IMG/VR virus record: IMGVR_UViG_3300048836_000958 | Location: 1-47,974 of that record | Direction: 5' to 3' (one strand) | Length of the DNA: 47,974 nt | Origin: a virus | Shown here: positions 1-47,974 of the stretch, piece after piece | Position numbering within the stretch: position 1 is the first letter of the stretch | How the letters are laid out: each line of letters begins with the position of its first letter | Program-made: the position numbers and the translations under genes | Notes under the pieces: model-generated | The model's database searches: none | Told to the model about the DNA's origin: nothing | What the model saw: only the letters and a program-made list of their open reading frames with translations

Positions 1-84
1 AAATGCCCCAACTGCCACAAATTTGTGCGAGTATCCTGTGTCAAGGAATCGTGTTTGGACGATGGAAAAGGTCGCGGCGACTGA
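1..84 (+). CDS. C-terminal fragment of small zinc-ribbon-like phage protein (5' cut by window edge)
   Basis: The first base is already inside an open frame that ends with TGA at 82-84. The visible 27 residues begin KCPNCHKFV and contain two further cysteines, so a C-x2-C knuckle is visible and a zinc-binding ribbon is plausible. Small Cys-rich proteins of this kind are common in early regions of Clostridia prophages, often without known function. The start codon and most of the protein lie left of the window, so no family is assigned. An intrinsic terminator follows at 158-202. Confidence 0.5.
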   Translation, partial: KCPNCHKFVRVSCVKESCLDDGKGRGD

Positions 85-157
85 TCAAGTGCCGTAACGC
101 AGAAAACGGAATATAGAATCATACCGAGCAACGGAGCCGGGCGCGAGCTACCAAATG

Positions 158-202
158 GCCGGATGACCACGAAACGAAAGTTTTGCAGTCATCCGGCTTT
201 TT
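158..202 (+). terminator. Intrinsic terminator
   Basis: GCCGGATGAC at 158-167 pairs perfectly with GTCATCCGGC at 188-197 and is followed by TTTTT. The 10-bp stem and U-tract fit a Rho-independent terminator separating the upstream small gene from the sigma-like gene at 268. I see no gene in the rest of 85-267. Confidence 0.8.
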
Positions 203-267
203 CTGTTTCGCGGTCGGTTCTTTCCATATAGCATCTCCGCCTGGCTCCCATGAAAGGAGCCAAGCAA

Positions 268-660
268 ATGAAAATCCAGTACAAGTTCGCAAATGAGACC
301 GTTGAGATCGAGGTTTCCGACGAATGGGGCGAAATCCTCATCGACCTTAACCGACAGGAGTACAACAACGACCACAAAGAGACCCGGCGGCATTACCACA
401 TGGAAGGATGCGTGTATGAAGGCGATGATTTCGCAGTCGAAGACCCGGCGTTAGCCCGACTGTTGGAAGACGATGGGCTGTTAGCGAAACTCCCATCGGC
501 AGTCGCTTCGTTACTACCTCGGCAGCGAAGGCTCATTAATCAGGTGTTTGTCGAAAAGAAAACGTATGTCGCGATAGCACGAGAAGACGGTGTTGATGAA
601 TCCGCTGTTCGGAAAGCCGTGGGGCGCGCTCTCAAAAAGCTTGAAAAACTTCTGGTGTAG
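268..660 (+). CDS. Sigma-70 region 4-like helix-turn-helix protein
   Basis: The product is 130 aa. The C-terminal half (about residues 80-128) reads LLPRQRRLINQVFVEKKTY, then an alanine-rich helix and a second helix with AVRKAVGRALKKLEKLL. This is the pattern of sigma factor region 4, which binds -35 elements. The N-terminal half is acidic and has no sigma region 2, so it is not a full sigma factor and more likely regulates transcription of the element. An in-frame ATG exists at 250, but the ATG at 268 is preferred because AAAGGAG lies 9 nt upstream. The stop codon abuts a structured leader RNA (661-733) in front of the next gene. Confidence 0.75.
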   Translation: MKIQYKFANETVEIEVSDEWGEILIDLNRQEYNNDHKETRRHYHMEGCVYEGDDFAVEDPALARLLEDDGLLAKLPSAVASLLPRQRRLINQVFVEKKTYVAIAREDGVDESAVRKAVGRALKKLEKLLV

Positions 661-733
661 ACCGTCCGATCAGGTCGTTTTTGTGGCCGTATATCGAAGG
701 GTAACAAAAGATCCGCCCTTCGGAAAGGACGGT
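661..733 (+). ncRNA. Structured multi-stem leader RNA candidate overlapping the ribosome site of the 738 gene
   Basis: Three nested perfect or near-perfect stems can be drawn. The outer stem is ACCGTCC 661-667 with GGACGGT 727-733. One inner stem is GGTC 673-676 with GGCC 685-688, including one G-U pair. A second inner stem is CGAAGGG 695-701 with CCCTTCG 716-722. The closing strand contains the AAAGGA ribosome site (724-729) of the gene starting at 738, so folding could hide it. The segment 668-697 recurs at 39167-39196 with 25 of 30 identities, again just before a helix-turn-helix gene. Whether it senses a ligand, a protein or nothing is unknown. Confidence 0.5.
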
Positions 734-737
734 AGGT

Positions 738-944
738 ATGAAACACAATCTCAAAATAAGTGTTTCCAACAACCCACAAACCGGCGGCGTTGTGCGATGT
801 CGCAATGTATCGCTCCGCGAGAAACTTCTAACGCTGCTACTGGGCCGGAAAGAACGGATGATGATCCTCATTCCGGGCAACAGCGTAGCGGAATTGTCCA
901 TCGTCGAGACACCGGAGGGAGGTGCGGACGATGAGCCGAACTAA
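738..944 (+). CDS. Small conserved mobile-element protein of unknown function
   Basis: The product is 68 aa, beginning MKHNLKISV and containing GGVVRCRNVSLREKLL followed by MMILIPGNSVAELSIVE. Short proteins with this RCRNVSLREKLL and PGNSV pattern are familiar downstream of sigma-like genes in Clostridia phages and conjugative elements, but have no known function. The ribosome site AAAGGA (724-729) sits in the closing stem of the upstream leader. The 3' end overlaps the next gene by 14 nt (931-944), consistent with an early operon. Confidence 0.7.
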   Translation: MKHNLKISVSNNPQTGGVVRCRNVSLREKLLTLLLGRKERMMILIPGNSVAELSIVETPEGGADDEPN

Positions 945-1257
945 GCTGCTCCTCGATGCGGTCGAGGATATTCGTTCCCTTGCGGATAGTCTTCAAGCGC
1001 TAGCGAACGCGATTGCGGGAAATGACGTCGCGGATGAATCGTCCGCTGCGGCTTTCGAACCGGTAGCGACGCCCCCGGTAACGGTAACGCTTGAGCAGGT
1101 ACGCGCCGTGCTGGCTGAGAAAAGCCACGATGGGCTTACCGAGCAGGTTCGCGGCCTGCTTCAGAAGTACGGAGCGGAAAAGTTGAGCGCGATCGCTTCC
1201 GACCGATATGCCGACCTGCTGCGAGACGCGAAGGAACTGAACGATGCCGGAAAGTAA
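931..1257 (+). CDS. Conserved phage protein of unknown function, early replication operon
   Basis: The 108-aa product starts MSRTKLLLDAVEDIRSLADS. Residues 1-30 form a predicted amphipathic helix. A linker rich in A/P/V follows, then a C-terminal helical domain with LEQVRAVLAEKSHDGLTEQV and LLQKYGAEKLSAI. That C-terminal pattern is typical of small proteins placed just before DUF2800 genes in Clostridia phages. The start is set at ATG 931, 10-14 nt after GGAGGGAGG; a GTG at 922 is possible but lies too close to that site. The gene overlaps DUF2800 by 14 nt. Function is not recognised. Confidence 0.7.
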   Translation: MSRTKLLLDAVEDIRSLADSLQALANAIAGNDVADESSAAAFEPVATPPVTVTLEQVRAVLAEKSHDGLTEQVRGLLQKYGAEKLSAIASDRYADLLRDAKELNDAGK

Positions 1258-2386
1258 ACACGCGCTCCTCTCCGCTTCCTCGTCGCATCGCTGGCTTAAC
1301 TGCAACCCTTCGGCGCGTCTTGAACTCGAATTTGCGGACAGAGAATCAGAAGCCGCTTCGGAAGGCACCGCCGCACACGCGCTTTGCGAGCATAAACTCC
1401 GCAAAACGCTGAAGATGCGGTCAAAGAAGCCCGTGTCCCGATTCGACTGCGACGAGATGGACGCCTGTACTGACGGTTACGTGGAGTTCGTGATGGAAGC
1501 CATCGAAGAAGCGAAACGCGACTGCGGCGACCCGCTTGTGCTGATCGAGCAGAAGCTGGACTTCTCCTGTTATGTGCCGGACGGATTCGGCACGGGAGAC
1601 TGCCTGATCGTCGCGGACATGCGGCTGCATGTCATCGATTTCAAGTACGGGCAAGGCGTTCTGGTGGACGCGGTCGAGAATCCGCAGATGATGCTTTACG
1701 CATTGGGGGCGCTCCGGCTCTTCGATTCCCTCTACGATATCGAGACTGTGAGCATGACGATCTATCAACCCCGGCGCGAGAACGTCAGCACATGGACAAT
1801 CCCTGTAGCCGATTTGGTGGAGTGGACAGAAAACACACTGGTGCCTAAGGCGGCTTTGGCGTTCAAGGGCGAAGGCGAATACATCCCCGGCAGTTGGTGT
1901 ACATTCTGCCGTGCCGCGGTCAAGTGCCGCGTAAGGGCGGAAGCGAAGATGAAACTGGCGCAGTATGAGTTCGCCCTCCCGCCTCTGCTCACGGATGCGG
2001 AGATCGAGGACATTCTTGTCCGTCTCGATGACCTGACCAAATGGGCGAACGAAATCAGCGCCTACGCGCTGGATGCCGCGGTCAACCACGGTAAAGAATG
2101 GCGCGGCTTCAAACTCGTCGAGAGCAGATCGAACCGAAAATACGCAGATGAAACAGCAGTCATCGAGGCGGCGAGGTCGGCCGGGTATCACGATGTGTTC
2201 AAAAAGAGCCTGATCCCCATCACCGAGATGGAGCGGCTTATGGGCAAGGAAACCTTTAAAGAGATCCTCAGCGGCCTGATCGTCAAACCCAGGGGTAACC
2301 CGACGCTAGTTCCCGTATCTGACAAGCGGCCGGCGATCAACTTCACGAATGCAAAACAAGACTTTAACGATTTTACGGAGGAATAA
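1244..2386 (+). CDS. DUF2800 protein, PD-(D/E)XK nuclease-like
   Basis: At 380 aa this matches the usual length of the DUF2800 family of phage proteins. The N-terminus has the SSSHRWLNCNPSARLE and EGTAAHALCEH motifs. VIDFKYGQG near residue 131 resembles the catalytic core of PD-(D/E)XK nucleases of the RecB/Cas4 type. A cysteine cluster around residues 216-227 (WCTFC, then KCR) could bind a metal or Fe-S centre, as in AddB/Cas4 relatives. By family knowledge it acts in phage DNA replication or recombination; nuclease activity is inferred. It is followed by DUF2815 and the family A polymerase, a conserved gene order. Confidence 0.88.
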   Translation: MPESKHALLSASSSHRWLNCNPSARLELEFADRESEAASEGTAAHALCEHKLRKTLKMRSKKPVSRFDCDEMDACTDGYVEFVMEAIEEAKRDCGDPLVLIEQKLDFSCYVPDGFGTGDCLIVADMRLHVIDFKYGQGVLVDAVENPQMMLYALGALRLFDSLYDIETVSMTIYQPRRENVSTWTIPVADLVEWTENTLVPKAALAFKGEGEYIPGSWCTFCRAAVKCRVRAEAKMKLAQYEFALPPLLTDAEIEDILVRLDDLTKWANEISAYALDAAVNHGKEWRGFKLVESRSNRKYADETAVIEAARSAGYHDVFKKSLIPITEMERLMGKETFKEILSGLIVKPRGNPTLVPVSDKRPAINFTNAKQDFNDFTEE

Positions 2387-2390
2387 GGAA

Positions 2391-2939
2391 ATGGATAAAC
2401 AGAATACCGCGACTAAAGTTGTTACCGGCGTTGTCCGTCTCTCGTATGCGAACGTATGGGAACCCGCTTCGATCAACGGCGGTACGCCCAAGTACAGCGT
2501 TTCCCTCATCATCCCCAAAGAAGATGAGAAGACACTCGCCGCGATCAATGCGGCGATCGACGCCGCGATCAAGGACGGCGTTTCCAAGTTCGGTGGAAAG
2601 ATCCCGAACCGCGCGGCGCTGAAACTCCCTCTTCGCGACGGCGATACCGAGCGTGATGACGAAGCTTACAAGGGCAGCTATTTCGTCAACGCCAACAGCA
2701 CGACCGCGCCGCAGATCGTTGACCGTACCGTTCAGCCCATCCTCGACCGCGGGGAGGTTTACTCCGGTTGCTACGCGAGGGTGTCGATCAACTTCTACGC
2801 ATTCAATACGAACGGGAATCGCGGCGTTGCCTGCGGTCTTGGAAACATTCAGAAGGTCAAAGAAGGCGATCCGCTTAGCGGCAAGTCCTCGGCGGTGGTT
2901 GATTTCGCTACCGAACCTGACGATGACTTTCTCGGTTAA
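2391..2939 (+). CDS. DUF2815 / Enc34-type single-stranded DNA-binding protein
   Basis: The 182-aa product begins MDKQNTATKVVTGVVRLSY and carries EPASINGGTPKYSVSLIIPK, YSGCYARVSINFYAFN and an acidic tail ending DDDFLG. This is the DUF2815 pattern, a family related to the ssDNA-binding protein of phage Enc34 (OB-fold with acidic C-terminus). It likely coats ssDNA for the adjacent polymerase and helicase. The start is ATG 2391, preceded by GGAGGAATAAGGAA. The upstream gene ends 4 nt before, so the two are probably coupled. Confidence 0.87.
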   Translation: MDKQNTATKVVTGVVRLSYANVWEPASINGGTPKYSVSLIIPKEDEKTLAAINAAIDAAIKDGVSKFGGKIPNRAALKLPLRDGDTERDDEAYKGSYFVNANSTTAPQIVDRTVQPILDRGEVYSGCYARVSINFYAFNTNGNRGVACGLGNIQKVKEGDPLSGKSSAVVDFATEPDDDFLG

Positions 2940-2951
2940 ACCACATCTGCG

Positions 2952-2980
2952 GGGATGGTGGGCAGCACACCTGCCATCCC
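2952..2980 (+). promoter_or_regulatory. Bulged hairpin in the DUF2815-polymerase gap
   Basis: GGGAT 2952-2956 pairs with ATCCC 2976-2980, and GGCAG 2961-2965 with CTGCC 2971-2975, leaving GGTG as a bulge. There is no U-tract, so it is more likely an RNA processing or stability element, or a weak regulator of the polymerase gene, than a terminator. Confidence 0.4.
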
Positions 2981-3022
2981 TGCTCTGAATTAGGGGAGGA
3001 AACCATATGGGAGGGCTTTTTC

Positions 3023-4972
3023 ATGGCTGCTATAAGATCGCTATCCGTTGACTTGGAGACTTTTTCAAGCGTCAACCTTTCGAAGTCCGGCCTGTATAAA
3101 TACGCCGAGTCCCCGGATTTTGAAATATTGCTCTTCGGTTACAGCGTTGACGGCTCCGCTGTTCAGGTTGTCGACCTTGCCTGCGGCGAGAAACTGCCGG
3201 ATGAGATACGCGCCGCGCTGACCGATGCCAGCGTTATCAAATGGGCGTTCAACGCGCAGTTCGAGCGCGTCTGCCTGTCACGGTTTCTCGGTATGCCGAC
3301 AGGGCGCTATATCGGCCCCGGCGCATGGCGCTGCACGATGGTTTGGGCCGCGACGCTTGGACTCCCGCTTTCGCTGGAAGGCGTAGGCGCCGTGTTAGGT
3401 CTGGAGAAGCAGAAGCTGAAGGAAGGCAAAGACCTCCTCAAGTATTTCTGCCAGCCCTGTGCGCCAACGATGTCCAACGGTCAGCGGACGCGAAACCTGC
3501 CTGCCCACGCGCCGGAAAAGTGGGCGGCCTTTCAGACATATAACAAGCGCGACGTAGAAACCGAGCTGGCAATACAGGCAAGGCTCGCCAAGTTTCCGGT
3601 GCCGGACAGCGTCTGGGAGCAATATAGCCAGGATCAAGAGATCAACGACCGCGGCGTCCAGCTTGATATGACGCTCGTTCACAATGCGATTGCCTTAGAT
3701 GAGCAGTCGAAATTGCAACTGACACAAAAAATGCGAGAGTTGACCGAATTGAATAATCCAAACTCTGTCGCGCAGATGAAGAACTGGCTCGCTGAAAACG
3801 GTATGGAAACGGACACCCTTGGCAAAAAGGCAGTGGCTGAGCTTTTGAAGAGCGCGCCCGGGCAGCTCGGCGAAGTGCTGGAACTCCGACAACAATTGGC
3901 AAAATCATCAATTAAGAAGTATCAGGCGATGGAGGCGGTGGCTTGCTCCGATGACCGCGCCAGGGGTCTCTTCCAGTTCTACGGCGCAAACCGAACCGGC
4001 AGAGCGGCAGGGCGGCTTATCCAGTGCCAGAACCTTCCCCAGAACCACATGACCGATCTCGAACAGGCGCGCAACCTCGTGCGCAGCGGCGACATCACCA
4101 CGTTGAATCTTCTATATGATAACGTGCCGGCGGTGTTGTCCGAACTGATCCGCACGGCATTTGTACCCCCAAACGGGCGCAAATTTATTGTCGCAGACTT
4201 TTCAAGCATCGAAGCAGTCGTGCTGGCTTGGCTCGCAGGCGAAAAATGGACGCTAAAGGCATATGCGCAAAAACGCGACCTCTATATTGAAAACGCCGAG
4301 ATCATGTTCGGCGCGCCCAAAGGATCCATCGATAAAAAGTCGCCGATGCGTCAGAAATCCAAGATTGCCGTTTTAGCCTGTGGATACCAAGGTTCGGTAG
4401 GCGCGCTCAAGGCGTTCGGCGCATTGGAAATGGGCTTAAAAGAGGAAGAGCTCAAACCCCTTGTCGACGCATGGCGCGCAGCGAACCCCAACATCGTCCG
4501 ATTCTGGTGGGATGCCGACAAAGCTGCAAAGGCTGCCATTCAGCAAAAGACAACAACGGAAACGCGCGGCATTCGATTCAGCTACCAGAGTGACATGCTG
4601 TTCATCACTCTGCCCAGCGGCAGAAAGCTTTCCTACGTCAAGCCGCGTATCGGCACCAATCGCTTCGGTTCGGAATGTGTGACATACGAAGGTATCGGCA
4701 CGACGAAAAAGTGGGAGCGGATCGAATCATCGCCGGGTAAGTGGGTGGAAAATATCACCCAGGCCGTAGCGCGCGACATTCTTTATCACGCGCTATCAAC
4801 ATTTCGCTCATCCGACGTTGTCATGCACATTCACGATGAGATCGTCATAGAGGCGGATAAGCACATTTCGCTTGAAGCGGTTTGTGAGCAGATGAGCCAG
4901 GTTCCGCCCTGGGCAAAAGGGCTTCCACTTCGCGCCGACGGCTATGAGTGCGATTTTTATAAAAAAGATTGA
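3023..4972 (+). CDS. Family A DNA polymerase with 3'-5' exonuclease domain
   Basis: The product is 649 aa. SVDLETFS near residues 8-15 is the ExoI motif of a DEDD proofreading domain. Polymerase motif A is VADFSSIE near 389, motif B is RQKSKIAVLACGYQG near 442, and motif C is HIHDEIVIE near 601. All key acidic residues and the motif B lysine and tyrosine are present, so the enzyme looks intact. It would be the replicative polymerase of the phage, acting with VapE primase-helicase and the DUF2815 protein. It lacks the 5' nuclease domain of cellular Pol I, as usual for phages. The ATG at 3023 has GGAGG about 7 nt upstream. Confidence 0.95.
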   Translation: MAAIRSLSVDLETFSSVNLSKSGLYKYAESPDFEILLFGYSVDGSAVQVVDLACGEKLPDEIRAALTDASVIKWAFNAQFERVCLSRFLGMPTGRYIGPGAWRCTMVWAATLGLPLSLEGVGAVLGLEKQKLKEGKDLLKYFCQPCAPTMSNGQRTRNLPAHAPEKWAAFQTYNKRDVETELAIQARLAKFPVPDSVWEQYSQDQEINDRGVQLDMTLVHNAIALDEQSKLQLTQKMRELTELNNPNSVAQMKNWLAENGMETDTLGKKAVAELLKSAPGQLGEVLELRQQLAKSSIKKYQAMEAVACSDDRARGLFQFYGANRTGRAAGRLIQCQNLPQNHMTDLEQARNLVRSGDITTLNLLYDNVPAVLSELIRTAFVPPNGRKFIVADFSSIEAVVLAWLAGEKWTLKAYAQKRDLYIENAEIMFGAPKGSIDKKSPMRQKSKIAVLACGYQGSVGALKAFGALEMGLKEEELKPLVDAWRAANPNIVRFWWDADKAAKAAIQQKTTTETRGIRFSYQSDMLFITLPSGRKLSYVKPRIGTNRFGSECVTYEGIGTTKKWERIESSPGKWVENITQAVARDILYHALSTFRSSDVVMHIHDEIVIEADKHISLEAVCEQMSQVPPWAKGLPLRADGYECDFYKKD

Positions 4973-5054
4973 CAACGCACTACGGAAAACCGCCCGGCAA
5001 TGTCCATTCAAAAGTGAGGGCGAGTTCGCCCATCAAGCATATGGAGGGAATGAC

Positions 5055-5456
5055 ATGTTTTACATCAAGACCAAGCAGTACAGCGGAAAGACGATCACAA
5101 CCGAGATCACGGACGAAAACGTCTTCACGCGCTGCCCTGAATGCGGGCGCGAGATGCCCATCGACCTTGCGGAGATCTTCGCGGACGGAGAAGGTGATCT
5201 TTTCAGCACACAAATCTTCTGCGCCGCCTGCACCACGGGTATTACGGAGAGCCGATTATCATCGGAGGACTCTAAGATCTCGACCGACGGCATCACGGTT
5301 CTTGCGAAGGTGCTGCGCAAAGCTGGCTACTGGAGGGAGCTATCTGCCCTGTTTGACCTGTTTGAAATCGAGGACATGCGTGACCTCGAGCCGAACCAGA
5401 TTCGTCCATTTTCAGATGCGCTAACCAGCCTTGCGGTCGTTGGAGGGTTGCTATGA
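5055..5456 (+). CDS. Phage protein of unknown function with zinc-ribbon motif
   Basis: The 133-aa product begins MFYIKTKQYSGKTITTEITD. CPEC near residues 29-32 and CAAC near 58-61 form a likely Cys4 zinc ribbon. The C-terminal half is helical (GITVLAKVLRKAGYW). The start ATG 5055 has TGGAGGGA at a good distance. It follows the polymerase gene after 82 nt, and its stop overlaps the next small frame. I do not recognise a named family; a DNA- or protein-binding accessory role is only a guess from the ribbon. Confidence 0.65.
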   Translation: MFYIKTKQYSGKTITTEITDENVFTRCPECGREMPIDLAEIFADGEGDLFSTQIFCAACTTGITESRLSSEDSKISTDGITVLAKVLRKAGYWRELSALFDLFEIEDMRDLEPNQIRPFSDALTSLAVVGGLL

Positions 5457-5548
5457 GCAATAAAAATGCAGAGGGCTTCCCAGCGATGGCGACCTTTACA
5501 TGCATCAGTATATCGCATGGACTGCAGCATGGAAAGCTTGGAGCTTGA
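5453..5548 (+). pseudogene. Small early gene, apparently frameshifted
   Basis: ATG 5453 opens a short frame reading MSNKNAEGFP and then low-complexity residues to TGA at 5548. The opening resembles the N-terminus of the downstream gene at 5705 (NNEGYHDPTA). Shifting by one base after the TTCCC run at 5477-5481 gives a much more protein-like continuation (SDGDLYMHQYIAWTAAWKAW), ending at TGA 5551-5553, which overlaps the ATG of the 5550 gene. One lost C in the run would explain both observations. It could also be sequencing error or a genuinely short peptide. Confidence 0.3.
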
Positions 5549-5549
5549 G

Positions 5550-5708
5550 ATGAAAGAACTGATGCCAAGTTCAGGACTAAGTGAAGAATTTAGTCGGCTC
5601 AATTTTGAGCTGAGCAACTACAAAGATATCGTCAAAACAATGCTGCAACCTCCATTGAATAGTAGAGGTGGGCGTTGCGGCCTATCCAGAAAGGAGGCTC
5701 TTAAATGA
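5550..5708 (+). CDS. Small phage protein of unknown function
   Basis: ATG 5550 gives a 52-aa product starting MKELMPSSGLSEEFSRLNFE and continuing LSNYKDIVKTML, a plausible helical protein. The last third is Arg/Gly-rich and overlaps the AAAGGAGG ribosome site of the next gene. GGAG lies 6-9 nt upstream of the start, and the start overlaps the end of the shifted reading of the 5453 gene as ATGA, suggesting an originally coupled pair. No family is recognised. Confidence 0.4.
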   Translation: MKELMPSSGLSEEFSRLNFELSNYKDIVKTMLQPPLNSRGGRCGLSRKEALK

Positions 5709-6133
5709 GCATAGATAAACGTAATAATGAGGGCTACCATGACCCGACTGCATATGAAGCTTTATCGCTGATTGAAAAAGAAGAAGATTCGCTTCGTGGC
5801 TTTCGGCCGATCGTCTTCATCTGTTCCCCATATGCGGGGGACATTGAGAAAAACGTAAAAGCCGCGCAAGGTTACTGCCGGTTTGCGATGGACATGGGAT
5901 TCATCCCAATCGCGCCGCATCTGCTGTTTCCACAGTTCCTGAACGACACCGACCCCAAAGAGCGTGAGTTGGGACTTTTCTTCGGCACTGTCATCATGAG
6001 CAAATGCGCTGAAGAGTGGGTTTTCGGTGAAAAGGTCTCTGCCGGCATGGCGAAAGAAATCGAAAAAGCCGAGAAGCGCGGCATGCGAATTCGTCGCTTC
6101 AACTCAAAATGTGAGGAGGTGCAAGTGAGATGA
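5705..6133 (+). CDS. DUF4406/DUF7768-type protein, nucleoside deoxyribosyltransferase-like fold
   Basis: The 142-aa product carries PIVFICSPYAGDIEKNVKAA near residues 37-56 and PIAPHLLFPQFLND near 74-87. This is the signature of DUF4406-like phage proteins with a nucleoside 2-deoxyribosyltransferase-like Rossmann fold. The SPYAG loop is where such folds hold nucleotide or phosphate, so a role in nucleotide metabolism is suggested, but catalysis is unproven. The strong site AAAGGAGG precedes ATG 5705. It sits in the early operon between polymerase and antirepressor genes. Confidence 0.8.
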   Translation: MSIDKRNNEGYHDPTAYEALSLIEKEEDSLRGFRPIVFICSPYAGDIEKNVKAAQGYCRFAMDMGFIPIAPHLLFPQFLNDTDPKERELGLFFGTVIMSKCAEEWVFGEKVSAGMAKEIEKAEKRGMRIRRFNSKCEEVQVR

Positions 6134-6231
6134 ATGAACTGATCCCCATCCAATATGAAAAGGGCGTGCATCTGACAGAACCCTTGGGGGTTCAGCTTAC
6201 AAAGACTACAGAAAGGACTGCAGTTGCATGA
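6130..6231 (+). pseudogene. Remnant of an AntA antirepressor 5' end
   Basis: A 33-residue frame begins MNELIPIQYE, almost the same as the start of the full AntA gene at 6884 (MNEMITIQYE), and the DNA is also very similar at that point. After about ten residues homology stops and the frame ends at TGA 6229-6231, overlapping the Rha gene ATG. The best reading is that the Rha gene was inserted or recombined into an older antA locus, leaving this stub. It keeps a good ribosome site (GAGGAGG). Confidence 0.45.
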
Positions 6232-6887
6232 ACAATCAAAAATTGTGGGATAAGGAATACGGATTATCCGACTATGCAGGAATACCTGTTGTCAGTAGTA
6301 GATGGGTGGCAGCGAAATTTGAAAAGGAGCACAAGCACGTTCTGGATTCAATACGAACTCTCTTAAAGCCCGAAAGTGGATTATCGAGACGTTTCACTGA
6401 GCCCAGTTTTCGGCTCAGTGAATACAAGGACTCAACGGGCAGAAAACTGCCTGAATATTTACTGACACGAGACGGTTTCGTAATGCTAGCAATGGGTTTC
6501 ACCGGAAAAAAGGCGTTGCAATTTAAAGAAGCCTATATATGCCGCTTCAATGATATGGAGAAATATATCGCAGTGCTTGATACTGCAAGGCTCGAATTTC
6601 CTGAGTTGACGCAGGCAATTATGGAAGTGCATGACAAGCCGATGCCATTTCACTTCTCAAATGAGATCGACATGATTAATCGGATCGTGCTTGGAATGTC
6701 CGCAAAACAGTATAAGGAAGCACACGGTTTAGGCGCTGTGCCGTCGATCAGGCCGTATCTGACAGCAGAGAAATTGTCGCGTATTGCGCGCCTGCAGAAG
6801 ACGGACATAGGCTTGGTGCTTACAGAACCGGACTATAACAAACGCAAACGGGTTCTCGAATGGTACCACGGGAGGTTAATAAAATGA
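6228..6887 (+). CDS. Rha-family phage regulatory protein
   Basis: The product is 219 aa. Residues about 18-115 match the Rha pattern: VVSSRWVAAKFEKEHKHVLD, then FRLSEYKDSTGRKLPEYLLT, then RDGFVMLAMGFTGKKALQFK. Rha proteins are phage regulators; in phage phi80/P22-type elements they interfere with growth when IHF is absent. The C-terminal 100 residues (with VLGMSAKQYKEAHGL) form an extra domain often seen in Clostridia versions. The start overlaps the upstream stub by ATGA, and the end overlaps the AntA gene by 4 nt, so the set is one operon. Confidence 0.85.
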   Translation: MNNQKLWDKEYGLSDYAGIPVVSSRWVAAKFEKEHKHVLDSIRTLLKPESGLSRRFTEPSFRLSEYKDSTGRKLPEYLLTRDGFVMLAMGFTGKKALQFKEAYICRFNDMEKYIAVLDTARLEFPELTQAIMEVHDKPMPFHFSNEIDMINRIVLGMSAKQYKEAHGLGAVPSIRPYLTAEKLSRIARLQKTDIGLVLTEPDYNKRKRVLEWYHGRLIK

Positions 6888-7519
6888 ATGAAATGATCAC
6901 CATCCAATATGAAAGCGAGAAACCTGCCGTCAGCGGACGGGAGCTTCACGCTTTGCTCGAAATAGAGACGCGTTACAACGATTGGTTTCCTCGGATGTGT
7001 GAATATGGCTTTCACGAAGGGAAAGACTTTTGCCCAATTTTGAGTAAAAGTTCAGGCGGTCGCCCGGGAACCGACCACGCGGTCACCCTTCCGATGGCGA
7101 AGGAACTATGCATGCTCCAACGCACCGCCAAGGGCAAGCAATGCCGCGAGTATTTCATCAGCTGCGAGGAAGCGTGGAACTCGCCCGACAAAATCATGGA
7201 GCGCGCGCTGCAGATCGCGCACCGACGCGCTCTCGAGGCGGAGCGTCGCATCTTCGGTTTGCTGGAGGAAAAGGAAACGCTCGAAATCGCGCTGAATGAG
7301 TCGATCCGGTTTTTCACTGTCGCGAAATACAACGTCGTGTTCAAAAAGAGCTGGACTTTGGCGCAGTGCCAGTCGATTGGCAAACAACTCTCGGCGTATT
7401 GCCGCGCGCGCGCCATACAAATTCGCAAATGCGAAACCGACGATGAGCGCCTCGGAGCGGTGAACAGTTACCCCCTCTCTGCCTGGGAAGATTTCATGGA
7501 GGTGGGATTATATGCGTAA
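6884..7519 (+). CDS. AntA/AntB-type phage antirepressor
   Basis: The 211-aa product has the AntA pattern in residues 10-95: VSGRELHALLEIETRYNDWF, YGFHEGKDF, HAVTLPMAKELCMLQRT and KGKQCREYFISCEE. A long helix (about 105-140) and a C-terminal domain with FKKSWTLAQCQSIGKQLSAY follow; this is not the common KilA-C end. Antirepressors of this class are thought to bind and inactivate lysogeny repressors or to regulate early genes. The start at 6884 is supported by GGGAGG upstream and by the ATGA overlap. Confidence 0.85.
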   Translation: MNEMITIQYESEKPAVSGRELHALLEIETRYNDWFPRMCEYGFHEGKDFCPILSKSSGGRPGTDHAVTLPMAKELCMLQRTAKGKQCREYFISCEEAWNSPDKIMERALQIAHRRALEAERRIFGLLEEKETLEIALNESIRFFTVAKYNVVFKKSWTLAQCQSIGKQLSAYCRARAIQIRKCETDDERLGAVNSYPLSAWEDFMEVGLYA

Positions 7520-9824
7520 TCTACCGATCGCATATGGCAATAGTTGCTTTGCCAAGACATGGCCGAATAAAGCGATCACCTTTGATGAACTCTGCGCCCA
7601 GCTGGAACAGACTATCCGCACGACCGAGTCCGTGGAGGAATATCAGAAGCTGCCCAAGGCGGAGCGCGATCGCATTAAGGACAAGGGCGGGTTCGTAGGC
7701 GGTCAGCTCCGCGATAATCGCCGCAAGCGTGAGAACGTGGCCTGTCGCTCGTTGCTGACGCTCGATTGCGACCATGCTGACGTCGACTTAGTTACCCGTT
7801 TCATCTCCGGCTGCAAGTACGCCGCCTGCCTATACACCACCCATGGCCATACGCCGGAAGCGCCGCGCGTCCGCGTCATCGTGCCTGTGACTCGTGACGT
7901 CACCCCGGATGAGTTCGTCGCCATCTCACGCTACTTCGCCGATGAATGGGGCATCGACCAGTTCGACGAGTGCTCGTATCGCCCGCACCAGCTCATGTAC
8001 TGGCCGACCACGCCGGCAAACGGCGAATACGTGTTCAAGCGCGTCGACGGCGTGTGGCTCGACCCGGACGCCTATCTTGCGGCGCACCCGAACTGGAAAG
8101 ACTGTTCTCTGCTGCCGACCTCGTCCCGCGAGAGCGCCGTTCGTGAGAATAGCAAAAGACCGCAGGAGGATCCGCTCGAAAAGCGCGGAGTCGTCGGCGC
8201 GTTCTGCCGCACATATGGCATCGAAACGGCCATTGCGACTTTTCTCCCTGATGTCTACGAGCCTTCGGTTATGGAAGGCCGCTACGATTACATTGCCGCC
8301 GACAGCAGCGCGGGAGTCGTGATCTATGATGACAAATTCGCATATAGCCATCATGCGACCGATCCCGCCTGCGGGAAGCTGCTCAACGCTTTTGATCTCG
8401 TCCGCATCCATAAATTTGCAGACGATGATGATAAAAAGTCGTTTGCCGCCATGATGGATTTTGCCGTAAAAGATGAGCTTGTCAGCGCAATGCTTTTGCA
8501 TGAAAAGCAGGAATCGGCCGCGGAGGAATTTGAAGACTGGACAAAGGCATTGGTGCGGGATCGAGGTGGCCAGCTGCAGAACAGTCTGCACAATATTACG
8601 CTGATCATGGCCAATGATCCGCTGCTCAAAGCGCTGTGCTTCAATCAGTTGGCAGACGGTATGGAAATCAAAGGCGACATTCCATGGAAGCATCCGGCGC
8701 GGTTCTGGAGGGATGCGGACGATGCGCAGCTGATCTGCTATATCGATGCGAACTACGGCACGTTCTCCGCAAGAAACTATCAGATCGCCGTAGCCAAAGT
8801 TGTCGACGATCGTTCCTACCATCCGATACGGGAGTTTTTCGACGGTCTTCCTCCGTGGGACGGAATAGGCAGAGCCGAAACCATCCTGATCGATTATCTT
8901 GGCGCAGCGGATAACAGTTACACCCGCGCGGTTACCCGAAAGACGTTATGCGCAGCAGTAGCGCGCGTGAAGCATCCCGGCATTAAGTTCGACAATATCC
9001 TCGTGCTCAATGGCGATCAAGGGATCGGCAAATCGACACTCATAGAGAAACTCGGCGGTGAGTGGTACTCGGATAGCCTGTCTCTCACCGACATGAATGA
9101 CAAAACTGCTGCAGAAAAGCTGCAGGGGTATTGGATTCTTGAAATCGGCGAGCTGGCCGGCATGAAAAAAGCGGACATCGACAAGGTCAAGGCGTTCATC
9201 TCCCGTCAGGACGATAAGTACCGAGCCTCTTTCGGTCGCCGGGTGACGCCGCATCCGAGGCAGTGTATCTTTTTCGGCACGACGAACTCGAAGAACGGTT
9301 ATCTCCGTGACATCACCGGCAATCGCCGATTCTGGACGGTCAGAACGCCCGGTAATGGCAGATGCAAGCCGTGGGATCTTAAGAAGGAAGACATAGAGCA
9401 GATCTGGGCAGAAGTGCTGGTTCTCATCGATCAGGGTGAAAAGCTCTACCTTGATAGCAATATGGAACATTTCTCCACAGCGGAGCAGGCATTTGCGATG
9501 GAACAGGATGATCGCGAAGGACTCGTCAGCGATTACTTGAATCTGCTTCTGCCGGAGAACTGGAACGATATGGACACCTTCGCAAGGCAGGAATATGTCC
9601 GGGATCCGGATGGTTCGCTGCAGCCGAAAGGCGTGACGGCGCGTAGTACCGTCAGCAACATCGAGATCTGGTGCGAATGCTTCGGAAAGCGCAAGGAGGA
9701 CATCAAGCCTGCCGATTCCTATGCGCTAGCCGCGATCATGCTTCGCATCGAGGGATGGTATAGGACTGATGATCGCGGTGTTTTACCCCTGTACGGACGT
9801 CAACGCCTATATCGAAGGAGGTGA
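7512..9824 (+). CDS. Primase-polymerase-like / VapE superfamily 3 helicase fusion
   Basis: The product is 770 aa. The N-terminal third has LLTLDCDHADVDL near residues 79-91, a D-x-D motif as in archaeo-eukaryotic primase-polymerases, and HQLMYWPTTP near 160-170. The C-terminal half is a VapE-family helicase with Walker A GDQGIGKST near 500, the Walker B-like ILEIGELAG near 545, and NRRFWTVRT near 607. It would prime and unwind phage DNA for the family A polymerase. Length and domain order fit Clostridia phages. It overlaps antA by 8 nt and is followed by a repeat-rich, origin-like stretch. Confidence 0.9.
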   Translation: MRNLPIAYGNSCFAKTWPNKAITFDELCAQLEQTIRTTESVEEYQKLPKAERDRIKDKGGFVGGQLRDNRRKRENVACRSLLTLDCDHADVDLVTRFISGCKYAACLYTTHGHTPEAPRVRVIVPVTRDVTPDEFVAISRYFADEWGIDQFDECSYRPHQLMYWPTTPANGEYVFKRVDGVWLDPDAYLAAHPNWKDCSLLPTSSRESAVRENSKRPQEDPLEKRGVVGAFCRTYGIETAIATFLPDVYEPSVMEGRYDYIAADSSAGVVIYDDKFAYSHHATDPACGKLLNAFDLVRIHKFADDDDKKSFAAMMDFAVKDELVSAMLLHEKQESAAEEFEDWTKALVRDRGGQLQNSLHNITLIMANDPLLKALCFNQLADGMEIKGDIPWKHPARFWRDADDAQLICYIDANYGTFSARNYQIAVAKVVDDRSYHPIREFFDGLPPWDGIGRAETILIDYLGAADNSYTRAVTRKTLCAAVARVKHPGIKFDNILVLNGDQGIGKSTLIEKLGGEWYSDSLSLTDMNDKTAAEKLQGYWILEIGELAGMKKADIDKVKAFISRQDDKYRASFGRRVTPHPRQCIFFGTTNSKNGYLRDITGNRRFWTVRTPGNGRCKPWDLKKEDIEQIWAEVLVLIDQGEKLYLDSNMEHFSTAEQAFAMEQDDREGLVSDYLNLLLPENWNDMDTFARQEYVRDPDGSLQPKGVTARSTVSNIEIWCECFGKRKEDIKPADSYALAAIMLRIEGWYRTDDRGVLPLYGRQRLYRRR

Positions 9825-9830
9825 CAACTC

Positions 9831-10070
9831 ATGCGGACAGCCACATGTGGACAGCCAACAAATCGTGTCCACCCCATGCGGCTGTCCGCAGAAAAAGTCG
9901 CCGTTTTGTTGGGGAAATCGACCCTAATTTGGACAGCGAGACAACTTTTTCTATATAGCACAAGAACATATAAAAATAACATAAAAAGGTATCCTGTCAC
10001 ACGTATTTACGCGCGTATAGGAAAAGTTGATCCCGTTGTCCGAGTTGTGACATGGAGAAAGAGAGTATGA
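9831..10070 (+). CDS. Small basic protein of unknown function spanning origin-like repeats
   Basis: ATG 9831 is preceded by a near-perfect AAGGAGGTGA (9815-9824), and the 79-aa frame ends with a TGA overlapping the VRR-NUC start as ATGA. Both features argue that it is translated. The product is basic (RTYKNNIKRYPVTRIYARIG) and has no recognised domain. Its first 20 codons coincide with the TGGACA inverted repeats, so the DNA is constrained by something other than protein. It may be a coupling peptide more than a functional protein. Confidence 0.5.
   Translation: MRTATCGQPTNRVHPMRLSAEKVAVLLGKSTLIWTARQLFLYSTRTYKNNIKRYPVTRIYARIGKVDPVVRVVTWRKRV
9832..9937 (+). other. TGGACA repeat cluster, candidate replication origin
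   Basis: TGCGGACAGCC 9832-9842 is a perfect inverted copy of GGCTGTCCGCA 9880-9890. Nested inside, GTGGACA 9847-9853 mirrors TGTCCAC 9866-9872. A further TGGACAGC lies at 9930-9937. An AT-rich stretch (9938-9990) with ATATAAAAATAACATAAAAA follows. Iterated sites plus an AT-rich unwinding region next to the VapE gene are typical of phage origins; function is inferred. Confidence 0.45.
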
Positions 10071-10348
10071 AAGAAAAGATATTCGAAAAGAAACTCATAT
10101 ATGCCGTAAAAGACATGGGCGGCATCGCGCCGAAGTTCATGAGTCCGGGTTTTGACGGTATGCCCGACCGCATCGTCCTTTTGCCTGGTGGTCGCATGGG
10201 ATTTGTGGAGGTCAAGGCTCCTGGTAAGGTGCCGCGCCCTTTGCAGGAAGCGAGACATCGGATGCTGCGGCGATTAGGCTGCAAGGTTTACGTGCTTGAC
10301 CGGGCTGAACGAATCAATCAGATTTTGGAGGATATAGCGAATGGATAG
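10067..10348 (+). CDS. VRR-NUC domain nuclease
   Basis: The 93-aa product contains the compact VRR-NUC (PD-(D/E)XK) pattern: GFDGMPDRIVLLPGGRMGFV, then EVKAPGKVPRPLQEARHRML. The catalytic residues D of PDR and E-x-K of EVK are present. Such stand-alone nucleases accompany a SNF2-type helicase in Clostridia phages and are thought to act on branched DNA. An ATG at 10052 is in frame, but 10067 is preferred because GGAGA lies 7-11 nt upstream and the ATGA overlap fits the operon. Confidence 0.88.
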   Translation: MKEKIFEKKLIYAVKDMGGIAPKFMSPGFDGMPDRIVLLPGGRMGFVEVKAPGKVPRPLQEARHRMLRRLGCKVYVLDRAERINQILEDIANG

Positions 10349-10457
10349 TCACTTGATAAACCTCGGCCTCACCGAAAAGGACGGCAAAGCCTTAAAACGA
10401 CCAAATTATGAACCTCGTTACTATCCGCCAGAATGTGGAAGTGGTGAAAAATGCTAA
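10341..10457 (+). CDS. 38-residue phage peptide of unknown function
   Basis: GGAGG at 10327-10331 precedes ATG 10341. The product begins MDSHLINLGLTEKDGKALKR and ends EPRYYPPECGSGEKC. It overlaps VRR-NUC by 8 nt and the HNH gene by 7 nt. Its position between VRR-NUC and the helicase suggests it belongs to the original operon before the HNH gene invaded. No domain is recognised. Confidence 0.45.
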   Translation: MDSHLINLGLTEKDGKALKRPNYEPRYYPPECGSGEKC

Positions 10458-10939
10458 GAACCCTATGTTGCGATTATTGCGGAAAAGAGTTTATGCGACA
10501 CGACTACTACACGAACGGTAAAAAGCACTTGTTTTGTTCAAGGCAGTGCTGCTGGAATTATGCCAGTAAAACTAAAAATCCTGGCCATTATGTAGAGCTA
10601 AAAGACCTCTCAGGGGTTAGCAAACATATGGCAAAACTTAACCAGGTGCTAAACCCCACGAGAATGTCTCATCAGACTCGTGAAAAAATCCGAAAATCGC
10701 TGCTTGGAAGTGGCGATTCAAAAACATATGAAAAAACCTACGGTCGGCATACGCATAGAGTTGTTGCGGAAAATATACTCGGTCGACGATTGAACGCCGA
10801 TGAAGTTGTTCATCACGTGGATGGCAACCCAAGGAACAACGATCCGGATAACATCCGAGTATTCCCATCTCAGAAAGAACATGCTGAATTTCACGCAAAA
10901 CTGTACGCATTTTTTATAAGAGGAGGTGATGCCAAATGA
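10451..10939 (+). CDS. HNH homing-type endonuclease
   Basis: The 162-aa product has an N-terminal zinc ribbon (CDYCGKEF, FCSRQCCW) and a C-terminal HNH core: HRVVAENILGRRLNADEVVH, then HVDGNPRNNDPDNIRVFPS and KEHAEFH. Histidines and asparagine of the HNH motif are intact. It lies between VRR-NUC and the SNF2 helicase, genes that are normally adjacent, and is AT-richer than its neighbours. This suggests a free-standing homing endonuclease. Its end overlaps the helicase ATG by 4 nt. Confidence 0.85.
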   Translation: MLRTLCCDYCGKEFMRHDYYTNGKKHLFCSRQCCWNYASKTKNPGHYVELKDLSGVSKHMAKLNQVLNPTRMSHQTREKIRKSLLGSGDSKTYEKTYGRHTHRVVAENILGRRLNADEVVHHVDGNPRNNDPDNIRVFPSQKEHAEFHAKLYAFFIRGGDAK

Positions 10940-12311
10940 AGTTCATGCCATATGAATATCAGCAATATGCAATCAACTATATTGAAAACAAGCCGGTTGC
11001 AGCTGTGTTCCTTGATATGGGCTTAGGTTAGGAAAGACCACGATAACGCTGACCGCCATCTTTGACCTTTGCCTTGACAGCTTTCTTGTCAGAAAGGTGC
11101 TGGTGATCGCGCCGTTGCGCGTGGCACGCGACACATGGCCCGAAGAGATACAAAAATGGGATCACCTTCATGGGCTGACCTACTCCGTCGCGCTCGGCAC
11201 GGAAGCGGATCGCAAAGCGGCGCTCACACGGCGCGCCAGCGTGTTCATCATCAACCGCGAGAATGTGCAATGGCTCATTGAGGAAAGCGGACTGCCCTTC
11301 GATTACGACATGGTGGTGATCGACGAACTGTCATCATTCAAGTCATATCAGGCAAAGCGGTTCAGAAGTCTCCTGAAAGTGCGTCCGACAGTTACCCGTA
11401 TCGTGGGCCTGACGGGAACGCCAAGCGGAAACGGGCTGATGGACTTATGGGCGGAGTTCCGCATCCTCGATATGGGCATAAGGCTCGGTCGGTTCATCAC
11501 CCGCTTCCGTACGACGCACTTCACGCCCGACAAACGCAACGCGCAGGTCGTATTCAGCTATAAACCGCTGCCCGGAGCGGAAGAGGACATCTATCGAAAG
11601 ATATCGGATATCACAATCTCCATGAGAGCCGCCGACCACTTAAAAATGCCGGAGTGCGTGATGAACGAAGTGAACGTCAAGCTATCGGCTGAGGAGCGCG
11701 AGGTCTACGACCGCTTCAAACGGGAGTTGGTGGTTTCACTCAAGGGTGAGGAGCTCGACGCTGGCAATGCCGCCGTACTGGCGGGCAAACTCTCGCAAAT
11801 GGCGAATGGCGCGGTATACGGCGAAAACAAGCGGGTATTGCCGATTCACGAGCGTAAACTGGACGCTTTGGAAGATCTGATCGAAGCGGCGAACGGAAAG
11901 CCGATGCTGGTTGCGTACTGGTTCAAACACGACCTTGCTCGAATACAGGAACGGCTGCACACACTCCACATCCCGTTCACCACGTTGGATACCGCCGAAA
12001 GCATTGCGCGCTGGAATCGGGCCGAGCTGCCCGTGGCGCTGATCCATCCAGCGTCAGCGGGACACGGCTTGAACTTACAAGCCGGTGGTTCGACCCTCAT
12101 ATGGTTCGGTTTGACATGGAGTCTGGAACTGTACCAGCAGACGAACGCCCGTTTATGGCGGCAAGGTCAAAAAGCCAATTCAGTGGTGATATGCCATATT
12201 ATCGCAAGCGGCACGATCGACGAACGCATCATGGCAGCGCTTCGGAAAAAGGATAAAACGCAGGCCGCCCTTATCGACGCGGTCAAAGCAAATTGGGAGG
12301 AAGCACATTAA
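10936..12311 (+). pseudogene. SNF2-type DNA helicase, frameshifted in Walker A
   Basis: A strong AGGAGGTGA precedes ATG 10936, which opens MKFMPYEYQQYAINYIEN and reaches DMGLG before TAG at 11029-11031. The rest of a SNF2/SWI2 helicase continues in another frame to 12311: VLVIAPLRVARDTWPEEIQK, VVIDELSSFKSY (DExx box), LTGTPSGNGLMDLW and QTNARLWRQGQK. The break is a tandem TTAGG duplication at 11023-11032; removing one copy restores DMGLGKTT, the exact Walker A. As written the ATPase cannot be made intact. A phase-variable state or an assembly error are alternatives. Confidence 0.85.
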
Positions 12312-12529
12312 TGGATCAATTTGAGGGACTGGCAAACGCCATTATCATACAGGCTGCGGTCGATTACAGACTGGCGCTTAAGCAGCTCCGGCAGAATCCG
12401 GACTTCCAGCCAGCGGTCAGCATGAAGTATGAAGTCGAACGGTTTTTCCGTTCAGAATGGTTCTCGATGCTGACGCGCGTCGACGGACCCGAACTACTGG
12501 CACGGCTCAAAACGGAGGTGGAAATATGA
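12311..12529 (+). CDS. Small conserved phage protein of unknown function
   Basis: The 72-aa product begins MDQFEGLANAIIIQAAVDYR and ends with FFRSEWFSMLTRVDGPELLA. The RSEWF-x3-L-x2-VDG ending is recurrent in Clostridia phages just before DUF1492 genes, without known function. ATG 12311 overlaps the helicase stop, with GGGAGG upstream. An in-frame earlier start at 12293 lacks a suitable ribosome site. Confidence 0.72.
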   Translation: MDQFEGLANAIIIQAAVDYRLALKQLRQNPDFQPAVSMKYEVERFFRSEWFSMLTRVDGPELLARLKTEVEI

Positions 12530-12942
12530 CGGCAAGAGACTACTTATCCCAGGCATACCGGCTTGACCAGCGCATCAACAGTAAACTAGAACAGGTCGAA
12601 TCCCTGAACGGGCTGGCCACAAAAGTCAACAGCACGCTAACCGGAATGCCCAAGAATCCCAATAGCGCCACTTCCACTATGGCGGATACTGTAACAAAGA
12701 TCATCGCCCTGCAGGCGGAGATCAATAACGACATCGACCGACTGGTGGATTTGAAGCGGGAAATGGTTGCTGTTATAAAGGCGGTGTCGAACACGGAACG
12801 CCAAACGCTACTCGAACTCCGATACCTCTGCTTCAAAACCTGGGAACAGATTGCGGTGGAGATGAACTATACCGTTCGCAACGTGCACCTGCTCCACAAG
12901 GAAGCGTTGAAAGCCGTTGTCGTTCCAGCAAGTCTTCACTAA
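12526..12942 (+). CDS. DUF1492 late-gene activator (RinA/ArpU-like)
   Basis: The 138-aa product starts MTARDYLSQAYRLDQRINSK. Its C-terminus, with ERQTLLELRYLCFKTWEQIA then VRNVHLLHKEAL, is a sigma-region-4-like helix-turn-helix. DUF1492 proteins occupy the end of early operons and, like RinA and ArpU, are thought to switch on packaging and structural genes. ATG 12526 overlaps the upstream stop. Three phased TTCACTA repeats begin inside its last codons, the likely target of this protein or a relative. Confidence 0.85.
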   Translation: MTARDYLSQAYRLDQRINSKLEQVESLNGLATKVNSTLTGMPKNPNSATSTMADTVTKIIALQAEINNDIDRLVDLKREMVAVIKAVSNTERQTLLELRYLCFKTWEQIAVEMNYTVRNVHLLHKEALKAVVVPASLH

Positions 12943-12985
12943 ATTTCACTACTTTTCACTATCGGTCATGTGATAGTGTTATGGT
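12935..12985 (+). promoter_or_regulatory. Candidate activator-dependent late promoter with phased repeats
   Basis: TTCACTA occurs at 12935-12941, 12945-12951 and 12955-12961, exactly 10 bp apart and so on one face of the helix. CACTATC 12957-12963 is mirrored by GATAGTG 12972-12978. TATGGT at 12980-12985 can serve as a -10; the position 17 bp upstream (12957-12962, CACTAT) is a poor -35 and overlaps the third repeat, as expected where an activator replaces -35 contacts. Packaging genes follow. Confidence 0.55.
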
Positions 12986-13003
12986 AGCGAAACTGAATAC
13001 GAC

Positions 13004-13035
13004 AGCCACCCAGGAGAAATCCTCGGTGGCTTTTT
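13004..13035 (+). terminator. Intrinsic terminator or attenuator just after the late promoter
   Basis: AGCCACC 13004-13010 pairs with GGTGGCT 13025-13031, followed by TTTTT. It ends early transcription after the DUF1492 gene, but it also lies only about 20 bp downstream of the proposed late -10, so it could attenuate late transcription. Confidence 0.75.
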
Positions 13036-13058
13036 GTTTGCCCTAAGGAGGCGACTAT

Positions 13059-13412
13059 ATGCCAAAGCGACCCAAGCGCCCCTGCTCCTGCCCTGGCTGC
13101 GGACGGTTGACCGACGGCCGGTACTGCGAAGAGCACAGGCAGATTGAGGAACGTCGGTACAATCATTACCTTCGCGACCCCGACACCAACAAACGCTACG
13201 GCCGCGCATGGAAGAAGATCCGAGCGCAGTTTTTGCTGCAGCATCCTTTATGCGAGCAGTGCCGCCGCGAGGGCAGGTTAACGCCGGCGCAGGAGGTGCA
13301 TCACATCCTGCCATTGGCAAACGGCGGCCCCCATGATGAAAACAATCTGTTCGCGCTGTGTAAAAGCTGTCATAGCGCTATAACGATCGGGACTGAAAAT
13401 CGAAAAAAATGA
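13059..13412 (+). CDS. Terminase-associated HNH endonuclease
   Basis: The 117-aa product has N-terminal cysteines (CSCPGCGRLTDGRYCEEH) and the HNH core: CEQCRREGRLTPAQEVHHIL, then NGGPHDENNLFALCKSCHSA. Small HNH proteins next to terminase genes help the terminase cut DNA in HK97-like phages with cohesive ends. Size and position fit this role more than homing. AAGGAGG precedes ATG 13059. In the ancestral order it should lie directly before the small terminase; here a second HNH gene separates them. Confidence 0.88.
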   Translation: MPKRPKRPCSCPGCGRLTDGRYCEEHRQIEERRYNHYLRDPDTNKRYGRAWKKIRAQFLLQHPLCEQCRREGRLTPAQEVHHILPLANGGPHDENNLFALCKSCHSAITIGTENRKK

Positions 13413-13437
13413 CAATCAATAACAGCGACACCATTTG

Positions 13438-13464
13438 AGCGGCACCATATACGGTGCTGCTTTT
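13438..13464 (+). terminator. Intrinsic terminator after HNH gene
   Basis: AGCGGCACC 13438-13446 pairs with GGTGCTGCT 13453-13461 with one G-U pair, followed by TTTT. It separates the packaging HNH gene from the zinc-rich HNH gene at 13480. Confidence 0.65.
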
Positions 13465-13479
13465 CTGTTTGGAGGCATT

Positions 13480-14631
13480 ATGAATGTTGGCAGTGAAAAA
13501 AATTCAGGTGCAGTAAAACATTGCATATGCCGGGTGTGTGGGAAACATTTCGATTATCGTTCTGCGGGAAGACCACCGCTACATTGCTCGGACGACTGTA
13601 AGTGTCAGGCGCGGCTTGATAAAAGCGGATACGCTCATGTTTGTGAAGCTTGCGGCGAATCGTTTGTTGCACTACAAAAGGACAGGCGCTATTGCTCGAA
13701 GGGTTGCAGTGGTAAAGCAAAAATAAAGGTAACGCATTACAGGAACAAGCATCTAAAAGTATGTAAAACGTGCGGGAAGCAATTCGAAACAATAGATGTT
13801 ACACAACAATTTTGCTCGCCTGAATGCGTCTCAACTCATAATCGTCGTTATAATATCTGCCAACTATGCGGGAAACCTTTCTGGCGAAGAAACGCTTACA
13901 GAATGAAGTTTTGCAGCATTGAGTGTCGACGCAAAGCACAGCACCAAGAGATGGAAGAACGGCATAGAAGCCAACAACCTGTAGAAAAGACTACGTATCA
14001 CCGAAGGTGTGCTCTCTGCGGGAATGTGTTTATCACGGCGTATCCCAATCACATTTACTGTAGTTTTGTGTGCTGCTACAGCGCGAATTTGCGTACGCAA
14101 AGAAAGCAATGGGCAGAAGCATATACTCCGAGAATTTTTGTCTGCAAGGAATGTGGATGCAGGGTTACAACGGAGTGTGGCAAAACTCGTCGTGAATTTT
14201 GCTCTGAAATCTGCGAACACAAATATCATGATCGAGCATATAAGATCCAGCGCAGTGAACAGATGAAGTCAGCATACCGAGAACCCGTATCCTTCAAACG
14301 CATTTATCATCGCGATCATGGGTTATGCGGTATCTGCGGGTTGTCTGTTCCTTATGACAAGTCGCCCGAAAAAATCTGGTCCGCAACGATCGACCACATC
14401 ATTCCCCTTTCGCAGGGTGGAACGCATGAACCAGGGAACTGTCAGTTGGCACACCGACTGTGTAATTCTATCAAGATGACGGATACGCAGGAGTTTCATA
14501 TTGATTGGGAACAGAAAAACAAAACTGATAGTGGAAGATGGTCTGAAGCACTTTTAGAACTCGATCAATATTTTAATACAGTGTCAGTGGGCAGAGAGAC
14601 CCCGGATGGGCAAGGTCATATCTCTGGATGA
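13480..14631 (+). CDS. HNH endonuclease with six tandem zinc ribbons
   Basis: The 383-aa product is an array of Cys4 ribbons: CRVCGKHF, CEACGESFVALQKDRRYCSK, CKTCGKQF, CQLCGKPF, CALCGNVF and CKECGCRV, each followed 10-20 residues later by a second Cys pair such as FCSPEC or FCSIEC. A C-terminal HNH domain follows: CGICGLSVPYDK, IDHIIPLSQGGTHEPGNCQL. The ribbons probably read a long DNA target. The gene is AT-richer than its neighbours, has its own terminators on both sides, and interrupts the HNH-terminase gene pair, so a homing element is likely. ATG 13480 has GGAGG upstream. Confidence 0.82.
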   Translation: MNVGSEKNSGAVKHCICRVCGKHFDYRSAGRPPLHCSDDCKCQARLDKSGYAHVCEACGESFVALQKDRRYCSKGCSGKAKIKVTHYRNKHLKVCKTCGKQFETIDVTQQFCSPECVSTHNRRYNICQLCGKPFWRRNAYRMKFCSIECRRKAQHQEMEERHRSQQPVEKTTYHRRCALCGNVFITAYPNHIYCSFVCCYSANLRTQRKQWAEAYTPRIFVCKECGCRVTTECGKTRREFCSEICEHKYHDRAYKIQRSEQMKSAYREPVSFKRIYHRDHGLCGICGLSVPYDKSPEKIWSATIDHIIPLSQGGTHEPGNCQLAHRLCNSIKMTDTQEFHIDWEQKNKTDSGRWSEALLELDQYFNTVSVGRETPDGQGHISG

Positions 14632-14681
14632 AAAAAATAGTGTCAACGCGGTCGGGTCGCGTACAAACTTTCGCGGTTTCA

Positions 14682-14708
14682 AGAGGTCGAATAGGCCTCT
14701 ATTTTTTT
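14682..14708 (+). terminator. Intrinsic terminator before terminase
   Basis: AGAGGTC 14682-14688 pairs with GGCCTCT 14694-14700 (one G-U), followed after one base by seven T. It closes the zinc-ribbon HNH transcript just before the small terminase ribosome site. Confidence 0.7.
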
Positions 14709-14724
14709 AGGGGAGGAAACTCAA

Positions 14725-15267
14725 ATGCCAAATGGTCACGGCGGGTCTCGCCCCGGGTCGGGACAGAAGAAAAAATCACTTACGGATAAGATACTTGATG
14801 GCAACCCCGGCAAGCGGCAATTGCAGGTGATCGAGTTCAAAGCATCTGCTGAGTTGCAAGGACTGCCCATGCCGCAACCGCGGGAGATGTTGTCTGCCGT
14901 TCAGAAGGACGGCAAGCCGCTCGTTGCCGCGACGATCTACGAGCGGACCTGGACCTGGCTGGAACAGCGCGGATGTGCGAAGATCGTTTCCCCTCAGGTG
15001 CTCGAGCGGTATGCCATGAGCGCGGCGCGCTGGATCCAGTGTGAAACGGCAATCACGGAATACGGGTTTTTAGCAAAGCATCCGACAACTGGAAGCGCGA
15101 TCCAATCACCCTACGTGGCTATGAGCCAAAACTACATGGCGCAGACAAACCGGCTCTGGTTTGAGATTTACCAGATCGTCAAGGAAAACTGCGCCGCTGA
15201 TTATACTGGCGCGAATCCGCAGGATGACGTCATGGAACGCCTGCTGTCCGCGCGCAAGGGGAAATAA
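14725..15267 (+). CDS. terS: Terminase small subunit, P27 family
   Basis: The 180-aa product starts MPNGHGGSRPGSGQKKKSLT, the Gly/Lys-rich opening typical of P27-type small terminases, followed by KILDGNPGKRQLQVIEF. The middle contains ATIYERTWTWLEQRG and the end NRLWFEIYQIVKEN. The protein recognises the phage packaging site and hands DNA to the large subunit at 18963. GGGGAGG precedes ATG 14725. The long gap to the large subunit is filled by a methyltransferase and accessory genes. Confidence 0.88.
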   Translation: MPNGHGGSRPGSGQKKKSLTDKILDGNPGKRQLQVIEFKASAELQGLPMPQPREMLSAVQKDGKPLVAATIYERTWTWLEQRGCAKIVSPQVLERYAMSAARWIQCETAITEYGFLAKHPTTGSAIQSPYVAMSQNYMAQTNRLWFEIYQIVKENCAADYTGANPQDDVMERLLSARKGK

Positions 15268-15269
15268 TC

Positions 15270-15446
15270 ATGGATGAAATGCAGGAATTCCTTCGTGCAT
15301 TGAAGTACCACCGCCTGACGAGCCAGCAGCGAAAGACGCTGCGCGGGCAGGCACTTGCGGGGAATCTCATGGCGGCGCAGGCCGGCCTACGAAAAATCGA
15401 ATCAAAAGGAGCTCAGCATGGTCATTCAAACACTGCCGGTCGATAA
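15270..15446 (+). CDS. Small conserved phage protein next to terminase
   Basis: ATG 15270 gives a 58-aa product with FLRALKYHRLTSQQRKTLRG followed by QALAGNLMAAQAGL. This LTxQQxKTLRGQALAG-x-A pattern recurs as a small gene between small terminase and methyltransferase in Clostridia phages; its function is unknown. The start lies 2 nt after the small terminase stop, and the 3' end overlaps the methyltransferase by 29 nt. Confidence 0.6.
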   Translation: MDEMQEFLRALKYHRLTSQQRKTLRGQALAGNLMAAQAGLRKIESKGAQHGHSNTAGR

Positions 15447-16650
15447 GCTAGTACCGGCGGATTACAATCCGCGTAAAGATCTGAAGCCAGGCGATCCCGA
15501 GTACGAAAAGTTAAAACGCTCGATCGTGGAGTTCGGGTACGTAGAGCCGGTGATCTGGAACAAGACTACGGGCCATGTCGTCGGCGGGCACCAGCGCTTG
15601 AAGGTGCTGATCGACACCGGCGTAACTGAAGTCGAATGCGTTGTCGTGGAAATGAGCGAGGAAAAAGAGAAAGCGCTCAACGTCGCTCTGAATAAAATCA
15701 ATGGCGAGTGGGACAAGGATAAGCTCGCTCTTCTGATTACGGATTTGCAGGGCGCGGAGTTCGATGTGTCTCTGACCGGTTTCGACGCCGTTGAGATTGA
15801 CAAGCTGCTTAACAGCGGCATTGGTGTCGAGGAAGACGGCTTCGATATAGATGGTGAACTCGAAAAGCCCACCTTCTCCAAACTCGGAGACGTATGGACG
15901 CTTGGCCGGCATAAAGTCATATGTGGCGACAGCACCAAGCCCGAAACCTATGCCGCTCTGATGGGAGGGAAACAGGCGAACCTGATCCTTACCGACCCGC
16001 CTTACGGAATCGACTATGCCAAAGGCACGGCGGGCAAAATCAAGAACGACAAGTTTGACAGTGACGAGGGCTTTTATAACTTCCTCCATGACGCTTTTTC
16101 GGCGATGGTGGCTTTTCTCGCTACGGATGGCGCGGCATATGTATTCCACGCCGACAGCAAGGGGCTACCTTTTCGAAGAGCGTTTGACGATGCAGGTTTC
16201 AAGCTGTCGGGATGTTGCATCTGGGCAAAAAACACATTCACACTCGGCCGCTCGGATTATCAATGGTGCCACGAACCCTGCCTCTATGGGTGGAAGAAGT
16301 CCGGCAAGCATAACTGGTACGGCGACCGTAAACAGTCCACGATATGGAATTTCGACAAACCAAGCCGCTCGGAGAAGCATCCGACGATGAAGCCCGTGCC
16401 GCTGCTCGCCGTCCCAATGAAGAACTCTACACAGACCAATGGCGTGGTGCTCGATCCATTTGGAGGCTCCGGCAGCACTTTAATATGCGCGGAGCAACTG
16501 GGACGCGAAGCCTGCCTGATAGAACTGGATGAAAAATTCGTGGACGTTATCGTCAACCGCTACATCGAAACCGTCGGAAGCGCCGACGGTGTTTTTTTAG
16601 AACGGGATGGCAAGTCAATTTCCTATTTGGATGCGACTGCCAATGCGTAA
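15418..16650 (+). CDS. ParB-domain DNA methyltransferase (N6-adenine/N4-cytosine, beta class)
   Basis: The product is 410 aa. Residues 1-100 are a ParB/Srx-type nuclease-like domain (VDKLVPADYNPRKDLKPGD, VVGGHQRLKVL). The methyltransferase part has catalytic motif IV TDPPYGIDYA near residue 190 and the SAM-binding motif DPFGGSGST near 345, in the beta-class order. It probably modifies phage DNA against host restriction or marks packaging sites. AAAGGAG precedes ATG 15418. The 3' end overlaps the next HNH gene slightly. Confidence 0.92.
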   Translation: MVIQTLPVDKLVPADYNPRKDLKPGDPEYEKLKRSIVEFGYVEPVIWNKTTGHVVGGHQRLKVLIDTGVTEVECVVVEMSEEKEKALNVALNKINGEWDKDKLALLITDLQGAEFDVSLTGFDAVEIDKLLNSGIGVEEDGFDIDGELEKPTFSKLGDVWTLGRHKVICGDSTKPETYAALMGGKQANLILTDPPYGIDYAKGTAGKIKNDKFDSDEGFYNFLHDAFSAMVAFLATDGAAYVFHADSKGLPFRRAFDDAGFKLSGCCIWAKNTFTLGRSDYQWCHEPCLYGWKKSGKHNWYGDRKQSTIWNFDKPSRSEKHPTMKPVPLLAVPMKNSTQTNGVVLDPFGGSGSTLICAEQLGREACLIELDEKFVDVIVNRYIETVGSADGVFLERDGKSISYLDATANA

Positions 16651-17233
16651 CAATTACTGGTTTTCGGAGGATGGTGCCATCGGGTATGGCGATTTAAGTA
16701 CGGGCGAGGTGTTCTGCTTTGATTCCGAGGACTATGGGAAAATATCGGATAGGACTTGGTACAAGTGCAATGCGAGTCCGGGTTATGTTGGCGACCGCAA
16801 CGGATTCTGTATTCACAGAGTAATACTTATCGCACCGGAAGGCTGCGAAATCGACCACATCAACTTGAATCCGCTCGATAACCGGAAAGTCAATTTGAGA
16901 ATATGTACGCATCAGCAAAACCAGTGCAATCAACCTCTTCAAAGGAATAACACCTCTGGAGTGACTGGCGTCAGCTATTTTGCGCCAAGAAAAAAATACC
17001 GTGCGCGAATAAAGTTCTTTCAGCGAGAATTACATTTAGGCTACTTCCCCACATTCCTTGAAGCCACCCAAGCACGAAATATCGGTGTGAAAATCCTGTT
17101 CGGAGAGTTTGGGCGATGCCACGATGCCCCGCCTCCACCAAAATGGATAGAAAATATTGTTCAATCCAAATGCAGCCGCTTCATTGGTGAGGCGGTTTTT
17201 TCTTATCCAAAGGGAGGAGTCGCCAACGAGTAA
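16643..17233 (+). CDS. HNH endonuclease with AP2-type DNA-binding domain
   Basis: From ATG 16643 the product is 196 aa (208 aa if ATG 16607 is used). It contains IHRVILIAPEGCEIDHINLN, then PLDNRKVNLRICTHQQNQ, an HNH core, followed by NNTSGVTGVSYFAPRKKYRA and LGYFPTFLEATQAR, the AP2-like DNA-binding repeat usual in homing HNH enzymes. It sits right behind the methyltransferase, overlapping it by 8 nt. No strong ribosome site is seen for either start. A homing gene is the likely identity. Confidence 0.82.
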   Translation: MRNNYWFSEDGAIGYGDLSTGEVFCFDSEDYGKISDRTWYKCNASPGYVGDRNGFCIHRVILIAPEGCEIDHINLNPLDNRKVNLRICTHQQNQCNQPLQRNNTSGVTGVSYFAPRKKYRARIKFFQRELHLGYFPTFLEATQARNIGVKILFGEFGRCHDAPPPPKWIENIVQSKCSRFIGEAVFSYPKGGVANE

Positions 17234-17400
17234 GAAGATGTTGCTTGGCAGCCCTGGGGTAACGGAGTGATGCTGACGCGCGTTGTATCTGATTTCTCAG
17301 GAGTTCCTTCAGAAGCTAAGACATTTTTGAACGAATAGCTTGATAAGTACAGCTGCTTGAGGCATGTATGTGCTACCAAATTTAAGGAGGTAGACATAGG
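17234..17400. other. 167-bp gap without recognised gene
   Basis: The stretch holds no frame that I can support and no clear hairpin terminator. It ends with AAGGAGGTAGA, the ribosome site of the gene at 17401. It may be residual DNA carried in with the HNH gene. Confidence 0.4.
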
Positions 17401-18129
17401 ATGCAGATCAAGTACCACCTAGAGGGCAGCGAGCGTAAGGCGCTGCTGGCAGTCATGCGCGAAATCTTGCAGGATACTCCCAAGTACATGGGGCCGCCGA
17501 CGTTTTCTTTCGAGATAGGCCCATACACCATCGACCGGCACGGGACACTGGATTGTCCGGATTACCTGGATTCTACACAGATTGCCATGCTGATTCGCGA
17601 ACTGGAACGCGATGGGTTCATCGGCGAACGGATTGGCGAGCCGGTGAAACCCGCGGAGCTACAGATCATTGAAACGCCAAGGAAGGAAATCGTGACACCT
17701 ACACTCGACAATCTTGACCGGCTTTCGGTCGAGATGCCGCGGGACGGCATGACGCCCACCACAATGGAGAACCTGCGGCGGCTGGTCGCCAGCAAAGCGA
17801 CGCTGCTGAATAAGGCGCTCGACACAGACAGCCTGCCGATTACGGAGCATGCTGACCGGATCGAGTTCAGATGGTTCCGACCGACCGACGACCAAACGGA
17901 GATCACGGCATACTACCAACTGGTTCAGGGACTTTGCGAACTGGCGCGCACACAAAAGCGCGTCAGCGCGACAGAGCAGGAAGTCGAAAACGATAAGTAC
18001 GCCTTCCGCTGTTTTCTTCTCAAGCTCAGATTCATTGGACGAGAGTACAAGGATTCGCGTAGAGTTCTTCTGCGGCACCTCTCGGGCAACGCTTCTTACG
18101 CAAAGCCAAAGGCGGGTGACAAAGAATGA
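17401..18129 (+). CDS. Conserved phage protein of unknown function (often labelled virulence-related)
   Basis: The 242-aa product begins MQIKYHLEGSERKALLAVMR and has PTFSFEIGPYTIDRHGTLDC, then QIAMLIRELERDGFIGE in the N-terminal domain. The C-terminal domain has DRIEFRWFRPTDDQTEIT and KYAFRCFLLKLRFIG. Proteins with this two-part layout lie between methyltransferase and large terminase in many Clostridia phages, and no biochemical role is known. The stop overlaps the DUF4314 start as ATGA. Confidence 0.72.
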   Translation: MQIKYHLEGSERKALLAVMREILQDTPKYMGPPTFSFEIGPYTIDRHGTLDCPDYLDSTQIAMLIRELERDGFIGERIGEPVKPAELQIIETPRKEIVTPTLDNLDRLSVEMPRDGMTPTTMENLRRLVASKATLLNKALDTDSLPITEHADRIEFRWFRPTDDQTEITAYYQLVQGLCELARTQKRVSATEQEVENDKYAFRCFLLKLRFIGREYKDSRRVLLRHLSGNASYAKPKAGDKE

Positions 18130-18365
18130 ACGGAATTCATCCGGATTTGCTGAAACAGCTCAAAGAATATTATAGGCCTGGGACAAAAGTGAAGCTTTTG
18201 CATATGAGCGATCCCTTCACGCACATTCCCGAAGGCACAACGGGGGTTGTTTCGTGCGTCGATGACGCAGGTACAATTCACACGATCTGGAGCAACGGAA
18301 GTACCCTCGGAGCGGTTTTTGGTGAGGATTCTGTGGTGAGAATCGAGGAGGAAGAGCTTGAGTAG
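18126..18365 (+). CDS. DUF4314 small protein
   Basis: The 79-aa product contains YYRPGTKVKLLHMSDPFTHI, PEGTTGVVSCVDDAGTIHTI and WSNGSTLGAVFGEDSV. This is the DUF4314 pattern: a small all-beta, SH3-like domain found in mobile elements and phages. A role in binding nucleic acid or protein is possible but unproven. It is coupled to the genes on both sides by short overlaps. Confidence 0.85.
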   Translation: MNGIHPDLLKQLKEYYRPGTKVKLLHMSDPFTHIPEGTTGVVSCVDDAGTIHTIWSNGSTLGAVFGEDSVVRIEEEELE

Positions 18366-18810
18366 TCGATTATTTGCCGCTTACGGCTTTGGCCTGAATC
18401 GCGCGGAAATGGCGAAGCATTGCCCGACCGCGAAGATGATCGGCTCCGCGGAGTTGAAGAATTACAGACTTTCTTTTCGCGGCGGCAAAGCCAGCGCTGT
18501 GGCGACGATCGAGAAAGCGAAGAGCGGCAGCGTTGCAGCGTTGCTGTGGGAGATTTCACCGCAGGATGAAATTGCGCTCGAGCGCTGGATCGGTGTGCCG
18601 GAACTGTATCGGAAATCGACGATCGAAGTACGCCGCGACGGTGCTCTTGTGGAAACGCTGATCTACATTTTAATCAGCGGAAAACCACAGAACAAGCCCA
18701 GCGCTTTCTATTACAGCACACTTCTGGAAGGGTACAGAGCGGCGGGGTTCGACGCGGACACCCTGAAGGCGGCGGTACAGGCTGGCGATGCGGACGCGTC
18801 GGGTGCATAG
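18358..18810 (+). CDS. Gamma-glutamylcyclotransferase-like (GGCT/AIG2) protein with altered active site
   Basis: A TTG start at 18358 follows GAGGAGGAAGAG. The 150-aa product shows the GGCT fold: FAAYGFGLNRAEMAKHCPTA at the N-terminus, VAALLWEISPQDEIALERW in the middle and SAFYYSTLLEGYRAAGFD at the end. Related phage proteins usually have YGSNL at the substrate loop and a catalytic Glu in a D-x-YEG motif. Here these are YGFGL and ERWIG, so the glutamate appears replaced by isoleucine. The protein may bind a gamma-glutamyl ligand without turning it over. Phage GGCT proteins are usually near terminases, as here. Confidence 0.8.
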   Translation: MSSRLFAAYGFGLNRAEMAKHCPTAKMIGSAELKNYRLSFRGGKASAVATIEKAKSGSVAALLWEISPQDEIALERWIGVPELYRKSTIEVRRDGALVETLIYILISGKPQNKPSAFYYSTLLEGYRAAGFDADTLKAAVQAGDADASGA

Positions 18811-18913
18811 ATCGCAGCAACGCCGCGTGCGCAACGTCGCCGCCACTGAGCACCTCAACAGGCGGATGGGGCGATTGCCCCAACGGCGCACGACAACCAA
18901 ACCAAACCGGACA

Positions 18914-18944
18914 CGGAGGCTCACGCGGGCCTCCGTTTTGATTT
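18914..18944 (+). terminator. Intrinsic terminator before large terminase
   Basis: CGGAGGC 18914-18920 pairs with GCCTCCG 18929-18935 and is followed by TTTTGATTT. The rest of 18811-18960 is GC-rich and holds no supported gene. Confidence 0.65.
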
Positions 18945-18962
18945 CATGAGGAGGAGGCGGTG

Positions 18963-20567
18963 ATGCTACGAAAACTGAAAAAGTACACGCCGACCCCATT
19001 CAAAGCAAAGGAATCGGTGTACGACAAACGGGCTGCAGATCATGCTGTGGCTTTTATCGAATGCCTTTCCCACACAAAAGGCACATGGGCAGGAAAGCCA
19101 TTTCTGCTCATCGACTGGCAGGAACGGATCATCCGCGATGTCTTTGGTATTCTCAAACCGAACGGTTATCGTCAGTTCAACACAGCGTACATCGAAATAC
19201 CAAAGAAGAATGGAAAAAGCGAGCTCGCCGCAGCGATCGCGCTGCTCCTGACTTGCGGCGACAACGAAGAGCGCGCCGAGGTGTACGGGTGTGCCGCTGA
19301 TCGGCAGCAGGCTTCTATTGTGTTCGAAGTCGCCAAGGACATGGTGACCATGTGCCCGGCGCTGGCGAAGCGTGTGAAAATTCTCGCGTCGCAGAAACGC
19401 ATTGTGTATCTGCCGACCGGGAGTTACTATCAGGTTCTCTCTGCCGATGTCGCCAACAAGCACGGTTTCAATACGCACGGTGTGATCTTCGACGAGCTGC
19501 ATACCCAACCGAACCGCCGTCTTTTTGACGTTATGACCAAGGGCAGCGGCGACGCGCGGATGCAGCCGCTGTATTTTTTGATCACCACAGCAGGCGACAA
19601 CACCAATTCCATCTGCTGGGAAGTGCATTCAAAAGCACAGGATATCCTCAACGGCAGAAAGACGGACCCGACGTTCTATCCCGTGATCTATGGCACCGAA
19701 GAGAACGATTCCTGGACCGACCCGAAGGTATGGAAGAAGGCAAATCCGTCGCTTGGGATTACGGTGGGGATTGATAAGGTGAAAGCCGCTTGTGATAGCG
19801 CGCAGCAGAATCCCGCCGAGGAGAATGCGTTTCGTCAGCTGCGGTTGAACCAGTGGGTCAAACAGTCGATCCGCTGGATGCCGATGGACGCGTGGGATAA
19901 ATGCGCGTTTCCAGTTGACCCCAAGTCGCTCGAAGGACGCATTTGCTACGGCGGCCTCGACCTTTCGTCCAGCACGGACATCACGGCGTTTGTGCTCGTT
20001 TTTCCACCGCTGGATGATGACGACAAATACTTTATCCTGCCGTTCTTCTGGATCCCAGAAGACAATATCGACCTGCGCGTGCGGCGCGATCATGTGAACT
20101 ATGATCTCTGGCAGAATCAGGGTTTCCTACTGACCACCGAGGGGAACGTAGTACATTACGGATTTATCGAAACGTTCATTGAGCAGCTCGGCTTAAAATA
20201 CAACATCCGCGAGATCGCGTTCGATCGTTGGGGCGCGGTACAGATGGTGCAGAATCTCGAAGGCATGGGTTTCACGGTCGTTCCGTTCGGCCAGGGGTTC
20301 AAGGACATGTCGCCTCCGACGAAGGAGCTCATGAAGCTAACGCTTGAGCAGCGGATCGCGCATGCCGGCCAACCTGTGCTGCGCTGGATGATGGACAACA
20401 TCTACATCCGCACCGATCCGGCGGGCAACATCAAGCCCGACAAAGAAAAAAGCACCGAGAAGATCGACGGTGCTGTGGCGACGATCATGGCTCTAGATAG
20501 AGCGTTGCGCTGCGGTAATGACAATAATGGCTCGGTATATAATGATCGAGGGCTTTTATTGATCTGA
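18963..20567 (+). CDS. terL: Terminase large subunit (Terminase_1 / HK97-like)
   Basis: The product is 534 aa. The ATPase domain has YIEIPKKNGKSELAAA (Walker A, near 77-92) and GVIFDELHTQ (Walker B, near 172). The nuclease domain starts with YGGLDLSSSTDITAF near 328 and has further acidic sites (FDRWGAVQM, DGAVATIMALDRAL). It pumps DNA into the prohead and cuts it. GAGGAGG lies just upstream of ATG 18963. A GTG at 18960 is a less likely start. All motifs look intact. Confidence 0.95.
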   Translation: MLRKLKKYTPTPFKAKESVYDKRAADHAVAFIECLSHTKGTWAGKPFLLIDWQERIIRDVFGILKPNGYRQFNTAYIEIPKKNGKSELAAAIALLLTCGDNEERAEVYGCAADRQQASIVFEVAKDMVTMCPALAKRVKILASQKRIVYLPTGSYYQVLSADVANKHGFNTHGVIFDELHTQPNRRLFDVMTKGSGDARMQPLYFLITTAGDNTNSICWEVHSKAQDILNGRKTDPTFYPVIYGTEENDSWTDPKVWKKANPSLGITVGIDKVKAACDSAQQNPAEENAFRQLRLNQWVKQSIRWMPMDAWDKCAFPVDPKSLEGRICYGGLDLSSSTDITAFVLVFPPLDDDDKYFILPFFWIPEDNIDLRVRRDHVNYDLWQNQGFLLTTEGNVVHYGFIETFIEQLGLKYNIREIAFDRWGAVQMVQNLEGMGFTVVPFGQGFKDMSPPTKELMKLTLEQRIAHAGQPVLRWMMDNIYIRTDPAGNIKPDKEKSTEKIDGAVATIMALDRALRCGNDNNGSVYNDRGLLLI

Positions 20568-20576
20568 CTGTGGTTA

Positions 20577-20906
20577 CTAAACAACATCCTCTGTGATTAA
20601 TTTACCGGTCTTTTCATAACGCAGACCTTCCTTGGAATCGAGTATTCTCTCACCGAAGACATATTCTCCGTGGTAGAAATCGGAGATGTTCATTTCCAGA
20701 GCCTCAATCACACGGCAAACGATCCGGAATGAAGCTGTTTGAATGTTGCGATCCCCGCTTTCAAAACGCTGATAACTTTGCAGCGGGATCTTGGCTTTCT
20801 CTGCTACCTGCATCTGTGTCAAACCGAGAATGACTCGATGCTCACGCAAGATTCCGTCGTACTTCAGATGAGCGACTTGATAGCCGTCGAGACTGAAATT
20901 TTCCAT
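20577..20906 (-). CDS. XRE-family repressor, reversed within the structural module
   Basis: The 109-aa product from ATG 20906 starts MENFSLDGYQVAHLKYDGIL. The helix-turn-helix is LGLTQMQVAEKAKIPLQSYQ followed by RFESGDRNI, a standard XRE/Cro-type domain. GGGGGTG is the ribosome site. It is the only minus-strand gene between terminase and portal and is therefore a moron-like insertion. Two CATCCA/TGGATG palindromes lie upstream, one inside its own promoter, which implies autorepression. Frames extending upstream of 20906 run through these operators and are not credible. Confidence 0.85.
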   Translation of the reverse strand: MENFSLDGYQVAHLKYDGILREHRVILGLTQMQVAEKAKIPLQSYQRFESGDRNIQTASFRIVCRVIEALEMNISDFYHGEYVFGERILDSKEGLRYEKTGKLITEDVV

Positions 20907-20930
20907 ATAGAACACCCCCAAATTATATTG

Positions 20931-20978
20931 CATCCAGCTGGATGTAAAAAGAATACATCCAAATGGATGCAATGTCAA
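20931..20978 (-). promoter_or_regulatory. Promoter and twin operators of the XRE gene
   Basis: On the minus strand a perfect TTGACA (plus 20973-20978) stands 17 bp before TATTCT (plus 20950-20955). The 17-bp spacer contains operator 2, CATCCAAATGGATG (20956-20969). Operator 1, CATCCAGCTGGATG (20931-20944), a perfect 14-bp palindrome, covers the start-site region. The centres are 25 bp apart. Binding of the XRE protein would shut its own promoter. Confidence 0.75.
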
Positions 20979-21021
20979 GATAAGAACGGATAAACTTCTG
21001 TGTTTTTAGGAGTGAGTGCCA

Positions 21022-22347
21022 ATGAGTATATTCTCAGGTATTTTTAAAGCGCGGGATAAGCCCGCCAATAGTACAGCGGGCAGTCGCTATAGCTTCTTTT
21101 TCGGCGGCACATCGAGCGGGAAGCCGGTGAATGAAACGACCGCCATGCAGATGACGGCAGTGTACTCCTGCGTGAGAATCCTGTCCGAAACCGTTGCAGG
21201 CCTTCCGCTAAACGTCTACCGATACAACGACAGCGGCGGCAAAGAGAAAGCGTTCAAGCATCCGCTTTACCGGCTGCTGCATGACGAGCCGAACCCCGAG
21301 ATGACGAGCTTCGCGTTTCGGGAAACGCTCATGAGCCACTTGCTCTTGTGGGGCAACGCATACGCACAGATCATCCGAAACGCCAGAGGCGAGGTAATCG
21401 CACTCTACCCGCTCATGCCGAACAAAATGACAGTCGACCGTGATCAGAACGGCCGGCTTTTTTATTTGTATCAGCGCGGGTCAGAGGATCCCAACACACT
21501 CGGTTCGGATAGCCGCGTCTACCTAGCGTCAACGGACGTGCTGCACATCCCTGGTCTCGGGTTCGATGGGCTAATCGGTTACAGCCCGATCGCCATGGCG
21601 AAGAATGCTATCGGATTGGCGATTGCCACCGAAGAGTACGGCGCAAAGTTCTTTGCGAACGGCGCTGCTCCGGCGGGTGTTCTGGAACATCCCGGCACGA
21701 TTAAAGACCCGATCAGGGTCAAGGAAAGCTGGAACGCGGCGTATCAGGGCAGCGCAAACGCGCACAAAATCGCCGTACTTGAAGAGGGCATGAAGTATAC
21801 CGCGATCGGTATCGCGCCGGAACAGGCACAGTTTCTGGAAACGCGAAAATTTCAGATCAATGAAATCGCACGCATCTTCCGTGTGCCGCCGCACATGCTG
21901 GCCGACTTGGAGAAATCGTCGTTCAGCAATATCGAGCAACAATCGCTGGAGTTCGTGAAGTACACCCTTGATCCCTGGGTCGTGCGCTGGGAACAGAGCA
22001 TGTGCCGGGTCCTTTTCAGCGAGAGCGAAAAGCTTGAATACTTTATCCGGTTCAATGTCGATGGCCTTCTCCGCGGCGACTATGCCTCGCGCATGAGCGG
22101 CTACGCCACCGCGCGACAAAACGGATGGATGAGCGCTAACGATATCCGCGAGCTGGAAAACCTCGATCGCATCGCGCCGGAGCTCGGTGGCGACCTGTAT
22201 CTGATCAACGGAGCCATGATGCTCCTTGCTGCCCCTCAAAACCGGGCGGTCGTGGTCGGAGGGGAACCAGCAAAAAGCAGCACCGCAGTGAAAAAGCTTC
22301 GTAAGAACGATGAACACAAAACAGACAGACAGGAGGATTCTTCTTGA
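21022..22347 (+). CDS. Portal protein, HK97 family
   Basis: The 441-aa product contains the portal pattern AVYSCVRILSETVAGLPLNV, HPLYRLLHDEPNPEMTSFAF, LLLWGNAYAQIIRNARGEV and FSNIEQQSLEFVKYTLDPWV. Twelve copies form the DNA channel at one head vertex. AGGAG lies 9 nt before ATG 21022; a GTG at 21016 is less likely. The stop overlaps the protease start. The C-terminal tail is short and lacks an extra domain. Confidence 0.95.
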   Translation: MSIFSGIFKARDKPANSTAGSRYSFFFGGTSSGKPVNETTAMQMTAVYSCVRILSETVAGLPLNVYRYNDSGGKEKAFKHPLYRLLHDEPNPEMTSFAFRETLMSHLLLWGNAYAQIIRNARGEVIALYPLMPNKMTVDRDQNGRLFYLYQRGSEDPNTLGSDSRVYLASTDVLHIPGLGFDGLIGYSPIAMAKNAIGLAIATEEYGAKFFANGAAPAGVLEHPGTIKDPIRVKESWNAAYQGSANAHKIAVLEEGMKYTAIGIAPEQAQFLETRKFQINEIARIFRVPPHMLADLEKSSFSNIEQQSLEFVKYTLDPWVVRWEQSMCRVLFSESEKLEYFIRFNVDGLLRGDYASRMSGYATARQNGWMSANDIRELENLDRIAPELGGDLYLINGAMMLLAAPQNRAVVVGGEPAKSSTAVKKLRKNDEHKTDRQEDSS

Positions 22348-23036
22348 ACCGACAAATATTCTGGAACTGGGTGCGAAATGAAGATGGTACCCGCATCTTA
22401 ACCATCGACGGCGTGATCGCCGAAGAGAGCTGGTTTGACGATGACGTTACACCGAAAATTTTCAGGGAGCAGCTAAATTCCGGTACGGGTGACGTTGTTC
22501 TATATGTAAACAGCCCGGGCGGCGATTGCGTCGCAGCGAGTCAGATCTACACCATGCTGCTCGAGTATAAAGGCAACGTCACCGTCAAGATTGACGGCAT
22601 TGCGGCAAGCGCCGCATCGGTGATTGCCATGGCAGGCACCGAAGTGCTCATGGCGCCGACGAGCCTGATGTTCGTGCATAATCCATTGACGGTAGCGATC
22701 GGCGACTCGGAAGAGATGAAGAAAGCGATCGCCATGCTGGGCGAGGTAAAGGAGAGTATCATTTCGGCATATGAGCTGAAAACTGGCATGTCGAGGTTAA
22801 AAATCTCCAATTTAATGGACGCCGAGACATGGATGAACGCGCACAAAGCGATCGAACTTGGCTTTGCGGACGGTATCCTGACGCGCGAAACGAGTGTGCC
22901 AGATGGCATTGCAATCAACAGCTACCAGTTCAGCCGCCGGGCGGTGACGAATTCGCTCTTGAGCAAGCTCCAAAAAACCGAACCGAAATTTCCCGCAGAG
23001 CCGCTTTTACAGCGGCTCAATCTTTTGAAGAAATAA
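22344..23036 (+). CDS. ClpP-type head maturation protease
   Basis: TTG 22344 follows AGGAGG. The 230-aa product has NSPGGDCVAASQIYTML, DGIAASAASVIAMAG (catalytic serine near residue 90) and LMFVHNP (catalytic histidine near 112), the ClpP-like phage protease pattern. It trims the capsid protein's N-terminal scaffold domain during prohead maturation. It sits between portal and capsid, the standard order. Confidence 0.93.
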   Translation: MNRQIFWNWVRNEDGTRILTIDGVIAEESWFDDDVTPKIFREQLNSGTGDVVLYVNSPGGDCVAASQIYTMLLEYKGNVTVKIDGIAASAASVIAMAGTEVLMAPTSLMFVHNPLTVAIGDSEEMKKAIAMLGEVKESIISAYELKTGMSRLKISNLMDAETWMNAHKAIELGFADGILTRETSVPDGIAINSYQFSRRAVTNSLLSKLQKTEPKFPAEPLLQRLNLLKK

Positions 23037-23048
23037 GGAGAAAAACAC

Positions 23049-24248
23049 ATGAATCAGATTCAGGAACTCCGCGAAAAGCGTGCAAAAGCGTGGGACGCGG
23101 CAAAAGCATTTCTCGACACCAAGCGCGGCACCGATGGCCTTCTCGCCGCCGAGGACGTAGCGACCTACGAAAAGATGGAAGCCGACGTCGTCAACCTCGG
23201 CAAAGAGATCGATCGCCTGGAGCGGCAGGTTGCGCTGGATGCGGTACTCAACAAACCCACTGCCGATCCGCTGACCAGCAAGCCGGCGCAGGTAACATCT
23301 GACCAGAAAACGGGTCGTGCGTCCGACGCGTACAAAAAGGCGTTCTGGAACGCGATTCGCTCGAAGAATCCGAGACCGGAGATTCTCAACTCCCTGGTCG
23401 AAGGCACCGACAGCGAGGGCGGATATCTCGTTCCCGACGAGTTCGAGCGTACACTCGTGCAAAAGCTAACGGCCGCGAATGTGCTGCGTCCGCTCTGCCA
23501 TGTGATCCAGACCAGCTTCGGCGATCGGAAGATTCCGGTCGTTGCGTCAAAAGGCACCGCCGACTGGGTCGACGAAGAGGGTACCTACCCGCTCTCGGAC
23601 GATACCTTCTCGCAGGTCGTTCTCGGCGCGTACAAACTCGCGACCATGATCAAGGTATCCGAGGAACTGCTCTCCGACAGTGTCTTCGACATCGAGGGGT
23701 ATGTGTCGGAGCAGTTCGGCAAACGCATCGGCGACAAGGAAGAGGACGCATTCCTCACCGGCAACGGTGTGAGTAAGCCCATCGGTATTCTCCACACGAC
23801 CGGTGGCGCGGAGATCGGCGTTACCACTGCAGGTGCGTCGGCAATCACGGGCGATGAACTGATCGACCTCGTATACTCGCTCCGCGCACCCTACCGCAAG
23901 AGCGCGGTGTTCGTACTCAACGACACGACCGTGAAGCTGCTGCGCAAACTCAAGGACGGCGATGGGCAGTACCTCTGGCGCCCGGGCATCACGGAAAACG
24001 CGCCGGATACCATCCTCGGTCACCGTATCGTCACCAGCGAGTTCATGCCGGGCGTCAGCGCGGCCAACAAGTCCATCGCGTTCGGCGACTTCTCCTACTA
24101 CTGGATCGCCGACCGTCAGGGTCGCACGTTCAAACGCCTGAACGAACTGTACGCGACGACGGGTCAGATTGGTTTCCTCGCATCTCAGCGTCTCGACGGC
24201 AAACTGATTCTGCCCGAAGCGATCAAGGTCCTGCAGCAGAAGGCATAA
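23049..24248 (+). CDS. Major capsid protein, HK97 fold
   Basis: The 399-aa product has an N-terminal helical delta domain of about 100 residues (IQELREKRAKAWDAAKAFLD) that the protease would remove. The HK97 body includes GTDSEGGYLVPDEFERTLVQ, STAD-like ASKGTADWVDEEGTYP, SDDTFSQVVLGAYKLATMIK and GVSKPIGILHTTGG. It forms the icosahedral head. AAGGAG precedes ATG 23049. GC content and codon use match neighbouring structural genes. Confidence 0.95.
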   Translation: MNQIQELREKRAKAWDAAKAFLDTKRGTDGLLAAEDVATYEKMEADVVNLGKEIDRLERQVALDAVLNKPTADPLTSKPAQVTSDQKTGRASDAYKKAFWNAIRSKNPRPEILNSLVEGTDSEGGYLVPDEFERTLVQKLTAANVLRPLCHVIQTSFGDRKIPVVASKGTADWVDEEGTYPLSDDTFSQVVLGAYKLATMIKVSEELLSDSVFDIEGYVSEQFGKRIGDKEEDAFLTGNGVSKPIGILHTTGGAEIGVTTAGASAITGDELIDLVYSLRAPYRKSAVFVLNDTTVKLLRKLKDGDGQYLWRPGITENAPDTILGHRIVTSEFMPGVSAANKSIAFGDFSYYWIADRQGRTFKRLNELYATTGQIGFLASQRLDGKLILPEAIKVLQQKA

Positions 24249-24260
24249 GAGGGAACGGAC

Positions 24261-24641
24261 ATGGAATATAACGCAAAGAACTACATGGCGCAGGGCGGCG
24301 ATCGGCTGGTGATCGGCGGCACGCTTGAGATTAAGGAGGGGGCCTCGGTGACGGGGCTCCCTGCCGCAACAGCATCGGCAGCGACGGAAGAAACGCTTGG
24401 CGGTGTGCTGGCGACTGCAAAGTCGGAATCGGATACTGTGGAAGCAAAGATCGGTGAAGATCATAAACTCTACGTTCCGCCGTATACGCTTCCCGCAGCG
24501 GAGGCGGGCACGCGCGGCGGTGTGCTGCTTGCGGCGAATCACGCGGCCAGTACGGCGACAGAGCTGTCCGGTCTTGTTACGGAATTCAATACGCTGCTCG
24601 CTGCGCTGAAGGCTGCCGGGATCATGGCGGCGGACGAGTAA
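24261..24641 (+). CDS. Head fiber / head decoration protein
   Basis: The 126-aa product begins MEYNAKNYMAQGGDRLVIGG and has ATEETLGGVLATAKSESDT, KLYVPPYTLPAA and GTRGGVLLAANHAASTATEL. Repeated GGVL motifs and Ala/Thr richness match the phage head fiber family typified by phi29 gp8.5. It probably decorates the capsid and may help adsorption. It lies between capsid and connector genes. Confidence 0.8.
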   Translation: MEYNAKNYMAQGGDRLVIGGTLEIKEGASVTGLPAATASAATEETLGGVLATAKSESDTVEAKIGEDHKLYVPPYTLPAAEAGTRGGVLLAANHAASTATELSGLVTEFNTLLAALKAAGIMAADE

Positions 24642-24645
24642 CGAG

Positions 24646-24960
24646 ATGAGCACGCTGCTGGAGAAAGTGAAGTTAAACCTGATCCTTGAACATGACGCCG
24701 ACGATGAACTCCTCCAGCGTCTGATCGATGCCGCCGTCTCGTATGCCGAGAGCTACCAACATCTGACTGCCGGAACATATGAAGCGGCAGCCATGCCGCC
24801 GACGACCGAGCAGGCCGTGATCATGCTCGCCTCCCATTTCTACGAAAGCCGGGACGGTAGTACGGGCGGATTCTTCGCGGATAACGTACAGGCGGGGCAA
24901 CAGACATGGAATACGGTAAACACGCTGCTTCGCCTGGATCGAAACTGGATTTTCATATGA
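24646..24960 (+). CDS. Head-tail connector, gp6-like
   Basis: The 104-aa product contains DDELLQRLIDAAVSYAESYQ and TEQAVIMLASHFYESRDGST, the helical pattern of HK97 gp6-like connectors that bind beneath the portal. The stop overlaps the next gene as ATGA. Position directly after the head genes fits. Confidence 0.88.
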   Translation: MSTLLEKVKLNLILEHDADDELLQRLIDAAVSYAESYQHLTAGTYEAAAMPPTTEQAVIMLASHFYESRDGSTGGFFADNVQAGQQTWNTVNTLLRLDRNWIFI

Positions 24961-25292
24961 GCCTTGGCAAAATGAACGTACAAGTATCGATCGTCATGGA
25001 GACAGTCACAAAAGATGCGGAAGGGTTCGCAACGAGAACGGATATCATCCTCGCCTCCATCCATGCCTACCGGGAAGGGCGGCACGGCTCCCAGAAATGG
25101 GTCAACCGCGCCGCCTTTTCGGAGGCGACGGATCTGTTCCAATTTCGTGTCATCCCGGGTCTATCGGTGACCACGGCGCATGTGATCCGGTGTGGTGATG
25201 AGCGCTTTGAAATCACGTCGGTCGAGGATGTGAAGGGCAGAAAGATGTATCTGGAGGTTCTGGGGAAAGTTACGGAGGCATCTCATGGCTAA
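24957..25292 (+). CDS. Head-tail adaptor / head closure protein (SPP1 gp16-like)
   Basis: The 111-aa product starts MSLGKMNVQVSIVMETVTKD and has ILASIHAYREGRHGSQKWVN, then FRVIPGLSVTTAHVIRCGDE, a small beta-barrel typical of head closure proteins. The start is ATG 24957, overlapping the connector stop. Its 3' end overlaps the gp10-like gene by 8 nt. Confidence 0.85.
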   Translation: MSLGKMNVQVSIVMETVTKDAEGFATRTDIILASIHAYREGRHGSQKWVNRAAFSEATDLFQFRVIPGLSVTTAHVIRCGDERFEITSVEDVKGRKMYLEVLGKVTEASHG

Positions 25293-25713
25293 AATAACGA
25301 TTCGGATGCCGACGATCTTCATGGATCAGCTGGCAAAGGCGTCAGAGAAAACCGATACCGCGATTCCCAAAGCGCTTGAAGCAGGCGGTAAGGTCGTATT
25401 TGAGAAAATGAAGTCGAATCTGAGCTCGGCGATTGGTCGGAATACGAAGAATAAATCCCGTTCCACCGGCAAGCTGCTTGCAGCGCTTGGCGTTTCCCCC
25501 GTAAAGGTGAACGACGGGGGTGTTTACGATGTGAAGGTTGGTTTTGATGAAAATCGCGGCAACGTGAATAATGCCATGCTCGCTAATCTATTGGAGTACG
25601 GCAAGCACGGCCAACCGCCAAAACCGTTTTTGAAGCAGACGAAATCCTCGAGCCGAAACCCATGCATCGAGGCGATGCAATCCGTACTGAAGGAGGAACT
25701 GGATCTCCCGTGA
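25285..25713 (+). CDS. HK97 gp10-like neck/tail completion protein
   Basis: The 142-aa product has ALEAGGKVVFEKMKSNLSSA and MLANLLEYGKHGQPPKPFLK, the HK97 gp10 family hallmark (YG-x4-PPKPF). It joins head and tail at the neck. It is translationally linked to both neighbours. Confidence 0.88.
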   Translation: MAKITIRMPTIFMDQLAKASEKTDTAIPKALEAGGKVVFEKMKSNLSSAIGRNTKNKSRSTGKLLAALGVSPVKVNDGGVYDVKVGFDENRGNVNNAMLANLLEYGKHGQPPKPFLKQTKSSSRNPCIEAMQSVLKEELDLP

Positions 25714-26048
25714 GCATGTTGGAAGAACTGAACACGATCGTTGAAAGCGCAGGACTTCCCGTGGAAACCGGCATATTCTCAAAGACCGCACCGGAAGCAT
25801 ATGTCGTGATCACGCCAATCTCGGAACATTTCGCGCTGTTTTCGGATGATACGCCTGGCATGAACATCGAGGAAGCGCGCTTGTCGCTCTTTTCGAAGAA
25901 GAACTATACACAGAAGAAAGCCCTGCTCGTTCGCATGCTGCTGACGGCGGGATTCACGGTATCCGATCGGCGGTATATCGGACATGAGGCCGATACTGGG
26001 TACCATCACTATTCTATAGATTTGGCGCAAGAGAGGGAGGAAATATAA
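25710..26048 (+). CDS. Probable tail terminator
   Basis: A GTG at 25710 overlaps the gp10-like stop, with AAGGAGG at 25690-25696; ATG 25716 is an alternative. The 112-aa product has AYVVITPISEHFALFSDDTP and EARLSLFSKKNYTQKKALLV, then GYHHYSIDLAQE. Size, position between gp10-like and tail tube genes, and alpha/beta composition fit the tail terminator that caps tube growth. The assignment is mainly positional. Confidence 0.7.
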   Translation: MSMLEELNTIVESAGLPVETGIFSKTAPEAYVVITPISEHFALFSDDTPGMNIEEARLSLFSKKNYTQKKALLVRMLLTAGFTVSDRRYIGHEADTGYHHYSIDLAQEREEI

Positions 26049-26638
26049 TGGCCACTGTTGGTTTGGACCGGCTGTATTATTCCAAAATAACGGAAAGCAC
26101 CGCAGGAGATGAAACATATGGCACGCCGCAGATGCTGGCAAAGGCGATCTCGGCGGATCTGGAGATTGAACTGAACGAAGCGACGCTGTTTGCCGACGAT
26201 TCCGCAGCGGAGGTCGTGAAAGAATTCAAAAGCGGGAAACTGTCGCTCGGGATCAACGATATCGGCGCAGCGGTTGCCGGTGATCTGGTCGGTGCGGTGA
26301 TCGACGACAACGGCGTGGTGATCTCGCAAAGCGAGGGAATTCCGTCACCAGTGGCGGTAGGTTTTCGGGCGAAGAAAAGCAATGGCAAATACCGATACTT
26401 CTGGCTTTACCGCGTGATCTTCGGTATCCCGGCAACGAATCTGGCCACGAAAGGCGATAGCATCAGCTTCAACACACCGACGGTAGAAGGCACGATTCTC
26501 CGACGCAACAAGCTCGACGGACAGGGCAAGCATCCATGGAAATCCGAAGTGAACGAAGACGACGCGAGCGTATTGGCTGCGACGATCACCGGGTGGTATA
26601 CGGCTGTATATGAGCCTACGTTTGCTGCAGTGGAGTAA
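26048..26638 (+). CDS. Major tail tube protein, phi13 family
   Basis: The 196-aa product starts MATVGLDRLYYSKITESTAG and has ISADLEIELNEATLFADDSA, GKLSLGINDIGAA and FRAKKSNGKYRYFWLYRVIF, the phi13-type tail tube pattern. It polymerises around the tape measure. GGAGG precedes ATG 26048, which overlaps the upstream stop. Confidence 0.93.
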   Translation: MATVGLDRLYYSKITESTAGDETYGTPQMLAKAISADLEIELNEATLFADDSAAEVVKEFKSGKLSLGINDIGAAVAGDLVGAVIDDNGVVISQSEGIPSPVAVGFRAKKSNGKYRYFWLYRVIFGIPATNLATKGDSISFNTPTVEGTILRRNKLDGQGKHPWKSEVNEDDASVLAATITGWYTAVYEPTFAAVE

Positions 26639-26650
26639 AGGAGATGGCAT

Positions 26651-27028
26651 ATGGAGAATGAACGCGCCGCATCTATTACGATTGGCGGCAAGGAGTATGA
26701 ACTGGTTCTGACCACCGGGGCGACGAAGCAGATCGCGAAGCGCTACGGCGGGCTAGCGAACCTCGGCGACAAGCTCATGAAAGCGGAGAACTTCGAGAAC
26801 GCGTTGGACGAGCTGATCTGGCTGATCGCGCTGCTGGCGAATCAGAGCATCCTAATCCACAATTTTCAGCATCCGGAAGACAAACGGGATCCACTGACCG
26901 AAGAGGCGATCGAGCTTCTGACCTCGCCGCACGAGCTGGCTGTGTATAAGGATGCGATCATGGAATCGATGTTCCGGGGCACGAAACGCTTTGTGGAGAG
27001 TGAGCCGGAACCGGAAAAAAACGCATAG
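26651..27028 (+). CDS. Tail assembly chaperone gpG
   Basis: The 125-aa product begins MENERAASITIGGKEYELVL and contains TTGATKQIAKRYGGLANLGD, a common start of Gram-positive gpG proteins. It binds the tape measure and recruits tube subunits. Its last codons include the heptamer A AAA AAC (27016-27022) in the correct phase, so a minority of ribosomes would shift by -1 and make a gpG-gpT fusion ending at 27225. Confidence 0.88.
   Translation: MENERAASITIGGKEYELVLTTGATKQIAKRYGGLANLGDKLMKAENFENALDELIWLIALLANQSILIHNFQHPEDKRDPLTEEAIELLTSPHELAVYKDAIMESMFRGTKRFVESEPEPEKNA
27016..27022 (+). promoter_or_regulatory. Programmed -1 frameshift site
   Basis: The zero frame reads gaA AAA AAC GCA TAG. The heptamer A_AAA_AAC is a classic X_XXY_YYZ slippery site, three codons before... 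the gpG stop (one sense codon between). Slipping back one base continues as CGC ATA GGC into the gpT frame. This arrangement is conserved in long-tailed phages. Confidence 0.8.
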
Positions 27029-27225
27029 GCCGGGTGAGCGATGAGGAAACGTTCACCCGGTTGCTGTTTTATGGTGTGACCCTACTCGGTCGGTTGGAGC
27101 GCGAAGTCTGGCTCATGCCGCTTGGCGCTCTTTTAGACCAGTGGGAGGTATATAAGCAGTTCAACGGGTTAGCAAAGGCAAAGGCGGAGTATTTTATTGA
27201 GGGTGTAATACCAATGGGCATATAG
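27022..27225 (+). CDS. gpT extension of the tail chaperone (made by -1 frameshift)
   Basis: The frame continues after the slip as RIGRVSDEETFTRLLFYGVT and ends with YFIEGVIPMGI. An ATG-less internal start (GTG 27034) exists but has no good ribosome site. The acidic/helical T domain is the part of gpGT that contacts tail tube protein. The next phage gene should be the tape measure, but a reversed lipoprotein gene lies between. Confidence 0.78.
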   Translation, partial: RIGRVSDEETFTRLLFYGVTLLGRLEREVWLMPLGALLDQWEVYKQFNGLAKAKAEYFIEGVIPMGI

Positions 27226-27243
27226 GCTTAGTCACAGCAGAAT

Positions 27244-29247
27244 TTATTGTGTGATGGAGACAATTTCTCCGGTGTCCAGATTATGCCGCACAAGACTCCC
27301 GCCGATGAGATAATAAGCATCTGTGTCGAAGCACCAGACACATGGATGGCTTAGATCTTCGATCGTATTTTCAATGATATTTTTATCCAGATTCCAAACG
27401 AGAATGACATTGTTGCCCCCGTCCTTTGAAGGTTCTACGATAAGCAGGCGGTTGCCACTGATATTAATGGCATCTATTTTTTCATTTGCAGAGAAAACCT
27501 CTTCCTGTTCCGTCCCATCCAGCTTCATGCGGATGACGTCCACGCTGTCTCCGCCATCGATCAGGCAGTAGAGTAGATCATCCTGTATGGCATAGGATAT
27601 TGCGTGATGATTGGTCAGGAGCGGTTGTGATTCGCCTCCCTCAATGGAGATGCGCCATAAACCACCACCCTCGTTGTCCACTAGATAATAGACCCAACCG
27701 CCCCAGGAGTAGACACAGCAAGTATCTTCTTCCAACAACCACTCTGGTTCGCCTCCCCCAGCAGGTGTCTTGAAGATACCTAATGAAGTTCGATAATAAA
27801 GCCATCCATCGGACAACGAGAGATCATAACAGTGGTCGTGAACCAGCTCTATCAAATTCTGACCGTCTATGTCGATCGAATATATGGAACAATTTTTTTC
27901 TTTGTAGCAAAAATAGATGGTATCTTCAAACACGTTGACGGTTGATACACTTCCGTCAAGCAGCCGCGTCAAGTCTTTGCCGCTGTTTCGCGTCGCAGCA
28001 TTCAAACGATTGCCATCATCTAAGTTTCCGAAGTATAGCAAATCTTCTTGCTGGGCTATGATACCTGCAGTGATGTAATCGATTCGCATGAAAAGGTTTG
28101 CTGCGGTGTTGCCGTTTCTGATTACTGTCGGTTGCTGCGGCGATTGATCGGTTGTTACTTCCGATGAATCCGTGGTGATTGTATACTTGGATTGCAGCTC
28201 AATACTTTCGTCAAAGGGCATGTTACACAGAACATCGATAGGAATTCCTAACGCCTCCTGAATGATATTGTCAAAGTATACAAAGGGGGTAAGCAGAACA
28301 TCTTTATCGTCCACATCGCCGAACGCCTCCCGCACAATTGCCTCCATGCTTGCACGTTCACAACCGAAGCTGTTTGCCGCGACATCATAGACATAGGTAT
28401 ACCCTTCCTGCGTGTTTGGATTAAAAATCCACACGACATAAGCGTTATGCGCGGGATAGAAACCGATCGCATTCTTATAGCCGCTCTCCGTCACGGTAAC
28501 CACACGAATGCAGTTCTGCCAATCTGGTTGCGGTGGATTACCCCACTCGACATGATTGATGCGTATGTCATACTTGTCCGTCTCATACAACGCCATTTTA
28601 TCGTTATCGTTGAAGGTAAAGCCAAGTTCGGCAAGGGTGAAGGCCACATCAAAATCGGCTAGTTCCAGGGATGCGCGTATATCCGCAAGCGGCAAGTAGT
28701 TCCTAATCTGGCTGCCCTCAAGGAACAGACAATTCAGGTTGGAGAGTGCTAGAAGCGGCGTAGGGTCTGCGATTGTGGAATGATCCAGAATCAAGACATG
28801 CAGGTTCGTTAAACTGGCAAGCGGAGTATAATCTTCTGCCGCGCAGCCGGTGAGTATCAATGCTTTTAAGTTGGTCAGAGCTGACAGCGGCGCAAGATCG
28901 GTGATTGCGTTGCCAGATAAATCAAGGCTTTCAAGGTTTGCAAAGCTCTCCAATCCGGCGATGCTGCGAATCGGTTCGTTTTCCGATACGTACTTCTGCC
29001 ACTCCGCAAAAGCGAGGTTCAAGCTGGCAACAGTTTTCGCTTCCGCAACTGTAATATCGCCGCTGGGCTTACCCATTGCAGTACGAACCATCGACTCGAG
29101 CGCTGGATCGGAAAAGGCCACAATGCTAGTCATCGCTGTTTCTGCCGGTGTAAGCGTCGGTAATTGTGTTGTCGAAGTCGGTGCGCCACATGCCACTAAT
29201 GTAGTGAGTAGCAGCAGAGCCAACAATGCGGACAGTATCTTCTTCAT
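27244..29247 (-). CDS. Surface lipoprotein with leucine-rich repeats and DUF5050-like beta-propeller
   Basis: The 667-aa product has a signal peptide with lipobox LVAC and lipid-anchored Cys20. Residues about 95-200 are leucine-rich repeats (LESLDLSGNAITDLAPLSAL, LKALILTG, LHVLILDHSTIADPTPLLAL). The C-terminal 280 residues are repeated blades such as DGWLYYRTSLGIFKTPAGGG, LYCLIDGGDSV and GGLWRISIEGGESQPLL, a DUF5050-like propeller. AGAGGA precedes the ATG. Being reversed within the tail operon, it is a moron likely expressed from the lysogen. Surface exclusion, adhesion or sensing are possible; none is shown. Confidence 0.8.
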   Translation of the reverse strand: MKKILSALLALLLLTTLVACGAPTSTTQLPTLTPAETAMTSIVAFSDPALESMVRTAMGKPSGDITVAEAKTVASLNLAFAEWQKYVSENEPIRSIAGLESFANLESLDLSGNAITDLAPLSALTNLKALILTGCAAEDYTPLASLTNLHVLILDHSTIADPTPLLALSNLNCLFLEGSQIRNYLPLADIRASLELADFDVAFTLAELGFTFNDNDKMALYETDKYDIRINHVEWGNPPQPDWQNCIRVVTVTESGYKNAIGFYPAHNAYVVWIFNPNTQEGYTYVYDVAANSFGCERASMEAIVREAFGDVDDKDVLLTPFVYFDNIIQEALGIPIDVLCNMPFDESIELQSKYTITTDSSEVTTDQSPQQPTVIRNGNTAANLFMRIDYITAGIIAQQEDLLYFGNLDDGNRLNAATRNSGKDLTRLLDGSVSTVNVFEDTIYFCYKEKNCSIYSIDIDGQNLIELVHDHCYDLSLSDGWLYYRTSLGIFKTPAGGGEPEWLLEEDTCCVYSWGGWVYYLVDNEGGGLWRISIEGGESQPLLTNHHAISYAIQDDLLYCLIDGGDSVDVIRMKLDGTEQEEVFSANEKIDAINISGNRLLIVEPSKDGGNNVILVWNLDKNIIENTIEDLSHPCVWCFDTDAYYLIGGSLVRHNLDTGEIVSITQ

Positions 29248-29490
29248 TTGATGAATCCTCTTTTGCTATTCAAATTAGTTGTTAATAGAACTCCAATTAT
29301 CCAAGAAATATGCCACTCTGAGATATATCCGTGCTCAGTAGGGCTGCTATACCTGTGGCTACAGTACTGATATCAAGGAATTGTTCGCGTTGTGTTTATT
29401 CCAAAGTATCAAAAAATCCTGCAAAATGCAATTGTAATTTAACACGCTTGATAGTGCACCCTCAGAAAACTGATGGATAACTTATCAAAG
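29248..29490. other. Upstream region of the lipoprotein moron
   Basis: About 240 bp, noticeably AT-richer than the tail genes, lie between the lipoprotein start and the terminator before the tape measure. It should carry the lipoprotein promoter on the minus strand, but I see only weak -35/-10 candidates. No gene is supported here. Confidence 0.4.
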
Positions 29491-29517
29491 GAACGACCTA
29501 TGGGCCGTTCTTTTTTT
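29491..29517 (+). terminator. Intrinsic terminator before tape measure
   Basis: GAACG 29491-29495 and CGTTC 29506-29510, with an inner CC/GG pair, are followed by seven T. It lies within the tail operon, 31 bp before the tape measure start, so read-through or regulation is implied. It may mark the right border of the lipoprotein insertion. Confidence 0.6.
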
Positions 29518-29547
29518 GCGTATTTCTTTCGGAAAGGAGCTGAGCAC

Positions 29548-31842
29548 ATGGCCGATTCGGATTTTGGCCTGAAAATTGGTATCGAAGGCGAACGTGAGTT
29601 CAAGGCCGGATTGCGGGACATCAACCAGCAATTCAAAGTGCTCGGCTCCGAGATGAAGCTGGTCGAGTCGCAATTCAACAAACAGGATCGCAGCGTCTCC
29701 GCGCTCACCTCCCGCAACGAAGTATTAACCCGTCAGATCACCGAGCAGAAGGAAAAGATAGAACTGCTACGTAAAGCGCTCGAGAATTCCGCGGAATCGT
29801 TCGGCGAGAACGACCAGCGAACGAAGCAGTGGACGGTGCAGCTGAACAATGCGCAGGCACAGCTGAACAATATGGAGCGCGAGCTCAAGGACAACGAAAA
29901 AGCCATCGATGGCGTCGGCGATGAATTTCAGAGCGCGGAAAAGAAAGCGGACGGCTTCGGGGACGAGGTCAAAGAAGCAGCGAAAAAAGCCGACGACGCG
30001 AATGACAGGTTTCGTAAACTCGGCGATACGCTGAAAACGATTGGGCGCGCGCTTGCAATCGGTCTTGTGGCGATCGGTACGGCGGCGATCGCGGCGGGAA
30101 CCGCGCTGGTCGGTATGACGGTTGACGCCGCGGCATATGCGGATGAAATGCTGACGCAGAGCAGCATCACCGGCATGAGCGTGGAGAAGCTGCAGGCATA
30201 CTCCTACGCCGCTGACCTGGTGGACGTATCACTGGAGACCATGACAGGCTCCATGGCAAAGAACATCAAGTCCATGAGCAACGCTTCACAGGGAAGCGCG
30301 AAATTTGCCGAAGCATACGATAAACTCGGCGTCAGCGTCACCAACGCAGACGGCACGCTACGTGATAGCGAAACGGTGTATTGGGAAGCCATCGACGCGT
30401 TGAAGGGCGTTGCGAACGAAACGGAGCGCGACGCGCTGGCCATGCAGCTCTTTGGAAAGAGTGCGCAGGATCTCAACCCGCTGATCGAGCAGGGCAGCGA
30501 AGGTATCGCGGCGCTGACAGAGGAAGCCAAGCGCATGGGCGCCGTTCTCAGTGAAGAGAGTATCGCAAAACTCGGTCAATTTGACGATTCCGTTCAGCGT
30601 CTGAAGCAAGGCTCCCTTGCTGCAAAGCGCGTCATGGGCACGGTGCTGCTGCCGCAGTTGCAGACGCTGGCAGACTCCGGGGTCTCGCTGCTGGGACAGT
30701 TTACTTCGGGGCTGGTGGACGCGGGCGGAGATTTCAACAAGATCAGTCAGGTCATTGGGGATACGGTCGGCGGTGCGGTGAATGCGCTCATGCAGGGCTT
30801 GCCCCAATTCATACAGGTTGGCATGCAGATTATCACCTCGATTGGCAGCGCCCTGATCGACAACATGGATATCATCGTGGATGGCGCAAAAACCATCTGC
30901 ACTTCGTTATTGAACGGCCTGATCGATGCACTGCCTGATCTCACTGAAGGCGCGCTTGATCTGGTGCTGGCGCTGACGCGGGGAATCCTGGACAACTTGC
31001 CCAGACTTGTTGAAGCCGCAGTCATTATGATCGCTTCATTGACGAAGGGAATCGGCGACGCGCTGCCGGAACTGATTCCCGCGATCGTAAAAGCGGTTAT
31101 CCTGATCGTTACAACGTTGCTGGAGAATATCGATCAAGTGATCGAAGCGGGCATGTCGATCCTGCTTGGACTGATCGAAGGGATCATCAACGCATTGCCT
31201 GTTCTGATCGAAGCGATGCCGCAGCTGATCGTGGCGATCGTGGAGTGTCTCATTGAGAACTTACCGCAGATTCTGTTCGCCGGCGTGCGAGTGATCGGTG
31301 CGCTGATCCAGGGCATCGTCGGTGCAGTTCCGCAGCTTTCTTCGAACATGCCGCGGGTCGTCTCGTCAATCGTGAGCGGTGTCTCCCGAGCGATCTCGTC
31401 GGTCGTTGAGATCGGCAAGAATATCGTATCGGGACTCTGGCAGGGCATCCAGTCCATGGGTCAATGGATCCAGGACAAGATTGGGAGCCTGTTTCGCAGT
31501 GTGATCAACGGCGCGAAAAAAGTGCTCGGTATCCACAGTCCTTCGACCGTATTTGCCGGGATCGGCGAGAATATGGGACTCGGACTCGGTGGAGGCTTTA
31601 CCGACGCAATGCGATCCGTTGAGGAAGACATGAAACGGGCGATTCCGACCAAGTTTGACGGGTTGAATATCGACGTCGGTGCTGTTGCGAAGTCGCCAAC
31701 GGCCTCAAAGGGATCGAACGTTGTGGCCGATGCTGGAAACGTGGAAAACAAATATGAGATCGTGATCAACAATCCCAAGCCGGAAGCGGCATCCGACAGC
31801 GTACGAACCACGCTGCTGAAGCATTCGTATGGCTTGGCGTAG
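29548..31842 (+). CDS. Tail tape measure protein
   Basis: The 764-aa product starts MADSDFGLKIGIEGEREFKA. An N-terminal coiled coil (about 40-165, ending in KADGFGDEVKEAAKKADDAN) is followed by hydrophobic Ala/Ile/Gly helices (LAIGLVAIGTAAIAAGTALV). The C-terminal half repeats hydrophobic helices with LP turns (ALPDLTEGALDLVLALTRGI), then VLGIHSPSTVFAGIGENMG, a conserved tape measure ending. Its length sets tail length; about 764 residues implies a tail near 110 nm. The start is ATG 29548 with AAAGGAG upstream; an in-frame ATG at 29473 lies before the terminator and is rejected. Confidence 0.92.
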   Translation: MADSDFGLKIGIEGEREFKAGLRDINQQFKVLGSEMKLVESQFNKQDRSVSALTSRNEVLTRQITEQKEKIELLRKALENSAESFGENDQRTKQWTVQLNNAQAQLNNMERELKDNEKAIDGVGDEFQSAEKKADGFGDEVKEAAKKADDANDRFRKLGDTLKTIGRALAIGLVAIGTAAIAAGTALVGMTVDAAAYADEMLTQSSITGMSVEKLQAYSYAADLVDVSLETMTGSMAKNIKSMSNASQGSAKFAEAYDKLGVSVTNADGTLRDSETVYWEAIDALKGVANETERDALAMQLFGKSAQDLNPLIEQGSEGIAALTEEAKRMGAVLSEESIAKLGQFDDSVQRLKQGSLAAKRVMGTVLLPQLQTLADSGVSLLGQFTSGLVDAGGDFNKISQVIGDTVGGAVNALMQGLPQFIQVGMQIITSIGSALIDNMDIIVDGAKTICTSLLNGLIDALPDLTEGALDLVLALTRGILDNLPRLVEAAVIMIASLTKGIGDALPELIPAIVKAVILIVTTLLENIDQVIEAGMSILLGLIEGIINALPVLIEAMPQLIVAIVECLIENLPQILFAGVRVIGALIQGIVGAVPQLSSNMPRVVSSIVSGVSRAISSVVEIGKNIVSGLWQGIQSMGQWIQDKIGSLFRSVINGAKKVLGIHSPSTVFAGIGENMGLGLGGGFTDAMRSVEEDMKRAIPTKFDGLNIDVGAVAKSPTASKGSNVVADAGNVENKYEIVINNPKPEAASDSVRTTLLKHSYGLA

Positions 31843-31858
31843 AGGAGGTGCAGGAAGC

Positions 31859-32632
31859 TTGCCTGAGAACTGGACTTTTAATGGCTTTTCTCTCAGCTCG
31901 AGAGGGAAATGGGACGTGGAAGCCGTCCTGGAAGGAATCGGTATCCCCAAATTCCGGGGAAGCGATCTGCGGGTGCCGTTTCAGCACGGGAATCGGTGGA
32001 TCAAGAAACGCTTCGACTGCAGGAAGATTGTCTTCTCCATGTGGATTAAGGGTATAGACCGGGCTGACCTGGATCAAAACATCGATGCGTTCCTGACGTC
32101 CATCGGCAATCCGGGGCTTCATACGCTGAGCCGGACGCTAAGAAGCGGAGAAACGCGGCTGGCGAAGGCTGAGCTTTGCGCTGATATCCATTTCGTCCGG
32201 AAGAACCCCGGATATGCCAAGTTTGCCCTGGAGCTGGAACTGCCCGATCCGTTCTTCTACGGAACGGAAAAGACCGCGGACGTCAGGACAGCTTCGACCT
32301 CTCCTCTTATATGGACGCACACCAACGATGGATCCGCACCGGCAACGTATATGGTGATCACGCTGGAAGGGCCGTTGAGCAATCCTATTCTGAGGAATCG
32401 GAATAATGGCGTCTGGATCCAGTACGTTGGGACGATCGCAAGCGGCAAAGCAGTTGTTCTGGATACGAAAAACTTCACCTGCATGCAGGGAGGAGACAAC
32501 ATGATCTCCATTGTCAAGCACGGCGGGGATGCCTACTGGATGATTTTGGATGCTGGGAACAACAGCATGGAGCTGGAAACCGACACGATCGGCGGCAGGG
32601 TGATGCTTGCGTATTACCCTGCATTTTTTTAG
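31859..32632 (+). CDS. Distal tail protein (Dit, siphovirus tail component)
   Basis: TTG 31859 follows AGAGGAGGTG at about 9 nt. The 257-aa product has FNGFSLSSRGKWDVEAVLEG, GSDLRVPFQHGNRWIKKRFD and LSRTLRSGETRLAKAELCAD, the N-terminal Dit domain that forms the hub at the tail tip. The C-terminal galectin-like part has NPILRNRNNGVWIQYVGTIA. An in-frame ATG at 31829 overlaps the tape measure and precedes the ribosome site, so it is not used. Confidence 0.88.
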   Translation: MPENWTFNGFSLSSRGKWDVEAVLEGIGIPKFRGSDLRVPFQHGNRWIKKRFDCRKIVFSMWIKGIDRADLDQNIDAFLTSIGNPGLHTLSRTLRSGETRLAKAELCADIHFVRKNPGYAKFALELELPDPFFYGTEKTADVRTASTSPLIWTHTNDGSAPATYMVITLEGPLSNPILRNRNNGVWIQYVGTIASGKAVVLDTKNFTCMQGGDNMISIVKHGGDAYWMILDAGNNSMELETDTIGGRVMLAYYPAFF

Positions 32633-32646
32633 AGGAGGAATCAAAC

Positions 32647-33525
32647 ATGCCCTATCCAACCTTGCCCGGACGAAGATTTGAATACGACATAGGCGGCGGT
32701 TCGGTCTACTACGGAAATGATGTCAACAACATCACAACGGCTTTGACCAGCGAACAGATGGCGCTTTTGAATGGAATCGGAAACACAAGCGCGGTGATTT
32801 CTAGAGACGTTTATATGACCGAGGTGATCAGAACCGTCTGGGTGTTTCTGCCCGAACGATATGTGGTTGCCGGACTTGGAATGATACACAAAGTCAATAC
32901 AAGCGGAGGCGGCGCCTGCACCATCACCGTTGCCGGGAGCGCGGACAGTACCAACGGCCTCGATGGCACCTGGATCAATGCGACGCTGCCGAATGGCGCG
33001 ATCCCATTGAATATGATCGATGACGATGTGTGGAGAGACAGTATCCAGCCGTGCACTTTTTCGGAAGCAATCAAGGTACTGCGCGTTCGATATTTTGCGC
33101 CATATGGTAGTGGCACTTATTCGCGTGTCATCCTCTACGCGCTGCACATCTACGGTGTGAAAGCCGCCGGAGAAGTGCCTGATGACATCCTGTTCCTGGA
33201 CGACGACGCTTCCGGCGACCCTGAGTTCATCCGGGATCTGGATTTCGGCGACCGACAGGAAGGTACGTCGGTGACGCACCGGATCAAGCTGCGCAACAGC
33301 AGCACGACAAAGATTGCCAACAACCTCACGCTGTCCCTGATTGACGCCGACTTCACATTCAGCATGGACGAAGGCGTTACCTGGGTGACGGGAGCGACCA
33401 TCACCTCGCTTGCGCCGCAAGGGACAAGCAGCAGCATACTCATCAGGAATACGATCCCGCCTCCGACGCAGATGCTTGGTCCTCGCGCGCCGAGGTTTGA
33501 GGTAACGATCGGAAGCTGGTCGTAA
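32647..33525 (+). CDS. Tail tip protein of unknown family
   Basis: The 292-aa product begins MPYPTLPGRRFEYDIGGGSV. Residues about 55-175 (RDVYMTEVIRTVWVFLPERY, CTITVAGSADSTNGLDGTWI, VLRVRYFAPYGSG) resemble a discoidin-like beta-sandwich. The C-terminal part (DILFLDDDASGDPEFIRDLD, KLRNSSTTKIANNLTLSLID) looks like an immunoglobulin-like domain. Position between Dit and the large tail protein makes it a baseplate or receptor-contact part. The exact role is not recognised. Confidence 0.65.
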   Translation: MPYPTLPGRRFEYDIGGGSVYYGNDVNNITTALTSEQMALLNGIGNTSAVISRDVYMTEVIRTVWVFLPERYVVAGLGMIHKVNTSGGGACTITVAGSADSTNGLDGTWINATLPNGAIPLNMIDDDVWRDSIQPCTFSEAIKVLRVRYFAPYGSGTYSRVILYALHIYGVKAAGEVPDDILFLDDDASGDPEFIRDLDFGDRQEGTSVTHRIKLRNSSTTKIANNLTLSLIDADFTFSMDEGVTWVTGATITSLAPQGTSSSILIRNTIPPPTQMLGPRAPRFEVTIGSWS

Positions 33526-33537
33526 GGAGGAGAAAGA

Positions 33538-36500
33538 ATGCCGGATCGGATACGACTGATCACACCTCAGAACGAAGCGGTGACCAGTAGTCTCGCCCTC
33601 ACGGCGAAATGGGTGCGCACCTACGAAGAGCTGACGAAAGCGGATTTCGATGAAACCGGCGTGTTCACCCGCGTCGTCACCGGAGAAGGCAACGATTCAG
33701 GGCTGCAGCTGGATCGAGACCCCAACTCGACCCCGGAAGGCTATACGCCCGGAACGGATTGCGTTCCGCTCATGACGGCCGCAACGACAAACAGCGTTAC
33801 GGTGAGCGCCAGCGGGAATCTTGGAACCGGATACGAGGGCTGGCGCGCGTTCGACAACAGCAGCAATACCCGCTGGGGCGTGGCCGCCACATCCGGCGTA
33901 CTCACGGTAACGCTGGCAGTAGCGAAGATCATCGCCGGATATTCGATCCGGGCAAGAAACGATTCCTACCTGATCGATAGTCCGAAATCGTGGACGTTCG
34001 AAGGCAGCAACAACGGAACCGACTGGACCATTTTGGATACGCAGACCGGCGTGACCGCCTGGAGCATGAACGAGCGCAAAGAGTTTGCGATCTCGGCCCC
34101 TTCTTCATATCTTTATTATAAGTTGAACATCAGCTCGAACCAGAGCGGGACGGACACGTCGGCATCCGAAGTGGAGCTGCTGGAAGGCATTCCTTTCGGC
34201 TTTGATTACTACGGCAGCGGAAATCGTGTCGTCGGCCCGATCGCTTTGAGCGGGACAGCCCACGGAGATGAAATCCTGCAATGGACGCTTGGCGATCTTC
34301 CCGCCGGAACGAACGTCACGATCGGATGCGCCTTGACGGTGAATGACACGCCTCCGTCTTCGTATGCCGCCGCAACGAACGGTGCGCAATGTCCGGTGAT
34401 CGCAACGAACGATGACATGACCGGCAAGTATCTGTGGATCAGGCAGGAACTTACCGCTTCGGATCCTTCGGTTACACCGTCGCTGTGCTCGATGCAAATG
34501 CAGTTGGTACTGGCCGCCGCAGCCGATCTGACGATTGAAATCGACAGAACCACGCTGTTCAGCGGGATGAACTATCGCTCGAATACGATGTCGGCGCTGC
34601 CTTGCGGTGAACTGACGACCTTTGAGCCATATGATGTGTACGACGGTTTCCTGTACTGGAGAGCACGGGCCGTCAATGCAACCCTTGGGATCGACACGGG
34701 TTGGAGCACGCCCAACACCTTCAACCTCATGGGTGGGCCGTTCCCGTTGCCGCGATTTTTCACGCTGGTGGAAAACAGGCGATTCGGAAAGCAGCGCGAA
34801 AAACGCACGCTTTCTGTTGCGGCGAATATCGGGTTTGGTAAACCAAGGGGCAGGCGAGCAATATACTTCCCGGAGAACTGGGCGTTTGGCCGCCTCAAAG
34901 CAAGTAGGGCGATCTCTACCGAGTTAAATGTAACCGATGATCCTCCGTTTCCGCGGATTGACTCGATATCGGTATCAAGGGGTCAGGCTGGTTCCGTGTT
35001 GACGTTGCAGGGCAGCGGATTTGGATATACGCACACCGTGGTGGATGTTGGAAACACCAACCGGTATCTGAGAAGCTACGGCGGGTTTGTTTATTGTAAT
35101 GACCTGCTGTGCAATGTGTTTGCATGGTCATGGACAGAGATCACGTTTCAGCTTCCGCTTGCCGCAACAACAGGACCGATCAAGGTACGGCTGACGGCGC
35201 CATCGATCCAGGACAGCAACACCATTGGCTTTGAGGTATACTCTGGGTTGCCTTCGGACGATGTGGGTATTGAGCTTTTCATTTGCGACAGGGCAAATCC
35301 GAACGTACTGGTCAAGCAGCTGGACGGTGCATGGGACAAGGCGTTTCAGATGGTACGGAACAATCCCGGCAGCGGACGGTTCAAGATCAGCAGATATGAT
35401 GCCGTCGGTGGAAACAGCAATATCATCGCCGACGACAATCTGGTACTGGTCAAACTCGACGGCAATCCGTTGTTCAAGTGGATCATTGAGGCGAGAAAAC
35501 CTAATTATGTGGACGCCGGCGAGCAGCAGCTGATCGAGGTCAGCGGACGCGGCGTACTCTCCATGCTCGGCTGGGCTGTGGTTTACCCGGAGGAGATGGG
35601 AACGCCTGTACTGGACCGACCGTTCTTCGGCACCGCGAGCACAGTACTCAGAACGCTGATCCTGGAAGCACAGGCGCGAGGCGGACTTGTCGGTGTGAGC
35701 GTGGACTGGGAGGACGATCAGGACAGCTTGGGAAACGTGTTCACGGAGAATATCAATCTGTCCTTCCACGTCGGAACACCGCTCTTGGAGGTTGCGACGA
35801 AGTTCACCGAGGGGCTCGGCTATTTCGATATCGAAATGACGCCCGAGCTTGTGCTGAAGATTTTCAAAACCAAAGGTGAGGATCTACATGAAACGGTGGT
35901 TTACCGACCGGGGCAGGCGATTGTCAGCCATGAGAACCAAATCGACGCGAAAAGCTTGGTCAATGAAGTGCTCGTCGAAGGCGGAGACAAGCTCTTGGCG
36001 GTCGCCGCACACTCAGCCAGCCAGGCAGCCTACGGAAGGCGGGAAGGATATCTATCCGCGAGCAATATTCAGGAAGGCTTAAGCGAATACGGACAGGCCT
36101 ATCTGAATCGGGTCGCCTACCCGGCTTGGGGGATTCAGGGAACCGTGACGAAGTTCTGCGACGACCGGGGCAACCGTATGAAGCCCTTTGAATCCTACTT
36201 GATTGGCGATTGGATCGGCTGGAACATCGCGCCGGAAGGCGCTGACGACCTCGGCTTTGACGGTGTGCTGAGGGTTTGTGGTATCACTATCAGCGAGGAT
36301 GACGATACCGGAGATTTGTCTTACACGCTGGAGCTGCACGACACGATGCTGGAGCATGAAATCCGACTCAACCAGAAAGTGGAGCGGATGTCCCAATATA
36401 GCGGGTCCGATGTGTTGTCCGTGGCTCCTTCCAGCAGCGGCGGTTATTCCGATTCGGAAGTGAACAATATGCTTGTGGCCAAAGCGAATGTTGGCCACCT

Positions 36501-37278
36501 GCATACCGGCGTTTACTCGGAAACAGATCACACGCATGACTTCCTAGAGCTGACGGATACGCCGGACAGCTACTTGGGACAGGGAGCGAAGGTCGTTGCG
36601 GTCAAAGCGGACGGCAGCGGACTAGAATTCGTGACCAACAGCGTAGGCGGCAGTGCAACGACCTATGAGAATCCGATTGACATGCCCCCGGCAGCGCCGC
36701 ATGCGATGGACGATGAATTCACCGATACCGTTATGGACAGCAAATGGTCATGGATCAATCAGGGGACATCCCTATGGACGGAAAACGGCACCTATGGAGC
36801 AATCGATATTTTGTCCGGGACGGATCACATCCGACTCCTGGTACAGGAAGCGCCTGCCGGTGATTTCACTGCCACAGCCAAATTGACGGTTCTAGGGCCG
36901 AAGGTGAACTACTTTAACTTCGGCCTCTGTCTCTACAACAGCGCAAACAACAGAAGAATCGTGTTCGGGAAGTGTTGCAGAAGCGGATATTCGGGGATAC
37001 AGGCGATCAAGTTCTCTTCAAATACAGCCTTTTCCAGCGACGCGTATTTAAACGGAGGCTGGGATTCGATCTTCATCTATGTGAGGATTCGAAAGATTGG
37101 CACTTCCTATTCTCTGGAAATGTCGGCCGACGGAGATTTCTGGTGGCAGGTATTCACGGAAACCATATCCACATTCCTGTCCGCGATCAGCCACGTTGGG
37201 GTTGGGTATCACAGGCACAATACCAGTGGAGTGACATATCAGGGCAGATGTGAATGGTTACGGGTGACGGAACCGTAA
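33538..37278 (+). CDS. Large multi-domain tail tip / receptor-binding protein
   Basis: The 1246-aa product has several parts. Residues about 75-215 form an F5/8 type C (discoidin) carbohydrate-binding domain (GYEGWRAFDNSSNTRWG, SPKSWTFEGSNNGTDWTILD). An IPT/TIG fold lies near 466-560 (PRIDSISVSRGQAGSVLTLQ). A Gp37-like tail hub lies near 570-940 (GWAVVYPEEMG, AYGRREGYLSASNIQEG). HLHTGVYSETDHTHDF near 985-1005 is a metal-binding-like fiber motif. A concanavalin-like lectin ends the protein (DEFTDTVMDSKWSWINQGTS from 1058). It would bind host glycans. GGAGG precedes ATG 33538. Confidence 0.82.
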   Translation: MPDRIRLITPQNEAVTSSLALTAKWVRTYEELTKADFDETGVFTRVVTGEGNDSGLQLDRDPNSTPEGYTPGTDCVPLMTAATTNSVTVSASGNLGTGYEGWRAFDNSSNTRWGVAATSGVLTVTLAVAKIIAGYSIRARNDSYLIDSPKSWTFEGSNNGTDWTILDTQTGVTAWSMNERKEFAISAPSSYLYYKLNISSNQSGTDTSASEVELLEGIPFGFDYYGSGNRVVGPIALSGTAHGDEILQWTLGDLPAGTNVTIGCALTVNDTPPSSYAAATNGAQCPVIATNDDMTGKYLWIRQELTASDPSVTPSLCSMQMQLVLAAAADLTIEIDRTTLFSGMNYRSNTMSALPCGELTTFEPYDVYDGFLYWRARAVNATLGIDTGWSTPNTFNLMGGPFPLPRFFTLVENRRFGKQREKRTLSVAANIGFGKPRGRRAIYFPENWAFGRLKASRAISTELNVTDDPPFPRIDSISVSRGQAGSVLTLQGSGFGYTHTVVDVGNTNRYLRSYGGFVYCNDLLCNVFAWSWTEITFQLPLAATTGPIKVRLTAPSIQDSNTIGFEVYSGLPSDDVGIELFICDRANPNVLVKQLDGAWDKAFQMVRNNPGSGRFKISRYDAVGGNSNIIADDNLVLVKLDGNPLFKWIIEARKPNYVDAGEQQLIEVSGRGVLSMLGWAVVYPEEMGTPVLDRPFFGTASTVLRTLILEAQARGGLVGVSVDWEDDQDSLGNVFTENINLSFHVGTPLLEVATKFTEGLGYFDIEMTPELVLKIFKTKGEDLHETVVYRPGQAIVSHENQIDAKSLVNEVLVEGGDKLLAVAAHSASQAAYGRREGYLSASNIQEGLSEYGQAYLNRVAYPAWGIQGTVTKFCDDRGNRMKPFESYLIGDWIGWNIAPEGADDLGFDGVLRVCGITISEDDDTGDLSYTLELHDTMLEHEIRLNQKVERMSQYSGSDVLSVAPSSSGGYSDSEVNNMLVAKANVGHLHTGVYSETDHTHDFLELTDTPDSYLGQGAKVVAVKADGSGLEFVTNSVGGSATTYENPIDMPPAAPHAMDDEFTDTVMDSKWSWINQGTSLWTENGTYGAIDILSGTDHIRLLVQEAPAGDFTATAKLTVLGPKVNYFNFGLCLYNSANNRRIVFGKCCRSGYSGIQAIKFSSNTAFSSDAYLNGGWDSIFIYVRIRKIGTSYSLEMSADGDFWWQVFTETISTFLSAISHVGVGYHRHNTSGVTYQGRCEWLRVTEP

Positions 37279-37499
37279 GACAAATCTATTCATACATAAT
37301 CGAACAGGGTAAATTGATAGGGCGCCCCTCTCGGAGCGCCCTGGTATTGCATGGCCAAAGTGGTGAATAAAAAAGGAGGAAAGAAAAAGTTCAACGCGTT
37401 AAGACCATGCAAATCCTACACTCTTACCTTAACAGACATTTATGAATAGAGCAACCGAAAACCATGACGGATTTGAAAATAATTAACAGGAGAAAGCAG
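37279..37499. other. Gap between receptor-binding and lysis genes
   Basis: AGGGCGC 37319-37325 pairs with GCGCCCT 37336-37342 to make a strong hairpin without a U-tract. A 32-codon frame at 37351-37449 (MAKVVNKKGGKKKFNALRPC...) lacks a ribosome site and is not accepted. Nothing else is seen. Confidence 0.45.
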
Positions 37500-38258
37500 A
37501 TGGAATTTACGCGCAATTTGAAGAAAGGCACGTCTGGCGAAGACGTGCTTTTTTGTAAGCAAAAGCTCTTGGAGCTTGGATTCTACGGCGATCATATCAC
37601 GACGGTGACTAGGAAGACGTTCGGCGCGGACACGCTGGAGGCCGTGAAACGGTTTCAGGTGCAAGCTGCGCTGACCGTTGATGGAGTCATCGGGAAGGAA
37701 ACGTGGGCAGCGCTGTTTGACGGCACAATTACGGAGACGGAGACGGAGCCGATCACGAAAGACACGGTATCGGGCAAGGCGAAGGCGATTTGTGCACTGG
37801 CAATGACGCGAATCGGCGACCTCTACGTTTGGGGTGCATCTGCTTTAACCGAACTCTCCGACGCGAAGATCATGGCGATGGATGAGGAGTTCGCGCGCGC
37901 GATCACGTTTCGCGAAAGTCAGTATAAAGCAGGATTCGCCGATCTCATGGCACATGACTGCTCTGGCTTTCTTTCCTGGCTCATGCGTGAGACTGGCATT
38001 TGGGACGATCGAAAGAACTGCGATGGGCTTTGGGCGCTGTGCGACGTGGTTGCGCGCAATGAACTGATCGCCGGTGATTTCCTGTTCCGAAACAGCACGA
38101 CGAATGTCAACGATGAAACGCATATCGGACTTTACCTCGGACGCGGCATGGTCATCCATGCGAAAGGGCGTGACGTAGGTGTCGTTGTGGAGGGCATCAA
38201 TCAGGGCGGTAGCGGTTACTGGCACAAATGCGGACGCTGTAAGTTGTTATACGTATAA
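37500..38258 (+). CDS. Endolysin: peptidoglycan-binding domain plus NlpC/P60 peptidase
   Basis: From ATG 37500 (AGGAG 7 nt upstream) the product is 252 aa. Residues 4-72 are a PG_binding_1 repeat (LKKGTSGEDVLFCKQKLLEL, GFYGD, TLEAVKRFQVQAALTVDGVI, GKETWAALF). Residues about 95-250 are an NlpC/P60 cysteine peptidase: Cys in HDCSGFLSWLMRETG, His in ETHIGLYLGRGMVIHAKG. It would cut peptide bonds in the host wall at lysis. An in-frame ATG at 37464 has no ribosome site. The holin genes follow. Confidence 0.92.
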   Translation: MEFTRNLKKGTSGEDVLFCKQKLLELGFYGDHITTVTRKTFGADTLEAVKRFQVQAALTVDGVIGKETWAALFDGTITETETEPITKDTVSGKAKAICALAMTRIGDLYVWGASALTELSDAKIMAMDEEFARAITFRESQYKAGFADLMAHDCSGFLSWLMRETGIWDDRKNCDGLWALCDVVARNELIAGDFLFRNSTTNVNDETHIGLYLGRGMVIHAKGRDVGVVVEGINQGGSGYWHKCGRCKLLYV

Positions 38259-38270
38259 GGAGGAACGGAT

Positions 38271-38573
38271 TTGGAGTACATCGGAGAAATCATATCGGGC
38301 GTATTTGCCTTACTGGTCGTCTTGCTGGAAGTGCGCGTGGCCCGTGACCGAAAGCAAACGGAGAAGCGCGCTACCGTACGCGCAAAGGAATCGAAGCTCG
38401 CGATGAAGATGCAGGATGCAAGCCTATCGCTTTCTTTGGCGACCTGTATCGCTGTGGAGCGGGGTGAAACCAACGGTGAGATGAAGACCGCGCGCGATAA
38501 AGCGAAAACCGCGCAAGAGGAATACGAAGATTTTGTCCATGAGCTTGCCTCGGAGCAGGCTACATCTATATAA
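38271..38573 (+). CDS. Small membrane protein of the lysis cassette
   Basis: TTG 38271 follows AAGGAGGAACGG. The 100-aa product has one N-terminal transmembrane helix (IGEIISGVFALLVVLLEVRV) then a charged coiled-coil tail. Such single-span proteins lie between endolysin and LLH holin in Clostridia phages. A holin-regulating or spanin-like role is inferred from position only. Confidence 0.7.
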   Translation: MEYIGEIISGVFALLVVLLEVRVARDRKQTEKRATVRAKESKLAMKMQDASLSLSLATCIAVERGETNGEMKTARDKAKTAQEEYEDFVHELASEQATSI

Positions 38574-38592
38574 AAGAAGGAGAAAACACAAA

Positions 38593-39078
38593 ATGAAAAA
38601 GAAACTGATTCTGGTACTACTCGCGCTCCTAATGCTCGCGCTGCCTATGGTCGCGCTGGCGGATTCTGGCGGAACTGTTGATATCACCGTAACTGGCATC
38701 CTGATCGATAACGCCGTGAACATCGCCGCGGCGTTCTTTATTGCGCTGATCGGCGTGTTTGGCGCGTGGCTGACCGCAAAGCTAGGTAAATCGACGCAGC
38801 TCGATACCGTGAACCGCGCACAGCAGGAACTGATCAAGCTCGCGCAGATCACGGTAGGTGAACTGAAACAGACGGTAGTTGACGGCATGAAGGCAGCTCA
38901 TAAGGATGGGAAATTGACCAAGGAAGAGATCACACAGCTCGGCCAGCTGCTCTACGAGAAGACCACTGCGAAGCTCTCCGCATCCGCGATGGGCGTGCTG
39001 GCTGCCGCGCAGGTCGATATCTCTGCGCTCATCACCGGCACGGCGGAGCATTTGATCGGTCAGATGAATGCGGATTAA
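38593..39078 (+). CDS. Phage holin, LLH family
   Basis: The 161-aa product has an N-terminal hydrophobic signal-like segment (KLILVLLALLMLALPMVALA), a second span (IDNAVNIAAAFFIALIGVFG), and then ITVGELKQTVVDGMKAAHKD and DGKLTKEEITQLGQLL, the LLH holin tail. It would permeabilise the membrane to release the endolysin. AGAAGGAG precedes ATG 38593. A terminator follows. Confidence 0.88.
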   Translation: MKKKLILVLLALLMLALPMVALADSGGTVDITVTGILIDNAVNIAAAFFIALIGVFGAWLTAKLGKSTQLDTVNRAQQELIKLAQITVGELKQTVVDGMKAAHKDGKLTKEEITQLGQLLYEKTTAKLSASAMGVLAAAQVDISALITGTAEHLIGQMNAD

Positions 39079-39112
39079 AGATGCGATAAGTGAATAGAAA
39101 CGTTATTAGATT

Positions 39113-39151
39113 CCCGCGAAACGGTTTAAACGCCGTCTCGCGGGTTTTTTT
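39113..39151 (+). terminator. Intrinsic terminator after lysis genes
   Basis: CCCGCGA 39113-39119 pairs with TCGCGGG 39138-39144, and ACGG 39121-39124 with CCGT 39133-39136 inside, followed by seven T. It ends the late transcript before the recombinase cassette. Confidence 0.85.
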
Positions 39152-39157
39152 GCTTTC

Positions 39158-39232
39158 ATACCGCCCGATTCTGTCGTTTCTGTGGCCGTATATTGAGAAC
39201 GACGCATTCGTCCCCAGATAGGAGTACGGCAT
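39158..39232 (+). ncRNA. Second copy of the leader-RNA core before the HTH gene
   Basis: Positions 39167-39196 match 668-697 in 25 of 30 bases, including the run TGTGGCCGTATAT. GACG 39201-39204 with CGTC 39209-39212 replaces the inner stem of the first copy with different bases at a similar place. An imperfect outer stem joins 39158-39163 to 39227-39232 and includes the first two bases of the start codon at 39231. Conservation of the core with changed stems suggests a structured element. Confidence 0.45.
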
Positions 39233-39623
39233 GGTACAGAACGAAATCGAAGAGATCGTCCGTCTGCAGCGCAACGGGTATGGATATAAGCTGATTGCAC
39301 AGATGACAAAGTTGCCGCAAAACACGGTTAAGTCATATTGCCGTAGGCATCCGTTTGTCTGCTGGGAAGTTGAAGATACGCCCCGATGCAGACAATGCGG
39401 AAAGCCAGTGGAACAAGCGCCGCACAGGAAGCAAAAGCTGTTCTGCTCAGATGTTTGCCGCATGGCGTGGTGGAACTCACATCCCGAGCGGGTAAAGCGG
39501 GGATCCTATCATACCGCGATGTGCGCTTCATGCGGATGTTCGTTTGAGTACTACGGCGGCACAATTCGCAAGTTCTGTTCTCGCGCTTGTTATGCGGTGT
39601 ACAGGAGCCGGGAGGTGCGATAA
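39231..39623 (+). CDS. Helix-turn-helix protein with two zinc-ribbon pairs, recombinase cassette
   Basis: The 130-aa product has a resolvase-like HTH at residues 4-38 (IEEIVRLQRNGYGYKLIAQM, PQNTVKSYCRR). Two Cys4 knuckles follow: CRQCGKPV with LFCSDVC, and CASCGCSF with FCSRAC. Such genes commonly stand ahead of SHOCT and serine recombinase genes in Clostridia elements and may control integration or excision. GGAG lies 6 nt upstream of ATG 39231. The upstream structured core (39158-39232) suggests post-transcriptional control. Confidence 0.8.
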   Translation: MVQNEIEEIVRLQRNGYGYKLIAQMTKLPQNTVKSYCRRHPFVCWEVEDTPRCRQCGKPVEQAPHRKQKLFCSDVCRMAWWNSHPERVKRGSYHTAMCASCGCSFEYYGGTIRKFCSRACYAVYRSREVR

Positions 39624-39841
39624 TGGGCGTCGATCATCTTAAGCGCGTGAACGCATATCTTCTGGCTATGACGACCGCCGATCATCTGCATCAGGAAGGG
39701 ATCATTTCGAATGATGATTATCAGCGGATAGAACCCTTGATTCTAGCGAAATACGGGCTAAATTCCCGCAGTATTTATCGCCGGATTGACTGGATAATCA
39801 GCCGCCCAAGAGGTAATATAACACCTACAAAAAGGAGGTGA
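39623..39841 (+). CDS. SHOCT-like small protein
   Basis: The 72-aa product contains HLHQEGIISNDDYQRIEPLI then LAKYGLNSRSIYRRIDWI, the short helical SHOCT pattern usually meaning oligomerisation. Its ATG overlaps the upstream stop and GGGAGG lies before it. Together with the HTH gene and the serine recombinases it forms a recurrent four-gene integration module. Its molecular role is unknown. Confidence 0.75.
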   Translation: MGVDHLKRVNAYLLAMTTADHLHQEGIISNDDYQRIEPLILAKYGLNSRSIYRRIDWIISRPRGNITPTKRR

Positions 39842-39845
39842 TTAT

Positions 39846-41162
39846 ATGGAAAGAGCCGTGGAACGGGTGCAATTTTACAAGCACCCACCAACAAAGATGA
39901 AGCGTGTCGCCGCTTATGCCAGAGTATCATCCGGCAAGGATGCTATGCTGCATTCTCTTTCAGCGCAGGTCAGCTATTACAGCGACCTTATTCAAAAGCG
40001 ACGCGGCTGGATCTACCGCGGCGTATATGCGGATGAAGCGATGACCGGCACAAAGGATGACCGCGCGAGCTTTCAGCGGATGCTGGATGAATGCCGGGCT
40101 GGGCACATAGATCTTATACTCACGAAGTCCATATCGCGATTTGCGCGGAACACGGTGTCGATTCTGCAGATCATACGCGAACTTAAGGACATGGGAGTCG
40201 ATGTTTTCTTTGAGGAACAGAACATCCATACAATGAGCGCGGACGGCGAACTCATGCTGACGATTCTTGCATCATACGCGCAGGAGGAAAGCCTTTCGGT
40301 TTCCGAAAACTGCAAATGGTACTGGCGGCAGCGGATGAAGGACGGCCATATGGTCGGCTTGCGGCGTATGTTCGGATATGATATCGTTCGCGGCGTTATT
40401 ACTATTAACCCAGTAGAATCGGCGATCGTAAGAAACATATTCGCTCAGTACGTTTCGGGCGGCTCGACTGTTGGCATTGCTCGAGCGCTGGAAGCAAGTG
40501 GAGTACCAACGGTTTCGGGCGGGAAGTGGAACGACTCACGGGTGCGCGATATTCTGAAGAACGAGAAGTACATTGGCAACGCGCTCCTGCAAAAGAAGTA
40601 TGTCGCCGATCATCTGACAAAGCGGCTGGTTCGCAATCACGGCGAACTCGCGCAGTACTATGTCGAAGGAACGCACGACGCGATTATAGATACCGACACC
40701 TACGAGCTGGCGCAGCGCCGCATAGCTCAAAACACCGAAAAGTGCAACATTAAGAAGCCTACCACCGCGCGGTATCCTTTCTCCGGCAAGATCGTGTGTG
40801 GAAACTGCGGTAAGCATTTTGGTAGAAAGACAACGCATGGTCGAGTTTCATGGATATGCACGGTTTTCCAGTTCGAGGGAAAAAGCGCCTGTCAAGCTAA
40901 ACAGATACCCGAGTCCACGCTGATGGCAGTCTGTTGTGATGTGTTGGGCCTTGCTGAATTTGACGAACGAGTCTTCACCGAAAGGATATCCGGCATACGG
41001 GTCACGGCGCCAAACGAACTCCTCTTCCTCCTCGTTGATGGTCATACGGAGACGAGAGCTTGGAAAGACCGTTCGCGCCGCGAAAGCTGGACGGATGAAA
41101 TGAAAGAAGCGGCACGGCAGCGATTCGCACAGAAACGAAGGGATTTACGCAATGAGCAATAG
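39846..41162 (+). CDS. Large serine recombinase 1
   Basis: The 438-aa product has an N-terminal resolvase domain with catalytic serine in AYARVSSGKD (Ser28) and the conserved arginines in LTKSISRFARNTVSILQIIR. The recombinase domain follows (GIARALEASGVPTVSGGKWN, ILKNEKYIGNALLQKKY), then a zinc ribbon (CGNCGKHFGRK, WICTVF). The C-terminal coiled coil is short compared with recombinase 2, so this copy may depend on its partner. AAAGGAGG precedes ATG 39846. It overlaps recombinase 2 by 11 nt. Confidence 0.92.
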   Translation: MERAVERVQFYKHPPTKMKRVAAYARVSSGKDAMLHSLSAQVSYYSDLIQKRRGWIYRGVYADEAMTGTKDDRASFQRMLDECRAGHIDLILTKSISRFARNTVSILQIIRELKDMGVDVFFEEQNIHTMSADGELMLTILASYAQEESLSVSENCKWYWRQRMKDGHMVGLRRMFGYDIVRGVITINPVESAIVRNIFAQYVSGGSTVGIARALEASGVPTVSGGKWNDSRVRDILKNEKYIGNALLQKKYVADHLTKRLVRNHGELAQYYVEGTHDAIIDTDTYELAQRRIAQNTEKCNIKKPTTARYPFSGKIVCGNCGKHFGRKTTHGRVSWICTVFQFEGKSACQAKQIPESTLMAVCCDVLGLAEFDERVFTERISGIRVTAPNELLFLLVDGHTETRAWKDRSRRESWTDEMKEAARQRFAQKRRDLRNEQ

Positions 41163-42729
41163 GACGGTAACGGTCATTCAACCTACGATTAGCACTTTGG
41201 CGCGGATGCCTTTGGCACAGACGGCAAAGCGGCGCGTGGCGGGCTACGCTCGTGTTTCTACCGATAGCAAGGAACAGATGACCAGCTATAAAACACAGGT
41301 GGACTACTATACGCGCTACATTCAAGAACAGCCTGACTGGAACTTCGTCGGTGTGTATACCGATGAGGGAATCTCGGCGGTCAACACGAAGAAGCGCGAT
41401 GGATTCAATCAGATGGTGCGCGACGCGCTGAACGGCAATGTCGACCTCATTGTCACAAAAAGCGTCAGCCGCTTCGCACGGAATACGGTCGACAGTTTGG
41501 TGACCGTCCGCAAACTCAAAGAAAAGGGCGTCGAGGTTTACTTTGAGAAAGAAAACATTTATACGCTCGACAGTAAAGGCGAATTGCTCATAACGATCAT
41601 GTCTTCGCTGGCGCAGGAAGAAAGCCGCTCCATTTCGGAGAACGTTACTTGGGGTCAGCGGAAACGGTTTGCGGACGGGAAAGTCAGCTTAGCATACAAA
41701 CACTTCCTCGGTTACGAGAAAGGCGAAGATGACATCCCGCAGATCGTCGAAACAGAAGCGATGATCGTACAGCGGATTTACGCGCTTTTCATGGCTGGTA
41801 AAACGCCGGGCGGCATAGCCCGACTGCTGACAGCCGAAGGCATACCGACCCCCGCCGGAAAAGCGCAATGGCGTTCATCCACGGTCGAGAGTATGCTGAC
41901 GAACGAAAAGTACAAGGGCGCCGCACTTTTGCAAAAGAAGTTCACGGTTGACTTTCTGCTGAAAAAGATGAAGCGCAATGAGGGCGAGGTTCCGCAGTAT
42001 TACATAGAAAAAAGCCATGAACCGATTATTGACCCCGTGGAGTTTGAACTGGTGCAGGCCGAGTTCGCCCGGCGCAAGGCTATCGGATACCGTTACAGCG
42101 GGAACAGCATATTGGCATCTCGGATCGTGTGTGGTGACTGCGGCGCCTACTTCGGTTCCAAGGTATGGAACTCCACCAGCAAATACCGCCGAACGATATG
42201 GCAATGCAACGCGAAGTTTCAAAATGACCGACCTTGCTCGACACCCCATTTGGAAGAGGAAGAGATTAAGGCGCGGTTCGTCACCGCTTACAACACACTT
42301 ACGACTGACAAAACGCAGCTTCTCGATGACTGCCGCATCATGCAGACCACCCTTTCGGGCTGCTCGGCTTTTAATGCGGAAATACCCGCTCTGCAGGAAG
42401 AGATGGATGTGGTTGCCGGACTGATACGAAAGTGCATTGAGGAAAACAGCCGCGATACACAGAACCAGTCAGAGTACGGCGTACGCTACAACGGGTACAT
42501 TGAACGATATGAAGCTGCGCAAAACAAGCTGGAAGAGCTGCAGCGCGAACACGCGCTCCGGCAGGCAAAAGCGGATGCTATCGGCGCATTTATGTTTGCC
42601 ATTTCCGAGCAGGACGCCTTGATGGACTTTGATGCGAAATTATGGACAGCCACCATACGCGCGGTCACGGTGCATTCGGACGGACGGATGGTGTTTCACT
42701 TTCTGACAGGCACCGAGATTGAAGTGTAA
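41152..42729 (+). CDS. Large serine recombinase 2
   Basis: The 525-aa product has catalytic Ser36 in GYARVSTDSKEQ and VTKSVSRFARNTVDSLVTVR, a recombinase domain (GIARLLTAEGIPTPAGKAQW, LTNEKYKGAALLQKKF) and a zinc ribbon (CGDCGAYFGSK, WQCNAKF). A long coiled coil (about 390-480) follows, the synapsis-controlling element of large serine integrases. It is the likeliest integrase of the prophage. The right attachment site is expected just downstream. Confidence 0.93.
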   Translation: MSNRTVTVIQPTISTLARMPLAQTAKRRVAGYARVSTDSKEQMTSYKTQVDYYTRYIQEQPDWNFVGVYTDEGISAVNTKKRDGFNQMVRDALNGNVDLIVTKSVSRFARNTVDSLVTVRKLKEKGVEVYFEKENIYTLDSKGELLITIMSSLAQEESRSISENVTWGQRKRFADGKVSLAYKHFLGYEKGEDDIPQIVETEAMIVQRIYALFMAGKTPGGIARLLTAEGIPTPAGKAQWRSSTVESMLTNEKYKGAALLQKKFTVDFLLKKMKRNEGEVPQYYIEKSHEPIIDPVEFELVQAEFARRKAIGYRYSGNSILASRIVCGDCGAYFGSKVWNSTSKYRRTIWQCNAKFQNDRPCSTPHLEEEEIKARFVTAYNTLTTDKTQLLDDCRIMQTTLSGCSAFNAEIPALQEEMDVVAGLIRKCIEENSRDTQNQSEYGVRYNGYIERYEAAQNKLEELQREHALRQAKADAIGAFMFAISEQDALMDFDAKLWTATIRAVTVHSDGRMVFHFLTGTEIEV

Positions 42730-42831
42730 CTTACAGAGCCACAAGTATTCAATGGTTTGTGGGGTTTCTTCTATTGCGCGCTGTTTCGGCATAAGTCCAT
42801 ATATTTCGACAATATCTGCCAATGACTACAC
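42730..42831. other. Candidate attachment-site interval (attL or attR)
   Basis: About 100 bp lie between the last recombinase codon and the start of UvrA-like sequence. Serine integrases usually recombine within such a distance of their gene. CCACAA 42739-42744 and TTGTGG 42757-42762 form an inverted repeat. The core dinucleotide cannot be placed without the other prophage end, which is outside the window. Confidence 0.4.
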
Positions 42832-42972
42832 GCTATCAAGCAAACGGACAATATCATCCATATCGAGCCAGATGGTAGCTCTGGGGGGCGAAGTGGTGTT
42901 TACCGGCACGCCCCGAGAGATGACCGAGCGGAAGGATACCATTACGGCAAGTACCTCCGCCGGTCGCTGCAA
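42832..42972 (+). pseudogene. UvrA-like C-terminal fragment with two frameshifts
   Basis: Reading 42832 onward gives AIKQTDNIIHIEPDGSSGG, then after a shift in the G-run at 42882-42888 GEVVFTGTPREMTERKD, then after another shift GKYLRRSLQ. Joined, this is the end of a UvrA-type ABC ATPase (I-K-x-A/T-D-x-I-I-x-x-E/G-P-x-GG, then G-T-P, then G-K-Y-L). Nothing upstream in 42730-42831 continues it. It is a decayed remnant, either the former insertion target or older chromosomal debris. Confidence 0.6.
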
Positions 42973-43024
42973 TATCGACTTGTCCTTGGACGCTTGAACG
43001 TCGGGCGGAATGCTTCGAGATCTA

Positions 43025-43053
43025 TTGACATTTACAGGTTTGTGCTGTAAATT
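43025..43053 (+). promoter_or_regulatory. Promoter with internal inverted repeat
   Basis: TTGACA 43025-43030 and TAAATT 43048-43053 are 17 bp apart. TTTACAG 43031-43037 and CTGTAAA 43045-43051 are perfect inverted copies lying in the spacer and -10, an operator-like layout that suggests repression. It drives the lipoprotein at 43091 and perhaps the TIR gene. Confidence 0.65.
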
Positions 43054-43090
43054 GTCTTATATAACACATCTTAAAAAGGAGCGCGTACGA

Positions 43091-43693
43091 ATGGAGAAGA
43101 TTCTGTGTACTGTGATAGCCGTTGTATTTGCCCTTTCCTTGGGTGCATGCGGCAGCCCTGCCTCTCCTACGAATGAAGAGGCGGAAAACGTTGTCGCTGC
43201 GTCCGCGCCTACTGCGGAACCAGCGCCCGCGGCAGCGGCGGAAGCGGCTCCAACCGTTGCTCCGACGGCTGCACCGACGGCCGAGCCAACGCCGGAACCG
43301 ATGCAACTAGTCATTGCTCCCCATCCCCAGACCACGTTATGGAGAAGCTACATGATGGATGTCATCAACGCCATCGAGGATGCGGAGCAGATCGAAGCGA
43401 ACCCGGATTACACGCTTACCTCCGAGGATAACAAGCTTGTTGTGGTTCGCGCCCAAGCGATCAATTCGATATGGCTGCCGGATTTTGAAGAGGCGCTGGA
43501 TGAATTTGAACTGCGCACGCCCGACAACAAGGAGTACCCTGCCGCCTATATTCAGGGCCATGGAGAGCCTGTGGAAGTGATTGATTTCGTTTTCGAGATT
43601 CCCTCCAAGTTTCCCGTCGATCAGTGCGTATTTCTGCTTTTCTCTGAGGAATTCGGGGGAAAGGTCATCATACAGCTCTCCGATCTGTTTTGA
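43091..43693 (+). CDS. Small lipoprotein with Pro/Ala/Thr-rich stalk
   Basis: The 200-aa product has a lipoprotein signal with lipobox LGAC and Cys20, a stalk rich in A/P/T/E (about 22-78, with APTAAPTAEPTPEP), and a globular domain of about 120 residues (TTLWRSYMMDVINAIEDAEQ, LVVVRAQAINSIWLPDFEEA, VDQCVFLLFSEEFGGKVIIQ). I do not recognise the globular domain. AAGGAG lies 9 nt before ATG 43091. The TIR receptor gene starts 24 nt after its stop on the same strand, so the two are probably co-transcribed and may act together at the membrane. Confidence 0.8.
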   Translation: MEKILCTVIAVVFALSLGACGSPASPTNEEAENVVAASAPTAEPAPAAAAEAAPTVAPTAAPTAEPTPEPMQLVIAPHPQTTLWRSYMMDVINAIEDAEQIEANPDYTLTSEDNKLVVVRAQAINSIWLPDFEEALDEFELRTPDNKEYPAAYIQGHGEPVEVIDFVFEIPSKFPVDQCVFLLFSEEFGGKVIIQLSDLF

Positions 43694-43717
43694 TGCGGGC
43701 CGGAAGCGTGGCCGAAC

Positions 43718-45193
43718 ATGACTCATGATGTTTTTATAAGCTATTCTCATAAGAATAAGCCAATGGCAGATGCCGTGTGCGCCACCTTGGAGCAAAACGG
43801 TATTCGCTGCTGGTATGCGCCCCGGGATATTGCCGTCGGGCGGGAATGGGCGGAGTGTATCATCGATGCAATCGAAAACTCCCGCATATTCCTTCTGCTC
43901 TTTTCGGATTTCTCAAACGCGTCCGCACAGGTGCTGCGGGAGGTATCCAAAGCGGTGACCGCGCAAAAAATCATCATACCGATGAAGGTCACCAATACCG
44001 TTCCTTCCGGCGGCATGGAATACTATCTAAGCACCGTTCACTGGCTGGACATGCTGAATGCGCCCGCGCAGGAGCAGCTGCGCACCCTGCTGATTCGGGT
44101 GGATTCTGTGCTGGAGAATAATCGCGACGCGGACAGCTATGTGATTCCAAACATTAAGCGATTCTGGAAAAACTCCCGGCTGCCTTACATCATCAGCGCT
44201 GCTGCGCTGCTTGTCACCCTCGCTATGGTATTTCTTATGGCGAGCAGCGGCCTGCTGGCACGCCCGGTTGCGTCCGTTTCTAAGGATGACGCATCGCCTG
44301 CTATCACGGCCTTCACGGTTGTGCCAACGGAAGATGAGCTGGGCACAAGCATCTCCAACGCCAATAATAACGGCCTAGCTGCCGAAGATGGCACGTTTAT
44401 CTATTACCAGTCCAACGACGGCATGAGCCTGTACCGAATGCGCATGGACGGAAGCGAGAAGCAGCAGCTCAGCAATCTTCCGGTCCGCGGCATCAATGTG
44501 TATAACGGCAAGCTATATTTCTCCCTGATCACCAGTGGTATGGGCAAGGTATACAGCATGGATGCGAGCGGCGGAGAACCCGAGTTGCTGATGAGCAGGT
44601 ATGTGGAGAACCTGCTCTACCGGAAAGGCCAGCTCTATTACAATGATGGAGACGACGAATTGAATCTCTACACCATGTCACTGGAAACCGGCTGGACGAC
44701 GCGACTGTGTGCCCGCAAAACCTTCGGCGTGTTTATGGACGACGCCTATATTTACTATATGGATTATGAGGGCGCGGAATATATTTGCCGCTCTGGTTAC
44801 GATGGAAGCAACCCGGAGCCAATCAGCAGATTTCCCGCCAGCCAACCCTCGATGTGCGGCCAGACGCTTGTGTACATGCAGCATTTGCCAACCGGCAATC
44901 AGGAACTGATCGTACAGGACGTAAGCACGCTAGAGACCCTGACTCTGAGTGGGGATGTTACGCTCAACGACATTAACGTTACGCCGGATGGGCTTTACGG
45001 TTGGTACGGCATAGATGACCGCAAATCGATATGCAAGATTACACTGGACGGTACTATGACGGACCTGCTGGAGTTTGAGGGCAGCGTCAGCGACATCAAC
45101 GTTGTCGGCGATTGGATATTCTTTATCAATGAGGCCGATGACTACAGGGTATGGGCGATGCGTACCGACGGGAGCAATCCGGGCCCGGTGTAA
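43718..45193 (+). CDS. TIR-transmembrane-beta-propeller receptor-like protein
   Basis: The product is 491 aa. Residues 3-125 are a TIR domain: HDVFISYSHKNKPMADAVCA, RCWYAPRDIAVGREWAECII and SRIFLLLFSDFSNASAQVLR followed by E, where NADase TIRs have their catalytic glutamate. One transmembrane helix lies near 156-177 (YIISAAALLVTLAMVFLMAS). Residues about 210-491 are DUF5050-like propeller blades (GTFIYYQSNDGMSLYRMRMD, GKLYFSLITSGMGKVYSMDA). The layout implies a cytosolic TIR and an outside propeller sensor. Signalling or defence by NAD+ metabolism is inferred. It is linked to the lipoprotein upstream. Confidence 0.82.
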   Translation: MTHDVFISYSHKNKPMADAVCATLEQNGIRCWYAPRDIAVGREWAECIIDAIENSRIFLLLFSDFSNASAQVLREVSKAVTAQKIIIPMKVTNTVPSGGMEYYLSTVHWLDMLNAPAQEQLRTLLIRVDSVLENNRDADSYVIPNIKRFWKNSRLPYIISAAALLVTLAMVFLMASSGLLARPVASVSKDDASPAITAFTVVPTEDELGTSISNANNNGLAAEDGTFIYYQSNDGMSLYRMRMDGSEKQQLSNLPVRGINVYNGKLYFSLITSGMGKVYSMDASGGEPELLMSRYVENLLYRKGQLYYNDGDDELNLYTMSLETGWTTRLCARKTFGVFMDDAYIYYMDYEGAEYICRSGYDGSNPEPISRFPASQPSMCGQTLVYMQHLPTGNQELIVQDVSTLETLTLSGDVTLNDINVTPDGLYGWYGIDDRKSICKITLDGTMTDLLEFEGSVSDINVVGDWIFFINEADDYRVWAMRTDGSNPGPV

Positions 45194-45397
45194 GCCATAT
45201 AGGCGCGCCAGCAGCAAAGACGGCGATAACGGATCGTTGCGAAACATGAATGTGAACCAAGTGGCGCTGCACGGTTATATTGCCCAACATCAACCAGTGA
45301 TCTGCCCCCGTTTTATGGTCCGGGAGTAATATTAGAAAATCAGTGATTTTAGGCGGCGTTGGGAACCACGGTTTGAGGGGGGGCAGCCTGGATCGAA
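45194..45397. other. Intergenic region between convergent genes
   Basis: AAAATCA 45336-45342 and TGATTTT 45344-45350 flank a single G, a near-perfect palindrome between the TIR gene and the reversed SLOG gene that might help termination on either strand. No gene is supported in this 204-bp stretch. Confidence 0.4.
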
Positions 45398-47044
45398 TCA
45401 AACCTGGAGCGAAGGCGGATTCTCCCGGCTGTAGGAATACCAATTGCCGATCTCGATGATCTCCTCGCGCGCGAGCGCGCTAAAGAGTAGCGCGTGATCG
45501 ATTTGTCCGGATGCATACTGTTCCTTCGCCGAAGCGTACAGGCGGGCCATGCGGTTATGGTCGGTGCTCTTTCTGCCCAGAGAGAGTTTCCCGTAATAGT
45601 TGGCGAGAAACACGGTCATTGCCGAAACCAAGCCAAGCAGGATCTTCATCAGGTTTCGGAGGGTGACCGTCTGCCCGCTGTGATAGAGCATCAGCGGCGG
45701 AAAAGGCTTCATGAACAGCGTTTTTGCCATAGCAGAATCAAACGCGAACTCCAGCGCCAATACGAGGATGAAGAGAGCGAACGTAGCTGCAAGCATCCAA
45801 TTCGCGGTGGACTCGCGGATACGGTGACGGCTGGACGCGCGCTGATATGCGCCTTCATGATAGGCGAGCTGACCTTCGATCCATATTTTTTGAATCGTTT
45901 CGTCGGGCAGCGACTGCCGCGCTGATTCACCGGCAAGCAGCGCGGAAATGGCCTGCTTGATCCAGGTAGATTCCTGCTTCTGTGTCCATGTATATGCGTT
46001 TGCTACGTTGTCGTTCGAACCGGCTGCGCACACAAAAAACTGCGCGCGCAGCGTTTCAGAGAGCATTCGGTAACGAATGTACTTTTCATGCGCCTGCCCC
46101 TTGCTAATCCGCGCGAACGCTAGCACGTAAATCAGAATCAGTAACCCGTAACAGATTAAAAACAGGTTGCTCTCCATCTCGTCATACAGAAGAAAAAACA
46201 GCACCAGCAGCGCGCCGAATATCGAAAAATATCGGATGGCGCACAAGTACTGTGCCTGAAACAAAAGCGACAGGCGATCCGACGCCTGGTATGCCACATG
46301 GAGCTGCTTCATGCCTTCCGGCATGCCGGACAAGATGGTTTCGGGAACGAGCAGCTCTGTTTTCGTGACGGCATCGGCCATCTTTCCTGCATCCGCGTTG
46401 AAGGCGTCGATTGTTACCAGCGTGCTTTTCAGGCTGCCCGGCTCGGTTTCCAGCAGGTGGACTGCCGGATCGAACGATTTGATCTCCGCGCCCTGCTTCG
46501 GCGTATCTATGTGGATCACCGCACCGTCGTTCGCCGCCTTGAAGCAGCCGGCAGCCGTTTCGTCATTTGCGCCGAGCATGAACGCCACGATCTCCGCCGT
46601 TCCGCAGCCGCCCGGTTTGGCGGGCGACCCGTCCCAAAGAGCGAGCAAAAGGTGGCTGTGCCTTGCAACGTATCTGCCGGCCTGCCGGTAATGATCGTCC
46701 CGCGTGAAATTCAGAGACAAACTGCTGTCCGGCGCTGAAAAAACGCGCTCCGCCCGCAGGATCAGCGCATCAAATACCGCCGCTTCCGCGTCTGAAAAAT
46801 CCTTGCGATATTCCTCGGCCGGCATGGGTAGCGGGCAAATCAGCCGCATACCAAGTTCAAGCGCGACCAAAGCGCAGAGCGTATCCGCGCCGGATGCGAT
46901 CGAATTCAGCATGACGAACGAGGAATTCGGGCAGGAAGCGATCAGCTGTTTCAGCTGCGCCGTAACAACCGCGCGCAGCATCGGCAGATCCTGCGTTCGC
47001 AGCGCGCGATGGCCGGTTACGCCGACGACGATTGGGATACCCAC
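45398..47044 (-). CDS. SLOG-type Rossmann domain protein with four membrane segments
   Basis: A GTG start at 47044 follows AAAGGAGT. The 548-aa product opens with IPIVVGVTGHRAL and has VMLNSIASGADTLCALVALE, then LICPLPMPAEEYRKDF: the SLOG (DprA/LOG-like) pattern for binding nucleotide-derived ligands. Four hydrophobic helices follow in two pairs, near 272-291 and 296-315, and near 415-436 and 462-482. Between the pairs is a helical cytosolic part (WIKQAISALLAGESARQS). Published analyses place SLOG-TM and RyR proteins in predicted nucleotide-triggered conflict systems. A ligand-gated effector acting on the membrane is inferred. It is co-transcribed with the RyR gene. Confidence 0.75.
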   Translation of the reverse strand: MGIPIVVGVTGHRALRTQDLPMLRAVVTAQLKQLIASCPNSSFVMLNSIASGADTLCALVALELGMRLICPLPMPAEEYRKDFSDAEAAVFDALILRAERVFSAPDSSLSLNFTRDDHYRQAGRYVARHSHLLLALWDGSPAKPGGCGTAEIVAFMLGANDETAAGCFKAANDGAVIHIDTPKQGAEIKSFDPAVHLLETEPGSLKSTLVTIDAFNADAGKMADAVTKTELLVPETILSGMPEGMKQLHVAYQASDRLSLLFQAQYLCAIRYFSIFGALLVLFFLLYDEMESNLFLICYGLLILIYVLAFARISKGQAHEKYIRYRMLSETLRAQFFVCAAGSNDNVANAYTWTQKQESTWIKQAISALLAGESARQSLPDETIQKIWIEGQLAYHEGAYQRASSRHRIRESTANWMLAATFALFILVLALEFAFDSAMAKTLFMKPFPPLMLYHSGQTVTLRNLMKILLGLVSAMTVFLANYYGKLSLGRKSTDHNRMARLYASAKEQYASGQIDHALLFSALAREEIIEIGNWYSYSRENPPSLQV

Positions 47045-47056
47045 GCGGACTCCTTT

Positions 47057-47974
47057 CTATAACGCATTGTCTGAGGGATATTTGTTCTGTTTAGGAAATC
47101 GCTCGGTGCGATAGATGGTCAGCCCGTCGTATTCCCGAATCAGCTCCAGCATCTGTTCCATCGGATCAGAGTCCTTAAAGCGCTCCTGCGCATCCAGCCG
47201 TTCATAGTCGATCAGGTCATGGTGCAGTCGCGTGTGCTCGCGCATCACGTTGTCGTTCTTTTTGCTGCCGTCGGGCCGCGTGATGGATCCGACGTGCGTG
47301 GTGCCATAGCCCCAACCCATCGCACGCTTTTCTTTGCACCAGCGTTCATGCTCCGCAACGGCGATTTTCACGAGGTCGTTCTCATGCCCGTTTTCTTGTA
47401 TCAGCGCGCGAAAATCGTTCACGGGGAAATAATCCACCGCGCGGTCGGTGTAAAAACAGCCGATCGACTCCAGCTGCTCGGCAAAACCCTTTGCCTGCGC
47501 GATGTTGGAGAGCTTGTACTCAAGCGACAAGTTCTCCTCAAAGGCGACCTTCATCTCCTCCGCGGTGCTGGCGCCCGCGTAGCGTCCGTTGAGTGCGAGC
47601 GCGAAGGAATAGAGGTTGAGATAATTACTGTCGGAAAGATACAGCCCTGTGCGCTTCTGCTTTTTTTCGATGCGCGTTTCCAGAATGGCGCTGGGATCCG
47701 GTACGTTCACATTTGGCTCAAACGCAGGGACGAAGTCCCGCACGCAGATGATCTCGTCGATGTCGTCCACAAACTTGCTGCGGCAATTCCGCACTGCGCC
47801 GGATTTTTTTCGGTAGCCTTCGTAGAGCATATCGGAATATGACTTTGCCGCCAGCACCTTGTTCTCATAACTTTGGTCATAATAGTAAATCCAATGCACG
47901 CTATCCGTTGTAAACTCCAGATCAAAATCAAACGCGTAGATGCCGCTACGGCTATTCTGCCCGTAGGAGGCTCT
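47057..47974 (-). CDS. RyR-domain protein (5' end beyond window)
   Basis: The frame is open from the window edge (47974) to TAG at 47057, giving at least 305 residues. The C-terminal 100 residues are a RyR repeat: LVKIAVAEHERWCKEKRAMG, WGYGTTHVG and LHHDLIDYERLDAQERFKDS. RyR domains in bacteria are thought to bind a small ligand or nucleotide and occur with SLOG, TIR and TrkA-N domains. The preceding part (FDFDLEFTTDSVHWIYYYDQ, IDEIICVRDFVPAF) is of unclear fold. A GTG at 47899 is not the true start, because the frame continues upstream without a stop. The gene ends 12 nt before the SLOG gene. Confidence 0.78.
   Translation of the reverse strand, partial: RASYGQNSRSGIYAFDFDLEFTTDSVHWIYYYDQSYENKVLAAKSYSDMLYEGYRKKSGAVRNCRSKFVDDIDEIICVRDFVPAFEPNVNVPDPSAILETRIEKKQKRTGLYLSDSNYLNLYSFALALNGRYAGASTAEEMKVAFEENLSLEYKLSNIAQAKGFAEQLESIGCFYTDRAVDYFPVNDFRALIQENGHENDLVKIAVAEHERWCKEKRAMGWGYGTTHVGSITRPDGSKKNDNVMREHTRLHHDLIDYERLDAQERFKDSDPMEQMLELIREYDGLTIYRTERFPKQNKYPSDNAL

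Follow-up and report, generated by a model that had tools for sequence, protein, structure and literature searches.

A membrane-bound TIR protein with a predicted extracellular propeller, a lipoprotein of the same operon and candidate signal-domain neighbours beside a clostridial prophage

How a bacterial TIR enzyme might be coupled to events outside the cell is the question raised by a gene pair near the right end of the virus record IMGVR_UViG_3300048836_000958, which we analyzed over its whole length of 47,974 nt (hereafter, the window). The pair consists of a lipoprotein gene followed by a gene for a TIR protein with a membrane helix and a propeller. To our knowledge, the bacterial TIR defences described so far detect infection inside the cytosol or in ways that are unknown. 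If a TIR enzyme were wired to an extracellular sensor, the response could come at phage adsorption, and such a system would serve prokaryotes as a functional counterpart of Toll-like receptors. Our preferred reading, which we hold tentatively and with somewhat less than even confidence, is that the locus encodes a membrane-anchored, surface-sensing TIR signaling system, probably antiviral, in which an ADPR-type signal would pass to a SLATT-type pore and a RyR-domain protein. Features are listed in Table 1.

Table 1. Coordinates of the features discussed. Positions without a locus name refer to the window.
Feature	Position	Strand	Basis
Conserved cassette (promoter, lipoprotein gene, TIR receptor gene)	43000..45207	+	Sharp homology limits against sister genome
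Promoter TTGACA-17-TAAATT	43025..43053	+	Consensus scan; hexamers and spacing kept in sister
Inverted repeat TTTACAG-N7-CTGTAAA between promoter hexamers	43031..43051	+	Read from sequence; broken in sister
Lipoprotein gene	43091..43693	+	Signal, LGAC lipobox, stalk, globular domain 73-200; sister orthologue 72%
TIR-TM-DUF5050 propeller protein, 491 aa	43718..45193	+	Pfam, AlphaFold model; sister orthologue 86%
Cytosolic TIR domain (predicted location)	43730..44092	+	TIR_2; catalytic-type Glu75 codon 43940-43942
Single transmembrane helix, residues 158-176	44189..44245	+	Hydropathy; 155-176 helix in model
DUF5050 beta-propeller (predicted extracellular)	44351..45160	+	PF16472; 3s25 match
SLOG-like N-terminus plus four-TM SLATT-like protein, candidate effector	45398..47044	-	Weak DUF4231; two relatives beside TIR-propeller genes
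RyR-domain protein, candidate signal reader or degrader	47057..47974	-	5' end cut by record end; PF02026; sister orthologue 77%
Sister full-length RyR orthologue	L099 7713-9740	-	77% identical, 676 aa, RyR at C-terminus
Three-gene RyR-RyR-TIR operons	L100 2152-7375; L101 1-5436; L146 3125-6611		

The initial annotation had described the TIR protein as a cytosolic TIR domain with the expected glutamate, one membrane helix and an extracellular propeller, and sequence and model agreed with this description. TIR_2 (PF13676) matched residues 5-125 with 79.8 bits (cut-off 28) and DUF5050 (PF16472) residues 212-481 with 114 bits (cut-off 27) in Pfam, and Glu75, in the helix C region, was invariant across 16 aligned related TIR domains. 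Positive residues (KRFWKNSR) lie just before the helix, and by the positive-inside rule the TIR domain is therefore expected inside and the propeller outside. An AlphaFold model built on a 28-row alignment (mean pLDDT 74.5, pTM 0.40) contained a confident TIR domain (pLDDT above 90), the helix and a propeller of moderate confidence. The predicted topology puts TIR and propeller on opposite sides of the membrane. The propeller resembles the DUF5050 protein of PDB entry 3s25, which has a seven-blade fold, both in structure (Foldseek E 6.8e-14; VIA Z 24.5, rmsd 3.6, 277 aligned) and in sequence; 3s25 is without a reported TIR domain, however, whereas the propeller of the window is fused to a TIR-TM part.

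Both open reading frames of the pair were present as first described, in the same direction and 24 nt apart. The lipoprotein has 200 aa and starts at an ATG at 43091 behind the ribosome site AGGAG; residues 4-22 are hydrophobic, Cys20 completes a lipobox that is also present in the sister genome (see below), and a stalk rich in Ala, Pro and Thr (approximately residues 29-72) leads to the globular part. Pfam gave no match to this protein. A comparison with DUF4352 (PF11611) reached an hhalign E of 0.059, with one of 20 shuffles scoring equally high, and the structural model was a low-confidence beta-sandwich, for which 5bxg was matched with Z 7.4, rmsd 4.0 and 109 aligned residues. Because the best fold matches of this low-confidence model were tied (Z from about 7 to 7.6, Ig-like domains for the most part), we claim no family for the lipoprotein. 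When a profile of the globular domain was searched against 391 Clostridia genomes, the sister protein was the sole credible relative, and all remaining matches had E >0.003. We also considered whether a lipoprotein beside a TIR gene is a general rule and rejected it: the lipoproteins encoded upstream of TIR genes in two other genomes (G226 and G151) are unrelated in sequence, and genes for lipoproteins are so frequent that such neighborhoods carry no weight.

The sister genome, Clostridiaceae MAG AS22ysBPME_250 (G001), carries both genes in the same order and with the same 24-nt gap. Its TIR protein could be compared over the 269 residues that precede a contig break, the 3' end of the gene being on a separate contig. 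Nei-Gojobori dN/dS between window and sister was 0.48 for the lipoprotein (0.40 in the globular part, 0.77 in the stalk) and 0.15 for residues 1-269 of the TIR protein. Since the same pair with the same spacing occurs in an independent genome with these dN/dS values, its conservation is more than chance, and on sequence grounds we consider lipoprotein and TIR gene a real two-gene operon with purifying selection on both. The search of Clostridia genomes that had been suggested for such pairs thus found one, but in the sister alone among 391; given that the lipoprotein had no other credible relative there, conservation of the pair is real but narrow. The idea that the lipoprotein is the partner of a TIR receptor fares accordingly: the co-directional pair is conserved, but the one other genome that has it belongs to the same lineage, so that it is operon structure by itself that argues for the role. 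IMG/VR scans with the TIR protein and with the lipoprotein returned no relatives, and a scan with a TIR-domain alignment (A6) returned five weak TIR matches. A plasmid search gave no match, a phage search gave one (MT836910, covering 40% of the query), and no tRNA, tmRNA or Rfam elements were found in the window.

Alignment with the sister loci (L004, L010 and L011) also delimited the conserved segment. The only blastn matches were 43000-44523 and 44933-45207, and the flanks differ: in the sister they are MurT/GatD-like genes and tmRNA/smpB, identified from sequence and with ARAGORN, and in the window a prophage that carries two serine recombinases, and the SLOG-SLATT-like gene. As homology ends on both sides and the flanks are different, the segment seems to be a movable cassette of about 2.2 kb that lies beside the prophage and outside it, even though the full window is a record of IMG/VR. 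Carriage as prophage cargo was considered and rejected, since the homologous cassette of the sister MAG lies in the chromosome and the similarity begins at 43000, past the second recombinase. The two large recombinase genes stand in tandem at 39846-42729 (+) with an 11-nt overlap, at the right end of the prophage. Within the cassette, the promoter from which the operon had been proposed to start was found and is kept in the sister as TTGACA-17-TAGATT, but the operator-like repeat (arms TTTACAG at 43031-43037 and CTGTAAA at 43045-43051) is broken there; the label of operator is therefore unsupported, and comparison of the two sequences suggests that the repeat is probably not a conserved operator.

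The receptor-like architecture proposed at the outset holds, none of the three outcomes set against it beforehand having been observed, but the first reading had missed that it belongs to a wider set of proteins. Searching the 391 Clostridia genomes with the TIR protein yielded relatives with the same TIR domain (36-53% identity) and a single main TM helix at about residues 158-200, followed by varying ectodomains: DUF6273 in six loci, LRR in three (L044, L046, L048) and, in a more distant relative, a trypsin-like domain. The full-length TIR-TM-DUF5050 arrangement was found in the window and its sister only. In a tree each ectodomain type clustered together with moderate support, so that ectodomain change looks infrequent rather than rampant. 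These results suggest that the pair is part of a broader family of TIR receptors, so far little described, that are located beside genes predicted to read NAD-derived signals; the literature, as far as our partial coverage of it extends, yielded no description of TIR-TM-ectodomain receptors or of bacterial RyR-TIR operons.

Two genes that the initial annotation did not consider, convergent with the pair and downstream of it, are probably more telling partners than the lipoprotein. The nearer one combines a SLOG-like N-terminus, judged by eye from the motifs GVTGHR and GCGTAEIV, with a SLATT-like part of four TM helices, for which DUF4231 scored 17.8 bits, under the Pfam cut-off of 24.7. Only two relatives of it turned up in 381 genomes, each of them full length and 37-38% identical, and in both cases the adjoining upstream gene on the same strand encodes a TIR protein with a borderline TM helix and WD40 propellers. 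These two-gene units are at L144 4199-8335 and L145 6416-10514. An IMG/VR scan with the SLOG-SLATT-like protein found no relatives. A 556-aa four-TM protein at L149 was not accepted as a further relative (hhalign E 0.053); its locus (2912-8174) contains a divergent TIR-TM-propeller gene (1062 aa), a small RyR gene and the gene for this protein, whose TM spacing is SLATT-like.

The second neighbor encodes a RyR domain (PF02026), which in the window scored 26.2 bits (E 9.8e-6) against a cut-off of 27.4; the sister orthologue passes with its neighboring stretches, and matches of the window domain to RyR3 and RyR2 structures in PDB were weak. In the N-terminal half of the sister protein an HD-hydrolase-like H...HD pattern was seen by eye, of which Pfam gave no confirmation. 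Across the 391 genomes, 8 of 31 RyR loci have a TIR gene within 1 kb, where 0.02 would be expected if the 231 TIR matches were placed at random, a null that ignores kinship, and defence islands beyond 50-fold; with local TIR density 50 times higher, P was still 3e-6. At the genome level, TIR_2 occurred in 22 of the 27 genomes with RyR, against 121 of all 391 (Fisher test without kinship correction, P 3e-8). In three genomes (G158, G226, G312) the gene for a TM protein that has RyR at its C-terminus is followed by one for an RyR protein of about 100 aa and then by a TIR gene; the TIR protein is of the TIR-TM-LRR type in the first two (L100, L101), operons of this type including ones that start with a four-TM region joined to RyR, and the RyR match of the TM protein is weak in G312. 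Elsewhere, a 575-aa RyR protein precedes a TIR-LRR protein (G366, G297), a small RyR gene lies directly ahead of a TIR gene (G362, G274) or a small RyR gene adjoins a divergent TIR-TM-propeller gene (G232). Two further arrangements were seen: at L101 a lipoprotein gene lies upstream of the operon, and at L147 1780-7979 a small RyR gene and a TIR gene come after a gene whose 1359-aa product has a protein-kinase domain and matches Card1-like proteins weakly.

The linkage between RyR and TIR may be read in the light of a 2026 preprint in which phage RyR-domain proteins bind or hydrolyse 2'/3'cADPR via His75 and Trp78 (PMC13232231). The His and Trp of the corresponding HxxW motif were invariant in 13 aligned RyR domains, that of the window included; the likeness to the phage protein RyDEP is a motif match of the same spacing, the RyDEP sequence itself lying outside the alignment. 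ThsA effectors read TIR products through SLOG or TM-macro domains (PMC11204291), and SLATT proteins have been predicted to be ADPr-regulated membrane effectors (PMC9503650). It is from these precedents and the motif match that we derive the proposal of a TIR signal acting on a pore and a RyR protein. While protein anatomy and gene linkage were observed, we infer each functional step as follows. The lipoprotein, anchored outside by lipid and stalk, and the propeller would detect or relay an envelope cue such as phage adsorption; the cue would cluster the cytosolic TIR domains, which may use Glu75 to convert NAD+ to ADP-ribose or cyclic ADP-ribose; the SLOG part of the convergent gene product could bind this signal and its four-helix SLATT part open the membrane, so that the infected cell stops; and the RyR protein might bind or degrade the signal, setting a threshold or ending it.

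Beyond domain order, the invariant Glu75 and the pair conserved with its gap and promoter, the proposed signaling system is favored by the recurrence of the TIR-TM layout with other ectodomains in Clostridia and by the TIR linkage of both neighbors elsewhere. However, the sister pair occurs without a SLOG-SLATT gene and its RyR orthologue is on a different contig from the pair, both neighbors are on the strand opposite to it, the SLATT assignment is under the Pfam cut-off, the lipoprotein has no relatives outside the lineage, and the chance estimate for RyR-TIR linkage allows for defence-island clustering only up to 50-fold. Conservation of the pair in the sister without a SLOG-SLATT gene, together with cassette limits that leave out both neighbors, would fit a pair that is self-sufficient. 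Its TIR domain would deplete NAD+ directly once the ectodomain senses an envelope cue, and the SLOG-SLATT-like and RyR genes would merely share the island with it, having no connection to its function. We regard this as the less probable explanation, though a serious one; relatives of both neighbors adjoin TIR genes elsewhere far above chance, and the sister has retained the RyR orthologue.

Alternatively, the protein may be a receptor for envelope stress or environmental conditions in ordinary physiology, with no part in defence, and its TIR domain a signaling enzyme or protein-interaction adaptor. The chromosomal setting in the sister, near MurT/GatD and tmRNA, is consistent with this, as are PADLOC matches that were weak and at TIR level only. 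In some Clostridia (L041, L043, L047) the neighborhood of TIR-TM-DUF6273 genes includes MCP chemoreceptor, thioesterase and large lipoprotein genes; proximity to the former two would suit such a receptor, and may be ordinary synteny. We nevertheless think a purely physiological role unlikely in view of the invariant catalytic glutamate, the linkage to ADPR-signal domains and the cassette-like mobility. Less probable still, and distinctly so, is that the lipoprotein acts as a silencer that holds the propeller off until it is lost, or displaced by phage or stress, and the TIR domain is freed, in the manner of a guard or antitoxin. Its gene is the first of the operon, 24 nt upstream, and the lipoprotein is thus made first, and its globular part is constrained, features that would suit an on-partner as well as an off-partner.

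If surface-sensing TIR signaling is the correct reading, the system would work like an inside-out Toll-like receptor coupled to Thoeris-like chemistry. As in Thoeris, next to the TIR enzyme there is an effector that is predicted to read nucleotides and has SLOG-like or membrane parts, and an ADPR-type signal is expected. Unlike in Thoeris, where the TIR protein is ThsB and ThsA is of SIR2-SLOG or TM-macro type, the TIR of the window is membrane-bound with a predicted extracellular propeller, the candidate effector is SLOG-SLATT, and lipoprotein and RyR genes are additional; SIR2 and macro domains were absent from the neighboring genes (Pfam and PADLOC, up to the record end at 47974). With animal Toll-like receptors it shares a single membrane pass, a TIR domain predicted in the cytosol and, outside, a sensor of the repeat or propeller kind, which is LRR in the three relatives named above. 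However, those receptors run from an N-terminal LRR ectodomain through the membrane to a C-terminal TIR, whereas here the order is TIR-TM-propeller, the N-terminal TIR is of the bacterial enzyme type with the conserved Glu, and a propeller replaces the LRR. The RyR domain and HxxW ligand motif recall RyDEP, but RyDEP is a phage anti-defence protein, whereas these RyR domains are encoded beside bacterial TIR genes and some are joined to a four-TM region. Firmicute phages likewise pair a TIR gene with one for a SLATT membrane protein whose regulation by ADPr has been predicted (PMC9503650), although there the SLATT protein has two TM helices, while the partner in the window has a SLOG part and four, and its TIR is a receptor-type membrane protein.

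With RyR and TIR genes recurring together, the reading or clearing of cyclic ADP-ribose can be proposed as a testable function of bacterial RyR domains, a point of relevance to the still unsettled relation between cADPR and the ryanodine receptor in animals. A bolder version, which we consider doubtful, would make the Clostridia proteins a family of inside-out Toll-like receptors with propeller, LRR, DUF6273 and protease sensors, whose cyclic ADP-ribose would be read by channel-like RyR-domain proteins and SLOG-SLATT pores, a TIR-cADPR-RyR ion-flux immunity paralleling animal TIR and ryanodine-receptor signaling.

The prophage itself contains a gene (27244-29247, minus strand) opposite in direction to those around it. 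Its product, which had no relative in IMG/VR, is a predicted lipoprotein of 667 aa that combines LRRs with a DUF5050 propeller, both of which also serve as ectodomains in host TIR-TM receptors, and it is possibly a lysogenic-conversion gene or a decoy.
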